Source: Prorocentrum cordatum
Taxonomy: Eukaryota; Sar; Dinophyceae; Prorocentrales; Prorocentraceae
Direction: 5' to 3'
Length of the DNA: 64,000 bases
Assembly (NCBI GenBank): GCA_963575745.1
Contig: CAUYUJ010014340.1
Coordinates: forward strand, 231,501-295,500
Shown: piece by piece, positions 1 to 64,000 of the stretch
How the letters are laid out: each line of letters starts with the position of its first letter
How positions within the stretch are numbered: the first letter of the stretch is position 1
Position numbers and translations under genes: made by a program
Notes under the pieces: model-generated
Databases searched by the model: none
Told to the model about the DNA's origin: nothing
What the model saw: the letters and a program-made list of their open reading frames with translations, nothing else

Positions 1-507
1 CATATGCATTTCGGCTTCGGTGATTGGTTTAGGCTGTGGTTTGTCAGGCTCTGGCGTGGTAGCCGTGAGGCGCCTGACCGGCACGGGATGCAGGTGGCCC
101 CGCTGCGGGTAGCCCCGCAGGGTGACCACGTTCTCGATCGAGTTGCCGATTGGCATCTGGTGGAAGTCGGGAGTGAAGTAGCGCAGTGAAGTAGGAGAAA
201 GCGTCTCGAGTTCGCGGGTTGCCCCGCTAGCTCGATCGCGGACTGGCTCCGCTCCTCGCAGAGCCGGCGCAACATGGTATTCCACCGTAGTAGTAGTCCA
301 CCAAGTTGTGCCGTGGATTACAGGAATCAGAGCGAGAGCCAGCCACACGAGAGTGTAGCCAGCTCCGCTACCAAGTCGAAAACAAGCTGGTAAGCTTAGG
401 TATGTAGTCCGCCTTAGGCGCTCCCATATCCCAGGCTTTGGCTCATATCGCATGAGCAAGAGAGCGAGACGAAGCATGGGATCTGGAGTAAAGAGTAGGA
501 TGGGCAT
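1..507 (-). CDS. Partial N-terminal reading frame of a Ty1/copia-type element (element A)
   Basis: A minus-strand frame opens at an ATG at 507 and stays open for 169 codons to the window edge, so the gene continues to the left. The first ~46 codons lie inside the LTR-like repeat 374-659. They are followed by a hydrophobic segment at about residues 50-65 (residues YTLVWLALALIPV), then a polar, proline-rich stretch. Two GC mini-hairpins are translated within it (SGATR at about residues 94-98 and a variant near residue 135). The start of the same frame recurs in the repeat at 51482-51768, next to element C. By position and shared repeats this is probably the first protein of a copy of the same element family. 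No conserved enzyme domain is visible in this part. Confidence 0.45.
   Translation of the reverse strand, partial: MPILLFTPDPMLRLALLLMRYEPKPGIWERLRRTTYLSLPACFRLGSGAGYTLVWLALALIPVIHGTTWWTTTTVEYHVAPALRGAEPVRDRASGATRELETLSPTSLRYFTPDFHQMPIGNSIENVVTLRGYPQRGHLHPVPVRRLTATTPEPDKPQPKPITEAEMHM
90..227. repeat. GC mini-hairpins in element A
   Basis: Perfect 5-bp-stem palindromes occur at 105-118 (GCGGG-TAGC-CCCGC) and 214-227 (GCGGG-TTGC-CCCGC), and a one-mismatch copy at 90-103. They belong to the same family as the ~35 copies in element C and are translated in two different frames. Confidence 0.7.
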
Positions 508-659
508 CGTCAATGGAAAAGGGATTTTCCGATCTCTGATGCAAGTAGTGCGCCTCGGTGAGGCACAGTCACATATTAGGCCGGGCCCGGCTTGAGCCAG
601 GCACGGCAGCGGTACATGCTCGATTTATACCTCGCCTTTAACCTTCTCCGTTTAAAGTC
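374..659 (-). repeat. LTR-like repeat of element A (probable 5' LTR)
   Basis: About 286 bp are nearly identical to 51482-51768 in the same orientation, with scattered substitutions and one indel; similarity stops abruptly on both sides. Here the element interior lies to the left; at 51482 it lies to the right. That is what one expects of a 5' LTR and a 3' LTR from two minus-strand copies of one family. A TATA-like stretch (gatttatac) lies at about 622-630. Read on the minus strand it carries TGGCTCAAG, the last nine bases of the dinoflagellate SL. Canonical TG...CA ends are not clear, so the true edges may differ by a few bases. Confidence 0.6.
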
Positions 660-704
660 ATTTGTCGACACCTCTCACGAGGATCGTGGCCTTCGAGGGG
701 GGAG

Positions 705-866
705 CCGCAATCGACTACCCCCCCTCCCGCCCCAAGAGGCCCCCAAAAGCCCCCCAAGAGGCCCTGGGGGCCCCCAAGACGCCGCCAAGGAGCCCCAAGA
801 GACTCCCAAGAGGTCCCCAAGAGGCCCCCAAGAGGCCCTAAAGAGGGCTCCAGAGCTGGCGGAATG
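705..866 (+). repeat. CCAAGAGGCC-type minisatellite
   Basis: Irregular tandem units built on CCCAAGAGGCCC with variable C and G runs. All frames are low-complexity Pro/Arg/Gly/Ala and no gene is supported here. Confidence 0.75.
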
Positions 867-1085
867 AGCGAAGCGATTAAATAAAAGGAGGGGATATTCG
901 AGAGAACGAGGACGACAGGGAGGAGAAAGAGGATGAGGCGTACCAGGGATCGTCTTCGAGAAGCCAGCGTCGAGGAGGAGGAGGAGGAGGAGGAGGAGGA
1001 AGACATGGGAATGATGACGTGAAGATATAGACACGGAACGAAGAGGAAGACCAGGAGGCGACCGCAGTAGACGGCTGAAAGTGAA

Positions 1086-1234
1086 GATTATGATAATGAT
1101 GATGACGATGATGATGATGGTGATGATGACGATACTGATGACGGTGACGGTAATGGTTATGTTGATAATGACAACGACGATGACGATATTTATGTGAATT
1201 GTAATGGCGGTGATGCTGATGATACTGATGCGGC

Positions 1235-1266
<32 letters not shown>

Positions 1267-1401
1267 CTCATGGCGTCGATGGTAATGATGATGATGACCA
1301 TGATGAACATGATGCTGATGCGGATGATGATGATGATGATGATAATGATGATGATGACGATGATGATGATAATGATGATGATGACGATGATGATGATGAT
1401 A

Positions 1402-1459
<58 letters not shown>

Positions 1460-1468
1460 CGATAGCGA
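1086..1468 (+). repeat. (GAT/GAC)n triplet microsatellite
   Basis: About 380 bp of GAT repeats with GAC and AAT interruptions, becoming pure GAT towards the right. Long poly-Asp, poly-Ile and poly-Ser frames across it are translation artefacts. Confidence 0.9.
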
Positions 1469-2651
1469 TGATGGTGATGGTGTTCGGTTGCCGATGTCGC
1501 CGCGTAAGATGTACCGCGCTAACACCTACGACAACGTCAGATGGCCTCATGACGCTCAAAGAGGGGATCTCCAGACGGTCCAATGCTCCCAAAAGGCGCC
1601 CAAGAGGTCCCGAGAAGCCCCAGGCTGCCACGCTCAAGAGAGCCCCAGAGGGTCCCAGGACGCTCTCTAGGAGACCACCGACAAGCCAAAATCATGCACA
1701 CGCCCATACGGACTCAGTGATTTATACCTTGTTGCCTTGAGGCCCCAGATCGCCCCCCAAAAGGCCCCATGACGCCCCCACAAAGCGCGCGAGGAGCCCC
1801 ACGAAGCCCCGACACGCCCTCAACGGGGACCCGAAGTCGCTCCCGAAAAGTGCTGGACATCCGTCGACGGGGCCCGAAAAAACTCCAATCACACCCAGGC
1901 ATCTGCAACAAACCTCCGGCGCTTCCTTCCTGGGCTTCCAAGAACGCCCCACGATGGTTTCAAGATGCCTCGGGACGCTTCCGACACGGGCAAGGAAAGC
2001 TCCAAGACTGCCCACGAGAGCCTCCAGAAGGCCCGAGAAGCCCGCAGCAGCCCCCAAGAAAGCGCCAAGGGCCTCCCACAGGCTCCCAAGACCGCCGACG
2101 AGAGCGCCAAAGATTCCCCAACCCGCTTTTTTACCTCCGATACCTCCGATACCCTTCTGAGCCTGACGCATGAGCCCACGAGAACGCCAAGATGCCATCC
2201 AAAGGCGCTCCAAGTAATCCCAGGAGGTCACGAAAGGCCCCCATGACGCCCGAAGATGCACCCTCGACGCACCAAAAAGGCCCCCAGGAGCTTCCGAAGA
2301 TCCCCAGGAGGCGCGGAAGAAGGCCTTAGAATGATTACGAAAGTTCAGCGTTCCCGCTCTTCTGGGGCCCCAAGCGGCCCCACTGACCCCCAAGAGAGCC
2401 CCAAGACGGCCCCAAAGGACCCCACCACGGCCCAGGAGGCCCCGCGGAAGGGCCCAAGACGCCAGCGGGCGAACCCCAGGTCGGCTCAAGGAAGCCTTCA
2501 GACGGCCCTCGAGGCCCCCAAGAGGCCGCAGGACGACCCGGAGAGCCCAAGAAGGACGCGCCCCGACGGCAGAAGAGCGCCCTCAGACGGCACAAGAAGC
2601 CCCCAAGAGCCTCCAAGGCGCCCCCGAGACGCTGCCGACAGGCCCCAAGAG

Positions 2652-2843
2652 TTATGTCGGGCGTGTCCCCCTACAGGGGGGGGTTCGACGAAAAATAAAA
2701 AATACCCAACAAATACCCCAAAAAGGTCAAAAAATACTCAAAAAATGATCCCCAGACTATTTTTGGACTATGTTTTGACTATTTTTGGGGTATATTTGAT
2801 CTTTCGTCGAAAATCCCCATGTAGGGGGACAGGCCCGACTTAA
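2652..2843. mobile_element. MITE-like inverted-repeat element inserted in the minisatellite
   Basis: The two ends are imperfect inverted repeats of about 50 bp: the left arm begins TTATGTCGGGCG at 2652 and the right arm ends CGGGC/CCGACTTAA near 2841. Shared arm blocks include GTCGGGC, TGTCCCCCTACA and TTCGACGAAA. The centre (about 2700-2790) is AT-rich, unlike the surroundings. Array sequence (CCAAGAG) flanks both sides, as expected for insertion into the minisatellite. No coding capacity. A TTA/TAA target-site signature is possible but too short to prove. Confidence 0.55.
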
Positions 2844-2906
2844 TCCAAGAGGCCTCCAAGAGGCACCCAAGAGTCGCCCAACAGGCCCCCAGGGCCTCCG
2901 AGAGGC

Positions 2907-3003
2907 CCGGGGTGTCACACGGAACGGCCTCCCGTGCCTTCCCGAACAGTCGCCACCCAGAATGCTGTGCTGGCACGGTGGCGGAATTCCCGGAGGCAGC
3001 TGG
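2907..3003 (+). repeat. Dispersed repeat, partner of 48297-48395
   Basis: About 95 bp align with 48297-48395. Shared blocks include ACAGTCGCCACC, AGAATGCT and GAGGCAGCTGGA/CAGGCAGCTGGA. Both copies sit next to other simple repeats; nature unknown. Confidence 0.5.
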
Positions 3004-3493
3004 ACAAACCGGCCAGGCGGACTGGGGTGGGCGGGTGCGCCGCGGTTTGCGAGTCTTGGAGACACATGCCCCCTGGGTGCCCCAAAGACGGCCCCAAGAT
3101 GGCCTCAGGACGGCCGAGGACGGTCATAAGACAGCCCAAGATGGCATCCAAGACGGCCCCGGACACCCCAAGACGGGCCTCCAGAGGGGCCCCGATGTCC
3201 CAGCTCCACGAGGAGCCCAAGGGGGCTCCAGGAGGCCCCCAGAAACCCCAAGGTGCTCAAGAAGCCTCAAAGAAGCCTCGAAGGTGCTCCCAAGAGGCCC
3301 CAAGAAAGCTCCCAGGAGGCCCCTCACCTCAAGAAGCAAGTCTACCGAAGAACTGTAATTCCCGCGGGAAACAAGACGTCGCAACCCCCTCCAAAAGCGA
3401 ACAGGGAACTGACAGAAAGTATGACCCACACACCCTAGACGGTCAGGCACTGACCGCGCTCGAAGCCGCCGTGTCGCGCTGCGGTGCGTGTAT

Positions 3494-4875
3494 TCACGCG
3501 TTCAGGTAGGATGTGGTGTCCACCTTGTCGGGCATCTCTGGAATGCTCACTTCGAATCGCTCTTGAACGCTTTTCAACACCTTGGTGTCCTCTTGCGTAG
3601 ACGAGAATGTCACGGCTAAGCCCTTCGTGCCAAATCTGCCTGCACGCCCAACGCGATGGAGGTAAGCGTCGCTTGTCTCGGGCATATCGTAGTTGATGAC
3701 GATGTTCACTCGCTCGACATCCATGCCACGTCCGAAAAGGTCGGTAGAAACAAGAATGCGTTTCTTGAAATCCTTGAACGCCTGCAATTTATCCAGACGG
3801 ACGTCGACTGCCACTTCACCATTGCCTTTCCCTCTCTTACCATTCCCTTTCCCCCTCTTGCTTCGGGGAGGATCCGAGGAGAGCCTATCGGATTCTGGGT
3901 GCAAGGTCATCGATGGAAAGTTGCACTCATTTAGCAAGCCATCGAGTGCCAGGGCGCGCTTGACTGACTTGACAAAAATCACAACCTGGTTGAATTCCAA
4001 GTTGTCAAGCATGTCAATAAGTTTTTTGTTTTTCTGCTTCTCTTCTAGCTGCACATAATACTGCAGTAGGCCATGCAGCGTGAGCTTGGACTGTGACTCG
4101 ACGGTGATCTCGTGCGGTTCGGTCATGAACTTTTTACAGATGCTGGCAGTCTCGGGAGTGAGGGTTGCAGTGAACATCATCACCTGTTTCTTTCTCGGCG
4201 TCTTGATGAAGATCTGCTGCACGTCGCGGCGCAGACCCAGCTCATCGATACATCTGTCGCACTCGTCCAAAATGAAGCGCTTCAGATTGTCGAGCTTCAG
4301 AGCCTCCTCCCGCACGAGCTGTAGTACGCGCCCAGGCGTCCCCACCAACACGTGGCAGCCGTTCTTGAGCATCTCTTTGTCCTTATCGATGGGGTGGCCA
4401 CCGAAAACTGCACTAATCTTGATCTTCTTGACGAACTGTCCTAGACGCTTGAACTCGTGCTGGATCTGGTACGCGAGCTCCCGCGTGTGGCACAAGACCA
4501 AAACCGAGACAGTCTCCTGGGTGGATGCATCTAGGTCCTCTGGCATGTGCTGGTTGCGCGTCAGAAGGGATGGGGCGAGGGGGGCTGGCGTCCAAGAAGG
4601 CAGGGGGGTTTTGTAGAAAGGGCCGGCCCGTTGTGAGAAGGAAAGATGGGATACCTTCTTGGAACTCCGCCCCTTTGCCCTATCCCTTCCTGCGCGCGGC
4701 CAAATTTGCTGCAGGCAGCTGAGCACGAAAACCGCCGTCTTTCCCATGCCAGACTTGGCCTGGCAGAGAATGTCGGTCCCGAGCATCGCTTGCGGAATGC
4801 AGGCGTGTTGCACCTCGGAAGGGTGCTCGAAGCCGCACGCCACGAGGGCCTTCATGAGCTCTGGCCTCAGCAAAG
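3494..4875 (-). CDS. DDX39B-like: UAP56/DDX39-type DECD-box RNA helicase, N-terminal exon missing
   Basis: Homologous to the ATP-dependent RNA helicase of the TREX mRNA export and splicing machinery (UAP56, yeast Sub2), which acts in the nucleus. In order on the minus strand: Q-motif-like GFEHPSEVQ, Walker [15 protein letters not shown] (motif Ia), TPGR, DECD (motif II, diagnostic of this subfamily), TAT (motif III), [23 protein letters not shown] (motif VI), and the C-terminus TSYLNA before TGA at 3494-3496. The frame is open upstream to 5212, but homology starts only at LRPELM near 4875, directly after a (CTC)n pyrimidine tract and CTGAG|G, so 4875 is probably a 3' splice site. The usual acidic N-terminus and SGFRDF block were not found upstream. 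Two in-frame insertions are probable introns: about 4548-4652 (GTATCC...CCAG) between the Walker A segment and motif Ia, and about 3805-3890 after TLH, where the conserved block RGMPQEE is also missing. A working gene with unannotated exons or a truncated copy are both possible. Confidence 0.85.
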
Positions 4876-4879
4876 GAAG

Positions 4880-4945
4880 TGGAGGTGAGCGAAGAGGAGG
4901 AGGAGGAGGAGGAGGAGGAGGAGCAGGAGGAGGAGGAGGAAGAGA
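4880..4945 (+). repeat. (GGA/GGT)n tract in presumed intron
   Basis: Purine-rich triplet run; on the helicase (minus) strand it is a pyrimidine tract just upstream of the inferred 3' splice site, so it may serve as the polypyrimidine tract. Confidence 0.5.
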
Positions 4946-5734
4946 CCATATGAAGAAATACCAGGATGGCAAACAATGTTTTACGGTGCAACCGCAAAAC
5001 GAAAGTGTGAATAAAACGTGAATAAAACGGGCACGGAAGCTGGCCAGGTTCCGCAGGGCCAAATGGCGGCGGAAAAGGGAAACGCCTAACGGGGCAAGCG
5101 TGCACAACATACTGTTCGAATTTGGTGCCCAAGCAAGTCTGACTGTGCCTCGCCGGCTCAGGTGCGCAAGCCGTACCCAAACCAGCGAAGCAAAACGAGT
5201 TCTACTGACCATGTCCCTTATTTAAAAAGGGGCCTGCAGCATATTATTGGGTGGAACACGCACTCACTGACTTGCATTCACTCACTCACTTTCCGTCATC
5301 TGCTGCCTCACGACACACAGCTCGCGGACGCAACCCTCTCACTTGCATGCTTCGTTAACGCTCCCTGATGACCTGACAGTCGGACGTTGCCGTCGCGAAC
5401 ATCGCCCAAGATATGTGACCCCAGATAGTCCCACCAGCCCAGTGGGCGTCGGTGGTTAAAAAAGTGTCCTCTTCCACCCTCCTTTTTTCCTTCGGGGGGG
5501 CTATCACTGTTCCCTATTAACATACACCCCCTCCCCCAGGCGACCGGGAGCCAACCCAGGTCAATGCGGGCCCCCCCACACCATCCCTTCGGTAAAAAAC
5601 AATACAAACACACACTCTGCCCCCACCATCCTTTGTAACAAACAAAACCAAACACACTCTGTCTCCAAATTCGGAGCATGCGCAGCGAAACCGATGCTGC
5701 CTCCCCCCACCATCCCTGTCAAAAAGCAATACAC
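4946..5734. other. No gene seen; short direct repeats
   Basis: No frame resembles a known family. Three imperfect copies of a CCCCCACCATCC + C/T-rich + AAACAATAC unit occur at about 5572-5620, 5622-5670 and 5701-5735. This is where an upstream helicase exon could lie, but I could not find it. Confidence 0.4.
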
Positions 5735-6012
5735 TTGGCGGCGGCGGCGGCTGGGGCGGCTGCGGCGGGGGCAGCGGCTGCGGCGGCTGTGGCGGTGGCG
5801 GCGGCGGGGGCGGCGGCGGCGGCGGGGGCGGCGCCGGCGGGGGCGGCGGCGGCGGGGCGGCGGCGGTGGCGGCGGTGGCGGTGGCGGCAGCGGCTGCGGC
5901 GGCAGCGACTGCGGCGGCAGCGGCTGCGGCGGCGGCGAATTGGCAGCGGGGGCGGCGGCGGCGGCGGCGGCGGTGGCGGCGGGCAGCGCGGTGGCGGCGG
6001 CAGCGGCGGACA

Positions 6013-6043
<31 letters not shown>

Positions 6044-6045
6044 AT
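5735..6045 (+). repeat. (GGC)n triplet microsatellite
   Basis: About 310 bp of GGC/GCG triplets with GGT, GCT and GAC variants. All six frames are homopolymeric or Arg/Gly/Ala runs. Confidence 0.9.
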
Positions 6046-6175
6046 TGGCCCCCAGTAGCCGGCCATCCAAAGACGACTGCTGCATATGCTGCGCTTCGGG
6101 CCGCGCTCGGATGTTACGTATGTGTTGGGAGGGCGGGTGGGAGTGAGCGAGACGGCTTGCGGGCGGAGAGGGAGA

Positions 6176-6500
6176 CTCTTGACCCCTCCCCCTACCCCCT
6201 CTCCTGGACCTGGACGGGGGTTCCGCGAGGTGTCAGGGCGTCCACGAGGAAGCCAAAATCATTGGTTTAACCAGGATTTTGGCCCCATTTTGGCCTCCTG
6301 ACGGGAGGATCCCAATTAAAGCTCCCCTCTTGTTTGATCGATCTCCTCTAAGATGGCCCCAAGAGGCGCCCAGGAGGCCCCAAGAGGTCCCAAGATGGCC
6401 CCAAGATGGCCCCAAGAGGCCCCCAAGAGGCCCCCAGGAGGCCCCCAACAGGACCGCAAGCGGCCCCAAGAGGCCTCCCCGAGGCACCCAGGACGCCCAA
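6176..6500 (+). repeat. Single unit of the GATCGATCTC higher-order repeat
   Basis: 6176-6360 matches 30484-30680 block by block: C/T-rich run, CTGGAC-C/T-GGACG, GTTCCGCGAGG, CATTTTGG, then TTTGATCGATCTCCTC. It is followed by a CCAAGAGGCC minisatellite to about 6500, the same order as in the 30.5-31.7 kb array. Confidence 0.6.
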
Positions 6501-6599
6501 GAGTCCCTCTGGACGGCCCTCTACTCGCCTGGGCGTCGTTTCTGGATGGGCTGGTGGGGATACGCGAAGCGTCTAGAATTCAACCAGTAGCGTGGTTGC

Positions 6600-7890
6600 T
6601 CTCCTTGTTGGTAATGTTTCTATGATGCGAGCTGGGCGCGGCATTATTGTGCTTCTCTTCGTTCCGCCGGACTGTCTGGTGGTCGTCGCCGAGCATGCCG
6701 CCCATGACGCTCAAAACGAGGTCGCGGCCGACGCTTCCGTTCGTCATGAAGTCGGCGCGCATGTCCCTGTCGCACCGCAAGATGTCGTCCAGCTGCTTGG
6801 TGCGAGGCTGGACCGATAGCCACTGGAGACGGCGTGCCATCCTGTTTTCCGATGGAGGTCAAACAGGGCCCATGGCCAGGACCGGAAACACGGACATGCC
6901 GTCGACGCCCAGATCGGCCTGCACCGCGCTGCCTCCTTTCCCCCTCAGCCTCCTGATCTCCTCGGCGAAACTGGGTCCACGGATATCTCGCGTAGCGCAA
7001 GAAGGTGCGCCTGTAGTCCGTCAGCTTCGCCGCGGGCTGCGAGCAGCTATGGGCCTAACGATGATAGGCACACGACTCTGTGCGATCGGCTCACGGCGTC
7101 GAGCAAGCGTCAGATCTGCTCACCAGCACTGCGGGACTTGCCCACGCGCGAGTATACGGCCCCTCTCATACCGCACCCGGTCTCCTCCTCGCGCTCGAGC
7201 CGTCGTTGCGGGCGCGTAGTCGCCCGGCGCACTCCATCGCAGGGAAGGCGATGCGCGCCATGATATTCTGCATGGCCAGAACGACGGAGTTGAGATGAGC
7301 CACGCGACGGAAGGGCAGCTTGTTCTTGGCCCTCCCCAGTGCCCCCAGTGCGACGATGTAGACGAAATGGGCCTCCGGTCGGCTCGTCGGCCTTCACCTT
7401 GTCCAAGTCGACGTGCCCGACGGGGATCAGGGCGTCGATGTGCTCGTCCTGGTCTGGCGTCACTGCGCCGTCGGCGCTGCGATCCTGGTGGGCTCCGCAG
7501 TCGGTGAAGTCGTCGCAGCCCCCCTTCATCCTACCGAAGACGCTCTCGACGTGGCCGATGAGCCAATCCACGCGCCCCCTGTATCCAGCGAACTTCCAGT
7601 CGTCAGCGCGCTTGGACAGCATGAGCACTAGCTTCGAGTCGCCGGCACCCTGGGCACTGCACGTCTCGCGCTTGACCTCGAGCTCTGGGCCCCACCTTGT
7701 CAGTTCGGAGTTGCACTCTGGCGAGCGCGTGACACTGGCGAACTTCGTGGAGAAATATCTGGGCACATCCTGGCAGCCCGCGCCCGGCTCGACGCAGCGC
7801 AGGCATTCGGTCCTCTCGTCGAAAGACTCGTAGCCTGGCGCCTGCCTGAGGATAGCTGCACTGCCAGGTGGCAGGATGAAGTTTACCTCG
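6600..7890 (-). pseudogene. Ty1/copia reverse transcriptase-RNase H relic
   Basis: Minus-strand fragments align with element C. At 7890-7700: PPGSAAIL, PGYESFDE, CLRCVEPGAG, PRYFSTKF (in element C: PPGSAAVL, PGFESYDE, CLRCLKPGTG, PRAFSLKL). The RT active site is near 7570-7600 as RADD in place of HVDD. At 6640-6800 the RNase H end reads RCDRDMRADFM and NGSVGRDLVLSVM (in element C: WCDTRDMTADG and KGSIDRALLLQVM). Several frame breaks separate the blocks, so it cannot make a whole protein. There is no integrase or gag next to it. Confidence 0.7.
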
Positions 7891-8406
7891 CGCGGTGCTT
7901 CGCCCAGCCCCTGCCCTCCTCGCCGCGCCAGCGAACGTCTCCAGAGATCCAGCGCCCGCGTCGCGACAGCCTCTCAGCGCCGAGCGGCGCCGGGTTATCC
8001 CAGCGGTTTTGCCGTCCGATCTCTACCAGCGCACCCATGTAAAACCGTGTCTGGAGTCCACTTGTACTTCACCCAAATGGTGAGCTACTCGAGGATGGCT
8101 GCGGCGACTTTCGAACTCCCTTCAGCGACATCGCCGGGGGGGCACCCGGAATTGTTTCACGAGGCCGTGGGCAATATTTCCAAAATTGCTTCAACGTTAA
8201 GGAAATGGAACGCGAAACACGTCCGCCCCGCGAACAATTTCAAACAATTGTTTCGCCGGGGGGGGCACCTGCCCAGGCGAGAAAAAATGCCCATGAAATG
8301 GTTTAGCGGTCAACAACTTGCCTGGTCAGGATCCCCCTACCCGGCAAATTTTTGCCCGCCAGAGCAATATTGTTCGATATAGCATGTGGGCCAAATGATG
8401 CTTTAA

Positions 8407-8412
<6 letters not shown>
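7891..8412. other. No gene seen
   Basis: Contains short palindromes around CAATTGTTTCGCC and GGGGGGCACC. A faint resemblance to 18780-18990 (CAATATTG, AAATATTTC beside an AT tract) suggests an old dispersed repeat. No coding signal. Confidence 0.3.

Positions 8413-8499
<87 letters not shown>
8413..8499. repeat. (AT)n microsatellite
   Basis: Almost pure AT dinucleotides with one CAT interruption. Confidence 0.95.
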
Positions 8500-8505
<6 letters not shown>

Positions 8506-8589
8506 GAGGGGGCCGAACGGTCATTCACTGTCCCTGGGTGCGTGGCTGAAGTGGGATTCCGCGGTGCGGATTCGTGTTGTTGGTGTTGT

Positions 8590-8831
8590 TGAACATTATT
8601 ACTTCTAAAGAATAATTATTGTTGGGGCCCCTGGTGCATGGCCCCCCCGCCGCGCCTAGGCCGCAGCCACATTTTCATCATCAGCCACATTTTCATCATT
8701 TTCGTGAGGAAGTCTCAGGCAAAACGGGTTGGTCCGGATCCGGTTGTTTTGTTACGACCGTCTTTCCCTTGCAAAAAAAAACTAAAGTGGACATTTCTTG
8801 CTCTAACATAACCAAACTTCAAGAATCCCTT

Positions 8832-8875
<44 letters not shown>

Positions 8876-9392
8876 ACATTCGCGCGCGCAAGACGAAATC
8901 CTTCCAAAACCTTAGTTTTCGTAGCGAGTTTTAACATAAAAGCCTAAAAAAACAATGTTTTTTTCAAAAAAAAATGTCAAACTCATCCCGCGCGCTCTTG
9001 CGGATTCGTAGGAAACCCAACACTTTTTAAACATTTCTGTCAAACGGGCTTTTGCGAGCAACTTTTTCGAACTTCTGCAACAACGGTTGCGCACCTGCCA
9101 GGGCCATCATCCCTGTCAAATAATACCATGCGGGACACATTCGTTTTTTCTTCGCGCGCGCACGCCGTCGTCGTCGGCCGCGGGGCCCTGAATAGTAGCC
9201 ACGGTCGTCCGCATGCCACGAAGTGAAGTGTCCGAACGTCATAGGGCGGGAAGCTGGGTGTGGGTGGTGGCGAAGAGTCGTTTGGAAATTTGGTAGAGCT
9301 TGAACCGGCCCCCCCACAAAGTGGGGGTATTGCCCGCCTCCTATGAAAACCCTGGCACTGGTGAGAACGGAGTGTCCCCACGTGCTAGTAAG

Positions 9393-9457
<65 letters not shown>

Positions 9458-10608
9458 GAACATTATTATTACTTCTAAAGAATAATTATTGTTGGGACCC
9501 CTGGTGCACGACCCCCCTCCAAAACCTAGGCCGCAGCCTCATTTCCTTCATTTTCTAGCGAAAGCTTCAGAAAAGTGGATTAGTACCGGATCCGGTTTTT
9601 TGTTGACGCTCGTTTTCCCTTGCAAAAAACACTATAAAATGAAAATTCTGGTTCTTAGTTGATCAAATTTCAAGAATCCCTTGCAAAAAATAAAGGTAAA
9701 GTGGACAATCGTGCGCGCAAGACGAAATCCTTCCAAAACCTTAGGTTTCGTAGCGATTTTAACATAAAAACATCAAAAACCCAATGGTTTTTTAAGAAAA
9801 AATTGTCAAAATGTCCTTCCGCGCGCGCTGTCCGAATCCCACAAAACCAATGGTTTTTCAACATTTATGTTACATGAGCTCGCGCGAGCTACTTTTTCTT
9901 GTTCTAACATAATCAAATTTCAATAATCCCTTGCAAAAAATAAGGTAAAGTGGACATTCGCGCGCGCAAGACGAAATCCTTCCAGAACCTTAGGTTTCGT
10001 AACGATTTCAACATAAAAACATCAAAAACCCAATGGTTTTTCAAAAAAAAATGTCCAAATTTCATCCCGCGCGCGCTGTCCGACTCCCACAAAACCAATG
10101 GTTTTTCAACATTTATGTTACATGAGCTCGCGCGAGCTACTTTTTCTTGTTCTAACATAATCAATATTCCCTTGCAAAAAAAAGTAAAGTGGACATTCGC
10201 GCGCGCAAGACCAACAAAAAACACGACGATCTCAGGAACTTGCCCCAAAAATGTGACCAACTCCGCTCTCTCTGTCTCTCTCTCTGTCTGCTCTCTGTCT
10301 CTCTCTCTGTCTGTCTGTGTCATGTATTGTATGTCACAATTGCAGGATGCTGGGCACACGCGCGCCCCGAATAAGTGACCAAGTTCTGTGGGTGTGTACC
10401 CCACGCCAGTGTAGTAGCCACGGTCGTCCGCACGCCACGAAGTGAAGTGTCCCAACGTCATAGGGCGGGAAGCTGGGTTTGGGTGGTCGCGAAGAGTCGT
10501 TTGGATATTTGGTAGAGCTTGAACTGCCCCCCCACGAAGTGGGGGTATTGTCTCGCGTCGCATGAAAACCCTGGCACTGGTGAGAACACTGAGCGTTCGG
10601 GTAAAATG

Positions 10609-10640
<32 letters not shown>
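8590..10640. repeat. Composite non-coding repeat cluster
   Basis: Two module types are repeated. Module 1 (CCCTTGCAAAAAA...GTGGACATTCGCGCGCGCAAGACGAAATCCTTCC...TTTTTCAA...) occurs at about 8765-9010, 9610-9880, 9885-10130 and partly 10150-10215. Module 2 (CGTCATAGGGCGGGAAGCTGGG...TTTGGTAGAGCTTGAAC...CCCTGGCACTGGTGAGAAC) occurs at 9237-9367 and 10457-10587, each followed by (GTT)n at 9388-9459 and 10606-10650. A block ATTACTTCTAAAGAATAATTATTG is shared by 8598 and 9468. A (CTCT)n tract lies at 10266-10318. No coding domain; looks like nested copies of a non-autonomous element. Confidence 0.65.
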
Positions 10641-10645
<5 letters not shown>

Positions 10646-10656
10646 GTTGTCGTCGT

Positions 10657-11000
10657 CCCACGCGCCACCCGCCCCGCGACCCACCGGCGACCCACCCCGC
10701 GACCCACCCGCGACCCACCCGCGACCCACCCGCGACCCACCCGCGACCCACCCCGCGACCCACCCCGCGACCCATCCCGCGACCCATCCCGCGACCCACC
10801 CCGCGACCCACCCGCGACCCTCCCGCGACCCACCCGCGACCCACCCCACGACCCTCCCCGCGACCCACCGGCGACCCACCCGCGACCCACCCGCGACCCA
10901 CCCCGCGACTCACCCGCGACCACCCGCGACCCACCCGCGACCCACCCGCGACCCACCCGCGACCCACCCGCGACCCACCCGCGACCCACCCGCGACCCAA
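10657..11000 (+). repeat. 11-bp minisatellite
   Basis: About 30 units of CCCGCGACCCA with one-base length variants (CCCCGCGACCCA). All frames give Pro/Arg/Thr/His repeats. Confidence 0.9.
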
Positions 11001-11362
11001 ACCACGTTCAAGGTACAAACCAACATTTTCGGCGCCTGCGGCGGGCTTTTTTTGCATTCCTTCCAGGTGGAGAGCCCGCGACCCACCCCGCGACCAACTC
11101 GCGACCAACCCGCGACCCAAACCACGTTCAGGGTACAAACCACATTTTTCGGCGCCTGCGGCGGGCATCTTTTCCATTCGTTCTAGGTGGAGAGACCGCA
11201 GCCCACCCGCGACCACGTTCAGGGTACAAACCAAATTTTTCGGCGCCTGCGGCGGGCATCTTTTGCATTCGTTCCTGGTGGAGAACCCGCGGCCCACCAG
11301 CGACCCAAACCACGTTCAGTGTACAAACCAATTTTTTCGGCGCCTGCGGCGGGCTGCTTTTG
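11000..11362 (+). repeat. ~100-bp tandem repeat, four copies
   Basis: Units starting AAACCACGTTCA(A/G)GGTACAAACCA and containing TTTTTCGGCGCCTGCGGCGGGC begin at about 11000, 11118, 11209 and 11311. The sequence between them still contains the 11-bp minisatellite unit, so the larger repeat grew out of the smaller one. Confidence 0.85.
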
Positions 11363-11760
11363 CAGGAGGACGAGGAGGAGGAGGAGGAGAGGAGGAGGAG
11401 GAGGAGGAGGAGGAGGAGGAGGAGGAGGAGGAGGGGGAGGAAGGGGACGACGACGACGACGACGACGACGTCGACGACGACGACAAAAAGGAGGAGGGGG
11501 GAGGATCGGGAGGGGGGGAAGAGGAGGAGGACGACGAGGAGGAACATGACGACAATGGGAGGACGATGATGGAAGGACGAGGGGGGGAGAGGGAGGACGA
11601 GGAAGAAGAGGAGGAGGAGGAGGACGAGGTGGAGGAGGAGGACGACGATGACGATGAGGACGAGGACGAGGACGAGGAAGAGGAGGAGGAGGAGGAGGAG
11701 GAGGAGGAGGAGGAGGCGGAGGAGGAGGAGGAGGAGGAGGAGGAGGGGGAGAAGGAGAGC
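11363..11760 (+). repeat. (GAG/GAC)n triplet microsatellite
   Basis: About 400 bp of GAG, GAC and GGA triplets with short unique interruptions. Poly-Glu, poly-Arg and poly-Ser frames are artefacts. Confidence 0.9.
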
Positions 11761-11856
11761 GCCATCGACAGGGAAGGTGGGGGCCACGAGGTCCGCCGGC
11801 TTGACGACGCCCGCGTCCCCCGCGCCCGCCCCCTCACTCTTATCCGCAATTGCGGG

Positions 11857-11863
<7 letters not shown>

Positions 11864-11899
<36 letters not shown>
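11864..11899. repeat. (TA)n tract flanking the DIRS-like element
   Basis: Pure TA run that stops exactly where repeat B2 of the element begins. A second TA-rich tract begins at 18678 on the other side, so the element appears to have inserted into a TA microsatellite. Confidence 0.8.
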
Positions 11900-11900
<1 letters not shown>

Positions 11901-12121
11901 CCCGCCTCGAGGATCCCGAGCGCCAGAGCAGGACCAGAACAAAGATCTACCGAGCCTCTCATGCGGGGCCTGAGGACTAAAGGGGCCCTGTCTCGTTTTT
12001 ACTGCATGTGTCGAGCGCGAGCCAGGCTAGGGCAGTAGACACTGCCACGAGATGATTTCCCGGCGAGCAGCTGGGCGACGGAGCAGACTGCACAGAGGTC
12101 AGACCAGATAGAGAGTTCCCA
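11900..12121 (-). repeat. Split direct repeat B2
   Basis: 222 bp, begins GCCCGCCTCGAGGATCCCG (plus strand) and ends GAGAGTTCCCA. About four substitutions from B1 and no indels seen. Confidence 0.9.
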
Positions 12122-12192
12122 TGACAGGCGCGATTAGCAGCAAGTTCAAGTTATAGACGGGCCAAAAAGGGCCAGGGCGGCACGTGGGTGGG

Positions 12193-12285
12193 TGCACTTT
12201 GAGCCCAATGCCAGCGGGGCAGGCACAGACGAATGCGGCGCTATCTCTCTCCACCCGGCCCCGCTTCACGTTTCAAAACTGGACA
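12193..12285 (-). repeat. Split direct repeat A2
   Basis: 93 bp, begins TGCACTTTGAGCCCAATG and ends CAAAACTGGACA (plus strand); joined directly to B1 with no intervening base. Matches 18587-18677 apart from a 2-bp indel and one substitution. Confidence 0.9.
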
Positions 12286-12507
12286 GCCCGCCTCGAGGAT
12301 CCCGAGCGCCAGAGCAGGACCAGAACAAAGATCTACCGAGCCTCTCACGCGGGGCCTGAGGACTGAAGGGGCCCTGTCTCTTTTTTACTGTATGTGTCGA
12401 GCGCGAGCCAGGCTAGGGCAGTAGACACTGCCACGAGATGATTTCCCGGCGAGCAGCTGGGCGACGGAGCAGACTGCACAGAGGTCAGACCAGATAGAGA
12501 GTTCCCA
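12286..12507 (-). repeat. Split direct repeat B1
   Basis: 222 bp copy of 11900-12121, adjoining A2 on its left. Confidence 0.9.
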
Positions 12508-12606
12508 AACCCCTAAGGAAACTCTGGCCGCCACTGACAGAGTGGCAGAGGCGGCCGAAAAGTAAAAAGGAACTTCGATGCTGAAGCGAGAAAGCACGGA
12601 GACACG

Positions 12607-13521
12607 CTACTTGCTGATTAGGCTAGCCATCGCTTGCTGCGGCGCCTTGAGCACAGCGCGCTCGATTACATTTGCGAGAGCATTGGCAAGGGCAGCTGGA
12701 TAAGCAGCTGCGAGCGCAGTGTACTTACATCCTGCAGGGCCCTGGCCGGACAGAATCACATGCTTGTTGGCAGTGCGTGAGCACAGCCCGCGTCTCCCCT
12801 GGCACACGCGGCATAAGGATTCAACAGGGCCAGCGTGCCATGAAACGATTCTCGTGCGCTTCCGCCAAAGAGCACCATACTGGCACTGGTCTAGATCACA
12901 ACTGCGTGCAGAGGGTAAGTGAACGAGCCGAGACAGCGAGCGGGCATACCACTTCAAGGAGCTTGCTGGATTCCCCAGCATCACAGGAGTCCCTAGACGA
13001 CAGCACAGTCTGATGATGCGGCACGTGAAAGCAAAGGAAGCGCTGCCCTGCTGTAGGCGGGCTCTCTCGGAAGTGCTCGACTGATGGAGTCCCATTGGGT
13101 GGTCGCGAGATCTCAGGGGCCTCCTGGGAGCCCGCGACCAGGTGGTGCAGGGCGTCCCTAGAAAAACAGCGGCGACTGCGTGGCTACAAAGCCATCCGAC
13201 GATGACCTCCTCGAAAGTGGCGCCGAGGTGGTCCTCGAGAGGCCCATGCCTGATGTCGAGTCCCAGACCCGAGAGGCCGAGTCGGCGCACCGCGGCGGTG
13301 AAGTGGCCCGAACCGCTGAAAAGCTCTACCACAACTCGCCTGCGACAGAGCGAGCCCCGCTGCACAGCCTCCTTGAAACACCGCCTCAAGTGCTGGCGGA
13401 CGGCGTCGCCCGCAGCACTCACAGCGCCGCAACTGCGGGCCTCCTCCGAGCCCGCCTGCCGCGCGCCGGGCCGCCGAGCTGCATCGCCTCCACTAGTTGG
13501 GAGGGCACCTGGGCGAGGCAC
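12607..13521 (-). CDS. SAM-dependent methyltransferase-like protein of the DIRS-like element
   Basis: A 304-residue frame with a Rossmann-type SAM-binding motif ELFSGSG (66-72), an acidic strand end GLDIRHG, a GTPCTTWSRA motif (122-131) in the place of the DNA-methylase Pro-Cys or NPPY motif, GNPASS (183-188) and DQCQYGALWRKRTR (211-224). The order fits DNA-methyltransferase-like folds that retroelements carry; DIRS elements are known to encode such a domain. Neither a classical C5 (PCQ, ENV) nor N6 (DPPY) signature is present, so substrate and activity are open. It lies downstream of the recombinase and ends ~100 bp from B1. The frame is uninterrupted, unlike its neighbours, which suggests it decayed later or is under selection. 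Confidence 0.65.
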   Translation of the reverse strand: MPRPGALPTSGGDAARRPGARQAGSEEARSCGAVSAAGDAVRQHLRRCFKEAVQRGSLCRRRVVVELFSGSGHFTAAVRRLGLSGLGLDIRHGPLEDHLGATFEEVIVGWLCSHAVAAVFLGTPCTTWSRAPRRPLRSRDHPMGLHQSSTSERARLQQGSASFAFTCRIIRLCCRLGTPVMLGNPASSLKWYARSLSRLVHLPSARSCDLDQCQYGALWRKRTRIVSWHAGPVESLCRVCQGRRGLCSRTANKHVILSGQGPAGCKYTALAAAYPAALANALANVIERAVLKAPQQAMASLISK

Positions 13522-13633
13522 CAGCTTCTGATGAAGCCCATCTCCAGCAGCTCGCCGAAACGCCCTTCCACGAGGTGGCCGAGCGCGTACACGTCCTCCG
13601 CCCCGCCCTGAACCTCGCGCAGAAGAGCCGTCT

Positions 13634-14458
13634 CTAGCGCCGCATCGACGACATGACGGCCCCGCGGCACCTGCGGCGAACCCGCTCCATCGATCGCCTC
13701 TGCGTCAAAAGGTCGTCGCTCACTCCGCCATGCCTCATCCTGAACAAGTGGGGGCGCAGGTGGTTGATGCCCAGGGTCGTTGCCGCAAGAAAGAACATCA
13801 GGTTCAGCTGGCCGAGACTGAAGCCCCACAGAGGCGTCGCGACAGGCCCCTTCAGGCGGAGCGCCATGAGGACCGGCACGAGGTACAAGTCGAGATCGAA
13901 AGGGATCGACACGTCGAACGCCCCCGTCTTCCCGCCCTGGCCGCGGTCTGCGGGGTGCATCAGGAGGCCCCAGAGCTGGTACGCGGCGCCCGCGTCGATG
14001 GACGGCTGCACGATGCTGTCGGGCGTCAGCCTCTGTGCCAGGTGGCGCGCGGTGAGGTACTCCGCCAGGATCGAGTCCAACTGGCCCAACGTGCTCCAGT
14101 CCAGGTGGCGGTCCGCACAGTAGCTCACGAACGTGTGCAGCAGCTGCCGGTATAAGGCTTCTGCGTTCAGTCTCACCGCCTGCTGCTCCAGCAGGCTCAT
14201 GGCCAAAGAACTGGTGCGCCCGCCCGCGGCTTTGGCAGCCAGGATCGCGCGGTGTCTCGTCAAGGCCGAAGGGGTGCGCGATCCCCGTCGCGGCATCGCC
14301 TCCGCCCTCGTGATCAGCATGAGCAGGACAAAGAGGGCGACGCAGCCGCCGGCCAGCCGTCCGAGCACCATTAAGATGACGGTGGCCGCTGAACCAACCC
14401 AGCTTCCCACGGCTGAGCGAATCTGATGGGTTCCTTTCTGAAGCGATCCAGCGTACAC
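13634..14458 (-). pseudogene. Tyrosine recombinase (DIRS-type integrase), apparently disabled
   Basis: The C-terminal half reads HLFRMRHGGVSDD followed by VMSSMRR and a stop. This matches the DIRS recombinase end, which runs HxLRHGGxS..., a basic RGRW-like block, SxxSxRRY with the catalytic tyrosine. The stop codon TAG at 13634-13636 falls where the tyrosine codon is expected, one base from TAC or TAT. The block before it (RRCRGAV) also departs from RGRW, so a small indel is possible. The N-terminus includes a hydrophobic stretch (ATVILMVLGRLAGGCVALF) overlapping the RNase H frame and may not belong to the enzyme. The family inserts circular cDNA at short TA-type sites. Confidence 0.6.
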
Positions 14459-15371
14459 AAAACCTCGAGCCCGTGGCTAACGACAGACAGCACAACTGGT
14501 TGAGACATGACCTCAAGAAACTTGAGCGGGCTCTCCCCTTTGTACAAGAAAGAGCCAAGGGCAAGTTGTCGACTAAGGCTACCATGCGCTTGCCGTGACT
14601 GCCCAAGTTACGAAGAAGGTGCCGATAAGACGTGACTAAGGCCTCGCCCTCAAGGTAAAGAATATTGGCCCCCAGAGACACCGACTGTGCACTGACGCTC
14701 TTCCAAGCTTCTTTGCGTGTAATGTGCCCAGGTACCTCGTCGAGCTCCCAAGGGTCCATGCTGAACCTCAGGGCCTCGGTCATGTTGAGCTCCACAGGGA
14801 TGCCCAAGTCCTCACCGTGGACGCCCAAGGTGCCGGCCTCCTGGATGTCCTCTGGATTCTTCAACGCGTGACTCCCCAAGCTGCCCAGGTGCTCCTCAGA
14901 GTGTTTCCCGTTACCGCTGGATCTTGGCATGAGAGGCGGAGAGAGAGAGGACGGTTTTTGTCTGTTTTCGACTGGCCCCTCATCAACCACCAGTTCTCCT
15001 GCCTTGAGCGACTGCAGGCGAGCCTGGTGCCCGCCCTCGACCTTGTAGCGCCACCGCTCCGAGCACCGCCCCACTGCAGCACAAGTAGCAGCAGGCGCCC
15101 GCCGTCGCATGACGCCGAGGCCAAAGGGAGAGGCGTCGCTGGCCGTCATCACGGTGTGCCACTCTGCAGTCAGGTCGCAGGTCAAAATCGGGAGCAGGTC
15201 CCTAATGATAATGAGCTCCTTGATCACTGACGGCCAGAGCTTGCCGTGCCTCGGGCCGAAGGCGCCGCCGTAGCCATAGGAGCTGTGCAGCACGGTGAGC
15301 ACCTCTCTGCGGATCATCGACGTCAAGTGATGTGACCAAGCACCGCCCGAAGCATGTGGCCGGAGCACCAT
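14406..15371 (-). pseudogene. RNase H domain of the DIRS-like element
   Basis: A continuous frame with TASDASPFGLG (first catalytic Asp), a Glu in the LEGEALVT region, MVALVDNLPLAL (second Asp) and RWIASERNPSDSLSRG (last Asp in the form typical of retroelement RNase H). It would degrade the RNA strand during cDNA synthesis. The segment between about 14850 and 15060 looks out of frame, implying a compensated pair of frameshifts. It is the C-terminal continuation of the RT. Confidence 0.7.
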
Positions 15372-16872
15372 CCACGCCTCAACAAACTGGATATCGCAAA
15401 ATGGAGTCTCCAGATGTTCCGAGGCTTGATGCGAAGATATCTTCCACCGCGGAGGCTGAGGCCAAGGAAGTCGGCATCCAGAGCAGCGGGCTCGATCTCG
15501 TGCACTGGAAGTCCGCGACTCCTGAAGGTGCCCACCAGCCTAGTCATAGTCTCATCCACCAAGGACTTGCAGCCGCCGAAGACGAGGATGTTATCGACGT
15601 AGGCGGCAACCCCCACGGCATTCTTCTCAACCACGTTAACCCCAGGATGGCCATCCTGAGCGGTCTGATCCAGAGAGTGGCCGTCGTCCGACAGCACAGT
15701 GCGAGCAGCAGCCTGACAAAGATGCAGTGCCCACGAAAAACCATAGGAAGCACAATAACCTGGGGCGAGAGAGACACCAACGGGTCGAAGTCGAGGTCCA
15801 AGAGGCCGAGCTCCTGAAGCACCCCCGCCTTGATCGGCGGCAAGGTGAACATCACCTCCATGCCCTCAGGGAGCCTCATGTGGTAGAAGGCGCACTCCAG
15901 GTCGCAGGTGGACATGTACATGCCTTCGATCGGCGCCTCGATCGAACTGAAGGCTGAGGCCGAAGGTAGCCGAGTGCTGGGCGCGTCTAGAAACTTGCAG
16001 TTGGCGGCCCTCGTGTCGAAAATGATGCGGAGGGCCCCCGTCTTCTTGGGAACGAAGAAGAGGCCGACGGCGTGCGGCTGACCGGAGTCCGCCGCGAAGT
16101 TGACCATCTGTTTCTCGTACATCTGAATCAAAAAACGACCGTACGTGCTCACGTCGCGCGTCAGGGCGGGATCGCAAAAAGGCCCCTTCGGGCATGCTTC
16201 CCTGGCCAGAGCAGCAGCAGCACGCGGATCTCGAAGCATATGACTCCGCCAACCCTCCAGCCAGACCCTATCCACGGGCGGCACCAGCTCGACGATGTCC
16301 ACTGGGGTCCCACCCGCGGCAGGCCATGCGACTCTGTCGCTGACGTAGGGGGTCGACGTCGCGGCGCCAGCACCGCACAGGTTGGCGCAAGAGAGGAGCT
16401 CCCGGAGGGCTCCGTCTTCGGCAGCGTTACCAGACATGAACTCTGGCGGCAGGCGCCCAAGCTCGTCGATGCTGTCCGCGATGTGCATGATGGCCTGGCG
16501 CTGCCCCTCGTGAGCCGCAGCTGGAGGCGAGGACCGAGAACCATAGAGCGAATTAAATGCGTTGATGGCTGAGCAAACCCTCTCTTCACGATGAAGGCGA
16601 TACCCAGCGCGCCTAGCCGAGCGGCGACTGCCTGGCGCTGAGGGTGGGCCGGCAGCAGCAGCGGGGGACGGCAGCGGGAAGACGTCGCGGTGTCGGAGAC
16701 TTCCACGCGTGCCCGGGCCTGCGGCCGTAGCCGCACTTCTGTCCCAGGGAGGGGCTGGCCCAATTGCCCCCCCCTGGTGCTTCTCAGCCATGGCCGTCTG
16801 GGGCTGTGCGGCCGCCCCTCCCGCCGTCTCTGCCTCGTCCGCGGCCGCGGCCGCGGCCTCGGCCTCGGCCAT
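15323..16872 (-). pseudogene. Reverse transcriptase of the DIRS-like element, frameshifted
   Basis: Fingers and palm: LFFVPKKTGALRIIFDTR (motif 1/2 region), STCDLECAFYHMRLP with the motif A Asp, then VLPM at motif B. At that point (about 15735-15745) the frame changes: the next frame reads FSWALHLCQAA, so a single missing base explains the break. The active site is AAYVDNILVFG (about 15590-15620), YVDN instead of YVDD. The N-terminal ~250 residues are Ala/Arg-rich and less certain. The first ATG at 16872 follows gag closely. Confidence 0.75.
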
Positions 16873-16929
16873 CGCTGCCGCGCCCGTCGCCAGAGCTGCC
16901 GCCGGCTGCGAGGAGCGCTCCTCGCGCGC

Positions 16930-18232
16930 CTAGCGCCGCCCCTTGGCTATGTTGGCCTCGCGTGCCTTCTCGGCGGCCAGCCAGTCCCTCAGAGCAGGGG
17001 CTACGCACACGTTCCCGCCAGCGCCCAGAGCACCCGACATCAGAGCAGCGTCTGAGCCGAACTCCGAAGCCGCCGCGAACCTGTCTCGGTACAGTTCCTC
17101 CTGCGTCTGGAGGGTCCGCCCGACCAACTCCATGGCGGCAATGTTAGTCACGTGGAGTTGATCGTAGACCACGCCCAGCTCGAGGAGGCGGCAGCACAGC
17201 AAGTGGGTGTCGACTCCAGGATCGTCCGCCTCCAGGTGCCCGTCCGAAACCCACTTCGTGTGCCTGCCAAGGGGCGCCCCCCCATTGCGGCATATGAAGC
17301 TCAGCACCCATAGCAGCGCGCGAGGTCCCTCAACTGCCAATCGCCCCATGGCAGCTCGTGAAAGCGAACCACTGCAGCTCGGAAGTCCACATACCTCACT
17401 CCCTGCGTGTCGAAGACAACCGACTGAATCCGTGCATCGCCTCCAGGAGCGCCAGCGATGGCGGCCAGAGCTGCGGCCACGCCACCAGGACCAGGGCCAC
17501 CACCTGCGGCAGGCGCGGGGGCGGCGGCAGGCCCAGGGGCCGGCGCGGCCACGGCGGCGCCGCCGAGGGCGCCAGGAGCAGCGGGGGGCGCCCCTCCTCC
17601 GCCAAGAGGCACGACAGCTGGAGCTCCTCCTCCCGCAGGTGCAGGTGCGGCCGCCACTGGTACAAGGGCGGGTGCGGTGGCGCGGCCGCTGGGCCGCCTC
17701 CGAGGGCTGCCGCTAGCCCTGCCAGACCGCCCAGAGCCCCGGGGGCGCCGCCGGCCCCGCCCGCAGCGGGGGCCCCCGCAGGCCCAGCGCCAGCCGGAGC
17801 GCCTACCACGGCCGCGATGCCACGCCCTGCCGTGTTCAGCGCGATCGGCGGCCCAGCGCCCAGCCCAAGAGTGCCTCGAACAGAGGCGGCACCCGTCGCG
17901 ACCTCTCCAGGAAGAGGGAGACCACGGAATCGGTAGACCTGATCCCCAGCTGTGGCGGCAGCCACGGCGCCGGCTGCGGCGCCAGCGGGAATCGCGCACC
18001 CCCTGATGTCCGCACCGTTCTGCATGATGGCCTCCACGTAGGCGTGCCCATCTGGAGTCAAGACCCCTGTCCCGAAGGGCGGCACCGTCTGAAATGCCAG
18101 GATCAGGCGCTCGTGCCAGATCCGGGCACCTCCCACGCGATACAGCACCAGGATGAAATCGCCCTCGTCGAGTCCGTCCAGAGCCAAAGGGTGTCCACTG
18201 GCCGCCGCGGCGGCTGCAGAGCTGGCCATCAC
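16930..18232 (-). pseudogene. Gag-like protein of the DIRS-like element, frameshifted
   Basis: Begins at ATG 18232 with a conserved-looking segment (GDFILVLYRVGGARIWHERL, then GTGVLTPDGHAYVEAI), followed by Ala/Gly/Pro-rich linkers. The frame switches in the GC-rich linker (about 17550-17700) and again at ELPWGDW (about 17340) before LWVLSFICRNGG, HTKWVSDGHLEADDPGV, ELGVVYDQLHV and LQTQEELYRDRF. This C-terminal part resembles gag-like proteins of dinoflagellate retroelements from general knowledge. No zinc knuckle was seen. It probably forms the particle that packages the RNA. Confidence 0.55.
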
Positions 18233-18586
18233 GAGGCACAGGCCCGCGCTCTGACTACAGCCGCCTGCGCTCTAGCCTCCTCCTCCAAAGAGGGCTGAGG
18301 CGGGAGGCCAGCGATCGGCTGCCAGGAGCCCAGCCACCGCGCGGCCAGGAGCCCTCCTGCGAAGCCAGTCACGCCAGCGAGGGCCACCGCTGACAGCGCC
18401 CACCCTGGGGACCCGCCTGGGCAGTCCAGGCGCGCCGCCTCCTGGCCAGGGGCGCACGCGAGGGCTGGCGCGCACGTGCAGGCTGGGCACTCACCGCGGG
18501 CTGCCCACAGCAGCGCGGCCTGCCCAACGCCGTGCACCGCCTCGCCCGCCAGCCATGCGGCGAAGGCCATCGAAGTGCCGTCGGCT

Positions 18587-18677
18587 TGCACTTTGAGCCC
18601 AATGCCAGCGGGGCAGGCACAGACGAATGCGGCGCTCTCTCTCCACCCGGCTCCGCTTCACGTTTCAAAACTGGACA
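18587..18677 (-). repeat. Split direct repeat A1 (5' end of the DIRS-like element)
   Basis: 91-bp copy of A2. Its outer end (CTGGACA at 18671-18677) directly abuts a TA-rich tract. Confidence 0.9.
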
Positions 18678-18735
18678 TATATATAATATATATGCTCATA
18701 TATATATACACACATACATACATACGGCAATACAG
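18678..18735. repeat. TA/CA-rich microsatellite flanking the DIRS-like element
   Basis: TATATA..., with a short ACAC/ATAC continuation; counterpart of the TA tract at 11864-11899. Confidence 0.85.
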
Positions 18736-19050
18736 CCGTCTGCAAACTGCCCCAAGGTTAGGGGGAAATGTATTGTATTTCCGCCCCACGACCCCTTCCA
18801 AACAATATGCGTCGTGTAGCTGGGAAAAAACTTGCTCGAGCAAGAAAAAGCCTGCTCGCACAAGGGTTCAGCGGGAGTAAGAATTGCCCGGGCAACATTT
18901 TCCCTGCCCAGCGAGCTGTTTCCCGCCGAAACAATATTGCTTCAAATCTATTGTGGGGCAGACGTAAATCTTGAAATATTTCAATTTGTCGCTGGTATAT
19001 TTCGATTTTCTGTGATGTCTCAGACTATTTTCTGTAACTATCGCAGAATA
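18736..19050. other. No gene seen
   Basis: AT-richer than its surroundings, with small palindromes (CAATATTG, GAAATATTTC). Weak similarity to 8130-8412. Confidence 0.3.
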
Positions 19051-20093
19051 CTTTCACCGGAAATTGCGCAGCAGCCTCGACACTTCCTCTGGCGCCACAG
19101 GGGCTGCGTCGCGCTCCATGGTCACGGTCACGACGGCGGCGTATACCTTAAGGACGGTTGTCGCGGAAGCGCCAGCAAAACAGTTACCGGTCGGCCACTC
19201 GCGACAGCTCAAGAATGCTTCGAGCGCCACCAGGTCCACATACAGCTCCACATCTTCTCGCCCTGCACCCTCCTCCTCAAGCGCGGCGTAGTTGCCAGCG
19301 GGGGCGTCGCGCTGGAAGTAGTGACACTGCGCGTGGATACTCTGGCGCTGGCGCTTCGTATCCAGGCGCTGGGGCCACCCATGCGGCCTGCGGTCTAGAC
19401 TGGCCGCCGCACGCTCGATGGCCGCGCAGCCCTTCTGCTGGCCGTCGGCGCCCCCCAGCTCCTGCAGCTCCTAGGCTAGATCCTCTGACCCCTCGACTAC
19501 TTGCCAGGCTGCCAACGTCACCTGCTGGACGTGGCCAGAGAGGTCGCCGTCGGCATCTTCGGCAACCGACAAGGACGATGACAAACCCCCTTCGGTGACA
19601 CTGGCGGCGCCTCGGGGACTTCGATGACATAGCCATCGAAAGGCCCCTCTCGGCCCTGCCCGGCGTTCGCTGCAAGCAGCGGTTCAGCAGCCAAAATGAA
19701 CTGGATGACGCGGGCGCCCTTCCGCCATTCGCCGATGAGCTCGCGGGCGTCGCCGTCCACATGCGGGCGCCAGACGTCGCTCAGGTCCCAGGGGAACCAC
19801 TGCATGGACAAGCTGCGGGCGCAGCCCGGCCAGTCGCCCGAAGACTTCTGGCTGCGCACAAGACGCGCGGCACGAACGTCTGGCAGTTGAAAGCATCCAC
19901 GGGACAAGTGGCGCATGGCCTCGAGAATATTGGGGCGTTGCCGAGCCCGCTCGGTCAGCTGCGCGCCCTTCGCGCCCCCCCAGCGGCCGATGGTCCGGCC
20001 TGGCTCCTGAGCCTGGTGCGATGTGCTCCAGGTAGTCCTCCACGCGATCCCAGGCTTGCTCGCGCCATGCCTGTGCCTGCGTCGTCGAAGACG

Positions 20094-21126
20094 TCACCGA
20101 TGAAGGCCCGTGCGTCCTGCACTCTGCAGACCATCTCGACTTGGCGGCACCTGCCTGCAACTTACAGAGATGATCGTGCGAGGCAATGCCCAGCCCGTTG
20201 CGTCTTTCGTGTTGGAACCCCTGTGGATCTCTACCTGGTTGCCAACGTTGAAGCGCCCCTCTCCGGTCTCGGTGGCGAGCTTCCGGAGGGCGCGGCTGAG
20301 CGCGGGAAGTCGAAGTGGCTTCACCCATGCGTTGCAAGGCAATCTCTCTCCCATCCGCCACTGCAATCGCGCGGGCTGCACTTCGCAACCAGCAGCGGGG
20401 CCGGAACCAGCAACATCGTCGGCACATAAAGCGCCCTCCTCATCTGCTTTGAGCGGCGGCAGCGCGGAGGGCTGCCTGCCAAAGGCGACTTTGAGCGGCG
20501 TAACGCCGCCCACCTGGGCGAGGCTGTTGCCCGCGAAGAACGCGTTGGCCAGCATGGAGTCGAAGTTGGCGGAGATACCTTTGCGCTCCAGCTGCCCCTC
20601 CGCGGCGCGAAGTGCGCGTCGAAGCACGGCGCCGCGCCGCTATGTGAAACGAGCGTGCTGGCGCGGAGCTCGGATGTAAATCTGTCATCTTCGCATCCTC
20701 ATCTCCTCCACGATTTATGCTGGGTTCATGCCGCCTTCGGCGCCCGCGATGAAAGTCTCCATCGCGCCGAACAGGAGGATCCACAAACGGTCGATGGCCA
20801 CCAGCAGCGTCGCGCCGCGTCTGCCCGCGACCTCCTGGCCATTGCGCCAACGCGAGGCACCGCCCATCAAGCGCAGGATCTTGTTATCCATCTAGTAAAG
20901 GATGTCGCAGGTGCCGGTCAAATTGCGTCGAAAGGCGCAGCGCGGGAATGGTCTGGCACGCTGGTGATAGACATGTACGACATTCCCGACAGTCGCTGGC
21001 CGCTGTGGGGATGCGGTCGAGGACTGCCTGTCGAACGTTGGCTGCTCGCAGAGCTTGTGCTACTACCTCCTTTGTAGCGCGCCACTGCCGGCGGTGTAGT
21101 TTGCGCAGCTCTCGCAAGCGTCTCAC
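20094..21126 (-). pseudogene. Integrase relic
   Basis: The zinc-binding region reads LRKLHRRQWRA then CRECRTC (21090-20970). The core region from about 20890 reads ILRLMGGASRWRNGQEV, TLLVAIDRLW and FGAMETFIAGAEGG, in which the aspartates expected at MGG (usually ID-A/G) and FIAGAEGG (usually a D before GEGG) are replaced, ending at a stop. The C-terminal part (20627 on) reads LANAFFAGNSLAQVGGVTPLKVAFGRQP, the family's conserved FAGN...TP...GRQP block. The catalytic acids are lost and several frames are used, so it is inactive. Confidence 0.65.
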
Positions 21127-21149
21127 GCGAGTCGCCGCGCAGAGCGCAG

Positions 21150-23350
21150 CGACGTGGCCACGTCGAAGCGAGTCATGTCTGAAGGCGCAGGGCTGCCTGC
21201 TGATGCGTCGGCAGATCGCGGTGCTGCTCGTCTCGGCACTGCGCGGTCACTTGACTGGCTAGTAGTTGTGCCCAAGCAACGCAGTTGCTGGAACTACTGC
21301 CCTGAGCCCCAACGCTGGATGATGAGGTGGCTCCTAGCGCGCTGGCCGGTGCCGGCGGCAGTGCAGCTTCGTCTGCCGCTTCGAGGTCGGCCTGGCCGAG
21401 CTTGTCGATCGCTGGTGCGGCGCGGTCCTCCTGATCGCGCTGGCGCTCGCGGGCGCGGGCCGGCGCGCGGGCGCGGGCCGGCGCGCGGGCGCGGCCGGGC
21501 ATAAGGGCCCGCGAACCTTCGCTGGCTGAGCACGCGGGCGCACGCAGGGTGGTCGCGTTCCTCTCCTCACGACACCCCAAGCATTCCCAATGCAGTTGGA
21601 CGCTGCGAGGTTACCGGAATTTGAGCGAGTCCGCTCGGAAGTTGCGCCTGCGCAACTTGCACGAGTAGCGCGCGCACTGATCGGACATGGCGCCCCTGAT
21701 CTCGCCCTCCGCGGCCAAGGAAGCAACTGCTGGGTATGCTGCCGTTTTGACGTCGCATTCGTGGACATAGTTCGCGAGATGCGAGCGTCTCAGGCGGCGG
21801 CGTAGGTCCACTATGCCCTGGACAGGCCGCTCGGCCGTGGCCAGATCTGGGCGTCGGCGCCGTTTCGGCCATCGACGCGCACGTGGAAGTAGTTACCGGC
21901 GCACCCGAGATTCACGAACTGCTCGAGCGTCTCTGGGGCGTTGGAGTCCAAGCCGGCGGTCTTCCTCAAAATACGACCGCGACGATTTCGAAACGCAGAT
22001 GGGCACTGGTCGAAAATGACTCTGTGCACGCCCGGTGCTTCGAGCACCTCTTGCCAAGGCGGCTCGTCGCACAGTCGCGATGGGTCGGGCTGCTCGTCGA
22101 CGAAGTGGCCGCCGAGCTGCGGCTAGCTGCAGCATTGCCGCGCGGCTGCAGAATCGGCCGCGCGGGGACGCGCCCCCGTTGGAACGCAGCCAGGCGCTTC
22201 GTTTCTAAGTAAATTCGGCCCATCGACAGAGCGGCCTGCAGACGAGGGCTATGATGGTCACAAGGGGGCGATTTCCTGTCGGATGCACCTCTCCACGGCC
22301 CTCTGCTGGCTCTAGTCGTTGAAATCGCAGCACGTTGCCAAGTCGAAGTTGGCGCCAGCCCTGAGGCGGCGGCGGACAGCAAGTCTGCTAGTCCGCGCCT
22401 CCTCAAGGCAAATACTCGTGATGTCGGCGCCGCGGTCAATAAACAATGGAAGTGAAGCGGGTGAGAAGATGGTGAATGTCGTCGGACTTTGCAGGCTGTG
22501 TCGTTTGAGCACTCGCCAGATGGCGATCTGATGCCGGGGCCGAAGAGCCGCGGAAACACCGCGTCGGCAAGCCTGATGCGAGGCTGCCGCGAAGGTCGTC
22601 GTCGTCGCACTCGTCGGCACGACTGGGCTCGCCACTGGCTGGGAAGCCAGGGAGATGTGGGGCTAGACCCGCGAGGTCAGTGCCGCAGTCGTCGCCGTGG
22701 TCCTCTACGACCTGCTTACGTGCTTTGGGCACGTGGCCCTCCTGTATCTTCGCCATCTGGCGCATGCGCTCGGCCGCAGGGTAGGCGCCGACAGCAAAAT
22801 TGCAAGGCGCCACCTGTGCTGGTCGGCACCCCGCGGCTGAGGAACCATTTTGAACGATTTGTTCGCCCCTCGCGCGCGCAGGCTCCGCGATGTTCTGGGC
22901 GCGCCGTTCGGCGCCAGCGCGGGCGCCGCGCTTGGCGGCGCACCTGCCGGGCGCCACGGGGCAGGAAGGAGCGCTGGCACTGCCCTCAAAACACGCTGTT
23001 CTCGCAGATCCTGTTTCGTGGTCCCGAGCACGCTGCTCGGCGTCACGCTTGCCACTCGCCATTGGGAGGGAGAAGAAAAGGAGGAAAGGAAAAACAAAGA
23101 AAAGCGTGGCGCTGGAACAGCTGCTGCGCTTCGCCGTTCGCCGAAAGCGCACCTTCTGCGGCGCGCTGCTTCTCGTTGAAGTACCACTGCAGTAGGGCGC
23201 AAGACGTGGCGCGTCGCGGCGCATCAACGTCGTCGCCCAGTCGTTGTTGCGCCCCCCCAGCGCGGCGTCGCATCGGGGCAGCTAGTTGGCGATGAGTGCG
23301 CCGGTGAGCATCATGATCATGCAGGGTTTGTCGCTGAGCTTGACCTAGGG
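21150..23350. other. Unrecognised interior of the decayed retroelement
   Basis: About 2.2 kb, GC-rich, with no frame longer than ~200 codons showing a family. Contains a short run GGCGCGCGGGCGCGGGCC repeated near 21450-21500. In elements of this kind the interval between dUTPase/protease and integrase often encodes linker or methyltransferase-like sequence, but I cannot show it here. Confidence 0.3.
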
Positions 23351-23559
23351 TCAGAGACTGATGACAAGCCCGGCGCTTGCCGGGGAACAACTAGCTGGCG
23401 TCGGCCACCTGCTTCCCAGCTGGACGTCGCCACTGAAGTTCGCGCAGGCCGAAGTTCGCGACCCTGGCGCTGGCGCCCTTGACCCGGGCGCGACAGTCGG
23501 AAAGGAAATCGAGGAGTCGGCGCACCCCGCCCCAAATCGCGTCGACCACGAATCTTCGC

Positions 23560-23810
23560 AGTCGGGGCCGATCACTCCGCCCGAGACAACGACGCCCTTC
23601 AGGGGGGGTCGAGCGCGGGGCAATCCGCAGGCAAGTGCCTGGCGGCGCAAGAGCGACGACGCCCGTAGACACCAGTTCTCGACCATGCGCAGCGATACTG
23701 ACGTCCGCGCGGGCGCGCAGGTCGCAGCCTGCCGCCCGCGGCGCGCCGCGCCCCGGTGCTTCCGCGCTGGGGCTCAGAAGCTGGATCTTAAGCTTCTTGA
23801 ACTCGCGACC
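23560..23810 (-). pseudogene. Trimeric dUTPase domain relic
   Basis: Motif 1: AAGCDLRARADVSI (family AAGYDL). Then GRELVSTGVVALAPPGT and motif 2: LRIAPRS. The frame then shifts and motif 3 continues as GVVVSGGVIGPDCEDSW (family G-x-x-V-x-x-GVIDxDYxG). The catalytic Asp and Tyr of motif 3 are Gly and Cys here, so it is probably inactive apart from the frameshift. dUTPase keeps dUTP out of cDNA and is known from lentiviruses and some LTR elements. It lies directly after the protease region on the same strand. Confidence 0.65.
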
Positions 23811-23849
23811 GTCGCCGGTGTCGCGTCGCCCAGGCGATTTGTTGCCCAC

Positions 23850-24194
23850 TGCCAGCAGCGTAAACTGCGTGGGCGGTAGTTCCCTGGAGGGCGGCTGCAG
23901 TCGGTCAACGTTGTCAACTGGCACGCGCAAGTGGCCACTCGGCACCGATCTCAAATCGACGCGGATGGCGCGTGGGCCCCACTTGATCTCGAAGCCGCCA
24001 GGCCCGGGAAACGTCAGGCTTGTGCGCGCCACGCCTGTCTCCACCACTCCGTTGGTGGACCGCGTGGATTGCCAGCCGAGGAAGACGCGGAGATCGAAGC
24101 CTGCGCCCTCCAAGGTCGGAGCGCGCGTGCCGTGCTGCGTGGTCACGAGGTCGCGGGTGGTGAGTGCAACAGGGCAATGTTCCTCCCTGCGCAA
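23850..24194 (-). pseudogene. Aspartic protease C-terminal region relic
   Basis: LTFPGPGGFEIKWGP and VPSGHLRVPVDN parallel element C's protease end (IFPSGDYTLKLG and TPSGHLAIPCG) in spacing and residues. The active-site DTG region upstream was not found. Fuses in frame to the dUTPase relic. Confidence 0.5.
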
Positions 24195-24329
24195 TCTGCT
24201 ATCTGTCGGCTGCCAAGTAGTGGAGTCACTGCTTCTCCTCCGTGGTCACGAGCTTCGTCCTCTGGGCCCCGTCTTCCAGGCTCGCGGCCGACGACGTCGT
24301 CATCGGACCCGCTGTAACGCGACCTGCAC

Positions 24330-24500
24330 CAACGAAATGGAAGTCGGCGATGACGCCGGCTGGGCCTCGGCACGCCGGGTAGTACACCATGTGGGTGTCG
24401 GCGTTCTGCACGAGCTGCAAATTGCATGCCTGGTGCAAGATGTGGCGGCATTGCAGGCGTGCCACCCTGTCGCCATGTGCGAAAGCATCAATAGAACATC
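24330..24500 (-). pseudogene. RING-H2-like finger relic
   Basis: RLQCRHILHQAC and, about 20 residues later, ACRGPAGVIADF. Element C reads RLACGHFFHDIC and VCRGPGIVIAHF at the matching place. The C-x-H-x2-H-x2-C core is kept; parts of the first and last cysteine pairs are lost. Indicates that the finger is an old module of this retroelement lineage. Confidence 0.6.
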
Positions 24501-24599
24501 CCCTGTCTTCGCCGTCGAATACAGCGACGGAAGGAGGTGCAGCAGGCGCGGCAGCCGGCACCAGGTGAATTTGTCAGGGTTCATGTCCGGCCCGTTGCG

Positions 24600-26500
24600 G
24601 CTCGGCGTCGCTGCTCGTGCTATTGCCGCAAGAATTCGAGTGCTAGCGCTGTGAACTGTGGAGCTCGTCGACGCGCCGTCGTTGCGCGCGGTCGAGAACG
24701 GCGCCCGCACCACGTTCGGATCGGCCGCCACTCGACATCCAGGCGTCGCTGCCAGCGAACTGCATTGCCACTCCCACAGATGGCTGACATGTCGGTGGGG
24801 ACGTTCTGATTGAATAGGGCCAAGTTAGTGGAAGACCCCAGCACTTGCGGTGATTCTGCTGCTGGCGCGCACTGCTGGGGCCACGTGGAGCTCGACGCAC
24901 GCGGCGCGACGGCGCCGAGGGCCGCGACTGATGGCATGCAAACCAGCTCGGTAACTGCGCGTCGGCAGGTGGGGTCGCAGGCGCGGCGACTCGGGCGCTG
25001 ACGTCGATTACCCATTCGCGCCATTGAGCTTGCCCCAGCGGGAAGGCACTGGCCACTGCTGTCCAGCGCGGCGGCGTCGGCGGCGGCGACGCTGCCGATG
25101 CTGCTGGAGCTACAAGCGCCGCAGGCGCGGCCGGCGCTGCGCCCCCCACCCCTGCCGCGCGGGCCAGCAATATAGTTGCTGGGCCCGCGGGCAGACCAAG
25201 GTCTTGCTGCGCGCGGTTCATTCAGCTCAACCATTTCTGGATGCGGTCGCCGCATCTCTGCCTCGCGCGGGCTGCGAGACGATGGCGGGGGCGAGTCTCC
25301 GACCAGGCTCGACCAAGGGGCCGCGGCCCTCGAGCCGTCGCAAGACGCACTAGGTGCTGCCGCTGTAGCAGGAGGCTCTACGCGGGGCCACCATCGCCGG
25401 GACCCCCAATCATAGGTTGGGGAATTCCCGAAGCGTCTCTGGTCATCCAGACCGCGCACGCGCCCGTCGCGGGATGCTGAGCGGCTGGCCCAGGCGCCCC
25501 CCCGACGTCCCAGGTGCGCGAATGGTGAGGACGTCGGCGGTTGCGGCCTGGGCTGGGGCGTCGAGGAAGAGAGCGCGCCCCTGCCCGCGGCGCCGGGGGC
25601 AGTTGCGCACGAGGCGCGCTCGTCGGAGTCACGCTCGCGGCGTTTGAGACGCACCCCGCCAAGGCCAGTGGGTCGCTTTAGCGGCCGAGACCCATGCCAC
25701 TGGCCCTGACCTTCCCTTCCCCCTTGCCCTTGCCTTCCCGAAGCCAGCGAAAGCTCCCCGGCCGCCTGCGCCCTGGCCCTTGTCCTCGCCATCGATGACC
25801 CTCCACGCGCGGAGCGCGGGCATGCGATTGTCGAGGCTGCGCCAGCAAGACTTCGCGCGTTCGCAAATCCAAAATAGGCGCGCACCGCGCTGTTCCACTG
25901 AAGCGTCGCGTAGCTCGGGGTCGCCGGAAGCAATCTCTTCGCCGAATTAGCTGGCGGCGTCGGAATCGGTGCCTGAGTCGGCGCCGGCTGCTGCCACCTG
26001 CGCTGGAGATGCCGCGCCGGGGTCGGCCGCGGCCGCAGCCGCGCGCGGGCTCGGCGCCTCTCCCAAGGCAGCGGGCCCCGCGCCATCCCAGCTCGACCCG
26101 GCCGCAGTACCATAGGCACTCTGAGCCAGATCTTGCGCGGGCGCACCCGCGAGGAATGTGCGGCGTCGGGTCGAGTGAACGGCCGAGGCGAAACTGCCCA
26201 GCGAGCCCTCGACCACGTGCCCAAGCTCGCGCGGGAGGGCCAGTCACGCGCGCCAGCTGCCGCGCGCCCGTCTGGCAGGCAAAGTTGCAACGCTGCAGAG
26301 CTATAACGATTCCGAGGTTCGACGCGCCCGCCGCGCGCGGTGAGAAATAGCCGAAGCCCTCGTGGCCGACCATGAGTTGACCGGCCTGTTGCGCCCTGTC
26401 GCAGAGGATGTCGACTCGGCGGGGAGCGTGTCGACGCGCTCCTGCGGCTACCAGTTGAAACTCATCAGGGCTGATACCGCGCGCGCGCTCCTCTTCCCCT
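24600..26500 (-). pseudogene. Gag-like region of the decayed retroelement
   Basis: Long overlapping Arg/Ala/Gly/Ser-rich frames on the minus strand. Segments such as PDEFQLVAAGAL and GHEGFGYFSP (about 26460-26330) look protein-like but match nothing I can name. Assigned only by position upstream of the RING relic. Confidence 0.3.
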
Positions 26501-26789
26501 AGCTGCCCCCGCCTCTTCGGCTGGGCCGCGCGTCGGAGAAGTCACGGGCGGCGCCGGATTGCCGGCGACGCGGCCACGCCAAGACAGCGGGCGGCCTCTC
26601 CTTGAGGGGCAGCGGGAGCAGGTGTTAGGAGAGCCTGTAGAAGAAAAGAAAAGCGTCGCGGGCGTCGGATAAGTCCCAGTTGTAGCGCACGGCATTCGCG
26701 GGTGCAGGTCCTGGCCGCCGAACGGCAGTGCGGCATCTTGTCCCGGCCTACGGCCACCACCAGGAGCGTAGCGAGCTGCGCGATCGGGC

Positions 26790-26894
26790 TCACCCGAGCG
26801 TGCGAGAGCATGGACATATGGAACCGCGGGCCTCGGATGCGGGCGACACGGCGCTCGGCCAAGTGGCCTCGGGCGATGCGGCTATGGTGACCAT
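26790..26894 (-). CDS. Short frame directly downstream of the SL relic
   Basis: The first ATG after the SL relic (26894, 35 nt downstream) opens a 34-codon frame ending at 26790. A GGTGAGC donor-like sequence and a CCGTAGG acceptor-like sequence follow on the minus strand, so a spliced continuation is possible. No family recognised; could be the start of the gag-like region or chance. Confidence 0.25.
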   Translation of the reverse strand: MVTIAASPEATWPSAVSPASEARGSICPCSRTLG

Positions 26895-26929
26895 TTCGGC
26901 CAAGTCCGAGATCCCCGAGGGTGGACGGA

Positions 26930-26951
26930 CTTGAGCCAAAATGGCTACGGA
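26930..26951 (-). other. Dinoflagellate spliced-leader (DinoSL) relic
   Basis: The minus strand matches the conserved DinoSL from CCGTAGCC to GGCTCAAG without mismatch over 21 nt, with T before it (allowed at the variable first position). SL is added to mRNA by trans-splicing, so a genomic copy outside SL RNA genes marks a reverse-transcribed mRNA. No GT donor follows, so it is not an SL RNA gene. The SL copy itself supplies a CCGTAG acceptor beneath a pyrimidine-rich tract (26951-27006 on the minus strand). Confidence 0.9.
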
Positions 26952-27006
26952 AGAGGAGGAGGAGGAGGAGGAAGAAGAAAAAGAGGCGGAGGACGAGGAT
27001 GCGGGG
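26951..27006 (+). repeat. (GAG/GAA)n tract
   Basis: Purine triplets on the plus strand, pyrimidine-rich on the minus strand, directly upstream of the SL relic. Confidence 0.8.
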
Positions 27007-27009
27007 GAG

Positions 27010-27365
27010 GAAGAGGAAATGGAGGAGCCCAGGCCTGAGCAAGAAGTCCCTGAAGCCGGAGGCCGTGATGGCGCCCGTCCCGTGGCCGCCGCCGTCCTTC
27101 CCGTCCTGTGGGCGGGGAGCGTTCTCGCACCAACCAGCCTGGGCCCTTCCCCCCTTTGCGCTTTCTCGGGAACGCCGCATGTCAGAGGAACCATACCGAT
27201 GGCCTTCGCCCGTTTTCCCCTTTTGGGGCCTCCTGGGAGGCCCTCGTCGCCACCGCGGGATTCGCTGACGCACCACTGGAGAGATCCGGGAACTAGCGGT
27301 ATCGGCGCCTCTTCGTTTCCCCAGTATTTCTCGTCCTCCCTCCCTCTTTCGTTCCTCTGGCTTTT
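27010..27365. other. No gene seen
   Basis: Unique-looking sequence between two triplet tracts; both strands have open frames but no recognisable domain. Confidence 0.3.
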
Positions 27366-27446
27366 CGTCCTCTTCCTCCTCCTCCTCCTCTTCCTCCTCC
27401 TCCTCATCATCATCATCATCCTCCTCTTCCTCCTCCTCCAACTTTT
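27366..27446 (+). repeat. (CTC/ATC)n tract
   Basis: Triplet microsatellite with ATC interruptions. Confidence 0.9.
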
Positions 27447-27545
27447 CTTTCTTACAAGCAACTCCCTGTCGCACCCCGAGGCCAGCCAAAAGGGCGGGCC
27501 AGGCGTTTCGCCTCCGATTTCCCCACCATAGATGATAATGAAGCT

Positions 27546-27730
27546 TCAAAATTGACAGCAGCTCCACAGATGCAGGGCGGGCCGCTTCCAAAATGTGGCT
27601 CTCGCCTCATCGACGCGCACACTCGTTTTCAACATTTGCGAGGGCGTCACGGATTGAGGGCGGACGGTTTTCAAAACGTGGCTCTCGCCTTAGCGTGGCG
27701 CGCGTTCGTATTCCGCATAACTGCGCATCA
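27546..27730 (+). repeat. ~90-bp tandem repeat, two copies (same family as 50040-50360)
   Basis: Units contain GGGCGG, TTTTCAAAACGTGGCTCTCGCC and GCGCGCAC/GTTCG. The same unit recurs four times at 50040-50360. Confidence 0.75.
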
Positions 27731-27879
27731 GTAACTTTGATTAGCGGTGTTGAAGTCCTAGGAGCGGTGTTCTTACGCTTCAGGATCTTCCAACGGTTGT
27801 CTCCCAACGAGCCCTTTCCCTGAGTGGAAATGAACACTTGTGGAGGCCCAAGACGAGGGAGCTTGGAAGGAAAAGTGAT

Positions 27880-27945
27880 TCCAACATGAGTCTTGGGCTT
27901 ACACCGGTCCTCCTCCTCCTCCTCCTCCTCCTCCTCCTCCTCATG
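27880..27945 (+). repeat. Shared module GAGTCTTGGGCTTACAC + (CTC)n
   Basis: GAGTCTTGGGCTTACACCGGTCCTC followed by CTC triplets; an almost identical module starts at about 50687. At both places it comes after copies of the ~90-bp tandem repeat. Confidence 0.7.
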
Positions 27946-30480
27946 CGTCCCCCTGCTCCTGCAATTGTTCGAGGACGGCGTTGATGTCAATGCGCGCTGT
28001 ATTTCCTCTGCGACAAGCAAGATTACAGACAATTTCTTCGATGATGCCGCTGGACGGCTGACAGAATTACTGAAGCCACAACGACAGTATACTCAATGGC
28101 AATCTCCTCGACCTGAGAGCACAACTGATGAGATACGACAAAATTGGAGATATGCACGACATAGTCCAAGCGTGGCCAAGTATGACGGCACTTTCGTGGT
28201 TTGACAATTTACCACGCCCTTACCAAATTCCTCAGAAGTTGACGGTTACCAAAGATGCAAGGTAGAAAAGTTGTTCCACACTCCTCGGCCACCCTGACTG
28301 GCCACGCGACTGCTTGCCCTTACCTCCCCCCTTCGCTTGAGCCTGGCGACCCAGCATGGCCTGCCAGTCACGCGGTGACAGGTGCTCGTCATCATTGGAG
28401 TATTTCAGCTTGTCCATGTCCACTTGCGCGCTGGATCCCCCCGTTGGTTACCATCGTGAGGCAGCTTGGTCGTCGTGTCCTTGATCGCATCGCGATGTCA
28501 AACTGATGCTGAACATGTTCGACCTGAGCGACGGAGATGTGGAGAGGTAGAGCGACCACCGCTACAGTCACAACAATACCAGTCATCGTGATTTGAGAAG
28601 GGGTTGGCCGTTTTGCCACAAGGGGTGATCAAGACCTGGAATATGAGCCTGCTACAAACTCTTCTCGTCGGACTTCCTTACGTTCGGGTGTTTCCCCATG
28701 CCGTCACGCCTGTCTCGTATCATCCGAAAAAAGCATGCGTGGTACATGTTGGTTTCGACGATCGTCGGGTACCAAGTTACGTCAGGTGATGCAGTCCGCA
28801 TTCACTCGACGTAGCATGGCAAACTCTGCTTCGCGTCGAAGACGGTGCAGTATCCGTCCAATCCGGCGACGGCCCGTATGCACTCGACGGCGAGATCCTT
28901 GGCGAGGAAGCGCAACGCCAAAGTGCCCGCGGCGCGTGACCCATGCGCGCTCTCCACCGCCAGGTCACAGCACAAGTGCTTGCAGCCGATCGCCGCGGGA
29001 TGACCCAGCCAGGGCTCTCCAAACCACGCGAGCAACATGTTGACGCAATCGTCTTTACGTGGCGCAGGCGCAGGCGCACTGGTTGCGCGCGCCTGCGGGA
29101 TCTCCTACTTATCCAAATCAAGTCGAGGAGCTCGCGCGGGAGAGCAGTTGGTGACAAAGGGCCCGGGTGACCCACGGCAATCGTCGAGGAACTGCGACAA
29201 AATTGCATTTACCAGCGCCACCCAAATATCGTGCTATTCACGCCTATGGTCACTAACGGAGAATCTCTCCAAGCGTCAGGGCCATGCAGGAACAGTATGT
29301 GTAACATCCTCCACGAGTCACCGTACCAGAACCTGAGCGAAGACCTCCAGTTCTCGAATTTTCTTCGGTGGTAGTTTATCCGCTTACTTCGTGGAGGTCG
29401 CAGCGATGCTGGCTGCTCCATCCCATGATCTTCTGGCGCCAATGGAAGCGGGCGCGGCCGTGGAGGTTACGCACGCGCAAGGCATTCACCTGAAATGAGG
29501 GTCGCACTGCGCGAGCCCCAAAGGCGTTACAAATCGATCAAAAGGTGACCAAGCTCTGGGGCTGACCCCAGCGGCGAATATTGGAGGCCTAGAAATGAGC
29601 ACCAACACCAACACAGGGGGGCTGTCTCCACATGGGGAAGACGATCCTAGATTTCGGTGTTGGTGGCAATATTTCGGCCACCTTGGAAACCAGAATACTA
29701 CCACCATCACCGAGATTGGGATCTTCTTCCCTCGGTAGTTGCACACCGCCGATATTGGTGTTGGTGTCAATCTCTGGGCCTGCGGGAATAGGCAATCAAA
29801 TCCACCCTTGCCACTGCCACTGCGCCTGGTTCAGAAGCCGTCAGGGGTGCCGGTGGCGTCGGGCGCCCCAGCGGGGTGCCTGCTGCCTGCCGTCAACCCC
29901 GGCTACCCTCGAAACCCTGGCCGTCAGCGCCTGCCGCCGCCAGCGACTCAGCTGACGAGGGAACTGGCGCTTCAGTCGGCGACGAAGGGGCCGCCGCTCC
30001 TTGCTTGCACCGCTGAGTCACACGCCTTGCCTCGTGACTGGGACCTTGAGGGTGGCGGCCTTCAACTTGGGACGTGTTCACCATGGATCTTGATTGCGCC
30101 CTTGCTGCGGGCTCTGCTGCCCTCCTTCGCCAGCGGCTTTGCCCATATGACCCTTGCCTGGGTTGCCAAAGGAAGCCGGGGTGGCTGTGACTTTCGCACT
30201 GCCCGACAAATGGGCGACTGCGGCGCGCTGCCCAAGTCGGGCATGGGGGCGTCGCCCTTGACCGCGTTGGTTACCGCGCAGATGTTTGGAGCACCGTCAC
30301 CCAACTTTAGCGCGATCCTCCCTATGGCGCCTCAGCGCCCATCTTGTTCGGAAAATCAACATCGCGTCACCAAGGGCCGCACGGCCGCGCATACCTCGTT
30401 GATCCTGGTAGTCCCACCCGCCCTTCAGGGCGTCAGTGGTTTAGCGAGTTTCCTCTTCCAACCCCCTTCTTCCCCTTCGG
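27946..30480. other. No confidently supported gene; scattered protein-like fragments
   Basis: Minus-strand fragments that look protein-like but match no family I can name: 28802-29038 (EPWLGHPAAIG, CTVFDAKQSLP), 29209-29442 (RKFENWRSSLRFWYGDSW), 28232-28423 (SPRDWQAMLGRQ then a Gly/Lys-rich tail) and 28392-28619 (a hydrophobic start, TGIVVTVAVVALPLHI). They could be exons of one minus-strand gene or a decayed element. An inverted repeat of CACCAACACCAA lies at about 29600 and 29757. Confidence 0.3.
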
Positions 30481-30483
30481 GTA

Positions 30484-31690
30484 AGGCTTTACCCCTCTCT
30501 CTGCCCCCCATCCCTGGAACTGGACGAGACGTTCCGCGAGGGGTTGGAGCGTCCAAGATGGCCTCGGCGAGAACGACGAAATCACTGATTTTACTGGAAG
30601 GTGCGGCCACATTTTGGTCTCCTTGGGCGGGGGCTAATTTAGAACGGCCCCTCCTTTGATCGATCTCCTCCTAGATGTCCCCAAGATGGCCCCTGGGCTC
30701 CCAAGGGTGCCCCAAGACGGGCCCGAGAGGTGCCCCAAAAATACTCCCAGGGAACCCCCAAGAGGTCCCAAGAGAGACCCCCAGAGGCACCCAAAGATGC
30801 TCCCAAGAGACCCCCAAGAGATCCCAAGAGGGGCCCCCAGAGGCACCCAAGATGCCCCAAGAGGCCTCGGCGAGAAGACCAACATCATTGATACCACTAA
30901 GGCCTTGGCCACATTTGGGTCACTTCGGGGGGGGGTCAAATAGTGCAGCACCTCCTGTGATCGATCTCTTCCAAGATGGCCCCAAGATGGCCCCCTGGGC
31001 TCCCAAGGGTGCCCCAAGACGGGCCCGAGGGGTGCCCCCGAGATGCTCCCAAGAGACCCCCAAGAGATCCCAAGAAGGCCCCCTAGAGGCACCCAAGATG
31101 CCCCAAGAGGCCCCGGCTGGAATTGGCCACATGTCGGCCTCTTGGGGGGGAGGTAATTTAGTACAGCACCTCATGTGATCGATCTTTTCCAAAACGGCCC
31201 CAAAATGGCCCCCGAGGCTTTCAAGGGTGCCCCAAGACGGTCCCGAGAGGTGTCTGGGAGGCCGCAAGAGGCCCCCAAGAAGCCCCCTACGATGCCCCCA
31301 AGAGGCTCCCAAGGACCCCACAGAGGCACCCAAGACGCCCCAAGAGGCCTCGGCGAGAAGACCAACATCATTAATATAACCAAGGTTTTGGCCACATGTT
31401 GGCCTCTTGGGGAGGGTCCCTAATGTACTACGGCCCCTCCTTTGATCGATCTCCTGCGAAATGAGCCTAAGATGGCACCCAAGGCTCCTAAGGGTGCCCC
31501 AAAAATGGCCCCGAGAGGTGTCCAGGATGCCCCAGGAGGCCCCCCCAAAAAGGCTCCCAAGCGACCCACAAAAAGACCCAAAGAGGGTCCCGAGAGGCAC
31601 TCAAGACGCCCCAATAAGCCCCTGGGACTGGCAAGAGACCCCCAAGAACCCCCCAAAAACAAGAGACCCCTAGAGGCATCCAAGAGGCTT
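30484..31690 (+). repeat. Higher-order repeat array, four 220-300 bp units
   Basis: Each unit starts (T/G)TGATCGATCT at about 30658, 30957, 31176 and 31441, runs through CCAAGATGGCC and CCAAGAGG minisatellite and ends with GAGAAGACCAACATCATT...GGCCACAT plus a G-run. Spacing 299, 219 and 265 bp. Similarity continues to the left to 30484. Pro/Arg-rich open frames across it reflect the repeat, not genes. Confidence 0.8.
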
Positions 31691-31705
31691 CTGGCCTTTC
31701 TGTTC

Positions 31706-31942
31706 GCCCCCCTCCTCCTCCTCCTCCTCCTCCTCCTCCTCCTCCTCCTCCTCCTCCTCCTCCTCCGCTTCCTCCTCCTCCTCCTCCTCCTCGCCCTCCT
31801 CCTCCTCCTCCTCCTCCTCCCTCCTCCTCCTCCTCCTCCTCCTCCTCCTCCTCCTCCCTCCTCCTCCTCCTCCTCCTCCTCCTCCTCCTCCTCCTCCTCC
31901 TCCCTCCTCCTCCTCCTCCTCCTCCTCCTCCTCCTCCTCTTC
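31706..31942 (+). repeat. (CTC)n triplet microsatellite
   Basis: About 235 bp of CTC with rare one-base slips. Confidence 0.95.
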
Positions 31943-33455
31943 GTCGCGACACTGGGCGACGAGCTTGGCTCGCCCGCCCTGGGCCCGATACATTGCCGAC
32001 GTGACCGTGGCCCCTGTCGGATTGCACTGCGGCCGGCATGTTAAATCGCACATGGGCCGCTGCCGGGCGGGTTTGTCTGCCGCGGTCCCCTCGCCCCCGC
32101 GGGCGTTCAATCGCTCTAGCCCAGCGCTCTGAACCGCGCGACCCGCGAATTGAAGCGCCTCCGGCCACGGCCCCGCGCTCGCAACCGCCCGGAGCAAGTC
32201 CCATTATGACGTGCATCTTCTTCCCTCTTCACAGCTATTCCCCCGGTCAATCGGGGGGGCCTCGCCCCGGCGACCCCCGGGTCAGTTCGCCGCGCGGGCA
32301 CGGGCGCGATGACTCCTGACTGGCCCACGCCGCCCGCCGAGCTGCGGCCCGGCTATGCAAGTCATCCTCGAGGCAACCTGTCTTCCTCGCCCCCCTTGCC
32401 GCTGTATTCTGCTAAACTGAGGGCTCCCACTTTGGCGCCAACGGTAAGTTGGTGACTGTTGCCGCATTGCACCGCGGACCCGAAACCAGCCTTCACTCTG
32501 ACTCTCGCGCGCGCAGCGCCCAGTCGATGTAGACTTCAGGCGCCTCGCGCACTCCCCGAATCAAGGCAACGCCCCGTTGAATCTACGCCCCCGGCACCTC
32601 TCACGAGCAACCCTGCCATCCGTGCGCGCTGCGAACTAGTGCGACGCAGCGCGCGACGCCATCCAGAGGGTCATTAGGCGGCCCTCGGCCAGCTCCGGCT
32701 TGCAATTTGCTGCGGAGGCACATTTCAATGACAGGAGGCTTCCCTGCTCTTTGACAAGAAATTTTTCTAACTTACCATTGGCCGTTCAATCACCAGCTGA
32801 ACTTATCTCAGCGCCCCTCTAGAACTGCGCTGCAACATTGACTCGGTCCGCTAACACTCCAATCGAGCGCCCACCGTCACTCCTCCACATTTCTCCTCCA
32901 CGTCCTGCGAGGGCCATCCTGTTTTCCCCTGTACTTTGACTGAATGTTTTTCCATGCGCTGTCAAGGCGGTGCCCGGCCCCGCATCAATTCTGCACGCCT
33001 ACAGTGCATCGCATGTGCTGGAGATCCCGCTTCACTCGCATATGGGTGCGACTTCTGGCCTTTTCCCCAACGAAATATGATGAAACCACATGCGTCCCGT
33101 CTTGGATATCTCAGACTCTCTTACGCTGCGCCTTCCCCCTGGCGCTGCCTCTGACGCAGCGTGGGCGCTGATTTAATGCGGCAACTGATCGCGCGAGTTT
33201 CGCAAATCTCCGCGGCCGCCCCAGCTGCCTCGCTGACGAATGCATCCTCGACGTCGATGAACCCGCACCCTGACTCACCATTCCCCTCGCCACCTCCTTC
33301 GTCGCCCACTTGACATCGCTCGCGGCGGGCGCGCGGACGCGCGCCAGCATGCGCAGGCGAGCGAAAGGAGCCCACCCGAAGGGCCCCTCGCGGCGGATAG
33401 TTCTGCTCATCATCCCCAGGAAGCGACTGCGATTCATGGTTTCTTGCATGCCGAA
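31943..33455. other. No gene seen
   Basis: Moderately GC-rich. A minus-strand frame at 33111-33449 (SRTIRREGPFGWAPFARLRM) looks protein-like but is not recognisable. No repeat structure noticed. Confidence 0.3.
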
Positions 33456-33464
33456 AGGAAGAAT

Positions 33465-34000
33465 TGGAGTGGCCCGTCGAGGTCTCGCTGCGTCGTCGCC
33501 CCGACGCCCACCTCTGTTTCCTCGGGCGGGGGGGGCCCGTTCAAGTCTCGCCGCGCCGCCGCCTGCTGCTGCCCCGCTGCCGCGCGCGCGGAGGCCCGTC
33601 GCGGTTTTGCCGCGTCGCTGCCCGCTGCCGCTTCGCTGCGGCCTCGCATGTCGAGGACTCGCCGCGTCGCCGCCCGTCGCCGCCCCGCCGCTCCCTCACT
33701 GCTGCCCATGCATGTTCTCGTCAGGGGTCCAACGTAGTTCCGCCGCGCCGCCGCCCCTCGCCGCCGCTCGTCGTAGCCATTGCCGCGCACTTGGATGGGA
33801 ACGTCGAAATTTCGCCGCGCCGCCGCCCGCTGCCGCCTCGCTGCCGCCCGCTAACTTGGGCGGGCCCGTCGAGAATTCGCCGCGCCGCCGCGTCGCCGCC
33901 AGCTTCCGCCTCGCTGCCGCATCGCCACCGCCCACTTGGTAGGCCCGTCGAGGTTTCACCGCGTCGCCGTCCGCGGCCGCCTCTCAGCCCCCTCACTGCC
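33465..34000 (+). repeat. 65-75 bp GC-rich tandem repeat, about eight copies
   Basis: Units share (G)CCCGTCGAGGTTTCGCCGCG and CCGCCCGCTGCCGCCTCGCT, beginning near 33474, 33540, 33595, 33650, 33735, 33805, 33867 and 33945. Degenerate copies; translated frames are repeated Pro/Arg/Ala peptides. Confidence 0.75.
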
Positions 34001-35718
34001 CGCCTACCTTTTGAGGCGAGGTTCCGCTGCGTCGCAAGCCATTGTACTCGCCGCTTGGACTGGCAGCCCCACTTCAGCCCCATTCCAATTCTCATTTCTA
34101 CTTGCAATGGCCCATTGACCGCGGTTCATGATGACAGGACCACTGGTCGAACTGCAACGTCGTCCGATCCCAAGCGCCCTCGCCGTCGGCCCCCTCGGAA
34201 TGCGCGCGCCAGCGCAGGGCGCCCCACTGGTCTGCAAGCGCCCAGTTCCACGGCCACCAAGACGACGCCGATGCCTCGTGAGATGTCAATTCTCAGCGGG
34301 AGCTGCATTGACCTCGCCTGCGTTGCCCTTCATTTCATTCAGCAATGCCTCGCAACATCTGTCTGCTAGCGGTTTGCCACGCTCGATGACCGCCCACCCA
34401 CTTCCAGGGCCCCCAGCGCGGCGATTCCACACCCTCGCGGGCTTCGTCGAGTCGGCCGCCCCCCGCGCACCCCGCGCCCAGCATGGCCGGCTCGTCCTCG
34501 CGCTGCACCGTGACTCCGAAAGTCCTTCTTGGAGGATCACGGGTAGCAGCGGGACTGAATGGGCGCACGTCTGGCAGCGGCTGACCCAGCGCTCGAGGTG
34601 AAGCACGCCCGCGCGGCCCTCTGCCCTCCTCGCCAGCGTTCTTCTGGCCGCTGACTGCCGGGCAACTTCTCCGCCCGAATGCGCAGCCATCTCCTCCGCT
34701 CGCGCGCCCGCGCGCCCTTGCCTCGACCTCGGCGCGGCCCGGCTGGATGGGGCGCGGGGGGGCCTCGCGGCACCCGCGGCCGCAGCCCCCCCCGCATCTG
34801 CCGGCGCGGTGCCCCGCTCATTCCGGGGGCCCTGTCGAAGCCGCCCCTTGATCGACAAGAATTAGCCATGCGCGATTACTTTACGAAGTTGAAGCAAACG
34901 TTGTCTCCTGCGGCACCCGGCCTTGCCCGCCGCGCACGCCGCCGCCGTCGCGCTGGCCCCCTTCGCCCCCGACGCCGGGCGCCACGCTGCGACTCAGCGC
35001 CGCATCATCGGCCCCGCCCCCCGACGCAAGGCCCCACTGGCAACCCGCCCGGCCCGCGCCGCGCGCCGCCGACGCCACTTGCATCGCCGTTCTACGAGCG
35101 CGCATTCAATCTCTCCCCCGGGCCAACCCCCATGTTGGGCGCAAAACTTTTCGCGAGACTCGGTGCTCAGAGACTCTGGCGTCTTGATGCAATCCTGCCG
35201 CCAGCCGCCCGACGATTCGCCTGCGCGGATCGCGGCTATCTCGGGAGTTGTAAATCTGCACGGGATTGGCAACGCATGCGAGGGCGCGCATTTCAACCGC
35301 TGCTCAATGAAGGCAGTCCGACGCTCAAACAATAACAGATAATCGCTTGCCTTCCTCGGTCTGTCGCGTGTCATTGTCAAACTCATACTCGCCGATCAGT
35401 TTGATCATGTCACTGCCGCGTGCCACTTGAATACTTCCACGTGGGCTACCAAGACTTCTCTTTCTTATAGCCCACGCAGCGTGCCCAACTATCCGAGCCC
35501 TCGAGCTTTCCATGGGAACGCCCCCCTGGATCTTCATCTCCCCAAGTGACCTCATCCTCGTTTTAGGTGTAGCCATTCATCAATGTCATGTTGCGACTGC
35601 GGCTCCACTCGCGATCTGGTAAACCGAATTGCAATCAGCTGTTCACTCAGAAACAGTAGTTCGTCACCTTATTCCCTCGTGTCTGGCACCTCTCCATCCG
35701 TAATTTCCAAGTTGGCGC
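34001..35718. other. No gene seen
   Basis: GC-rich with several overlapping 60-220 codon frames on both strands, none with a domain. Confidence 0.3.
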
Positions 35719-35913
35719 TCAATATGTTAGTTCTCGTCCGCTATCATGATTCACTCGGGCTGGAACGTTGGGCAAACTGCCATCCCATGTGCGACACTTC
35801 GGCCAGTCACCGCTGAAGTTTTTCAGCGACTGCATGGCCATTGACTCACGGATTGCTTTTTCATTCCCAAAACCCCTGCCTGGTCCTGGTTGGCCAATGA
35901 ATTTCGTGAACAA
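35719..35913 (-). pseudogene. Possible copia gag fragment
   Basis: The segment NEKAIRESMAMQSLKNF and GDWPKCRTWDGSL resembles the conserved gag block of dinoflagellate copia elements (a KxI-x-ES-K-A-x2-L-K ... FRxW pattern, from general knowledge). The frame stops after 64 codons. Single weak match. Confidence 0.3.
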
Positions 35914-37590
35914 GTTGCTGGCGCTCCACCTATATTCAACGAGTTTCCGATCTTCCTAATCTGCTAGTATGCATTCGGTTTAGTTCCCTGTTTCTTCACG
36001 CATGCGACCACGACTGACTGTGCTTATCCGTGCTGCATCTGATTTACCAAAACGCAATGCAACAGCGCTTTCCTGAAACATGTGTTTGGTTGCCGCTCGC
36101 CTCTGCTCACCAATACGATGCGTGGTCTCGTTGGATTCAGTTTGTAGGGCAGCCGCGACGAACTCGAAATCACCTGCTTGGCACGCAGCCAACCTGCTTG
36201 GCACGCACCCAAGCATAGTGTTCCAAAGTGGACCTGGCTGAAGTCGAACCACTCTTGACGTGTAGCCAGTACTCTCTGCGCGGGTCCAGCCATGACCTCG
36301 TTCTGCCACCATCCAAACTTTCACAGATGATATAATTGAGGATGTTGCTGAAATCTTCGGTGACAAAAACAGCACAGCTACTTTCTGCAAGGGTGCCGCT
36401 GGGCGGCGGCCTTGACTCCTGGAGCCTATTTGCCCAACAATCAAAATCAGAAGGCGGGATGACACCGCAGGCAGCGTGCGCATAAAGCATATTACGTGAA
36501 GAGAAACGCCGAGCAAACGCACTGCTCACCAACGCATCCCTGTGGAAGGAAAACGTCCGGCACACGCGCGGAAGAGAGGGGGTTAGAGGCTCAGGGAGGG
36601 TAGAGAGAACGGCAAGCGAAACAGGCAGCACGTGCTTTCAAACAAGCCGAGCTCCATCATGCCACCGCTGTCGTGGACGAGGGGTTACCCGTCTCGTATC
36701 CGCGCGCCCGGCATGAACGCTGTAGCTGTTCTTGGTGCCAGCATTCGCCTTGCCAGTGTAAATTGTGCGCCGCCCAGGAACGGCGATTGCATGGCCGTTC
36801 ATGGTGCCGGCGCCAGTCCAACACCCGTACGTATACACTGAAGATGGTTCCACCAACGCGCCTCTGCTTACAGAGGTCATTGGCCTCCCGGGCCTCTCGG
36901 CGAAAAAAATGGCAAGCGCCTTCTACACGGCCTGCCGCGGCACCCGCCTCAGAATACTGACAATGCGGCACTGACACGTATCGACCCGCCCTTCCAGGGT
37001 GGTGGCTGGCGGCCACATGCTGCAACGAGAATCGAACACAGCCAGCACCGAGCGATCAAGAAGGCGAAGACGTCGCCGCAGAGGGACGTGCCGCAATCCA
37101 TGCAATGCACACTTGGCCCAAACAGCACGCCACACGGCGGCCATGGCTCTGCCGACACACATCGTGCACGATCCCGTACCCTCCAGGATGTGGCCAACAT
37201 CTTCACAAAAAGCAGATTGCTTCCAAACGGCTGTGTCCGAAACGGACGCATCCCCTCCTGCAGGAACCATGCAAAACATGCTGGAATCATTGATGCGGAA
37301 CCCCCGATTGAAGAAACACGGGGACTCGAGTATATCCAACAAACACGTCAAACTACAAAGGGAATTGCTTACGAATACATGCTGCCAACGTATGTGGCAA
37401 TGGCGATGTGCTGGGCTTCGTCTAAGAAGCCCCGCCGCCGGCAGTCATCTAGCATCTTCTCGAGCGTCGCCTCGACTGGAACACGGCCTAAGACACCGGC
37501 CACCCGGCTCCCAGTGACACTCCCGCGGGATCGCTTGCCCAGCTCCGCATCGACGTCACCAACGCACAAACTCGCTACTTGAAGCAACTG
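35914..37590. other. No confidently supported gene
   Basis: Includes a 164-codon plus frame (37088-37582) containing DVANIFTK, reminiscent of the copia RNase H tail (VADIFTK), and a minus frame at 37369-37590 with VEATLEKMLDDCRRRGFLDEA. Neither is supported by a second motif. Confidence 0.25.
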
Positions 37591-37596
37591 ATGGCG

Positions 37597-37597
37597 A

Positions 37598-37640
<43 letters not shown>

Positions 37641-37647
37641 ATGCTGA

Positions 37648-37702
<55 letters not shown>
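37597..37702 (+). repeat. (CTG)n triplet microsatellite
   Basis: CTG/GCT repeats with two ATG/ATT interruptions. Confidence 0.95.
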
Positions 37703-38215
37703 AGCAGCAGCTCGAATGGCATGCCTCGAGAAACGCACCACTGCAACACCCCCAAAAAAGGGAGAGAGTCGTGAGTCATGAGGCTTCAATATCGCTCTGA
37801 GACATCGCCGATTGGCTGACATCGTCCAGGCCTCGCTCGACAACGAGGTGCGTGGTGTCCAGTGCTTGCGTGAATGGCCGAGCTCCGACCCAGCAGCACT
37901 GTGGCACGATCAACCAATCCAAAACATAGTGATCAGCCGGGAAGGACATGATGACTCGGAGCTGCGTGGGTTTGGGAGTGGAGGTTCCCTTCCCCCTCAC
38001 GTGCTTCGCAGCACCAACCCTCGACATGGCAACGCTAGAGGCCACTGATGCGTTAAAACAGCGAGTAGTGAGATCCAGAGCGCACTTGTAAATCAAATGG
38101 CGCATATGCACACAACGCCCGTCATGATCAAGTTTGCCTCTATGTTTTGGGCGTGCGACCGCGGCCGACACGTCTGCAGCAGTAGCAGTAATTTGGTGTC
38201 TGTAAAACAAGCAGC
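37703..38215. other. No gene assigned
   Basis: A minus frame (37776-38234) contains protein-like stretches (TQLRVIMSFPADHYVLDWLI, LDTTHLVVERGLDDV) without a recognisable family; it could be an exon. Confidence 0.25.
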
Positions 38216-38285
38216 ACCTCCTCCTCCTCCCCATCCTCCTCCTCCTCCTCCTCCTCCTCCTCCTCCTCCTCCTCCTCCTCCTCCT
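38216..38285 (+). repeat. (CTC)n microsatellite
   Basis: About 70 bp of CTC with one CAT slip. Confidence 0.95.
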
Positions 38286-38749
38286 CTACTTTCATCCCTC
38301 CCTCTCGGATCCCTTCCTCCCTCCTTCCCCACCCCACCCCACCGCGTACCCACCCCAACACAACGCTGGAGTGGTGGGGCTGGTGGTGCAGCAGGGGCCT
38401 CCCCAGGGCATCCTCGCGTGCGCCCTTGTCATCGGTCGCCTCGTCGAAGTCGGGCAGCTCGTCGGCCTCGAAGGCAAGGAGAGTGAGGCAGGAAGCAGGG
38501 AGGAAGACGAGAGCGACTGGGCGAATCCGCCGGCCCCCTTGTGGGGCCACCAGGCTGTAGGCGCGAGGTTCGCAGTTTCCTGTACCAGTTGTAGATTGTA
38601 GTTTCCAGTGTTACAGTTCTGCTTCTTGCTGGTTACTGTAACTAGTTGATTGACCGCGCGAGGGGGGGGGAGGCCCAAACGGGATTTTTAGCGTCTCCTG
38701 GGCGCGTTGTCTGAATTGCTGGGGGGGCTCGAAATCGACACCCCTTACG

Positions 38750-39105
38750 CAGATCCGCGGGGTCAGGGTCCAAAAACACATGGGATTTGCCACATTTCTG
38801 AAATTCGGTGCCACCCCTCACGCAGATCCGCGGGGTCAGGGTCCAAAAACATTTGCCACATTTCTGAAATTCGGTGCCACCCCTCGCAGATCGCAGATCA
38901 CGCGATCCGCGGGGTCAGGGTCCAAAAACACAGGGATTTGCCACATTTCTGAAATTCGGTGCCACCCTTCACGCTCATCCATCGCAAGGCGTGGTAACCC
39001 AAACTGCGAGAACTCCCTCGGCCCTTTAATCGCAAGGTGTGGTAACCAAGCCCGTAAACCATACACGTCTTACCAATCGCCAGGTGTGGTAACCCCTCTT
39101 GTGAT
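38750..39105 (+). repeat. Two adjoining tandem repeats
   Basis: First: three ~70-bp units with GATCCGCGGGGTCAGGGTCC, AAAAACA and TTGCCACATTTCTGAAATTC (38753-38970). Second: three ~45-bp units with CGCAAGG(C/T)GTGGTAACC at about 38984, 39030 and 39075. Between 38290 and 38750 no gene was seen. Confidence 0.8.
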
Positions 39106-39397
39106 CAGTTGGTTTTGCTGATTGCGAATCGGCTTCGCATGAAGTTTCGATACTGCTTCACGACAGCGCCAAGGCCTCATGACTTAGCTCTTCCATGGCC
39201 CATTCTCCGAGAGAGGGGGCCGGCGGCAGGGGGCGAAGCCCTTACGGATTACAACATTCGGAGCGCATGTCTGCGCGCATACGCAGCGGCATGCCTCGGC
39301 CACACGCTACGAGCACAGCACTGCTGACATTTACTTCCGCTGCATGTGAGGGATTTGCCTTCGCTGTCCACTTGGCCCGAACTGTAGCCCTCAAGCT

Positions 39398-39572
39398 CAA
39401 GACGAAGCCATGACGAGGATAACATCGGGTGAGGACAAATCGAGAATCTCTGAGATCCGGCGGCTCTGGAGGATGTCTCGGGCGCCGCGGCCTTCTCAGA
39501 GCGTTCCGGAACGCTCTACGGGCGTTCCGGAACGCTGTGGAACGGATTTTCCTCGTCTTAGCCCCGCCCGAG
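39398..39572 (+). repeat. Dispersed repeat, partner of 49433-49567
   Basis: Shared blocks AAGACGAAGCCA, AAATCGAGAATCTCTGAGATCC, GGCTCTGGAGGATG and CTTAGCCCCGC. This copy has an extra tandem GCGTTCCGGAACGCT palindrome at about 39500-39530. It directly precedes the LTR-like block of element B and may be its outer part. Confidence 0.65.
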
Positions 39573-39672
39573 AGCTACTACGCGTGCGGTGTGAAAACAT
39601 TATCGAATACTGTTCTTATTGTTCTACAGATTGCAGATCGTCAAAAACTTCGGGAGCTTTGATCAATTCATG
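39569..39672 (+). repeat. LTR-like block of element B (5')
   Basis: GAGCTACTACGCGTGCGGTG ... TTGCAGATC ... CTTTGATCAATTC aligns with 46810-46916 at roughly three quarters identity over ~105 bp, same orientation. Confidence 0.55.
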
Positions 39673-40857
39673 TTGATAGCGGGTCCAGTCACGACTGGTT
39701 CGCACCCTCCACATCTCCAGAGCGTGCTGGACAACCAGCGCGGCAGCAAGGACGACAGCCGCAACAGCAGCCGCAACCAGGGATCCACCTCCAGCAAGGT
39801 CCTCGCCTTCAGCGACAGCGATGACATTTTCGGCCTCACTGAGCTCAGCATCATCACGATGGCGAAGGGCAGTGGCTACACTGCGTGGGACGGCATGGTA
39901 GCTCAACCAGACAGAGCTCACTCCTCCTCCTCCTCCTCCTCCTCCTCCTCCCCCTCCTCCTCGAAACTGACTCTGGAGAAGACCGGAGGCGAAGCAGCTC
40001 TCTTGCTGGCAGCAGGCTTCACTGGCAAAGCCTGGGACGAGATTGATGACATCCCCACCGACGACCTGACGAAGCCAGGCGCAGCATCTTAGCTCATGGA
40101 CAAGCTACAGTCGGACTTGATTGGACACGACACGCGAGAGGACACAAGACCATTCCGAGCGCTACATTGCCATAGGAATGTAGGAGGCATAGGTCGCGAG
40201 ACACAGGACACAAGGGTACCCTTCATTTGGCAGGATCGAACTACTAATCAGTGCCGTCTGTACGAAAGAGATTCAACATGGACGACCAGACAAAGCTGGC
40301 AGACGACTTCGAGTAGTGGTGCTGCAGGAGGGAGCGTACGAAGGGTGAGACGCTTTTCTCCTACATCTCCCAGATAAGAGCAGCGGAGCGCAAGCTCAAG
40401 ACCCACGACGTCCAGCTACCAGCCGAAGTTCGAGGTTGGCTAGTTCTGCGACGCGGCGGCTACATCTCAGACCAGAAGGCCGTGATCATGTCCATCGTCG
40501 GCAAAGACATCACCCGGGACACAGTACTACGTCGATGAAGATGACGAAGATTGCCCAGAGGAGCAGGAATACCACGTTCAGGACTACGACGAGCCCGAGT
40601 TGGAGGAAGGGTACTGGCAGCAGTACTGGGCCGAGGGCGACGACAACTGGCACGACTGCGACGAAGACTACTACCAGCCCGACCCCAACGCCAGCCAGGA
40701 CTACGATGTCGCTCAGTTCGGCGATGTATACGCGGCCTACACGGACGCGAGGAAGCGGTTCAATGACCTACGCCTACCTCGAGGATTCTACCCAGTCGCG
40801 TCGATGGTGGAGCCTGGTAGCAATAGTAGTGGCCCCTCCAGACAAAAGGAAAATTAG
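39619..40857 (+). pseudogene. Gag of element B
   Basis: The N-terminal frame ends at 40092. The recognisable gag core is 40279-40540: DDQTKLADDFE, TAG at 40314-40316, then RTKGETLFSYISQIRAAERK and VQLPAEVRGWLVLRRGG, the usual copia gag pattern (GE-x2-F-x-Y, L-P-x-EV-x-GW-x-LL). An acidic, Tyr-rich C-terminal part follows in another frame (EEGYWQQYWAEGDDN, AYTDARKRFNDLRLPRGFYP). A Gly/Ser/Lys-rich tail reaches 40920. No zinc knuckle was found. Confidence 0.6.
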
Positions 40858-40927
40858 CAGGACGAGGCAGGTCAAAAGGCAAAGGCGGACGATCATCATC
40901 CAACGGCAGCTCTGGCCGTAAGAAGGA

Positions 40928-41503
40928 ATGCAACATCCGCTCAAAAGAATCCCTACGTTCGGCCACGGCCGAGTGCAGCGCAGCGAGAGGACGCAGCGAG
41001 GAGACCAACCCCAAGGACCGAGGAAGCAACCACACAACAACGACAGCATGATGGTAGACGAGGTATACTGGGACGAACGGTGGCGCGACGACGTTCATGT
41101 CAGGACAGAACACCATCAAGGGCTCCCTCAAGAGGCCCGCAGCAAGGGCTACCCGATCGAGCAGCTCAAGTGCACGCGGCCATTCCGCTTCGGGAACGGC
41201 AAGATCAAGCGCGCACTCTGGTGCGGCGTGATCCCAGCGAGTATCAAGAAGCGCAAGGGCATCCCCTACATCTGCGTGGCGCCAGGGCGAACGCCCATGC
41301 TGTTCCCGAGGCCCCTGCTAGAGGAGTTCAGGGTCCAGGTCGACTACGCGACTCGGAAGATATCCTCAGGCGCCGAGTTCAGGGACGCGACGCTCTCCCC
41401 ACAAGGCCATTACATGGTGGACCTACTGGAGGACCTGGACGACATGAAAGATCAAGTGGAGTTGGACTATCATTACGAGCCCGTGGACGCGAAGCAGTTC
41501 TAG
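40928..41503 (+). pseudogene. Retropepsin-like protease of element B, C-terminal half
   Basis: TRPFRFGNGKIKRALWCGVI, VAPGRTPMLFPRPLLEEF and GHYMVDLLEDL match the flap and C-terminal pattern of dinoflagellate copia proteases (FRFGNG ... PG-x-P-x-L-x-RP-x-LE ... GHY). The catalytic DTG block before it is not intact in any frame. 41504-42430 then holds only broken frames. Confidence 0.5.
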
Positions 41504-42429
41504 AGCAGGACGGGGACAGCATCAGCGCCATGCAGTTCTTAGACGAGATCTACGAACAACCCGACGAGGTGTTCGTAGCACCCATCTGCGAAGCTTGGTC
41601 AAACATTCGGCGTTTCGACATTGGGCGGAGGTGGGGGGGAGGGGGGGGTCCAATTCCGGACCTCTGCTTAAGGCGACTGTTTGGAACCGTGCGTCCTCCG
41701 GGGGAGACTCCACCTGCTCGAAACAGGCGCCAAACACACCCAAGATCCACTCCACGGGGGAGGGGGGGGGGCGAGGGTCCGCGCCGATCGGCAAAACAAT
41801 GAATAAGAAAACGATCACCGTGCAGGAGTTGAACATTCACCGGCATCCCAGATGCAAGGGAGTGTCTCGCGGAGCTGCGCGGGTGGCATCATCGAAAGCA
41901 TCCGAGGTTCACGGCGGACGTCGACCACGTGCAGCAGCAGGGGCGGACGACGCGCACACGTCGGGCAGCCAGCCCGCTGCACCGAGAGCCTGGCACGGCG
42001 GCGCTCTCGAAGCCCACGGGGCACGAGGCCGCGTTCGGCCGGCGCGTGCACGGCCTGACCACACCGGGCAGTGACCTGCCACGACCGGGACAGCCAAGAA
42101 GCACGTGGCGACCATCGTGACGACGACGTGCGGTCGAGCCCATCCGCACACAACGCTGGGAGGCAGCGTCAACGGCGCACGCATCGAGCGCACGAGGTAC
42201 GCGGAGAACTGCCCCCCTTCACGCTCGCAGCCACGTTGGCTCGGGTCGTGGCGGAGCACGAGATCGGGGATCTCTACAGCGGCGAGGGAGGACAGCACCG
42301 AGGACACCAACGCCACCGACCCCAGCGAAGAGAAGAGGAGGAGACAATTCACGCACACCGGCAACTTCGCGAGAAGTACGGCACGGAGGCACCACGACAC
42401 TACGATACGTCAAGCGACTGCATCGGAAT

Positions 42430-43764
42430 ATGGGCCACCCCAGACCGTTGGTCCTGCACCGACTGCTACAGCCAGCGGGCGCACAGGACAGCGTCCTGCA
42501 ATGCACATCTGAATATCGATGTGAACACTGTGTGGAGCGTCAGCGACCTCCAAAAGCACCCGACGCCAGCGTGAAACAGGCGACGAAGATCAACGAGACG
42601 ATCTACACCGACGTGTTCTGGATCAGGACGGCGACTGGCAAGGCAGCAGTACTCTCGATGGTAGACGGAGCCACCTGGTACTGCCCACTACGACCCATCA
42701 AGACAGAAACGGCGGACAAGCTAGTCAAGGCAGTCGAGCGAGCCTGGATCAGGCAATGCGGCCCGACGAATGAGCTCAGGATGGACGACGGCTCGGGATT
42801 CGCATCCGAGAGGTTCACGCAATTCTTGAAGAAGCAATGGATACTCATCGTGATCGCGGCAGGCGAAGCTCACGCCAGACTGGGAATAGTGCAGCGACGC
42901 CACCAACTAGTGAGAGATGATATCGAGCTCTACTGCAACGACGCGATCGAGCGAGGAGCCAACACCATAATCAAAGAGGAGCTGATCACCGAGGCGTGCA
43001 CCTACGTACCTCACCAGGTGAACCGACTGGCGTTCACCAAGGGATCTGCTTCATGCCAATGGGCACTCGGCGTGGACCTTAAGATGACTATTACGAACTC
43101 CAGCGACAAGTTCTCACCAGCCACCCTCTACCAGATGAAGGAGGACGAGGGCTTCAACAACGTGCTGGAAAAGCGCTCGATGGCTGCGACAGCCTTCACA
43201 AAGGCAGACGCCTCAGCCAAACTCAACCGCGCCCTCCTACGACGACACGTTGCTCTCAAGCACGACTTCATCAGTGGACAGTGGTGCTACTACTGGCGCG
43301 AGGGCAAGACGAACAAGCTCATCAAGAATAAATGGAAGGGACCAACCATCGTCGTATTCAAGGCGATGCGACCAGACGATGTGGGCCCCGGGATCTACTG
43401 GATCGTGCGCGGCACCCAGCTACTCCGATGTGCCCCAGAGCACATACGACTCGACGTGAGCGACCAGGAGTGCGTCATGCTCGAGAACCTCGACAAGTCC
43501 AAGGACACTTTGCGCGGCATGCGCTGGACTGGAGTTACGCAACTACACGACGTGCGCGAGCAGCAGACACCCTTCGAGGCGCCAGGCGATTCCGACATGG
43601 ACGTCGACGAGGAGGACGAGGATGACCACAACCAGCAGCCACCTGCCGAGCGACACCGAGGAGCATCCTCAGCGACGACCCCAATCCCAACTGCAACGGT
43701 AGGCATCTTCATGAGCGGCAGCATCATCAGGAGCGGTACCGCCAACTCCTACGATGACCCCTAG
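42430..43764 (+). pseudogene. Integrase of element B with a substituted catalytic residue
   Basis: DDE-type core: first acid in IYTDVFWI, second in RMDDGSGF, third position in GIVQRRH, where the family has VERRH. The residue 35 positions after the first Asp of MDD is Gln (CAG at about 42892-42894), so the catalytic Glu is lost by one base change. GEAHARLG before it is typical. A C-terminal part with W-x-G-P-x-x-V (WKGPTIVV) and VRGTQLLRCAPEHIR follows. 444 codons without a stop. It would insert the cDNA if active. Confidence 0.75.
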
Positions 43765-43997
43765 CGTAACTCATCCTGCAGCGGCGGCAGCAGCACCACC
43801 AGACGAGGACCACGACGTCGACATGGCCATGCCAGAGGGGAGCTCAATGGGTCAGCCAGACGAGGAGCAAATGCCTCCGACGTCACTACCCGCAGCAGAC
43901 GGACAACAGAAACCTACGACGCCAACACCACCTGTAAAACCACCACCCGTAATTCTGGTACGGACCCCCACTCCGCGAGAGCCGACGTCGACTTGAC

Positions 43998-44866
43998 GTG
44001 GCCGAGGCAGCGATCTTCCGACGGCTTGACGGGGTATATCAAGGATCCTCTCTGGCGGAATCAGCTCACAGCTCAGCAATACCAGTACCCCACAGTGCCG
44101 ACGACGAGCTCGCAACCTTGAAGCTCGTACTGGAGGATAGCAACCTACAATTCGGACGGGACTTCGACGGCACGCAGGCCAAGCTCAACGACATCTACTC
44201 GAGCGTATCCACCCGCGACATGAAAACCGACGAGAGAGCAGCACTCGTGGAAGGTAAGCGGAAGGAGCTCGAAGAACTATTCGGCCACGACATGTGTGAG
44301 TTCCACAAGCCGACCAGCCAGGAGGACCCGGCACGGAGAATAAAGGCTAAGTGTGTACTCAAGTGGGCGAAGAACGACGACGGCCCGCCCAGGGCGAAAG
44401 CACGTTTCGTACTACAGCGGTAAGGTACCGACGGCATCACCTACGGCATCGAAAGCCTACTACTTGCAGCAAACAACGCATGGAGATTGTGGACGGCACA
44501 TGTGGCGACGGCATTTCTTCAAGAACGACCGCAAGAGAGAATTCTATACGAAGGTTCCCAAGGACGCGGCACACCTCGTCGGAGCTGACGCCGAGACGCT
44601 CACGAAGCTCATTCAGCCTATCTTTGAACGGCCTGGTGGACGCCCCCAGGCGATGGTGGCAGCGAGCAGTGGACGGTCTCAACGCATGTGGACTCAAACA
44701 ACATCCCCTAGACCTGAGCGTGTTCACGAGTTTCGTCAAGGACGGCAACAACGACGGGTTCGCACTTGTGTACGTAGACAACATGCTTGGAGGTGGAGAC
44801 CAGAGCCAACGAAGCAACTACGACGAGATCACCAAGAAGGACAAGAAGAAGTTCAAGCTCAGATAG
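43998..44866 (+). pseudogene. Reverse transcriptase of element B, frameshifted
   Basis: KAKCVLKWAKNDDGPPRAKARFVLQ is followed by a frame break at 44420, then FLQ-type motif A remnants near 44510, VDAPRRWWQRAVDGLNACGL and LVYVDNMLGGG (active site YVDN instead of YVDD, about 44770-44795), ending at 44866. At least three frame changes. Confidence 0.7.
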
Positions 44867-45272
44867 TGGATCGAGTACGCCAGGATGAACTACTGCGGAG
44901 TCGGCCTAGAGATCAGCAGACACCCTCAAGCAAAACCGTGGACGGCAATGAGATCGAGGCTAAGATGGCCACCTACGCCAAGAACCTCAGGCTGATCACC
45001 ATCGATCAGAATCATAGCGACGACCAGGGGGAGACGAGACGAGACGAGCGCGCGATGTCGGTCCAGCGGGACCGGCCCTACGAGGGCAGCGCGGGGGGGC
45101 CGGGGCCCTCAGAAGACGTATTGCGAGCAGAAATCGGAGAGATGGATGCTGGAGACTCTTTGAGGGAGAAGAAGGAAGTCCTCCATGTAGTCGAGAAAGC
45201 CGTCCTCAAGACTTTTCCACAAATTTGCATCAGATGCCATATCCACCCATTGGTTGTCGTATTATATTATGT

Positions 45273-45950
45273 AGCTCAACCTGAAGGAGAAGCGCCAGCT
45301 ACGAGGCCTACTCGGCGCGCCACAGTGGCCCAGCTCGCAGGCGTGCCAACGCATCTGGGCATAGGTTAGCACTCATCAAGGCCAGCTGCCGACGGCGACG
45401 GTGGCCACAGCAACTGACGCTGCGGTTCTACAAGCGGACATCGGACTCGAGATGCACAAGATCGGCCAGATCAGCGACATCTCGTTCGTAGCGATGGCGG
45501 ACGCAGCTTGGGGAGTTCAACACGACTGATCCAGTCAAGGAGGCACGTCATCTTAGCGTGCCACGAGGAAGTACTACTAGGATTCGAGTCCATCTTCACC
45601 GTGGTCGACTTGAAATTGTTCAAGCTGCGACGCACTGCGAGAGTTTCCTTACATGCGGAATCACAAGCGGCAGCAGCAAGCATGGAATCCTTAGAGTTCG
45701 CAGCCCTGATCTACCCAGACGTGGACATCACAAAGGACGAGAACACACATTACGCTGGAAAGTCAGCTCTGGTGGTAGACGCGAAGGCCCTCTACGACGC
45801 GGCCAAGAAGAAAAGCATCACGAGCTTTCAGGACAAGAGGACTGGCATAGAGGTGCTCGCACTACGCGAACGGATCGAGGCGACAAACACTCAGTGGACA
45901 TGGGTATCATCCGACTCACGAAGATAGCAGCACGGTAGCTCTTCGCGGAC
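45273..45950 (+). pseudogene. RT connection and RNase H of element B
   Basis: RQLRGLLGAPQWPSSQ (45290-45340), an in-frame TAG, then VATATDAAVLQADIGLE and ISFVAMADAAWG (first RNase H Asp). From 45508: SLHAESQAAAASMESLEF (Glu), ALVVDAKALYDA (Asp), TQWTWVSSD; the last catalytic block LTK appears in another frame at 45915. Copia-type RNase H, inactive. A stretch of unrelated sequence (about 45020-45270) separates it from the RT. Confidence 0.65.
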
Positions 45951-46383
45951 CCACTACGGTATTTACGCTGGAAGCTGACGCACGACCCGACCCACACGGC
46001 AGCCACGAGAAAGACCAGGGAGGAGCAACAGGAGAGCATCGACCAGACGCGAGCAGCCACATCATCAGCGACGAGACCGGCGAAGACACCATTCATGCAG
46101 CTGGCAGTATTTCAACGTGTTGCTTCAGAGCAGCGGCCGAAACTGGCAAGGAGATCAGGAACGAGATTTCCGTGCCCTGGATTGCAATCATCGCGCTGCC
46201 ACTTGGAACGGTCATGGCATGGCCGATCATCAACAAATTCAACAAGTCGAAGTACGACATGGAGCTCATGTATATCAAACTGGAGGCTGGTATCCAGCAG
46301 AACGCCAAGAACGACTTCGAGGGCGAGAGCGACCAGAAGGCCTAGGCAATGACCTGCCACGAAAAGAAGAGCGACAAGCCTGA
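45951..46383 (+). pseudogene. 3' tail of element B
   Basis: Frame-broken continuation of the RNase H with one hydrophobic segment (VPWIAIIALPLGTVMAWPI, about 46170-46228) that could span a membrane; function unknown. No gene is seen from 46384 to 46809. Confidence 0.35.
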
Positions 46384-46809
46384 GCAGCACCACTACAACA
46401 ACATGCCCGGCGGCATGGCAGCAAGGTCGGAGGAGACCAACGGACGGTTGGCACACAGAGCATGAGTACCCACAAGCTCAGCGATGACCAATGGCGGTTC
46501 GTGCACTCCACGCAGGGGCTCGCCCGGGCGGGCGAGGCCACTGCCGAGAAGGTGCAGCCACGCATCCGCGTGCGGCCTCGCCAGGCGGAGCCGGCCAGCT
46601 GGGCGTGTGCGTGTTCCGTGTCTGCACTGCTGCGCTTCACAGTCTTTTCAGCCTGCGGCTGTGAGTTCATATTGTGTGAGATTCGTTTCACTCTCTCAGG
46701 ACCTTCTCGGGGGTGTGAGATGTGCGCCGTACATCGTGCACGGTGTAGCAGCAGGTGCAGGTACAGGTGCGGAGCAGCATGTGAGGGATAAACTGTACCA
46801 CGGGCCCTT

Positions 46810-46916
46810 GAGCTACTATGCGTGCGGTGCGAATACATCATCAAATGTCGTTGTTCTCATCCATATTGCAGATCACCGTAGACTTCAGGAACTTTGTTTG
46901 ATCAATTCGTACTACC
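46810..46916 (+). repeat. LTR-like block of element B (3')
   Basis: Partner of 39569-39672. Confidence 0.55.
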
Positions 46917-47089
46917 ACCCCCCACCCTTCTTGGGTGAGAATGTTGTATCCGCATCCGTACCCCCTGACACGTTGAAGCGTGCTAGAATGTCACATGCTG
47001 TCTGGGAAGGTTCTGCATTCAAGTAAGTAGCAGACCGCTGCGTGCACCCCCTTTTCCTCCCGTGGCCATGACCCGAGTCCACGAACCCT

Positions 47090-47800
47090 CGGTAAAAACG
47101 ATGGATCTGCGTCCCGAGCTTCCAAGACGGTCCATGCAGGCGACCAAGATACCAAGATTGCACAAGTTGCCTCAAAGACGGCCCAAAATGGTCCCAAGGC
47201 AACCGAATATGGCCCCAGGACGGCCCGAGGCGCATCCAAGAAGGCCCAAAAGGACCACAAGAGGAACAACAGGGCCCGAAGAAGGTAACAACATTGACTT
47301 CCCATGGGTTTCTGAATGGGATTCGCATTCTCGCATTTGCGGGCTTCCGTCAGCTCAAGATGGCCCAAGAAGCGTCCCCGATAACCCCAAGACAGCCTAA
47401 CATGCCACCAGAAGGGTCTCAAGATGGCCCAAGAAGAAAACGACGATGGCACAAGAGGCATTCGAGACGGCCCCAAGATGTCCCAAGAGGGCCTCCCGTG
47501 AAACCCAAGACGGCCTTGAAGGCCCTCCGACAATCCAAAACTGACCCACGACGGCCCCTAGACACCCGCCATACGGCAAAAATGGCCCCAGGACGGCCCG
47601 AGCGAGAGCTCCAAGACGACGTAAGGGGGCCCCAAGACGACCCAAGAGGAACTGGAGACTGGAGACTGAGCCTGTGCTGTCCCAAGGACCCCCACTGTAT
47701 GACTCTGAGGGACCGCCAAGACTGTCTCACGGGAGGCCATGACAACCCCAAGACGGCCCAAACAAGTTCCTTAAGAGCTCCACAGATAGTGAACACCAAA
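47090..47800 (+). repeat. CCAAGACGGCC-type minisatellite
   Basis: Looser, more degenerate version of the CCAAGAGGCC family (CAAGATGGCCC, CCAAGACGGCC). Confidence 0.65.
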
Positions 47801-47816
47801 GGTGAGACATGCCCTC

Positions 47817-48125
<309 letters not shown>

Positions 48126-48296
48126 CACCCTCTTCCTGCTAATAGTTATCATAATCGTCATCCTCATCATCACCACGATCAGCAGCAGCAGCAGCAGCAT
48201 CAGCATCATCATCCTCGTCGTCATCACCATCAACAACACAATCCCTATCATCCTCATTACCCTCATCATCCACATCACTGCTCTCCCAAGTCTGGA

Positions 48297-48395
48297 GTGT
48301 GCCACACGTGACGGCCCCCCGTGCCCTCTCAGACAGTCGCCACCAAGAATGCTAGGCGTACACGGTGACGGAACTTGCCTCAGGCAGCTGGATAC
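48297..48395 (+). repeat. Dispersed repeat, partner of 2907-3003
   Basis: See 2907-3003. From 48400 to 48960 the sequence is GC-rich with no recognisable gene. Confidence 0.5.
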
Positions 48396-48960
48396 CTCCT
48401 CCACATCCATTTCTGGCAGATGTAAAACCCGCGGGCGGGCGCGTGGCGACGCTTGCACGACGCGGCCTGCGCCACGGTCGGCGGCGCACCGGGAAGGGCG
48501 ACGACGACGAGACGACAACGACGACAGCGGAGGGCGGCCCGGGGCGGCGGCTCTTCTCGGCGGCGAGCGAGGGGAGGAAGTGAGAAGGAGAAGGCCCTCT
48601 CAGAAGGCGGCGGAACCTCTCAAAGCCCACGCGCCCTCAGAGAAGCCCCCTGTGTCTCCGGAGAAGGCCCAATTACGGAACTTCTCGGAAGGCCCGGTGA
48701 CTTCCGAGCCTCGTCAGAGGGCCCACCCCGTCTCACTGCCCCCCTGGGCCCGCCGCCGATCTTCGGCCTCGACCTTCGCATCCGACCCGGCGGCCGCCAT
48801 CGCCCCCGCGCTCCCAGCGCCACGGGGCGCCCGCTCCCTGGGCTGCGGCGGCGGCTCGGCGGCTCAGTGCAGCAGAGCACGGGGGGAGGCGGCAGCGCTG
48901 CTTCGCCGCGCCAGCCGCCCGCCGCATTCCCGGAGCCGAATGCATACAAAGCGCTCTCCT

Positions 48961-49190
48961 CGTCCCCCTCCTCCTCCTCGTTCTCCCCCCTCCCCTCCAC
49001 TGCTGCTGCTCCTCCTGCCACTCCTCCTGCTCCTCCTCCTCCTGGTCCTTCTCCCCCTGCTCCTCCTCCTCCTGCTCCTCCTCCTCCTCCTCCTGCTCCC
49101 GCTCCGAGACCTCCTCCTCCTCCTCCTCATCCTCCTCCTCATCCTCCTGCTCCCGCTCCGATTCCTCCTCCTCCTCCGAGCGTGTTCCTC
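48961..49190 (+). repeat. (CTC/CTG)n microsatellite
   Basis: Interrupted CTC triplets with CTG and ATC variants. Confidence 0.9.
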
Positions 49191-49432
49191 CTCTTCCTTT
49201 TTCCTAGATCTTCCTCCCGAAATCCCTATGCCCCTCTCCCTTCCGAACCCCTGGCAACTCCAGGCCGCGGTCCTGGTGCCCTGTCAGCCTCGACGGCTCT
49301 GAGTACCCGGGTCTCTTTTGGCCGCTGAGTCCCGATGGCTCTGCGGGCCTCGCAGCTGTACCTTCCGATCCCGCATGTCCGTTCCGACCGCATTTGGGCA
49401 TTTCGACGCGTCTGAGGCCTGCCCCTCTTCCT

Positions 49433-49567
49433 CTTCAAGACGAAGCCAGGACGCGGACAAAATCGGGTGAGAGTAAATCGAGAATCTCTGAGATCCGGTG
49501 GCTCTGGAGGATGACTCGGGCACCGCGGCCTCCTCGAACGGGTTTATCCTTGTCTTAGCCCCGCACG
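49433..49567 (+). repeat. Dispersed repeat, partner of 39398-39572
   Basis: Isolated copy without coding sequence next to it; possibly a solo LTR fragment. A CTC tract follows at 49570-49612. Confidence 0.6.
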
Positions 49568-49796
49568 ACTCTTCCTCCTCCTTCTCCTCCTCCTCCTCCT
49601 CCTCCTCGTCCTCCGCCCCTTTTCCTTATAAATACCTCCTCCCTGTCGCACCCCCAGACGTGTCGGTGGTGGGGGTCCCCAGAAGTCATAACGCGCGAAG
49701 GCATAAGGTAGCAACAGCGCGTGCTGTCGCAAGCGAGGTGCACCTAGAATCTGGAAGCATGGTCCCAGCCCCGCGAGCAGGGCGAGGGGAACATAC

Positions 49797-50019
49797 CTGA
49801 CGCCGGCAACGCCAAGGGCGACCCAGAGGTGAGTCCGCACAATGACCTCCTGTCGGCGGCTGAGCATGACGTAGTAGGCCGGGAAGGGCACGAGCGAGGC
49901 CACATGGCAGTTCCAGATGGCAGCTCGCCGCCTGGCGGAGACTCGAGCCCCATAGATGGCAAAAGCCTGGGGCCCGGCTTTGCCGAGAGCTTTGTGGGCG
50001 GCGTCTCGCTTCGGACTTC
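49797..50019 (-). CDS. Plausible internal exon of a host membrane-protein gene
   Basis: One frame reads as a natural protein for 74 codons (SPKRDAAHKALGKAG, AIWNCHVASLVPFPAYYVML, VIVRTHLWVALGVAGV) with at least one hydrophobic segment. It ends exactly at CAG|GTATGT (donor 49796-49791) and starts after GATGAG|G (50020), the AG|G acceptor form common in dinoflagellates. The composition differs from the surrounding repeats. No family recognised and neighbouring exons were not found; the sequence to the left is repeat-rich, so the gene may be broken. Confidence 0.35.
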
Positions 50020-50039
50020 CTCATCGCTCATGACCCCTA

Positions 50040-50360
50040 ATCTTGAAATTCGCAACAGTTTCACGGATGGGAGGTGGGTGGTTTTCAAAATGCGGTTCTC
50101 ACCTTCGTGTCGCGCACACTCGTCTTAAGAATGTACAACCGCTTCACGGATGGAGGGCGTCCAGTTTTCAAAACGTGGTTCTCACCTTAGCGCCGCGCAA
50201 ACTCGTCTTGAACATTTGCAAAATTTTCACGGATGGAAGATAAATCATGTTGAACATGTTGCTCTCGCCTTTTGGCATCGTGCACATTCGTCTTACAAGT
50301 TTGCAAGAAGAGGATTCAACGATGTAGGGCGGTTGGTTCTCGCTTTAGGGCCGCGCACAT
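50040..50360 (+). repeat. ~90-bp tandem repeat, four copies
   Basis: Units of TTTCACGGATGGA...TTTTCAAAACGTGGTTCTC(A/G)CCTT(A)G...GCGCGCACACTCGTCTT...AACATTTGCAA; copies diverge to the right. Same family as 27546-27730. Confidence 0.8.
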
Positions 50361-50389
50361 ACGTGCAAAGAAGGTTGCGACAATTTCAA

Positions 50390-50585
50390 GAGATTCGCAT
50401 GGATGGCATCCGAGAAATTATGTTCTGGCACGGATTGTCAGGATGCCACAGTCACGTTGATTCGCGATGTCTAGAAGCCCGGGAATGGTTTTCTGGCACG
50501 ATTTAGGACTGTCAGGACGCAACTGTCAAGTTGATCCGCGGCCTTAAAGTCCCACGAATGGTGTTTTGGCACGGCTGAGGATTCT
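50390..50585 (+). repeat. ~75-bp tandem repeat, about 2.5 copies
   Basis: Shared blocks TTCTGGCACG, GACTGTCAGGA(C/T)GC, GTCA(A/C)GTTGAT(T/C)CGCG at about 50420, 50490 and 50560. Confidence 0.65.
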
Positions 50586-50686
50586 CAGCCTGTCATCTTC
50601 TAATGGGCCACTTCCCGCATTGAAAATAATTTCTTCAAGGGTTCTATGAGGGAACTTGGAGGGAGGGCTCATTGCAACATCGTTGA

Positions 50687-50905
50687 TGAGTCTTGGGCTT
50701 ACACTGGTCCTCATCCTCCCTCTCATACTCCCACTACCATTATCATGATTCAACTCTCCCTCTGTCCTCCCCACCTCCTCCTCCTCCTCCTTCTCCTCCT
50801 CCTCTGAATCCTCCTCCTCCTCCTCAACCTCCACCTCCTCCTCACCATCATCATCATCGTCATCATCAGGAGCATCATCATCAGCAGCATCATCAGCATC
50901 AGTAT
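50687..50905 (+). repeat. Shared module GAGTCTTGGGCTTACAC + triplet tract
   Basis: GAGTCTTGGGCTTACACTGGTCCTC, then CTC/ATC triplets to about 50905. Matches 27880-27945 and again follows the ~90-bp tandem repeat. Confidence 0.7.
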
Positions 50906-51481
50906 CATCCGAACGCCTTATCGTCCCCTCATTATTCTGCCCGTTCTCCCCTTCCTCAAACAGTTTGTACAAGAAGCCATTGGAAAACACATGAAAACTA
51001 ATGATACTCGAACTCCCCCACACACACACAATCTTCCAGGTGAAGACAGGGAGCTCCAAGTACTAACAGGGAGATTGGAAAACGATGAGGAAAGGGCAAT
51101 AGTATCAAGCAAATGCAAGACATGGATAGAAGATGGCATGAGAGATAAGGTATCAACCATGCGCGCGCTCAGTGATCCTTCCAGACTTGGGGTAATAGAG
51201 TTTGAGGGTACAGAAATGAAGAATACATATGTGAAGACAAGGGGGGCGAGCCAAAAGAGTTGACCTCTTAAACCCAGATGTGGTTCAACGTCAACAAAAC
51301 GCGCGAGAACGGAGTGTCAGCAAAACGTTTTTGCTGAACACAAAGAGCGCAGACAGCACGACATGCGAATATTCTGGGAAAAGGGCGTCGTCAGGATCAA
51401 AGGTGACATAATACTGGCAACAGTGGAAAGGTCGAGACTGTAGGGGACGGGAACGCCGTGAAGGAAGCGGTGGAGGAATCC
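50906..51481. other. No gene seen
   Basis: Lower GC than the rest, short frames on both strands, no domain. This is the flank of element C. Confidence 0.35.
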
Positions 51482-51768
51482 CAGTCGAAAACAAGCTGGT
51501 AAGCTTAGGTATGTGTTACGCTTTAAGCGTTGCCATATCCCAGGCTTTGGCTCATATCGCATGAGCAAGAGAGCAAGACGAAGCATGGGATCTGGAGTAA
51601 AGGATAGGATGGGCATCGTCAATGGAAAAGGTATTTTCCGATCTCAGATACAAGTCGTGCGCCTCGGTGAGGCACAATCACATATTTGGCCGGGCCCGGC
51701 TTGAGCCAGGCACGGCAGCGGTACATGCTCGATTTATACCTCGCCTTTAACCTTCTCCGTTTAAAGTC
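51482..51768 (-). repeat. LTR-like repeat at the 3' end of element C
   Basis: 287-bp copy of 374-659. It lies downstream (minus strand) of the RNase H, where a 3' LTR is expected. The matching 5' LTR would lie beyond 64000. Confidence 0.65.
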
Positions 51769-51872
51769 GGAGGGGGAGGAGACGAGCAGGCACCGCACTT
51801 CTACATTACGCGGAAAAAACAGTGCTAAGCAGCAGCGGCTGCCTACAAGGCAAGGGCGCGCGAGTAGCCTCG

Positions 51873-52817
51873 CTACCGGCGAGTTTCCTCGCTACTAGAG
51901 CGCACCTGCACGCGGGTTTCCCCGCTAGCTCGGGAGGCAGGGCCGTCCTGAGACGACCTGCCCGCCCTATACGGTGTATGTTTCTTCAGCTCGTGCTTGA
52001 AGGATTGCTGGCCGGCCATTACTTGTAGGAGCAACGCGCGGTCAATGCTACCTTTGGTATGACCATCGGCAGTCATATCCCGCGTGTCACACCATTGAAC
52101 GCTTTCAACGATTCCGCGCTCCATCATCTGGCGGATCCAGCTAATGTGCCCAAGCAGAGTACATTCTGTGGGCTTCTTCAGATCTTTGCTAGACAAAGAC
52201 TTGAAGACAGACTCGGCATCAATAGTCAGAGTGACTTTGATACATAGACCACCCATTTCCAATATGTTCTTTAACTGTGTGGGGGTCAATGGTCCCGAGT
52301 GTAGCTCGTGGAGCGTTACAATGGTCGGGTAGCAGTCTTCCAAGTTGTGGGCTGCTGCCAGTGTTTCCGCAGAGTAGCTCGAACGCACCTGCAGTCGATG
52401 AGACTTGCAGTATGCGTCCACCAGGTGCACGACGGGTTTCCCCGCTTGCGTGTGGCCACGCCTCAGCAGGTTAGCCCCGCGGATACCATAGCCTTTGACT
52501 TCGTCGTCTTCATCTCCATTGAGACGGCGATAGCCAGAATCGCTATGCAGGTCAACTTCTCCTGTTGGAGTCATAGCTTGATACACGATCTTCTTCGGAC
52601 CTGCCTGTAGTTTCCTGGTAACCGCGTTTAGTCGTCGTACCTGGATGTTTGTCGGTTCCTGGATACGTTGTAGTGAGACAACATAGACCATCAGCCATAC
52701 CTGCGTGATCAACGCATAGGCTAGAGCGCCACGAAGACTGACGAACATGTCAGAAATCGTCTTTGTCGCTTTGCTCTCAGGATCAGCTCCTGTGAGTTCT
52801 GGATGTGTGATAGGACG
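51873..52817 (-). CDS. RNase H of element C
   Basis: The frame can be read from just after a one-base break at about 52817 (HPELTGADPES) through ATG 52748 (MFVSLRGALAYALITQVWL) to the stop at 51873. RNase H acids: LHSDSGY (Asp), SAETLAAAHN (Glu), TIDAESVFKSL (Asp), DTRDMTADGHTKGS (Asp). Copia-type, removes template RNA during reverse transcription. The last ~25 residues (SRASGETRVQV) are encoded by three mini-hairpins. All catalytic acids present. Confidence 0.8.
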   Translation of the reverse strand, partial: RPITHPELTGADPESKATKTISDMFVSLRGALAYALITQVWLMVYVVSLQRIQEPTNIQVRRLNAVTRKLQAGPKKIVYQAMTPTGEVDLHSDSGYRRLNGDEDDEVKGYGIRGANLLRRGHTQAGKPVVHLVDAYCKSHRLQVRSSYSAETLAAAHNLEDCYPTIVTLHELHSGPLTPTQLKNILEMGGLCIKVTLTIDAESVFKSLSSKDLKKPTECTLLGHISWIRQMMERGIVESVQWCDTRDMTADGHTKGSIDRALLLQVMAGQQSFKHELKKHTPYRAGRSSQDGPASRASGETRVQVRSSSEETRR

Positions 52818-54228
52818 AGCTGTTTGATGTATTCGTCCTGATCAAGAGTGACGCTCCCATCATCGGTCTTGTTGTACCGAACGGCACAGTTTGTGTATGT
52901 ATGCTTGTTCAGTTTGCACTTTCCAAACGTATCTTCAACACACTTGACATACTTGTCAATAGCATCTTCCTTCCCGGTCATATTGATGTCATCAACGTGT
53001 TTGGCTGTCAAGAGGTTTGGGCTCATCTCGAACTCTTCGTCGTATGAAGTAGGCTGTAGCCCAAAGCTCCTAGTGATGGACCTGAGCTTCAACGAGAATG
53101 CCCTGGGAGCATCCTTCGTGCCCGTCCCCGGCTTCAGACACCGAAGACAATGCTTTGATTCGTCATATGACTCAAAGCCTGGCAGTGTGCGAAGGACAGC
53201 TGCTGACCCAGGAGGTAGTGTGAAGCACACCACACGCTCTTTCTCGCCCGTTGCCGCGGCGAGCTCGCTATAGGTCAGTCCCTTCAAGAAAGCCATGTTG
53301 ATGTCCAGGGAAGCGATGATCCAAGCTTTGTTGCATGCAGCAGAACTTGCGAGCAGTCTCTGGCTTGACCTCCTTGCCGTGCCAGAGAAGGTTTCGACAT
53401 CAAAGGCTTCAAGGTCCATGAAGCCACGGAGTACCAAGCGTAACCTAATCGTCCTTTCCATTTCGCCCTTTTCGTTCTTGACAAACTTCCATTTGTATAC
53501 GTAGCGTGAAGTCATGATATTAGACGCTTTGCTCAAGTCAGTCATCTGGAAGCATTTGTTGTCAAGCCAAGTCTTCAATTCTGTGTAAAGGGCTTTGGAA
53601 ACTTTGACCGGATTTGCTTTGACGTCGGCCTTCGTGAGTAGATCGTCTTCCTTGACGACCACGGCACGTTTGGAAGCAGCACTAACGTATACTCGCATAG
53701 TTGTGACGCTGCTGCCATCCAACAATCGGCGTTGCTGCTCGGACAGGACGACTTTGGACATGTCTGCTGTGAAGCAGAGCTCGATGTACTTCCCGTGCTC
53801 ATCGGAGTCCAGATCATATTTACTGTCCGGATCCGTGGAGCATAAAGGAACGTAGTAAGAAGTGTCCATGTCGTATCCTGGCGGGTGACCCCGCTCCGGC
53901 AAGTGGCCTTGCACATCTTCACAGGTCGTAGAGACTAACACACACTGTGTGTCTGTCATGTATGTGGGAACTGCATGCATGACTTCTTCTGTGTCAGCTT
54001 CAAAGAGTGTTCTGTCATCCATCAGTTCAGCATACCACGACTTCAAGACAAAGGCATCCAGATCTTCTTCTGTTTCCTCTATGATGGTCGGGGGCCGACC
54101 ATCGTTCTCCGTAGGAGGCTCCTCAGGAGCAGCTGCTGGAGGTGACTCGCTTGGTGGTGGACCATCAGCGAGTTCCTCAAACTTAGTGAGGTCTCCGGTC
54201 AAATCCAGCAGACGGCTTCCTGGATTTA
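52721..54228 (-). CDS. Reverse transcriptase (RVT_2) of element C
   Basis: An acidic, Pro-rich start follows a one-base frame break near 54225, then KWKFVKNEKGEMERTIRLRL (RVT_2 start), SLDINMAFLKGL (motif A Asp), LPPGSAAVLRTLPGF, RCLKPGTGTKDAPRAFSLKL (motif B region) and TAKHVDDINMTG (active site HVDD, about 53000-52980). The last residues before the frame break are DQDEYIKQL. The Tyr of YVDD is His, a change that does not remove the two Asp. Expected to be translated as part of the polyprotein. Confidence 0.85.
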
Positions 54229-57200
54229 AGACACTGGATGATGCGTGAGTGTGTAGATCCTGTGATGTCGTAGATGTTCAAGGCAGTGCCATCAGCTTCA
54301 TAGTAATGAAAACCAGGGGTCACATCATTATCATAGTGCACTAGTGTACAGCTGTCTGCATAGGGTGCAGCAGGCAACTTCGTCAGGCTCTTGGCAAGTC
54401 GTACAGCAACAACGTTTTCAATACGAAAGTAGTTGCGTATGAGGTACTGAAGAGCCAAGTGCACCTTAGGCGAAAGTCGGCTCGCAGCAGTCATCTGCAG
54501 CCGACCCTGTTTCGCTGGTAGATATCCGAAAGTCATGGCGGGTTTCCCCGCTGGCAGACCGGCAATAAAGGCCAATACTGTCCGAAGGGCCGTATTGTCC
54601 GATCCTATCTCGCGGACCATAAGTGCTTCGATGTACAGCGTGTGTCGTGTGTCAGGATACTGTACTCGCACCTCGCGACTGCCGACCTTCACGATGACCT
54701 GGCCTCGGTCAGGTTCGTTGCGGATGACCGGGTATGGACCACTCCATCCACCCCAGTCGTCTTTCGTGGTGGTCGGGCGATGATAGTCCACGAGATCTCC
54801 CTCTTTGTAGTGAAATTCACCCGTAGCAGTAGTCTTCGTACGGAGAGCCCTGTTCGTCTTGGCAACCGCAGTGGCCTGCGTGATTGCCTCCAGACTAACC
54901 CTCCTGATTGTTTCCTCCCTTGAGTGATCTGATGATTCAGCGGACTGATCATGATCCAAGACAGGGAAATCGGGAAGCATAGCTGGTTGTCTGCCATACA
55001 GCGCATTGTACGGAGACACTTCATTGTAGAAGGTAAATGCGTTGCTGGCAAACAAGGCTTCATGTAAAAGACGAGTGAAATTCAGAGGAATATTTAATCT
55101 ATTCAATTCTTCTCCCATCACGTGTATGAGGTGTCGCAGGATGCCGTTCCTAGCTTCGATAGTCGTGGCGTGTTGGCCACGCGCTCGGATACGAAGCTCT
55201 GTTCCCTTAGCCTTAAGGATGGCCTTTGCTGTATCGTTATTCAGTGCTCCTTCCCCATCGGAGTATAAGATTTTAGCAGGGCCATGTTGCATCCAAGTTG
55301 TATGATAGGCATCGAGAACAGTATGCATGGTCTTATCAGGAATCTCTGTGCCAGCTGCCCAGCGAATACAACGGTCGATGATGTGAAAAACAATATGTTC
55401 CTGTTTGTAAAAGAAAAGATCACATTCGACTTCCTCGTTGAAACGTCCTGGCAGTGACACAGAAGGCATCACCGTGTTGCCTGGTTTGTCCCAGGCTCGA
55501 CATTCTCTACACGAGTCGCAAATGCCTTTGATCAGACTCAAACGGGTTTCACCCAGACCAACCTTGGTTAGAATCATCCGCATTTTTGGCTCCTTGGCAT
55601 GAAACCATCTCAAGTGGAGTTTGCGGAGTTCTCGCTGCACTACAGCTGGGTCAAAGCTGCGCAGGTTTTGGAGGCTGAGCTGAACGTCGAAGCGAGTCCA
55701 ATCAGGGAGCCTTGGCCTTGGCCTCGGCTCTGCTTGAGGCTGCGGCGGTGGTGGAGGATCTCCTCCCTCCATGCGTCCGCGCCTTGCTGCAACTTGTGGC
55801 AGTCTACGGTGATCGTCAGAGCTGCCAGCGCCAGTGTTGCCACCATTAGCCCCTTCGGCTCTGGTGATGTCATGGCTGCTGGCGCCTGCGGTTGGATCGC
55901 CCTCACCAGGCCGTGGCGGCCTAGGCGCGCGTATGCGCGCTCTCGCGGCCGGCGCCGCTTTTGCGGCTGGCGCCGCTTCTGCGGCTGGAGCCGCTTCCGC
56001 GGCTGGCGCCGCAGGAGCGGCTTGCCCCGCCGGGCGCGGCTGGCCAAAGTTATCTGGCAGCTTCCATTTTTCGGCGAATCTGCATTGGCCAGATATCTTG
56101 GTGTGGTGAGGATTGCTCTTCTGATATTCCTTCTTACAGCTTGGACAGTCCCAGTAGTATGGTTCAACATCATACCACCGACACATCTTCGGATCCCTGC
56201 TGTGCTTTGGTGATTGCTTGTAGTTGTTGTCCACACAGCCAGGGCACCCAAGACCGCCAGGTGGTGGTCGCCAGATTTCTCCGTTTGGGTGTCTCCGGAT
56301 TGTTGGGTCGTCCAAGTCGTAGCCAGCACTGTTTGTTACGAACGCATAGCTGCGTTCGCGATTCGCGAATGGATCGCGACCGTAAGCAAACAGGTCTTTG
56401 GCGATTTGCACCGCATCAACGATCAGTGACTGCATTCTGTAGGTATACTGTGCCGCCCTTGCTAGTTCTTTGTTACAAGCATTGGCGTGCACATGATTAC
56501 CTGGACAACGCTTGCCTCTGAAAGGTGCCAACAACTCTTCTTTGTTTGCCATCATCTGTGTTGGCTTGCGGATGTATTGTCCAAATGAATCTTTGAGACC
56601 AGTCGTGCACTGATCAATAATCGTTTGGCAAGTGACCTTGCGTTGTGCCAGTTCCTTCCATGGCTGGATCTCATCCACCCACGTGCCCATTGGTTGTTCC
56701 CTGAGAAAGAAACGTCTTAGGTCGTCTTGTAATAGAGCGACTGTTCCACAGAACGTGATGTGAGGCAGGTCCTCTTTGTGGTGTTTAAGCCACGTATCAT
56801 GATTGACCTGTGCATTGAAATAGGAAGGAAGTCCAGTAGTTCTGCAGCTTGGCTGCAGAATCGTGATCTTGACAAAGCAAGTCTTGAGGTAGTGGAGGAC
56901 TGCTCTTTGTACTTCCGAGTTTCCAAGGTCAACCATAGATATCTTGTCAAGGTTCCCGCCTGACGAGAGTCCCCTCTTGAAGGCTAATATGGATATACCA
57001 CCCTTGCCCCCACATAATTCAAGCATGTCCACTTGATTGTTTCTGCCGTAGCATAATGACTGGACCATCGAGAAGACATCAGCATGTGAGTCAGCGGGTT
57101 GCCCCGCCGGTAACATCATGAAGATGTCCTCTGATTCGCTGTCCGAGTCCGAGTCGTCAAGAGGAACGTCGTTGAAATATGTGGAGCAGTCAAGCCCTTT

Positions 57201-58472
57201 GAGGTCCTCTCCACAGTCGTCGTTACCGTCTTCCACTTTCTTCGGGACTTTCTTCGGTTTGATGCCGGCCTCTTTGTCAGCTTTCTGCTTTTCTTTCTGT
57301 TTTATCCTGGCATCAGTGGGCAACGCAGTTTCCGCGGAGAGATCCGCTGCGGAGGAATCCGCTGTTAAGTCAGGAAATGGCGGAATTTCAGGAAGGTTGT
57401 TGGTGGGTCGCGTTTGGCAACGCTCAATCGAAGGGGGAGGAGATCGATCGTCGTCGACGATCGTCACACGCTTTGGGCGTGGCCTTCGCGACTCACCGTC
57501 GCCATGAAGAACTGGAGCCGGAGGCTCCCAGTATAGCCGAGTACTGATGTTTGTAACCCCATCAGGTAATGGAGCTACATAATTGTACCCAGTTGGCTGA
57601 TCCTGGATTCTGATATATTGAACGATCTTATTCGTGTCCAGGTCGGTCGTGACTCTACGAACAACATGGTCCCATTGAGGGCCCTTTTGTGGACATTGGA
57701 CGTAGTGTCTGACCTTTCTGTCAACGCGAGTACACACACTGAGGTGTACCGCCCTCCGCTCATTCCTGATCATGTTGGCTTTATCGAGTTGATCAAGGAA
57801 GCGTGCAATAATGATAGCCAAAGTTTTATACCGAAACTCGGCACGTTGCTGATCTTGGCCATACCAATCCAAATCATGCTCCTTGTGTGAGCCACAAGTA
57901 CATTTCCATAAGTTTATCGGTATATGAGGACAAGATGTAGCAACTTGTATATAAGAACCACTGGGATATTTACTGGATCGGTCAAACTTGATACCGAAAT
58001 GACAGAGTCTCATTCGTATAATGCTTAGCTTCAAATCTTCGATAACATCTTTGATCGGACCCTGTTTCCAGAAATACCCGGGTGGCCCCAGGATAACTAT
58101 CTGCATTCTCAGAGCACGCGCTTTGATCAGGAGATTTTGTATACGTTGATAGTGTGGTCCCGCCCTCTTTCCTGGAGTACGAACGTACCAATCAGAGGGT
58201 GTGGCCACCCACAACATATTGTAGTCTCCTGCCAACAAATTTCCCAAATACTGTGTTCCAGTTGAAGTCATTACCTCATTATGGGTAATCCGGTCGCATA
58301 TATATCCACGGGTTCGGAGTTCAGCGCAAGCTGTGCGAATATCTTCGATGACAAGACATTTTGAATGATATTTTTCCTCTCGGGCCTCAGCGCGGCCAAC
58401 GTATGTAGCGAGGAGGCCGGTATTCGGCTTCTCTTCGCAAGCGAGCGCCGCCGGCGCGCCCGCCTGCCCCCG
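54183..58472 (-). CDS. Pol part 1 of element C: methyltransferase-like modules, zinc knuckles, integrase
   Basis: In frame with the gag-protease gene across a single TGA; the 67 codons between TGA and the first ATG (58271) read as conserved protein (KYHSKCLVIEDIRTACAEL, GYICDRITHNEV), so translation probably enters by readthrough. Domain A (to about 57800): LAGDYNMLWVATPSDWYV, VILGPPGYFW, HFGIKFDRSS and YIQVATSC, a degenerate methyltransferase-like fold. Domain B: MLELCGGKGGIS (SAM-binding glycines, about 57030-56995), ILQPSCRTTG, EQPMGTWVDE, VTCQTIIDQC. Then two CCHC-like clusters (CPGC...H...C, CPSC...H...C, about 56255-56090), an Ala/Pro stretch made of four tandem mini-hairpins, integrase zinc region CDSCRECRAW, and acids at ECDLFF, YSDGEGAL and TTIEARNG (about 34 residues between the last two). 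C-terminal GWSGPYPVI block. Ends at 54183 after a one-base frame break. Confidence 0.85.
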   Translation of the reverse strand, partial: RGQAGAPAALACEEKPNTGLLATYVGRAEAREEKYHSKCLVIEDIRTACAELRTRGYICDRITHNEVMTSTGTQYLGNLLAGDYNMLWVATPSDWYVRTPGKRAGPHYQRIQNLLIKARALRMQIVILGPPGYFWKQGPIKDVIEDLKLSIIRMRLCHFGIKFDRSSKYPSGSYIQVATSCPHIPINLWKCTCGSHKEHDLDWYGQDQQRAEFRYKTLAIIIARFLDQLDKANMIRNERRAVHLSVCTRVDRKVRHYVQCPQKGPQWDHVVRRVTTDLDTNKIVQYIRIQDQPTGYNYVAPLPDGVTNISTRLYWEPPAPVLHGDGESRRPRPKRVTIVDDDRSPPPSIERCQTRPTNNLPEIPPFPDLTADSSAADLSAETALPTDARIKQKEKQKADKEAGIKPKKVPKKVEDGNDDCGEDLKGLDCSTYFNDVPLDDSDSDSESEDIFMMLPAGQPADSHADVFSMVQSLCYGRNNQVDMLELCGGKGGISILAFKRGLSSGGNLDKISMVDLGNSEVQRAVLHYLKTCFVKITILQPSCRTTGLPSYFNAQVNHDTWLKHHKEDLPHITFCGTVALLQDDLRRFFLREQPMGTWVDEIQPWKELAQRKVTCQTIIDQCTTGLKDSFGQYIRKPTQMMANKEELLAPFRGKRCPGNHVHANACNKELARAAQYTYRMQSLIVDAVQIAKDLFAYGRDPFANRERSYAFVTNSAGYDLDDPTIRRHPNGEIWRPPPGGLGCPGCVDNNYKQSPKHSRDPKMCRWYDVEPYYWDCPSCKKEYQKSNPHHTKISGQCRFAEKWKLPDNFGQPRPAGQAAPAAPAAEAAPAAEAAPAAKAAPAARARIRAPRPPRPGEGDPTAGASSHDITRAEGANGGNTGAGSSDDHRRLPQVAARRGRMEGGDPPPPPQPQAEPRPRPRLPDWTRFDVQLSLQNLRSFDPAVVQRELRKLHLRWFHAKEPKMRMILTKVGLGETRLSLIKGICDSCRECRAWDKPGNTVMPSVSLPGRFNEEVECDLFFYKQEHIVFHIIDRCIRWAAGTEIPDKTMHTVLDAYHTTWMQHGPAKILYSDGEGALNNDTAKAILKAKGTELRIRARGQHATTIEARNGILRHLIHVMGEELNRLNIPLNFTRLLHEALFASNAFTFYNEVSPYNALYGRQPAMLPDFPVLDHDQSAESSDHSREETIRRVSLEAITQATAVAKTNRALRTKTTATGEFHYKEGDLVDYHRPTTTKDDWGGWSGPYPVIRNEPDRGQVIVKVGSREVRVQYPDTRHTLYIEALMVREIGSDNTALRTVLAFIAGLPAGKPAMTFGYLPAKQGRLQMTAASRLSPKVHLALQYLIRNYFRIENVVAVRLAKSLTKLPAAPYADSCTLVHYDNDVTPGFHYYEADGTALNIYDITGSTHSRIIQCLKSRKPSAGFDRRPH

Positions 58473-58478
58473 TCAGCG
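58440..58478 (-). promoter_or_regulatory. Candidate UGA readthrough site between gag-protease and pol
   Basis: The stop is TGA at 58475-58473, immediately followed by CGG and then almost pure G/C sequence that contains nested palindromes (GGCGCGCC, GCCGGC) and a CGCCGC/GCGGCG pair flanking the stop. UGA-CGG or UGA-CUA plus a downstream stem-loop is an established leaky-stop context in RNA viruses. Upstream and downstream coding are in the same frame, the arrangement gammaretroviruses use for gag-pol. A plain nonsense mutation is the alternative. Confidence 0.55.
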
Positions 58479-61400
58479 GCGGTCGTGTGACCACGTTGCC
58501 GTCTGACTCGGGGGCATGCTGTTAGCGGATGGCTCCGCAGGAGTCGCTGGTGCGGCTACGCTCGCGATCTCCACGCGGGTTGGCCCCGCAGAGTCCGACG
58601 AACCTCCGCCCGTGTAGCTTGGTGGTGGTGGCGGTGACGCGGGTGGCCCCGCTTGGTCCTCAGGTGTCCATTTATTCACCGCCTCCTGGACTGCCCAGAA
58701 TATCTTAGACTTCAGGGCATCCTTCATATGTGGCCAGGTCCCTTCGGGACACTGTTGGCCCTCCCACCAGCTGTTCAGCGTCCTGTCCACGATCAAACGG
58801 GTCGTGTCTTCCAGGAGCTGCTTGTCGAGGTACGGCTCGACAATGTACGTATCGGTCGTGACGGTCATGGACTGTCCCGTCGCGGGTGGCCCCGCTGTTG
58901 CTTCGGCGGGTGGCCCCGCACTTGCTCCAGCGGGTGGCCCCGCACTGACGGGGTCCTCTTCGTTCTCCGTCTCGGTATAGCCATCTCGACTGCTGCGGAT
59001 TGTGAAGGTGTTCGTGACCGTCTGGCTTTTAGCCCCGTCATACAAACCGCAGGGAATCGCGAGATGTCCCGAGGGAGTTTTCTTCGCCTTCAGGACCTTG
59101 GCGCCCCTTCCCAGCTTCAGGGTGTAGTCACCGCTGGGGAAGATAACCTTCTGGTAGCCTGGCTTCAGCACGATGATCGTGTCACGTGCTTCCATGGCTC
59201 CTAGGCCCCAGATGGCCGGGAGATTGGCACCCGAGCCTTCTGCGATGTTGGAGGCATACTCCTCGATACGGGGGCTTGCCTCATTGGCATATTGTACCCC
59301 GATCTTGAAGTTGCCCATCTTCCGACATATCGCAGCGCCCTCACCAACACCATTGATGTAGAGGGTCTTGCTCAGGGTGCATATGGCAGGTCTATGATTG
59401 TACCTGGCCATAATCTCCTGGAAGGTTCGCGCCGTATTGGATCCAATGATGTTCACGTTGGACCCAATGTCTAGCATGAACGAGATGCAGGGCATACCGT
59501 CTTCGTCAGGGAAGAATGTCCCATTTCGCGCTGCCAGAGCCATTGTACCATGGTCATTGGTGTGGTACGTGATCTGCGAACCGAGTGTACCTTTCAACAG
59601 GCGCTGTTCAAGCACCCATTGGCTCATGGTTAGCTCGGTGCACCACATCTGCTCATATTGGCGGCGCTCCTCCACGGTAATTGGTTCCTGTTCAAGAACC
59701 CAATAATTCGCAGATAGTGTGGACATCCATTCACCTCCTGGCGGCAGCGTGTCCGTGTCGTCACGTGCATAGGTCAGCCCCTCTGTATCGATCATGAATG
59801 TGGTATGGAACTGGGCTGCCTCCGCGCTCTCAGCGCTTGCCCGGCTCCTAGCGCTGACCGGGCTTGCCACACGCGAGGTCCTGGTTGATCCAGTTGGCCT
59901 TCGAGTCCCGCCTCCGCTCCTGCCACTCCGCCTGATGTTGGCCTCCATTGCCCTCAGGAATCCTGGATTTGGAGGTCCATTTGCGGGTGGCCCCGCTTTG
60001 GCGGCGGGAGCCGCTTCAGCGGGTGGCCCCGCAGCTGGGGGCTCCTGCGCTCGAAGCGTAGGCAGGATTGGCATCTGGATGCCTTGCTCTGGCGCTGGCC
60101 AGGGGTGTGCCTGTGCAGCTGGGGCACGTGCGGATGGCTCCGCCGATTGCGCGGCTCGAGCTTCCAGTGCCTCCACTGCTTCACGTAGCCGACGCATTTC
60201 CCGGGCATCTGCCACGTACCTTTCCTGCTGGCGCGCTTGTTCCGATTCAGCGTCGCGCTGTCCAGCATACGGGAAGTGTGCTATAACTATGCCCGGCCCA
60301 CGACACACAGCGCAGGGGGCCTCGTTCGGCGCACCTGGTCGCTGATTGCGGACGTGCTGCTGTGCAACACGATCCCAGCATATATCGTGGAAGAAGTGCC
60401 CACACGCCAGTCTCCACACTATAGTGCCCATCTCGTAGTTGTCCATACAGATTGGGCACTGTGTGAAGTTGTAGTCTGAAATGACTGGAGCAGGCACGTC
60501 TGGGCGAGTCCGAGCTTGGCGCTCGAAAGTGGTTTCGCCCTCCCGATATGGCGTCGGTGGCGGCCGTCTATCTGGCCGTTCAGCGGGTGGCCCCGCGTCT
60601 GCGGGTGTCCCCGCTTGGGTCTCACGCTCAATCCTTCTCTGGATCGCGCGTTGTTGGCGCAGCCTGGTGTTGTCCCGAGCCTGCTGCCTAGATGCCAGTA
60701 TCGCTTGCTGCGTGTTGTGCACGTCGCGGATGTAGTCTGGCATGCTGCCCATAGCGGCTGGCACCGCGAGACCAGCTGGCTGAACTACGGTCTCGGGGTC
60801 CGTCGGCGTGGGCATGTAGGCGTAGTGCGGCATAGACTGCGCATCGACCGCTCGTGTAAACTGCAAACGAAACATCTCATTGGCAAGATTCCGAGTGTAT
60901 TCGTTCGCAGGTGGCCCCGCAATCATAGGAGTGTTATTCATCTGCGCGTAGTACTCCGGGTACATCGGCGCGTCCATGGCCTGTGCCTCTGCTGGTCCGT
61001 GATTGTCCCATCCATATATTGGGTGTGATGCTATTCCTGGAATAAACACCTGTCGATATGGATTCGTGGGATCAGCATTTGGAGCATCTTCAGAAGTCCA
61101 GCTCCAGAGAGGCCGAAAGTCGCCATGATTCGTAACATCTATGTTGCGGTTCCGCAACAGGCTGGGCACTCTATCAGCTTGTTGCTGCAGAAAGGTAGCC
61201 TGTGCTCTTAAGTTGGCTGCCCGACGTTCGTAGTCTGAACCTTGCTGTCCGTCAGCGGGTGGCCCCGCATGTGCGGGTGGCTCCGCAGGCGTTCGCTCGG
61301 CGGGTGTCCCCGCAGCCACTCCTCCTTCACTACCCCTCGGAGTGCCAAAGGGAGTGGTCGCCTGGAGTGCTGCTGCGAGCGCCGGATTCCCGCGAATCGC

Positions 61401-63443
61401 CTGGAGTCTTTGCCACAAGCTGTTCTCGCTCGTTTCAGACGGCGGAGTCCGAAACGGCGAGCCACCATCTGAGCCGCCCATAGGGACAAACCTCGCACCT
61501 CCAGCCTGCTGCGGAGGGCGTTGTGGTTGTGGTCCTAGGGCGCCTGGTGGCCCCGCAGGAGTGCGCAGGTTCCTCTGCTGTGCGTCTTGGATACCTGTAT
61601 GCACTGCCCACGGGTCAGCACGATATAGCTGATCGGTCAGTCCAGAGACGTCGGCTGGTGTCAAGTAGCTGTTGAGGGCCTGGACCCATGTCTGCTGATC
61701 CGGCCTCCAAGGAGATGCTACCGTTGCTACTGGTGTGACCACTTGTTGCCATGAACCGTCCGAGGTGTCTACCGCGGGTGTCCCCGCACCTGCGGGTGGC
61801 CCCGCTTCAGGCATGACCTCGTCTTCCTGGGCATTTATCATGAGGACCGTCTGTGTGTCGTACGGTCGTGGAGCAACATCTTGCTCGGTCATGATCAAGT
61901 TGAATGGGCGACCGTCCGTCTTAGACCAGCCCTTTAGGTACATGGCGTGATCTTCCATTACACCCAGAGTTCTGTCACATAATTTAAGTGGCAGGTAGTC
62001 ATCGGTGCGAATCCTGTCCGCGGGTTGGCCCCGCCTCCGCGACTTGTCATAAGCCAGCGGATTGCTCCAGGCTTCACCGACCCGATATTTCGCAATGCTC
62101 ACAATCTGGAGGATATGATCGGGCGGTATACGGCCGTCGTGGCCCCGTGTCATGACGATGTCATTTGCTGACCTCCATATGGAAAAGCCACTGGACAGCA
62201 TCTTGTTGATGCTGCAGAATATGAGCACCTCCGAGTCAGGACGGATGCCCGATTGAATCCTCGGGTCGCCCGGGAGGTAGGGGCAGCCGTGTACAAATTG
62301 GCGCCCCCCCTTCCTTTTAGGGTTGTCCTGTGCGAGGCATGAAAGGCCATTAGCAAGGATGTCCTTGACATACTCCCACTGTGTCCCGTGGATGAAATAT
62401 ACTGGGTCGTCTGGTTCTTTCATCCATGTTGTGATCGGCTTATAAAGCGACTCGGGACAGTGGATGCCTGGGCTGCTGTGGCCGTTCGTGGCTCTGATGA
62501 AGTACTGTGGCCTGCGTGCCGTTGGTCGAAACCTGGGAGGCAGCAGCATGCTGTCATCAACGCACTTCATCTGGAGCCTGCCCTTCTGCATGCCGTGATG
62601 GTCAATCATCTCACAGCAGTTTAGCAGCACCCAATACACGTATGACGTGTGGGGCCTGCCCTTGATCAGCACCTCGTGCATTTCACGATAGCCTTTCCAC
62701 TGATCATTTTCAGTCCAGTTTGTCAGCAAATCGTCAACAACAACCCAGCCATCGTATGGATCGAAAGTGCTAATCTTTTCGAAGTGTCGGCTGAATCCGT
62801 CCTTCCAATACGGACTATGGCGTAGGGCTGTAGAGAACCATGTTGACACCTTGGTCATTTGCCCATCGCGCGGCAGAGTCGGATCCATGCCGAACCTCTC
62901 CATGACCTTCATGAGCTCTGCCTTATGCTGTGCGACGCGCAATGGCGGCCTGTCTCGCAACATATTTCCCACGGCTTGTTGCTCACGTTCCCAGTCGTTG
63001 CGGCACTCGAAGTTACGACGATCAGGGCAATTAATGACCTCGTATCGGTCTGTATCGTCTCGAGTGACTCGTGGGTTTATGGTGCGCTTCGGGCCTTTGC
63101 CTTCAATGCCTTGCCAATATTCCATGGCTCCCAGAGGGATGTTCCTAAGAACAGACATTACTGGCTGCCAGCGCGCGGGTGGCCCCGCTAACGCAGCTGG
63201 CGACGCTCTAACGGGTGGCCCCGCTAATGCAGCTGGCGCCGCTTTAATGGGTGGCCCTGCAGAACCTGCGGCTGACGAGGCAGCTCCAGCGGATGACTCC
63301 GCGCCAGGGTGCGGGTGACCTTGGTCAGCCACTGCATCGTCGGCTTGTTTCTGTCGGTCGCCAAATTCTTTGAGGGCTCTGAAGCGTTCTTCTCTTGAAG
63401 AGTGCTTTCTGCGGGTGTCCCCGCTGCTGCAGCTGGCGCCGCT
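58473..63443 (-). CDS. Gag-protease polyprotein of element C with Tpt1/KptA-like and RING-H2 domains
   Basis: Open from a TAA at 63446-63444 to TGA at 58473. Numbered from the GTG at 63332 (1619 residues). Residues ~160-415 are a Tpt1/KptA RNA 2'-phosphotransferase-like domain: STALRHSP (R171), GWVVVDDLL, IRATNGHSSPGI (R280, H285), VYFIHGT, GRQFVH, LPGDPRIQSGIRP (R364), SIWRSANDIVMTRG (R387). The enzyme transfers a 2'-phosphate from tRNA splice junctions to NAD+. Residues 959-1010: RING-H2, C-x2-C-x14-C-x-H-x2-H-x2-C-x21-C-x2-C, typical of E3 ubiquitin ligases. A helical, Gln/Arg-rich part follows. Residues ~1280-1440: aspartic protease, MLDIGSNVNIIG (DIG in place of DTG), IWGLGAM, TPSGHLAIPCG. 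Linkers hold many AGPPA peptides encoded by mini-hairpins. Gag capsid similarity is not evident. The true start lies upstream in another frame. Confidence 0.85.
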   Translation of the reverse strand, partial: SGASCSSGDTRRKHSSREERFRALKEFGDRQKQADDAVADQGHPHPGAESSAGAASSAAGSAGPPIKAAPAALAGPPVRASPAALAGPPARWQPVMSVLRNIPLGAMEYWQGIEGKGPKRTINPRVTRDDTDRYEVINCPDRRNFECRNDWEREQQAVGNMLRDRPPLRVAQHKAELMKVMERFGMDPTLPRDGQMTKVSTWFSTALRHSPYWKDGFSRHFEKISTFDPYDGWVVVDDLLTNWTENDQWKGYREMHEVLIKGRPHTSYVYWVLLNCCEMIDHHGMQKGRLQMKCVDDSMLLPPRFRPTARRPQYFIRATNGHSSPGIHCPESLYKPITTWMKEPDDPVYFIHGTQWEYVKDILANGLSCLAQDNPKRKGGRQFVHGCPYLPGDPRIQSGIRPDSEVLIFCSINKMLSSGFSIWRSANDIVMTRGHDGRIPPDHILQIVSIAKYRVGEAWSNPLAYDKSRRRGQPADRIRTDDYLPLKLCDRTLGVMEDHAMYLKGWSKTDGRPFNLIMTEQDVAPRPYDTQTVLMINAQEDEVMPEAGPPAGAGTPAVDTSDGSWQQVVTPVATVASPWRPDQQTWVQALNSYLTPADVSGLTDQLYRADPWAVHTGIQDAQQRNLRTPAGPPGALGPQPQRPPQQAGGARFVPMGGSDGGSPFRTPPSETSENSLWQRLQAIRGNPALAAALQATTPFGTPRGSEGGVAAGTPAERTPAEPPAHAGPPADGQQGSDYERRAANLRAQATFLQQQADRVPSLLRNRNIDVTNHGDFRPLWSWTSEDAPNADPTNPYRQVFIPGIASHPIYGWDNHGPAEAQAMDAPMYPEYYAQMNNTPMIAGPPANEYTRNLANEMFRLQFTRAVDAQSMPHYAYMPTPTDPETVVQPAGLAVPAAMGSMPDYIRDVHNTQQAILASRQQARDNTRLRQQRAIQRRIERETQAGTPADAGPPAERPDRRPPPTPYREGETTFERQARTRPDVPAPVISDYNFTQCPICMDNYEMGTIVWRLACGHFFHDICWDRVAQQHVRNQRPGAPNEAPCAVCRGPGIVIAHFPYAGQRDAESEQARQQERYVADAREMRRLREAVEALEARAAQSAEPSARAPAAQAHPWPAPEQGIQMPILPTLRAQEPPAAGPPAEAAPAAKAGPPANGPPNPGFLRAMEANIRRSGRSGGGTRRPTGSTRTSRVASPVSARSRASAESAEAAQFHTTFMIDTEGLTYARDDTDTLPPGGEWMSTLSANYWVLEQEPITVEERRQYEQMWCTELTMSQWVLEQRLLKGTLGSQITYHTNDHGTMALAARNGTFFPDEDGMPCISFMLDIGSNVNIIGSNTARTFQEIMARYNHRPAICTLSKTLYINGVGEGAAICRKMGNFKIGVQYANEASPRIEEYASNIAEGSGANLPAIWGLGAMEARDTIIVLKPGYQKVIFPSGDYTLKLGRGAKVLKAKKTPSGHLAIPCGLYDGAKSQTVTNTFTIRSSRDGYTETENEEDPVSAGPPAGASAGPPAEATAGPPATGQSMTVTTDTYIVEPYLDKQLLEDTTRLIVDRTLNSWWEGQQCPEGTWPHMKDALKSKIFWAVQEAVNKWTPEDQAGPPASPPPPPSYTGGGSSDSAGPTRVEIASVAAPATPAEPSANSMPPSQTATWSHDRR

Positions 63444-64000
63444 TTAGCGGGTGGCCCCGCAGAGCCCTTGTCCTCCTTAGCTTTGGCGGCTGCTTCTGCC
63501 CGCACCGACCTCATCCCAGCTTCGGGCTTCGGCTGTGCTTTCATTCGTGCCGAACCTGGTCGTGGTGCAAGGCGCGGCTGATGCAGAGTTGGAGTCCAGT
63601 CACCTCGGAAGGCTGCCTTAGGCTGATTGCGAGCTTCGTCCTTGACATCGCCTTGGGCAGCCGGTGGCATCGGGGTCGATGGTCCAGCAAAAGCCTTCCT
63701 CCTCTCCGTCACGGACAGACCGGGAGGATCTTCGAGCTCAAGGTCGTCCGTCTTGGCGATCCCTCTGGCCTTCGCCCGCCCCTGTGTGCCTTCGGGGCTC
63801 CTGGACGGGTGCCTCTTCGCAGGAGTCGGTGAAGACGAGGAGTCGGCTTCAGGTCTTGGAGGTGGTCTGCTGCCCTTGCCTGGTTGTGGACCAGGAGGGT
63901 CCTTAGGAGGGCCTTCTGGCTGGCCATGATCATGGATGATCTGCCTCATATGGTCGATGTCGGCAGTGCCTTTTATGGCCAGCTTGTACTTGCCATTTTC
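63224..64000 (-). CDS. Gag part 1 of element C (partial, continues beyond the window)
   Basis: Open from the window edge (ENGKYKLAIKGTADIDHM...) to a stop at 63224. Proline-, lysine- and glycine-rich, basic; contains SAGPPAKAAPAA from mini-hairpins. The protein-like frame changes within the hairpin pair 63411-63460: downstream of it the third frame (RKHSSREERFRALKEFGDRQ) reads as natural protein and runs into the gag-protease gene, whereas this frame becomes unremarkable. A hairpin of 14 nt is not a multiple of three, so an inserted or lost copy could have caused the break; programmed frameshifting is another option. Confidence 0.6.
   Translation of the reverse strand, partial: ENGKYKLAIKGTADIDHMRQIIHDHGQPEGPPKDPPGPQPGKGSRPPPRPEADSSSSPTPAKRHPSRSPEGTQGRAKARGIAKTDDLELEDPPGLSVTERRKAFAGPSTPMPPAAQGDVKDEARNQPKAAFRGDWTPTLHQPRLAPRPGSARMKAQPKPEAGMRSVRAEAAAKAKEDKGSAGPPAKAAPAAAAGTPAESTLQEKNASEPSKNLATDRNKPTMQWLTKVTRTLARSHPLELPRQPQVLQGHPLKRRQLH

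Follow-up and report, generated by a model that had tools for sequence, protein, structure and literature searches.

Structure of the element

The window, that is, the whole stretch of 64,000 nucleotides that was analysed, comes from Prorocentrum cordatum, a bloom-forming alga (marine dinoflagellate) with a 4-Gb genome. It holds a Tpt1-carrying element of 16,353 bp, which extends 3.8 kb beyond the window, to position 67835, and is organised in the order Gag-Tpt1-RING-protease-(UGA)-IN-RT-RH (Table 1). Ty1/copia elements are characterised by LTRs, a short target duplication, a primer-binding site (PBS), an integrase placed before the reverse transcriptase and an RVT_2 domain, and the window element is a Ty1/copia-type LTR retrotransposon. 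The PBS after its 5' LTR starts with TGGTAGCGGAGC and fits a tRNA 3' end; this, together with the lack of any match of 8 or more bases to an initiator tRNA, led us to reject an internal tRNA-fragment primer of the copia type, in need of healing at its 3' end. No tRNA genes were found within the window, and no clear polypurine tract was found upstream of the 3' LTR. The putative integrase part, for which there was no Pfam match, resembles another copia-like stretch within the window.

Table 1. Features of the Tpt1-carrying element, in window positions
Feature	Position	Strand	Details
Target-site duplication	51478..51482	-	5 bp, GGGAT; matches 67836-67840
3' LTR	51483..51767	-	285 bp, 285/285 identical to 5' LTR
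RNase H-like part	51876..52841	-	Position, and similarity to copia-like stretch elsewhere in window; no Pfam match
Copia-type reverse transcriptase	52724..54277	-	Other frame in window copy; PF07727 RVT_2, E 1.3e-11
Start of pol, including N-terminal part of no assigned kind	54186..58472	-	No Pfam match above cut-off
Putative integrase D,D,E residues	55143-55430	-	By eye
Putative integrase HHCC	55491-55616	-	By eye
Methyltransferase-like motifs in pol	56832-57026	-	By eye
UGA stop, protease/pol boundary	58473..58475	-	Same frame on both sides
Open frame, Tpt1 + RING + putative protease	58473..63443	-	1,656 codons + stop
Putative aspartic protease motif	59442..59477	-	MLDIGSNVNIIG, non-canonical D-I-G-S; motif alone, without Pfam match
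RING finger, residues 995-1048	60300..60461	-	PF13923 30.1 bits, PF13639 29.8 bits, both above cut-off
Tpt1/KptA (PTS_2-RNA) domain, residues 199-434 of frame	62142..62849	-	PF01885
Gag C-terminal part	63227..64000	-	Other frame; Gag frame 63227-67711 runs on past window
Gag/Tpt1-segment overlap	63227..63443	-	Holds frame change of window copy
Putative CCHC knuckle of Gag	outside window	-	zf-CCHC 17.6 bits, below cut-off 20.8
Capsid-like part of Gag	outside window	-	By eye
5' LTR	67551-67835, outside window	-	285 bp

The initial annotation had placed the Tpt1 domain in a Ty1/copia Gag-protease polyprotein. That placement is upheld, with a single Gag-Tpt1-RING-protease frame in L049, L050 and L052, which are all three of the long stretches examined; the relative P0024 likewise has both Gag and Tpt1 parts in one frame. 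As a description of the window's own frame, however, the term needs amending: the protease motif is there, but Gag sits in another frame, and what remains reads Tpt1-RING-protease, with the RING finger to be added to the two parts originally named. The window copy (L055) carries frame changes and has a stop within 500 codons upstream of the domain. In 23 of 30 near-identical copies (counting the window copy), the domain's frame runs without a stop through the 500 codons that precede the domain, and in 22 of these 23 the domain is open too.

The downstream parts of the polyprotein recur elsewhere. A RING finger is also present in the relative P0006 and in L050, a member of a second element lineage described below (PF17123 34.5 bits, above cut-off; PF13639 26.2 bits, below it), and the counterparts of the protease motif read DIGS in P0006 and DVGS in L050. 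A UGA occupies the corresponding site in 4/4 copies (window copy, L049, L050 and L052). We considered a TGA-CGG readthrough signal and rejected it, since the codon after the UGA is CGG in the window copy only and AGA in L049, L050 and L052.

A full-length Tpt1/KptA domain

In cells, the enzyme Tpt1 serves to mend RNA that has been cut and rejoined. The domain in the window is a full-length Tpt1/KptA domain: PF01885 matches it at profile positions 6-177 of 177 with an E value of 8.9e-16 and 58.9 bits, where the curated cut-off is 26, and a PDB sequence search returned two tRNA 2'-phosphotransferase 1 chains, 7yw3 (E 2.8e-12) and 7yw2 (E 3.6e-11). The identity first proposed for it is upheld, as is the completeness of its catalytic set, and all the landmarks named at that time were located. 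The Arg-His-Arg-Arg tetrad consists of R208 (62820-62822), H209 (62817-62819), R317 (62493-62495) and R381 (62301-62303); together with the HGT motif (residues 352-354, 62382-62390) it aligns with five PDB Tpt1 chains. Tetrad and HGT residues are essential in Tpt1 (PMC6333775). R401 corresponds to the arginine that contacts the NAD phosphate (Arg139 of CthTpt1). Further landmarks are ALRH (62817-62828), RATNGHS (within 62475-62498), GGRQFVH (62289-62309), RSANDIV (62154-62174) and LPGDPRIQSGIRP.

A structure model had a mean pLDDT of 56.5 and fell below 40 in the NAD lobe, where it is unreliable. Against the NCBIfam 'RNA 2'-phosphotransferase' equivalog, which comprises prokaryotic models, the window domain scored 22.8 bits with a cut-off of 239. 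P. cordatum has Tpt1-like genes of its own, and one of these, L001, reaches 186 bits with PF01885 yet only 92.3 against an equivalog cut-off of 231; the cut-off is therefore not discriminating here.

Copies, selection and relatives

The element has recently been amplified to at least 40 near-identical copies. All 40 window-lineage copies scored, from 792 candidates in the P. cordatum genome, are 99-100% identical, and PF01885 matches passed in 150/150 of those scored among 2,877 candidates. Of the 40 non-host-like matches examined, 39 fit a second element lineage; two Tpt1-carrying lineages coexist in one genome.

In the window lineage, the domain is open with all key residues in 29 of 30 near-identical copies, and R401 is likewise kept in 29/30. 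The estimate of selection here comes from near-identical copies: 29 of them differ at 8 synonymous and 5 non-synonymous positions where sites predict 1:3.4 (binomial P 0.003). In the second lineage, the tetrad residues R, H, R and R are kept in 30/30, 30/30, 30/30 and 28/30 copies, and the NAD-phosphate arginine has become Trp in 30/30. Pooled dN/dS falls from 0.32 at dS 0.02-0.1 to 0.12 at dS >1 (435 pairs from 30 of 40 fetched copies, leaving out one with stops and nine partial ones). The dN/dS comparison proposed in the initial annotation for dinoflagellate genomes at large was thus made mainly on the second lineage and within the P. cordatum genome, where its range is 0.12-0.32. The Tpt1 domain is under purifying selection.

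These copies also bear on whether the likeness to Tpt1 is accidental, the domain an inert passenger or the finding an artefact of assembly. The frame changes of the window copy would fit such a reading, but the PF01885 E value, the 40/40 near-identical copies, dN/dS values well below 1 and the same architecture in P0006 speak against it; because of the copies we regard it as refuted and hardly credible. A chance match or a single-copy oddity is likewise ruled out by the PF01885 score and the number of copies, and relatives occur in other data sets as well.

Those relatives have 33-54% identity, and ENA and JGI data are among their sources. P0006 has the same architecture as the window element; between these two, conservation is highest in Tpt1 (46%) and RING (48%) and amounts to 18-39% in the rest of the frame. 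In the comparison with L050, which belongs to the second lineage, Tpt1 (27%) fares no better than the linker rich in Pro (30%). Erosion is seen in some of the relatives: the fourth Arg and R401 are missing from P0009, and HGT from P0014. One relative bears the EukProt label Pyramimonas, which may reflect contamination. No relative was found among viral contigs and phages at the sensitivity used. In the tree, element Tpt1s are separate from the host Tpt1-like genes (88/90).

Could the domain serve Gag without any enzymatic activity, by binding RNA or as a structural element? Tpt1 has a winged-helix fold in its RNA lobe (PMC6333775), the domain adjoins the nucleocapsid, and the NAD arginine is gone in one lineage. 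Against this, almost every copy examined in either lineage, and the majority of the relatives, retain the catalytic HGT and tetrad, and we consider such a role rather improbable.

Possible functions of the Tpt1 domain

Most likely, the domain would be an RNA 2'-phosphotransferase or an RNA ADP-ribosyltransferase that is packaged along with Gag. The presence of a complete-looking Tpt1 within Gag suggests mending or capping by the element of its own RNA ahead of DNA copying. Our leading explanation, to which we give an even chance, is that a Ty1/copia-type lineage captured a Tpt1/KptA RNA 2'-phosphotransferase and retained it between nucleocapsid and protease of the Gag-protease polyprotein, where it would clear 2'-phosphates from packaged RNA. 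Tpt1 lies upstream of the UGA that divides Gag-protease from pol; the domain would probably be catalytic, be synthesised in step with Gag and be packed into virus-like particles. Packaged RNA, either genomic RNA or the tRNA primer, may be broken and then healed by a host pathway of the tRNA-ligase type, leaving 2'-phosphates. Particle-borne Tpt1 would strip these using NAD+, and the proposed result is a clean template or primer for reverse transcriptase. This explanation is favoured by the full-length PF01885 match, the alignment of tetrad and HGT with PDB Tpt1s, the retention of these residues and the selection seen in both lineages, the comparison with P0006, the single Gag-Tpt1-RING-protease frame and the PBS that fits a tRNA 3' end. 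Against it counts the Trp that replaces the NAD-phosphate arginine in the second lineage: the Runella mutant in this arginine, R137A, lost all activity at 0.1 mM NAD+ (PMC6333775). The eroded relatives, the comparison with L050, the equivalog score and the poorly modelled NAD lobe also weigh against it, and the presence of Tpt1-like genes in the host means that supply in trans might suffice.

The domain may instead act mainly as an RNA 5'-ADP-ribosyltransferase, capping decapped 5'-monophosphate RNA of the element, blocking 5' exonuclease and shifting RNA from translation to packaging. Human TRPT1 ADP-ribosylates 5'-monophosphate RNA, and the resulting cap gives protection against XRN1 and is untranslated (PMC9458441); an enzyme attached to Gag would encounter RNA just as it passes from translation to packaging. 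In Runella Tpt1 without the NAD-phosphate arginine, an ADP-ribosylated intermediate accumulates (PMC6333775), so that the Arg-to-Trp change in 30/30 second-lineage copies could favour transfer without release. However, almost every copy retains the tetrad residues that the second step requires, and this alternative seems unlikely.

A target in the host appears very improbable; the domain might, for example, undo an RNA-cleaving defence by mending host tRNA, or join the RING finger in modifying a host protein. Phage and viral KptA have been seen as counter-measures against such defence (PMC9503650), and the same-frame RING is kept in both lineages and P0006. On the other side, the Pfam matches of the element frames include no ligase or kinase partner, and human TRPT1 was inactive on protein (PMC9458441).

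A broader scheme, which we rate as decidedly improbable, would give the particle a chemistry of its own for RNA ends, dependent on NAD+. Genomic RNA, which is rich in tetraloop hairpins in this scheme, would be cut and religated (or decapped) in the host, and the Tpt1 of Gag would remove 2'-phosphates or add ADP-ribose, setting which RNAs are translated, spared by exonuclease or reverse transcribed; the second-lineage enzyme would have drifted to a dedicated RNA ADP-ribosyltransferase.

Significance and comparison with known systems

In the open-access literature searched we found no report of Tpt1 in a retrotransposon, and none that connects retrotransposition with RNA repair or capping that depends on NAD+. 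Two candidate earlier descriptions, PMC4053983 and PMC3549820, were set aside because their available text names Tpt1, KptA and retrotransposon in separate places only. What Tpt1 does beyond the splicing of tRNA in fungi is an open question (PMC6333775, PMC9458441), and the element offers a setting in which retention of Tpt1 is selected and testable. If our explanation is true, retrotransposition would be linked to NAD+-dependent RNA repair or capping, in a recent, multi-copy family of a bloom-forming alga.

The domain resembles cellular Tpt1/KptA/TRPT1 in its full length, tetrad and HGT and, in the window lineage, in the NAD-phosphate Arg. It differs in sitting within a retrotransposon polyprotein, in having additional segments, both within the RNA lobe and ahead of the fourth Arg, and in branching apart from host and PDB Tpt1s. 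KptA is known from the polyproteins of a few RNA viruses, likewise RNA-based replicators with Tpt1 inside a polyprotein; those viruses are positive-strand and use an RNA-dependent RNA polymerase, whereas the window element has RVT_2 and LTRs (PMC9503650, whose main text contains neither 'retrotransposon' nor 'retroelement'). Gammabaculovirus KptA also belongs to a mobile genome, but there it is a gene in its own right, in a DNA virus, and no part of a Gag (PMC3230848). Retrotransposons of dinoflagellates and charophytes with captured DNA methyltransferases similarly join an algal retroelement to a nucleic-acid enzyme; they differ in enzyme and element classes, and Symbiodinium Copia elements are reported to be without DNMT (PMC5890265). 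With Ty1/copia the window element shares its LTRs, short target duplication, PBS, putative integrase (by eye) before reverse transcriptase and RVT_2; it departs from it in the Tpt1 and RING that separate Gag from protease, in the UGA between protease and pol, and in its length of about 16 kb.

Results

The initial annotation had proposed a Tpt1/KptA domain with its landmark motifs and a candidate Arg-His-Arg-Arg catalytic set, and both proposals held up. The motifs lie in the minus-strand frame 58473-63443, open for 1,656 codons, of which residues 199-434 match nearly the full PF01885 (Tpt1/KptA) profile of Pfam (positions 6-177 of 177, E 8.9e-16) and residues 995-1048 match RING models. When the frame was searched against PDB sequences, two chains named 'tRNA 2'-phosphotransferase 1' were returned (E 2.8e-12 and 3.6e-11) together with RING fingers and, weakly, a third chain, 7yw4 (E 0.043). 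The essential tetrad of the characterised enzyme CthTpt1 is Arg18, His19, Arg68 and Arg121, and its NAD contacts include HGT 101-103 and Arg139, as described in the accessible part of PMC6333775; the equivalents here are R208, H209, R317 and R381, and HGT 352-354 and R401.

A single UGA closes the frame that encodes Tpt1, RING and a putative protease, and beyond this stop the same frame runs on for 1,429 codons of pol; the Gag frame and the 5' LTR lie in the adjoining 6 kb of contig. The element measures 16,353 bp, its LTR pair is identical at 285/285 positions, and GGGAT stands on both sides of the pair. Directly after the 5' LTR come the 12 bases TGGTAGCGGAGC, compatible with the 3' end of a tRNA that we take to be of the initiator type, and a search before the 3' LTR gave no clear polypurine tract.

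Features of the window and the adjoining contig
Feature	Position	Strand	Remarks
Gag frame	63227-67711	minus	with CHTCGSTEHLRDQC knuckle; in 6 kb of contig next to window
5' LTR	beyond window	minus	in 6 kb of contig next to window
UGA	58473-58475	minus	closes Tpt1 frame
pol	54186-58472	minus	same frame as Tpt1
Methyltransferase-like motifs	56832-57026	minus	N-terminal pol; LELCGGKGG ... ILQPSCRTTG, by eye
Reverse transcriptase	52724-54277	minus	RVT_2 E 1.3e-11; frame shifted against neighbours
RNase H-like part	51876-52841	minus	frame shifted against neighbours
Integrase core domain, another	42430-43764	plus	PF00665 38.7 bits, cut-off 32.6
dUTPase domain	23391-24194	minus	PF00692 28.8 bits, cut-off 22, profile 3-54 of 129; upstream of diverged copia-like stretches
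IN-like copia-like stretch, diverged	19851-20930		downstream of dUTPase domain
RT-like copia-like stretch, diverged	7410-7904		downstream of dUTPase domain
RNase H-like copia-like stretch, diverged	6676-7205		downstream of dUTPase domain
Related LTR, solo or within a further copy	373-658	minus	94% identical to the element's LTR

A UGA separates Gag-protease from pol, in an otherwise single frame, in all four copies compared (the window copy and L049, L050 and L052, three long stretches of a second lineage), and a predicted hairpin, folded without a shuffle control, follows it. The arrangement makes stop-codon readthrough possible, which is unusual for copia elements. The methyltransferase-like motifs are kept in both lineages (also in L049 and L050); Pfam and NCBIfam searches with this stretch gave no match.

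In the window copy, Gag and the Tpt1 segment lie in different frames. The Gag and Tpt1 parts share one frame in P0024, a protein filed under a Myxococcales MAG that is evidently the same element. The domain is not confined to a single copy: among 792 candidates, 40 near-identical copies (99-100% over the domain) were scored and 30, including that of the window, were fetched. The domain is open with all seven key residues in 29/30, the 500 codons upstream are stop-free in 23/30, and 22/30 combine an open domain with the stop-free upstream stretch. Substitutions in 29 window-lineage copies number 8 synonymous and 5 non-synonymous, where sites alone predict 1:3.4, a weak test since these copies were picked by rank.

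Near-identical proteins bear the name of Prorocentrum cordatum, the host, and pieces of the element occur in the P. cordatum gene models P0003, P0004, P0005 and P0011. One Gag-to-Tpt1 junction is common to the first three, and the RNA lobe is joined to the protease part in P0003 and P0011; such junctions point to possible splicing or exonisation of the element.

We also searched the 4.13-Gb assembly (genome size 4.15 Gb in the available text of PMC10666404), in which the window occupies 231501-295500 of contig C13491, with PF01885. A first look gave 2,877 candidates, and the 150 that were scored all passed the cut-off. The seven best of these (L001-L007), some partial and one (L003) with an in-frame stop, are Tpt1-like genes outside the element and look like host genes. 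Forty of the other 143 places were fetched (L009-L048, with L008 at the same place as L009), and 39 contained words of the second element lineage; in the fortieth, L023, stops interrupt the reading frame examined. Among the matches listed, 12 have a stop-free domain within open frames of 2,926-2,943 codons, lengths that may span N runs, as at C19443. Three 10-kb stretches share the order Gag with knuckle, Tpt1, RING, protease motif, UGA and pol, with everything before the UGA in one frame (Pfam domains checked in L050).

The dN/dS comparison proposed in the initial annotation was made within this genome, on 30 full copies of the second lineage out of the 40 fetched (435 pairs; L023 and nine partial copies omitted). 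Pooled values fell with rising dS, from 0.32 (dS 0.02-0.1) through 0.22 (0.1-0.3) and 0.17 (0.3-1) to 0.12 (>1). The tetrad is kept as R 30/30, H 30/30, R 30/30 and R 28/30 (two W), and HGT as H 30/30 and T 29/30; the equivalent of Arg139 is W in 30/30. A Runella Tpt1 mutated at this NAD-arginine site fails when NAD+ is low, and its ADP-ribosylated intermediate builds up, according to the accessible text of PMC6333775, so the Arg-to-Trp change counts against ordinary catalysis in the second lineage.

An ENA relative of 1,627 aa (P0006) has Tpt1, RING and DIGS in the order of the window frame, with identities of 46% (Tpt1), 48% (RING), 39% (protease part) and 18-31% elsewhere. More relatives, in ENA, JGI and EukProt (Pyramimonas sp.), are 33-54% identical to the window domain; among the relatives' rows, only the Pyramimonas ones bear another organism's name. 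Where the residue is covered, an alignment read by eye (window row excluded) gives RH 5/5, third Arg 7/7, HGT 6/7, fourth Arg 5/6 and R401 7/8; of these positions P0009 lacks two and P0014 one. The protein searches, which catch relatives sharing short exact words, returned no named dinoflagellate besides P. cordatum. A tree was built from 18 rows: nine element domains, four Tpt1-like rows of the host and five Tpt1s from the PDB. In it the element domains form one group separate from the others, with support 88/90, below the tool's 95/80 mark, and 87% of bootstrap trees; the deeper forks have weak support (65/83), and several of the rows are long. The simplest reading of these sequences is one capture of Tpt1 by the element.

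Short hairpins exceed expectation on the element's coding strand, judged against 200 synonymous-codon shuffles that keep the protein. Stems of 5 bp with 4-base loops number 31 in ORF1 (shuffles mean 9.6, max 20), 24 in ORF2 (8.3, 14) and 38 in L050 (12.7, 21); 4-bp stems with GNRA loops number 26 in L050 (3.6, 8), 4 in ORF2 (0.9, 4) and none in ORF1 (0.8). Stems of 6 bp show no excess over these shuffles, and a helicase frame in the window, a short and weak control, has none. Within the window, the element's 12.5 kb contain 19 instances of the 14-base unit GCGGG-NNNN-CCCGC (51925-63460, minus; for example at 63460, 61805, 58919 and 57107) and the remaining 51.5 kb contain four; base shuffling of the element predicts 0.01. 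Seventeen of the 19 are in frame and encode AGxPA, found eight times in P0006. The L050 unit differs, its stems changing together on both sides (CGGG/CCCG, CAGG/CCTG, CGAG/CTCG) around GAAA-type GNRA loops. As the units are repeats, spread of one repeat would also yield an excess.

Discussion

Lying upstream of the UGA, the Tpt1 domain should be made with Gag and would hence be plentiful in particles. Classical Tpt1 uses NAD+ to take off the 2'-phosphate left by tRNA-ligase-type healing (accessible text of PMC6333775). Human TRPT1 ADP-ribosylates 5'-monophosphate RNA, leaving it XRN1-resistant and untranslated (available part of PMC9458441), and a 2'-phosphate next to a 5'-phosphate also inhibits Xrn1 (available part of PMC6456296). 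Of the activities that the element's domain may have, we consider 2'-phosphate removal the likeliest, followed by 5' ADP-ribosylation; both would matter for RNA due to be translated, packaged and copied.

Among top-ranked results in the open-licence PMC literature we found no paper that describes a Tpt1-bearing retrotransposon; papers with both words, in their accessible text, used them apart. The available text of PMC9503650 lacks 'retrotransposon' and 'retroelement', that of PMC6338049, on accessory domains, lacks 'phosphotransferase', and the main text of the P. cordatum genome paper (PMC10666404) lacks 'retrotransposon', 'LTR' and 'copia'. A retroelement with a captured enzyme and a polyprotein-borne KptA are both already known: algal retrotransposons carry methyltransferases (accessible part of PMC5890265), and KptA occurs in phages, in Bodo saltans virus and in baculoviruses of sawflies, while a few positive-strand RNA viruses, two of them named, have it embedded in their polyproteins (accessible part of PMC9503650).
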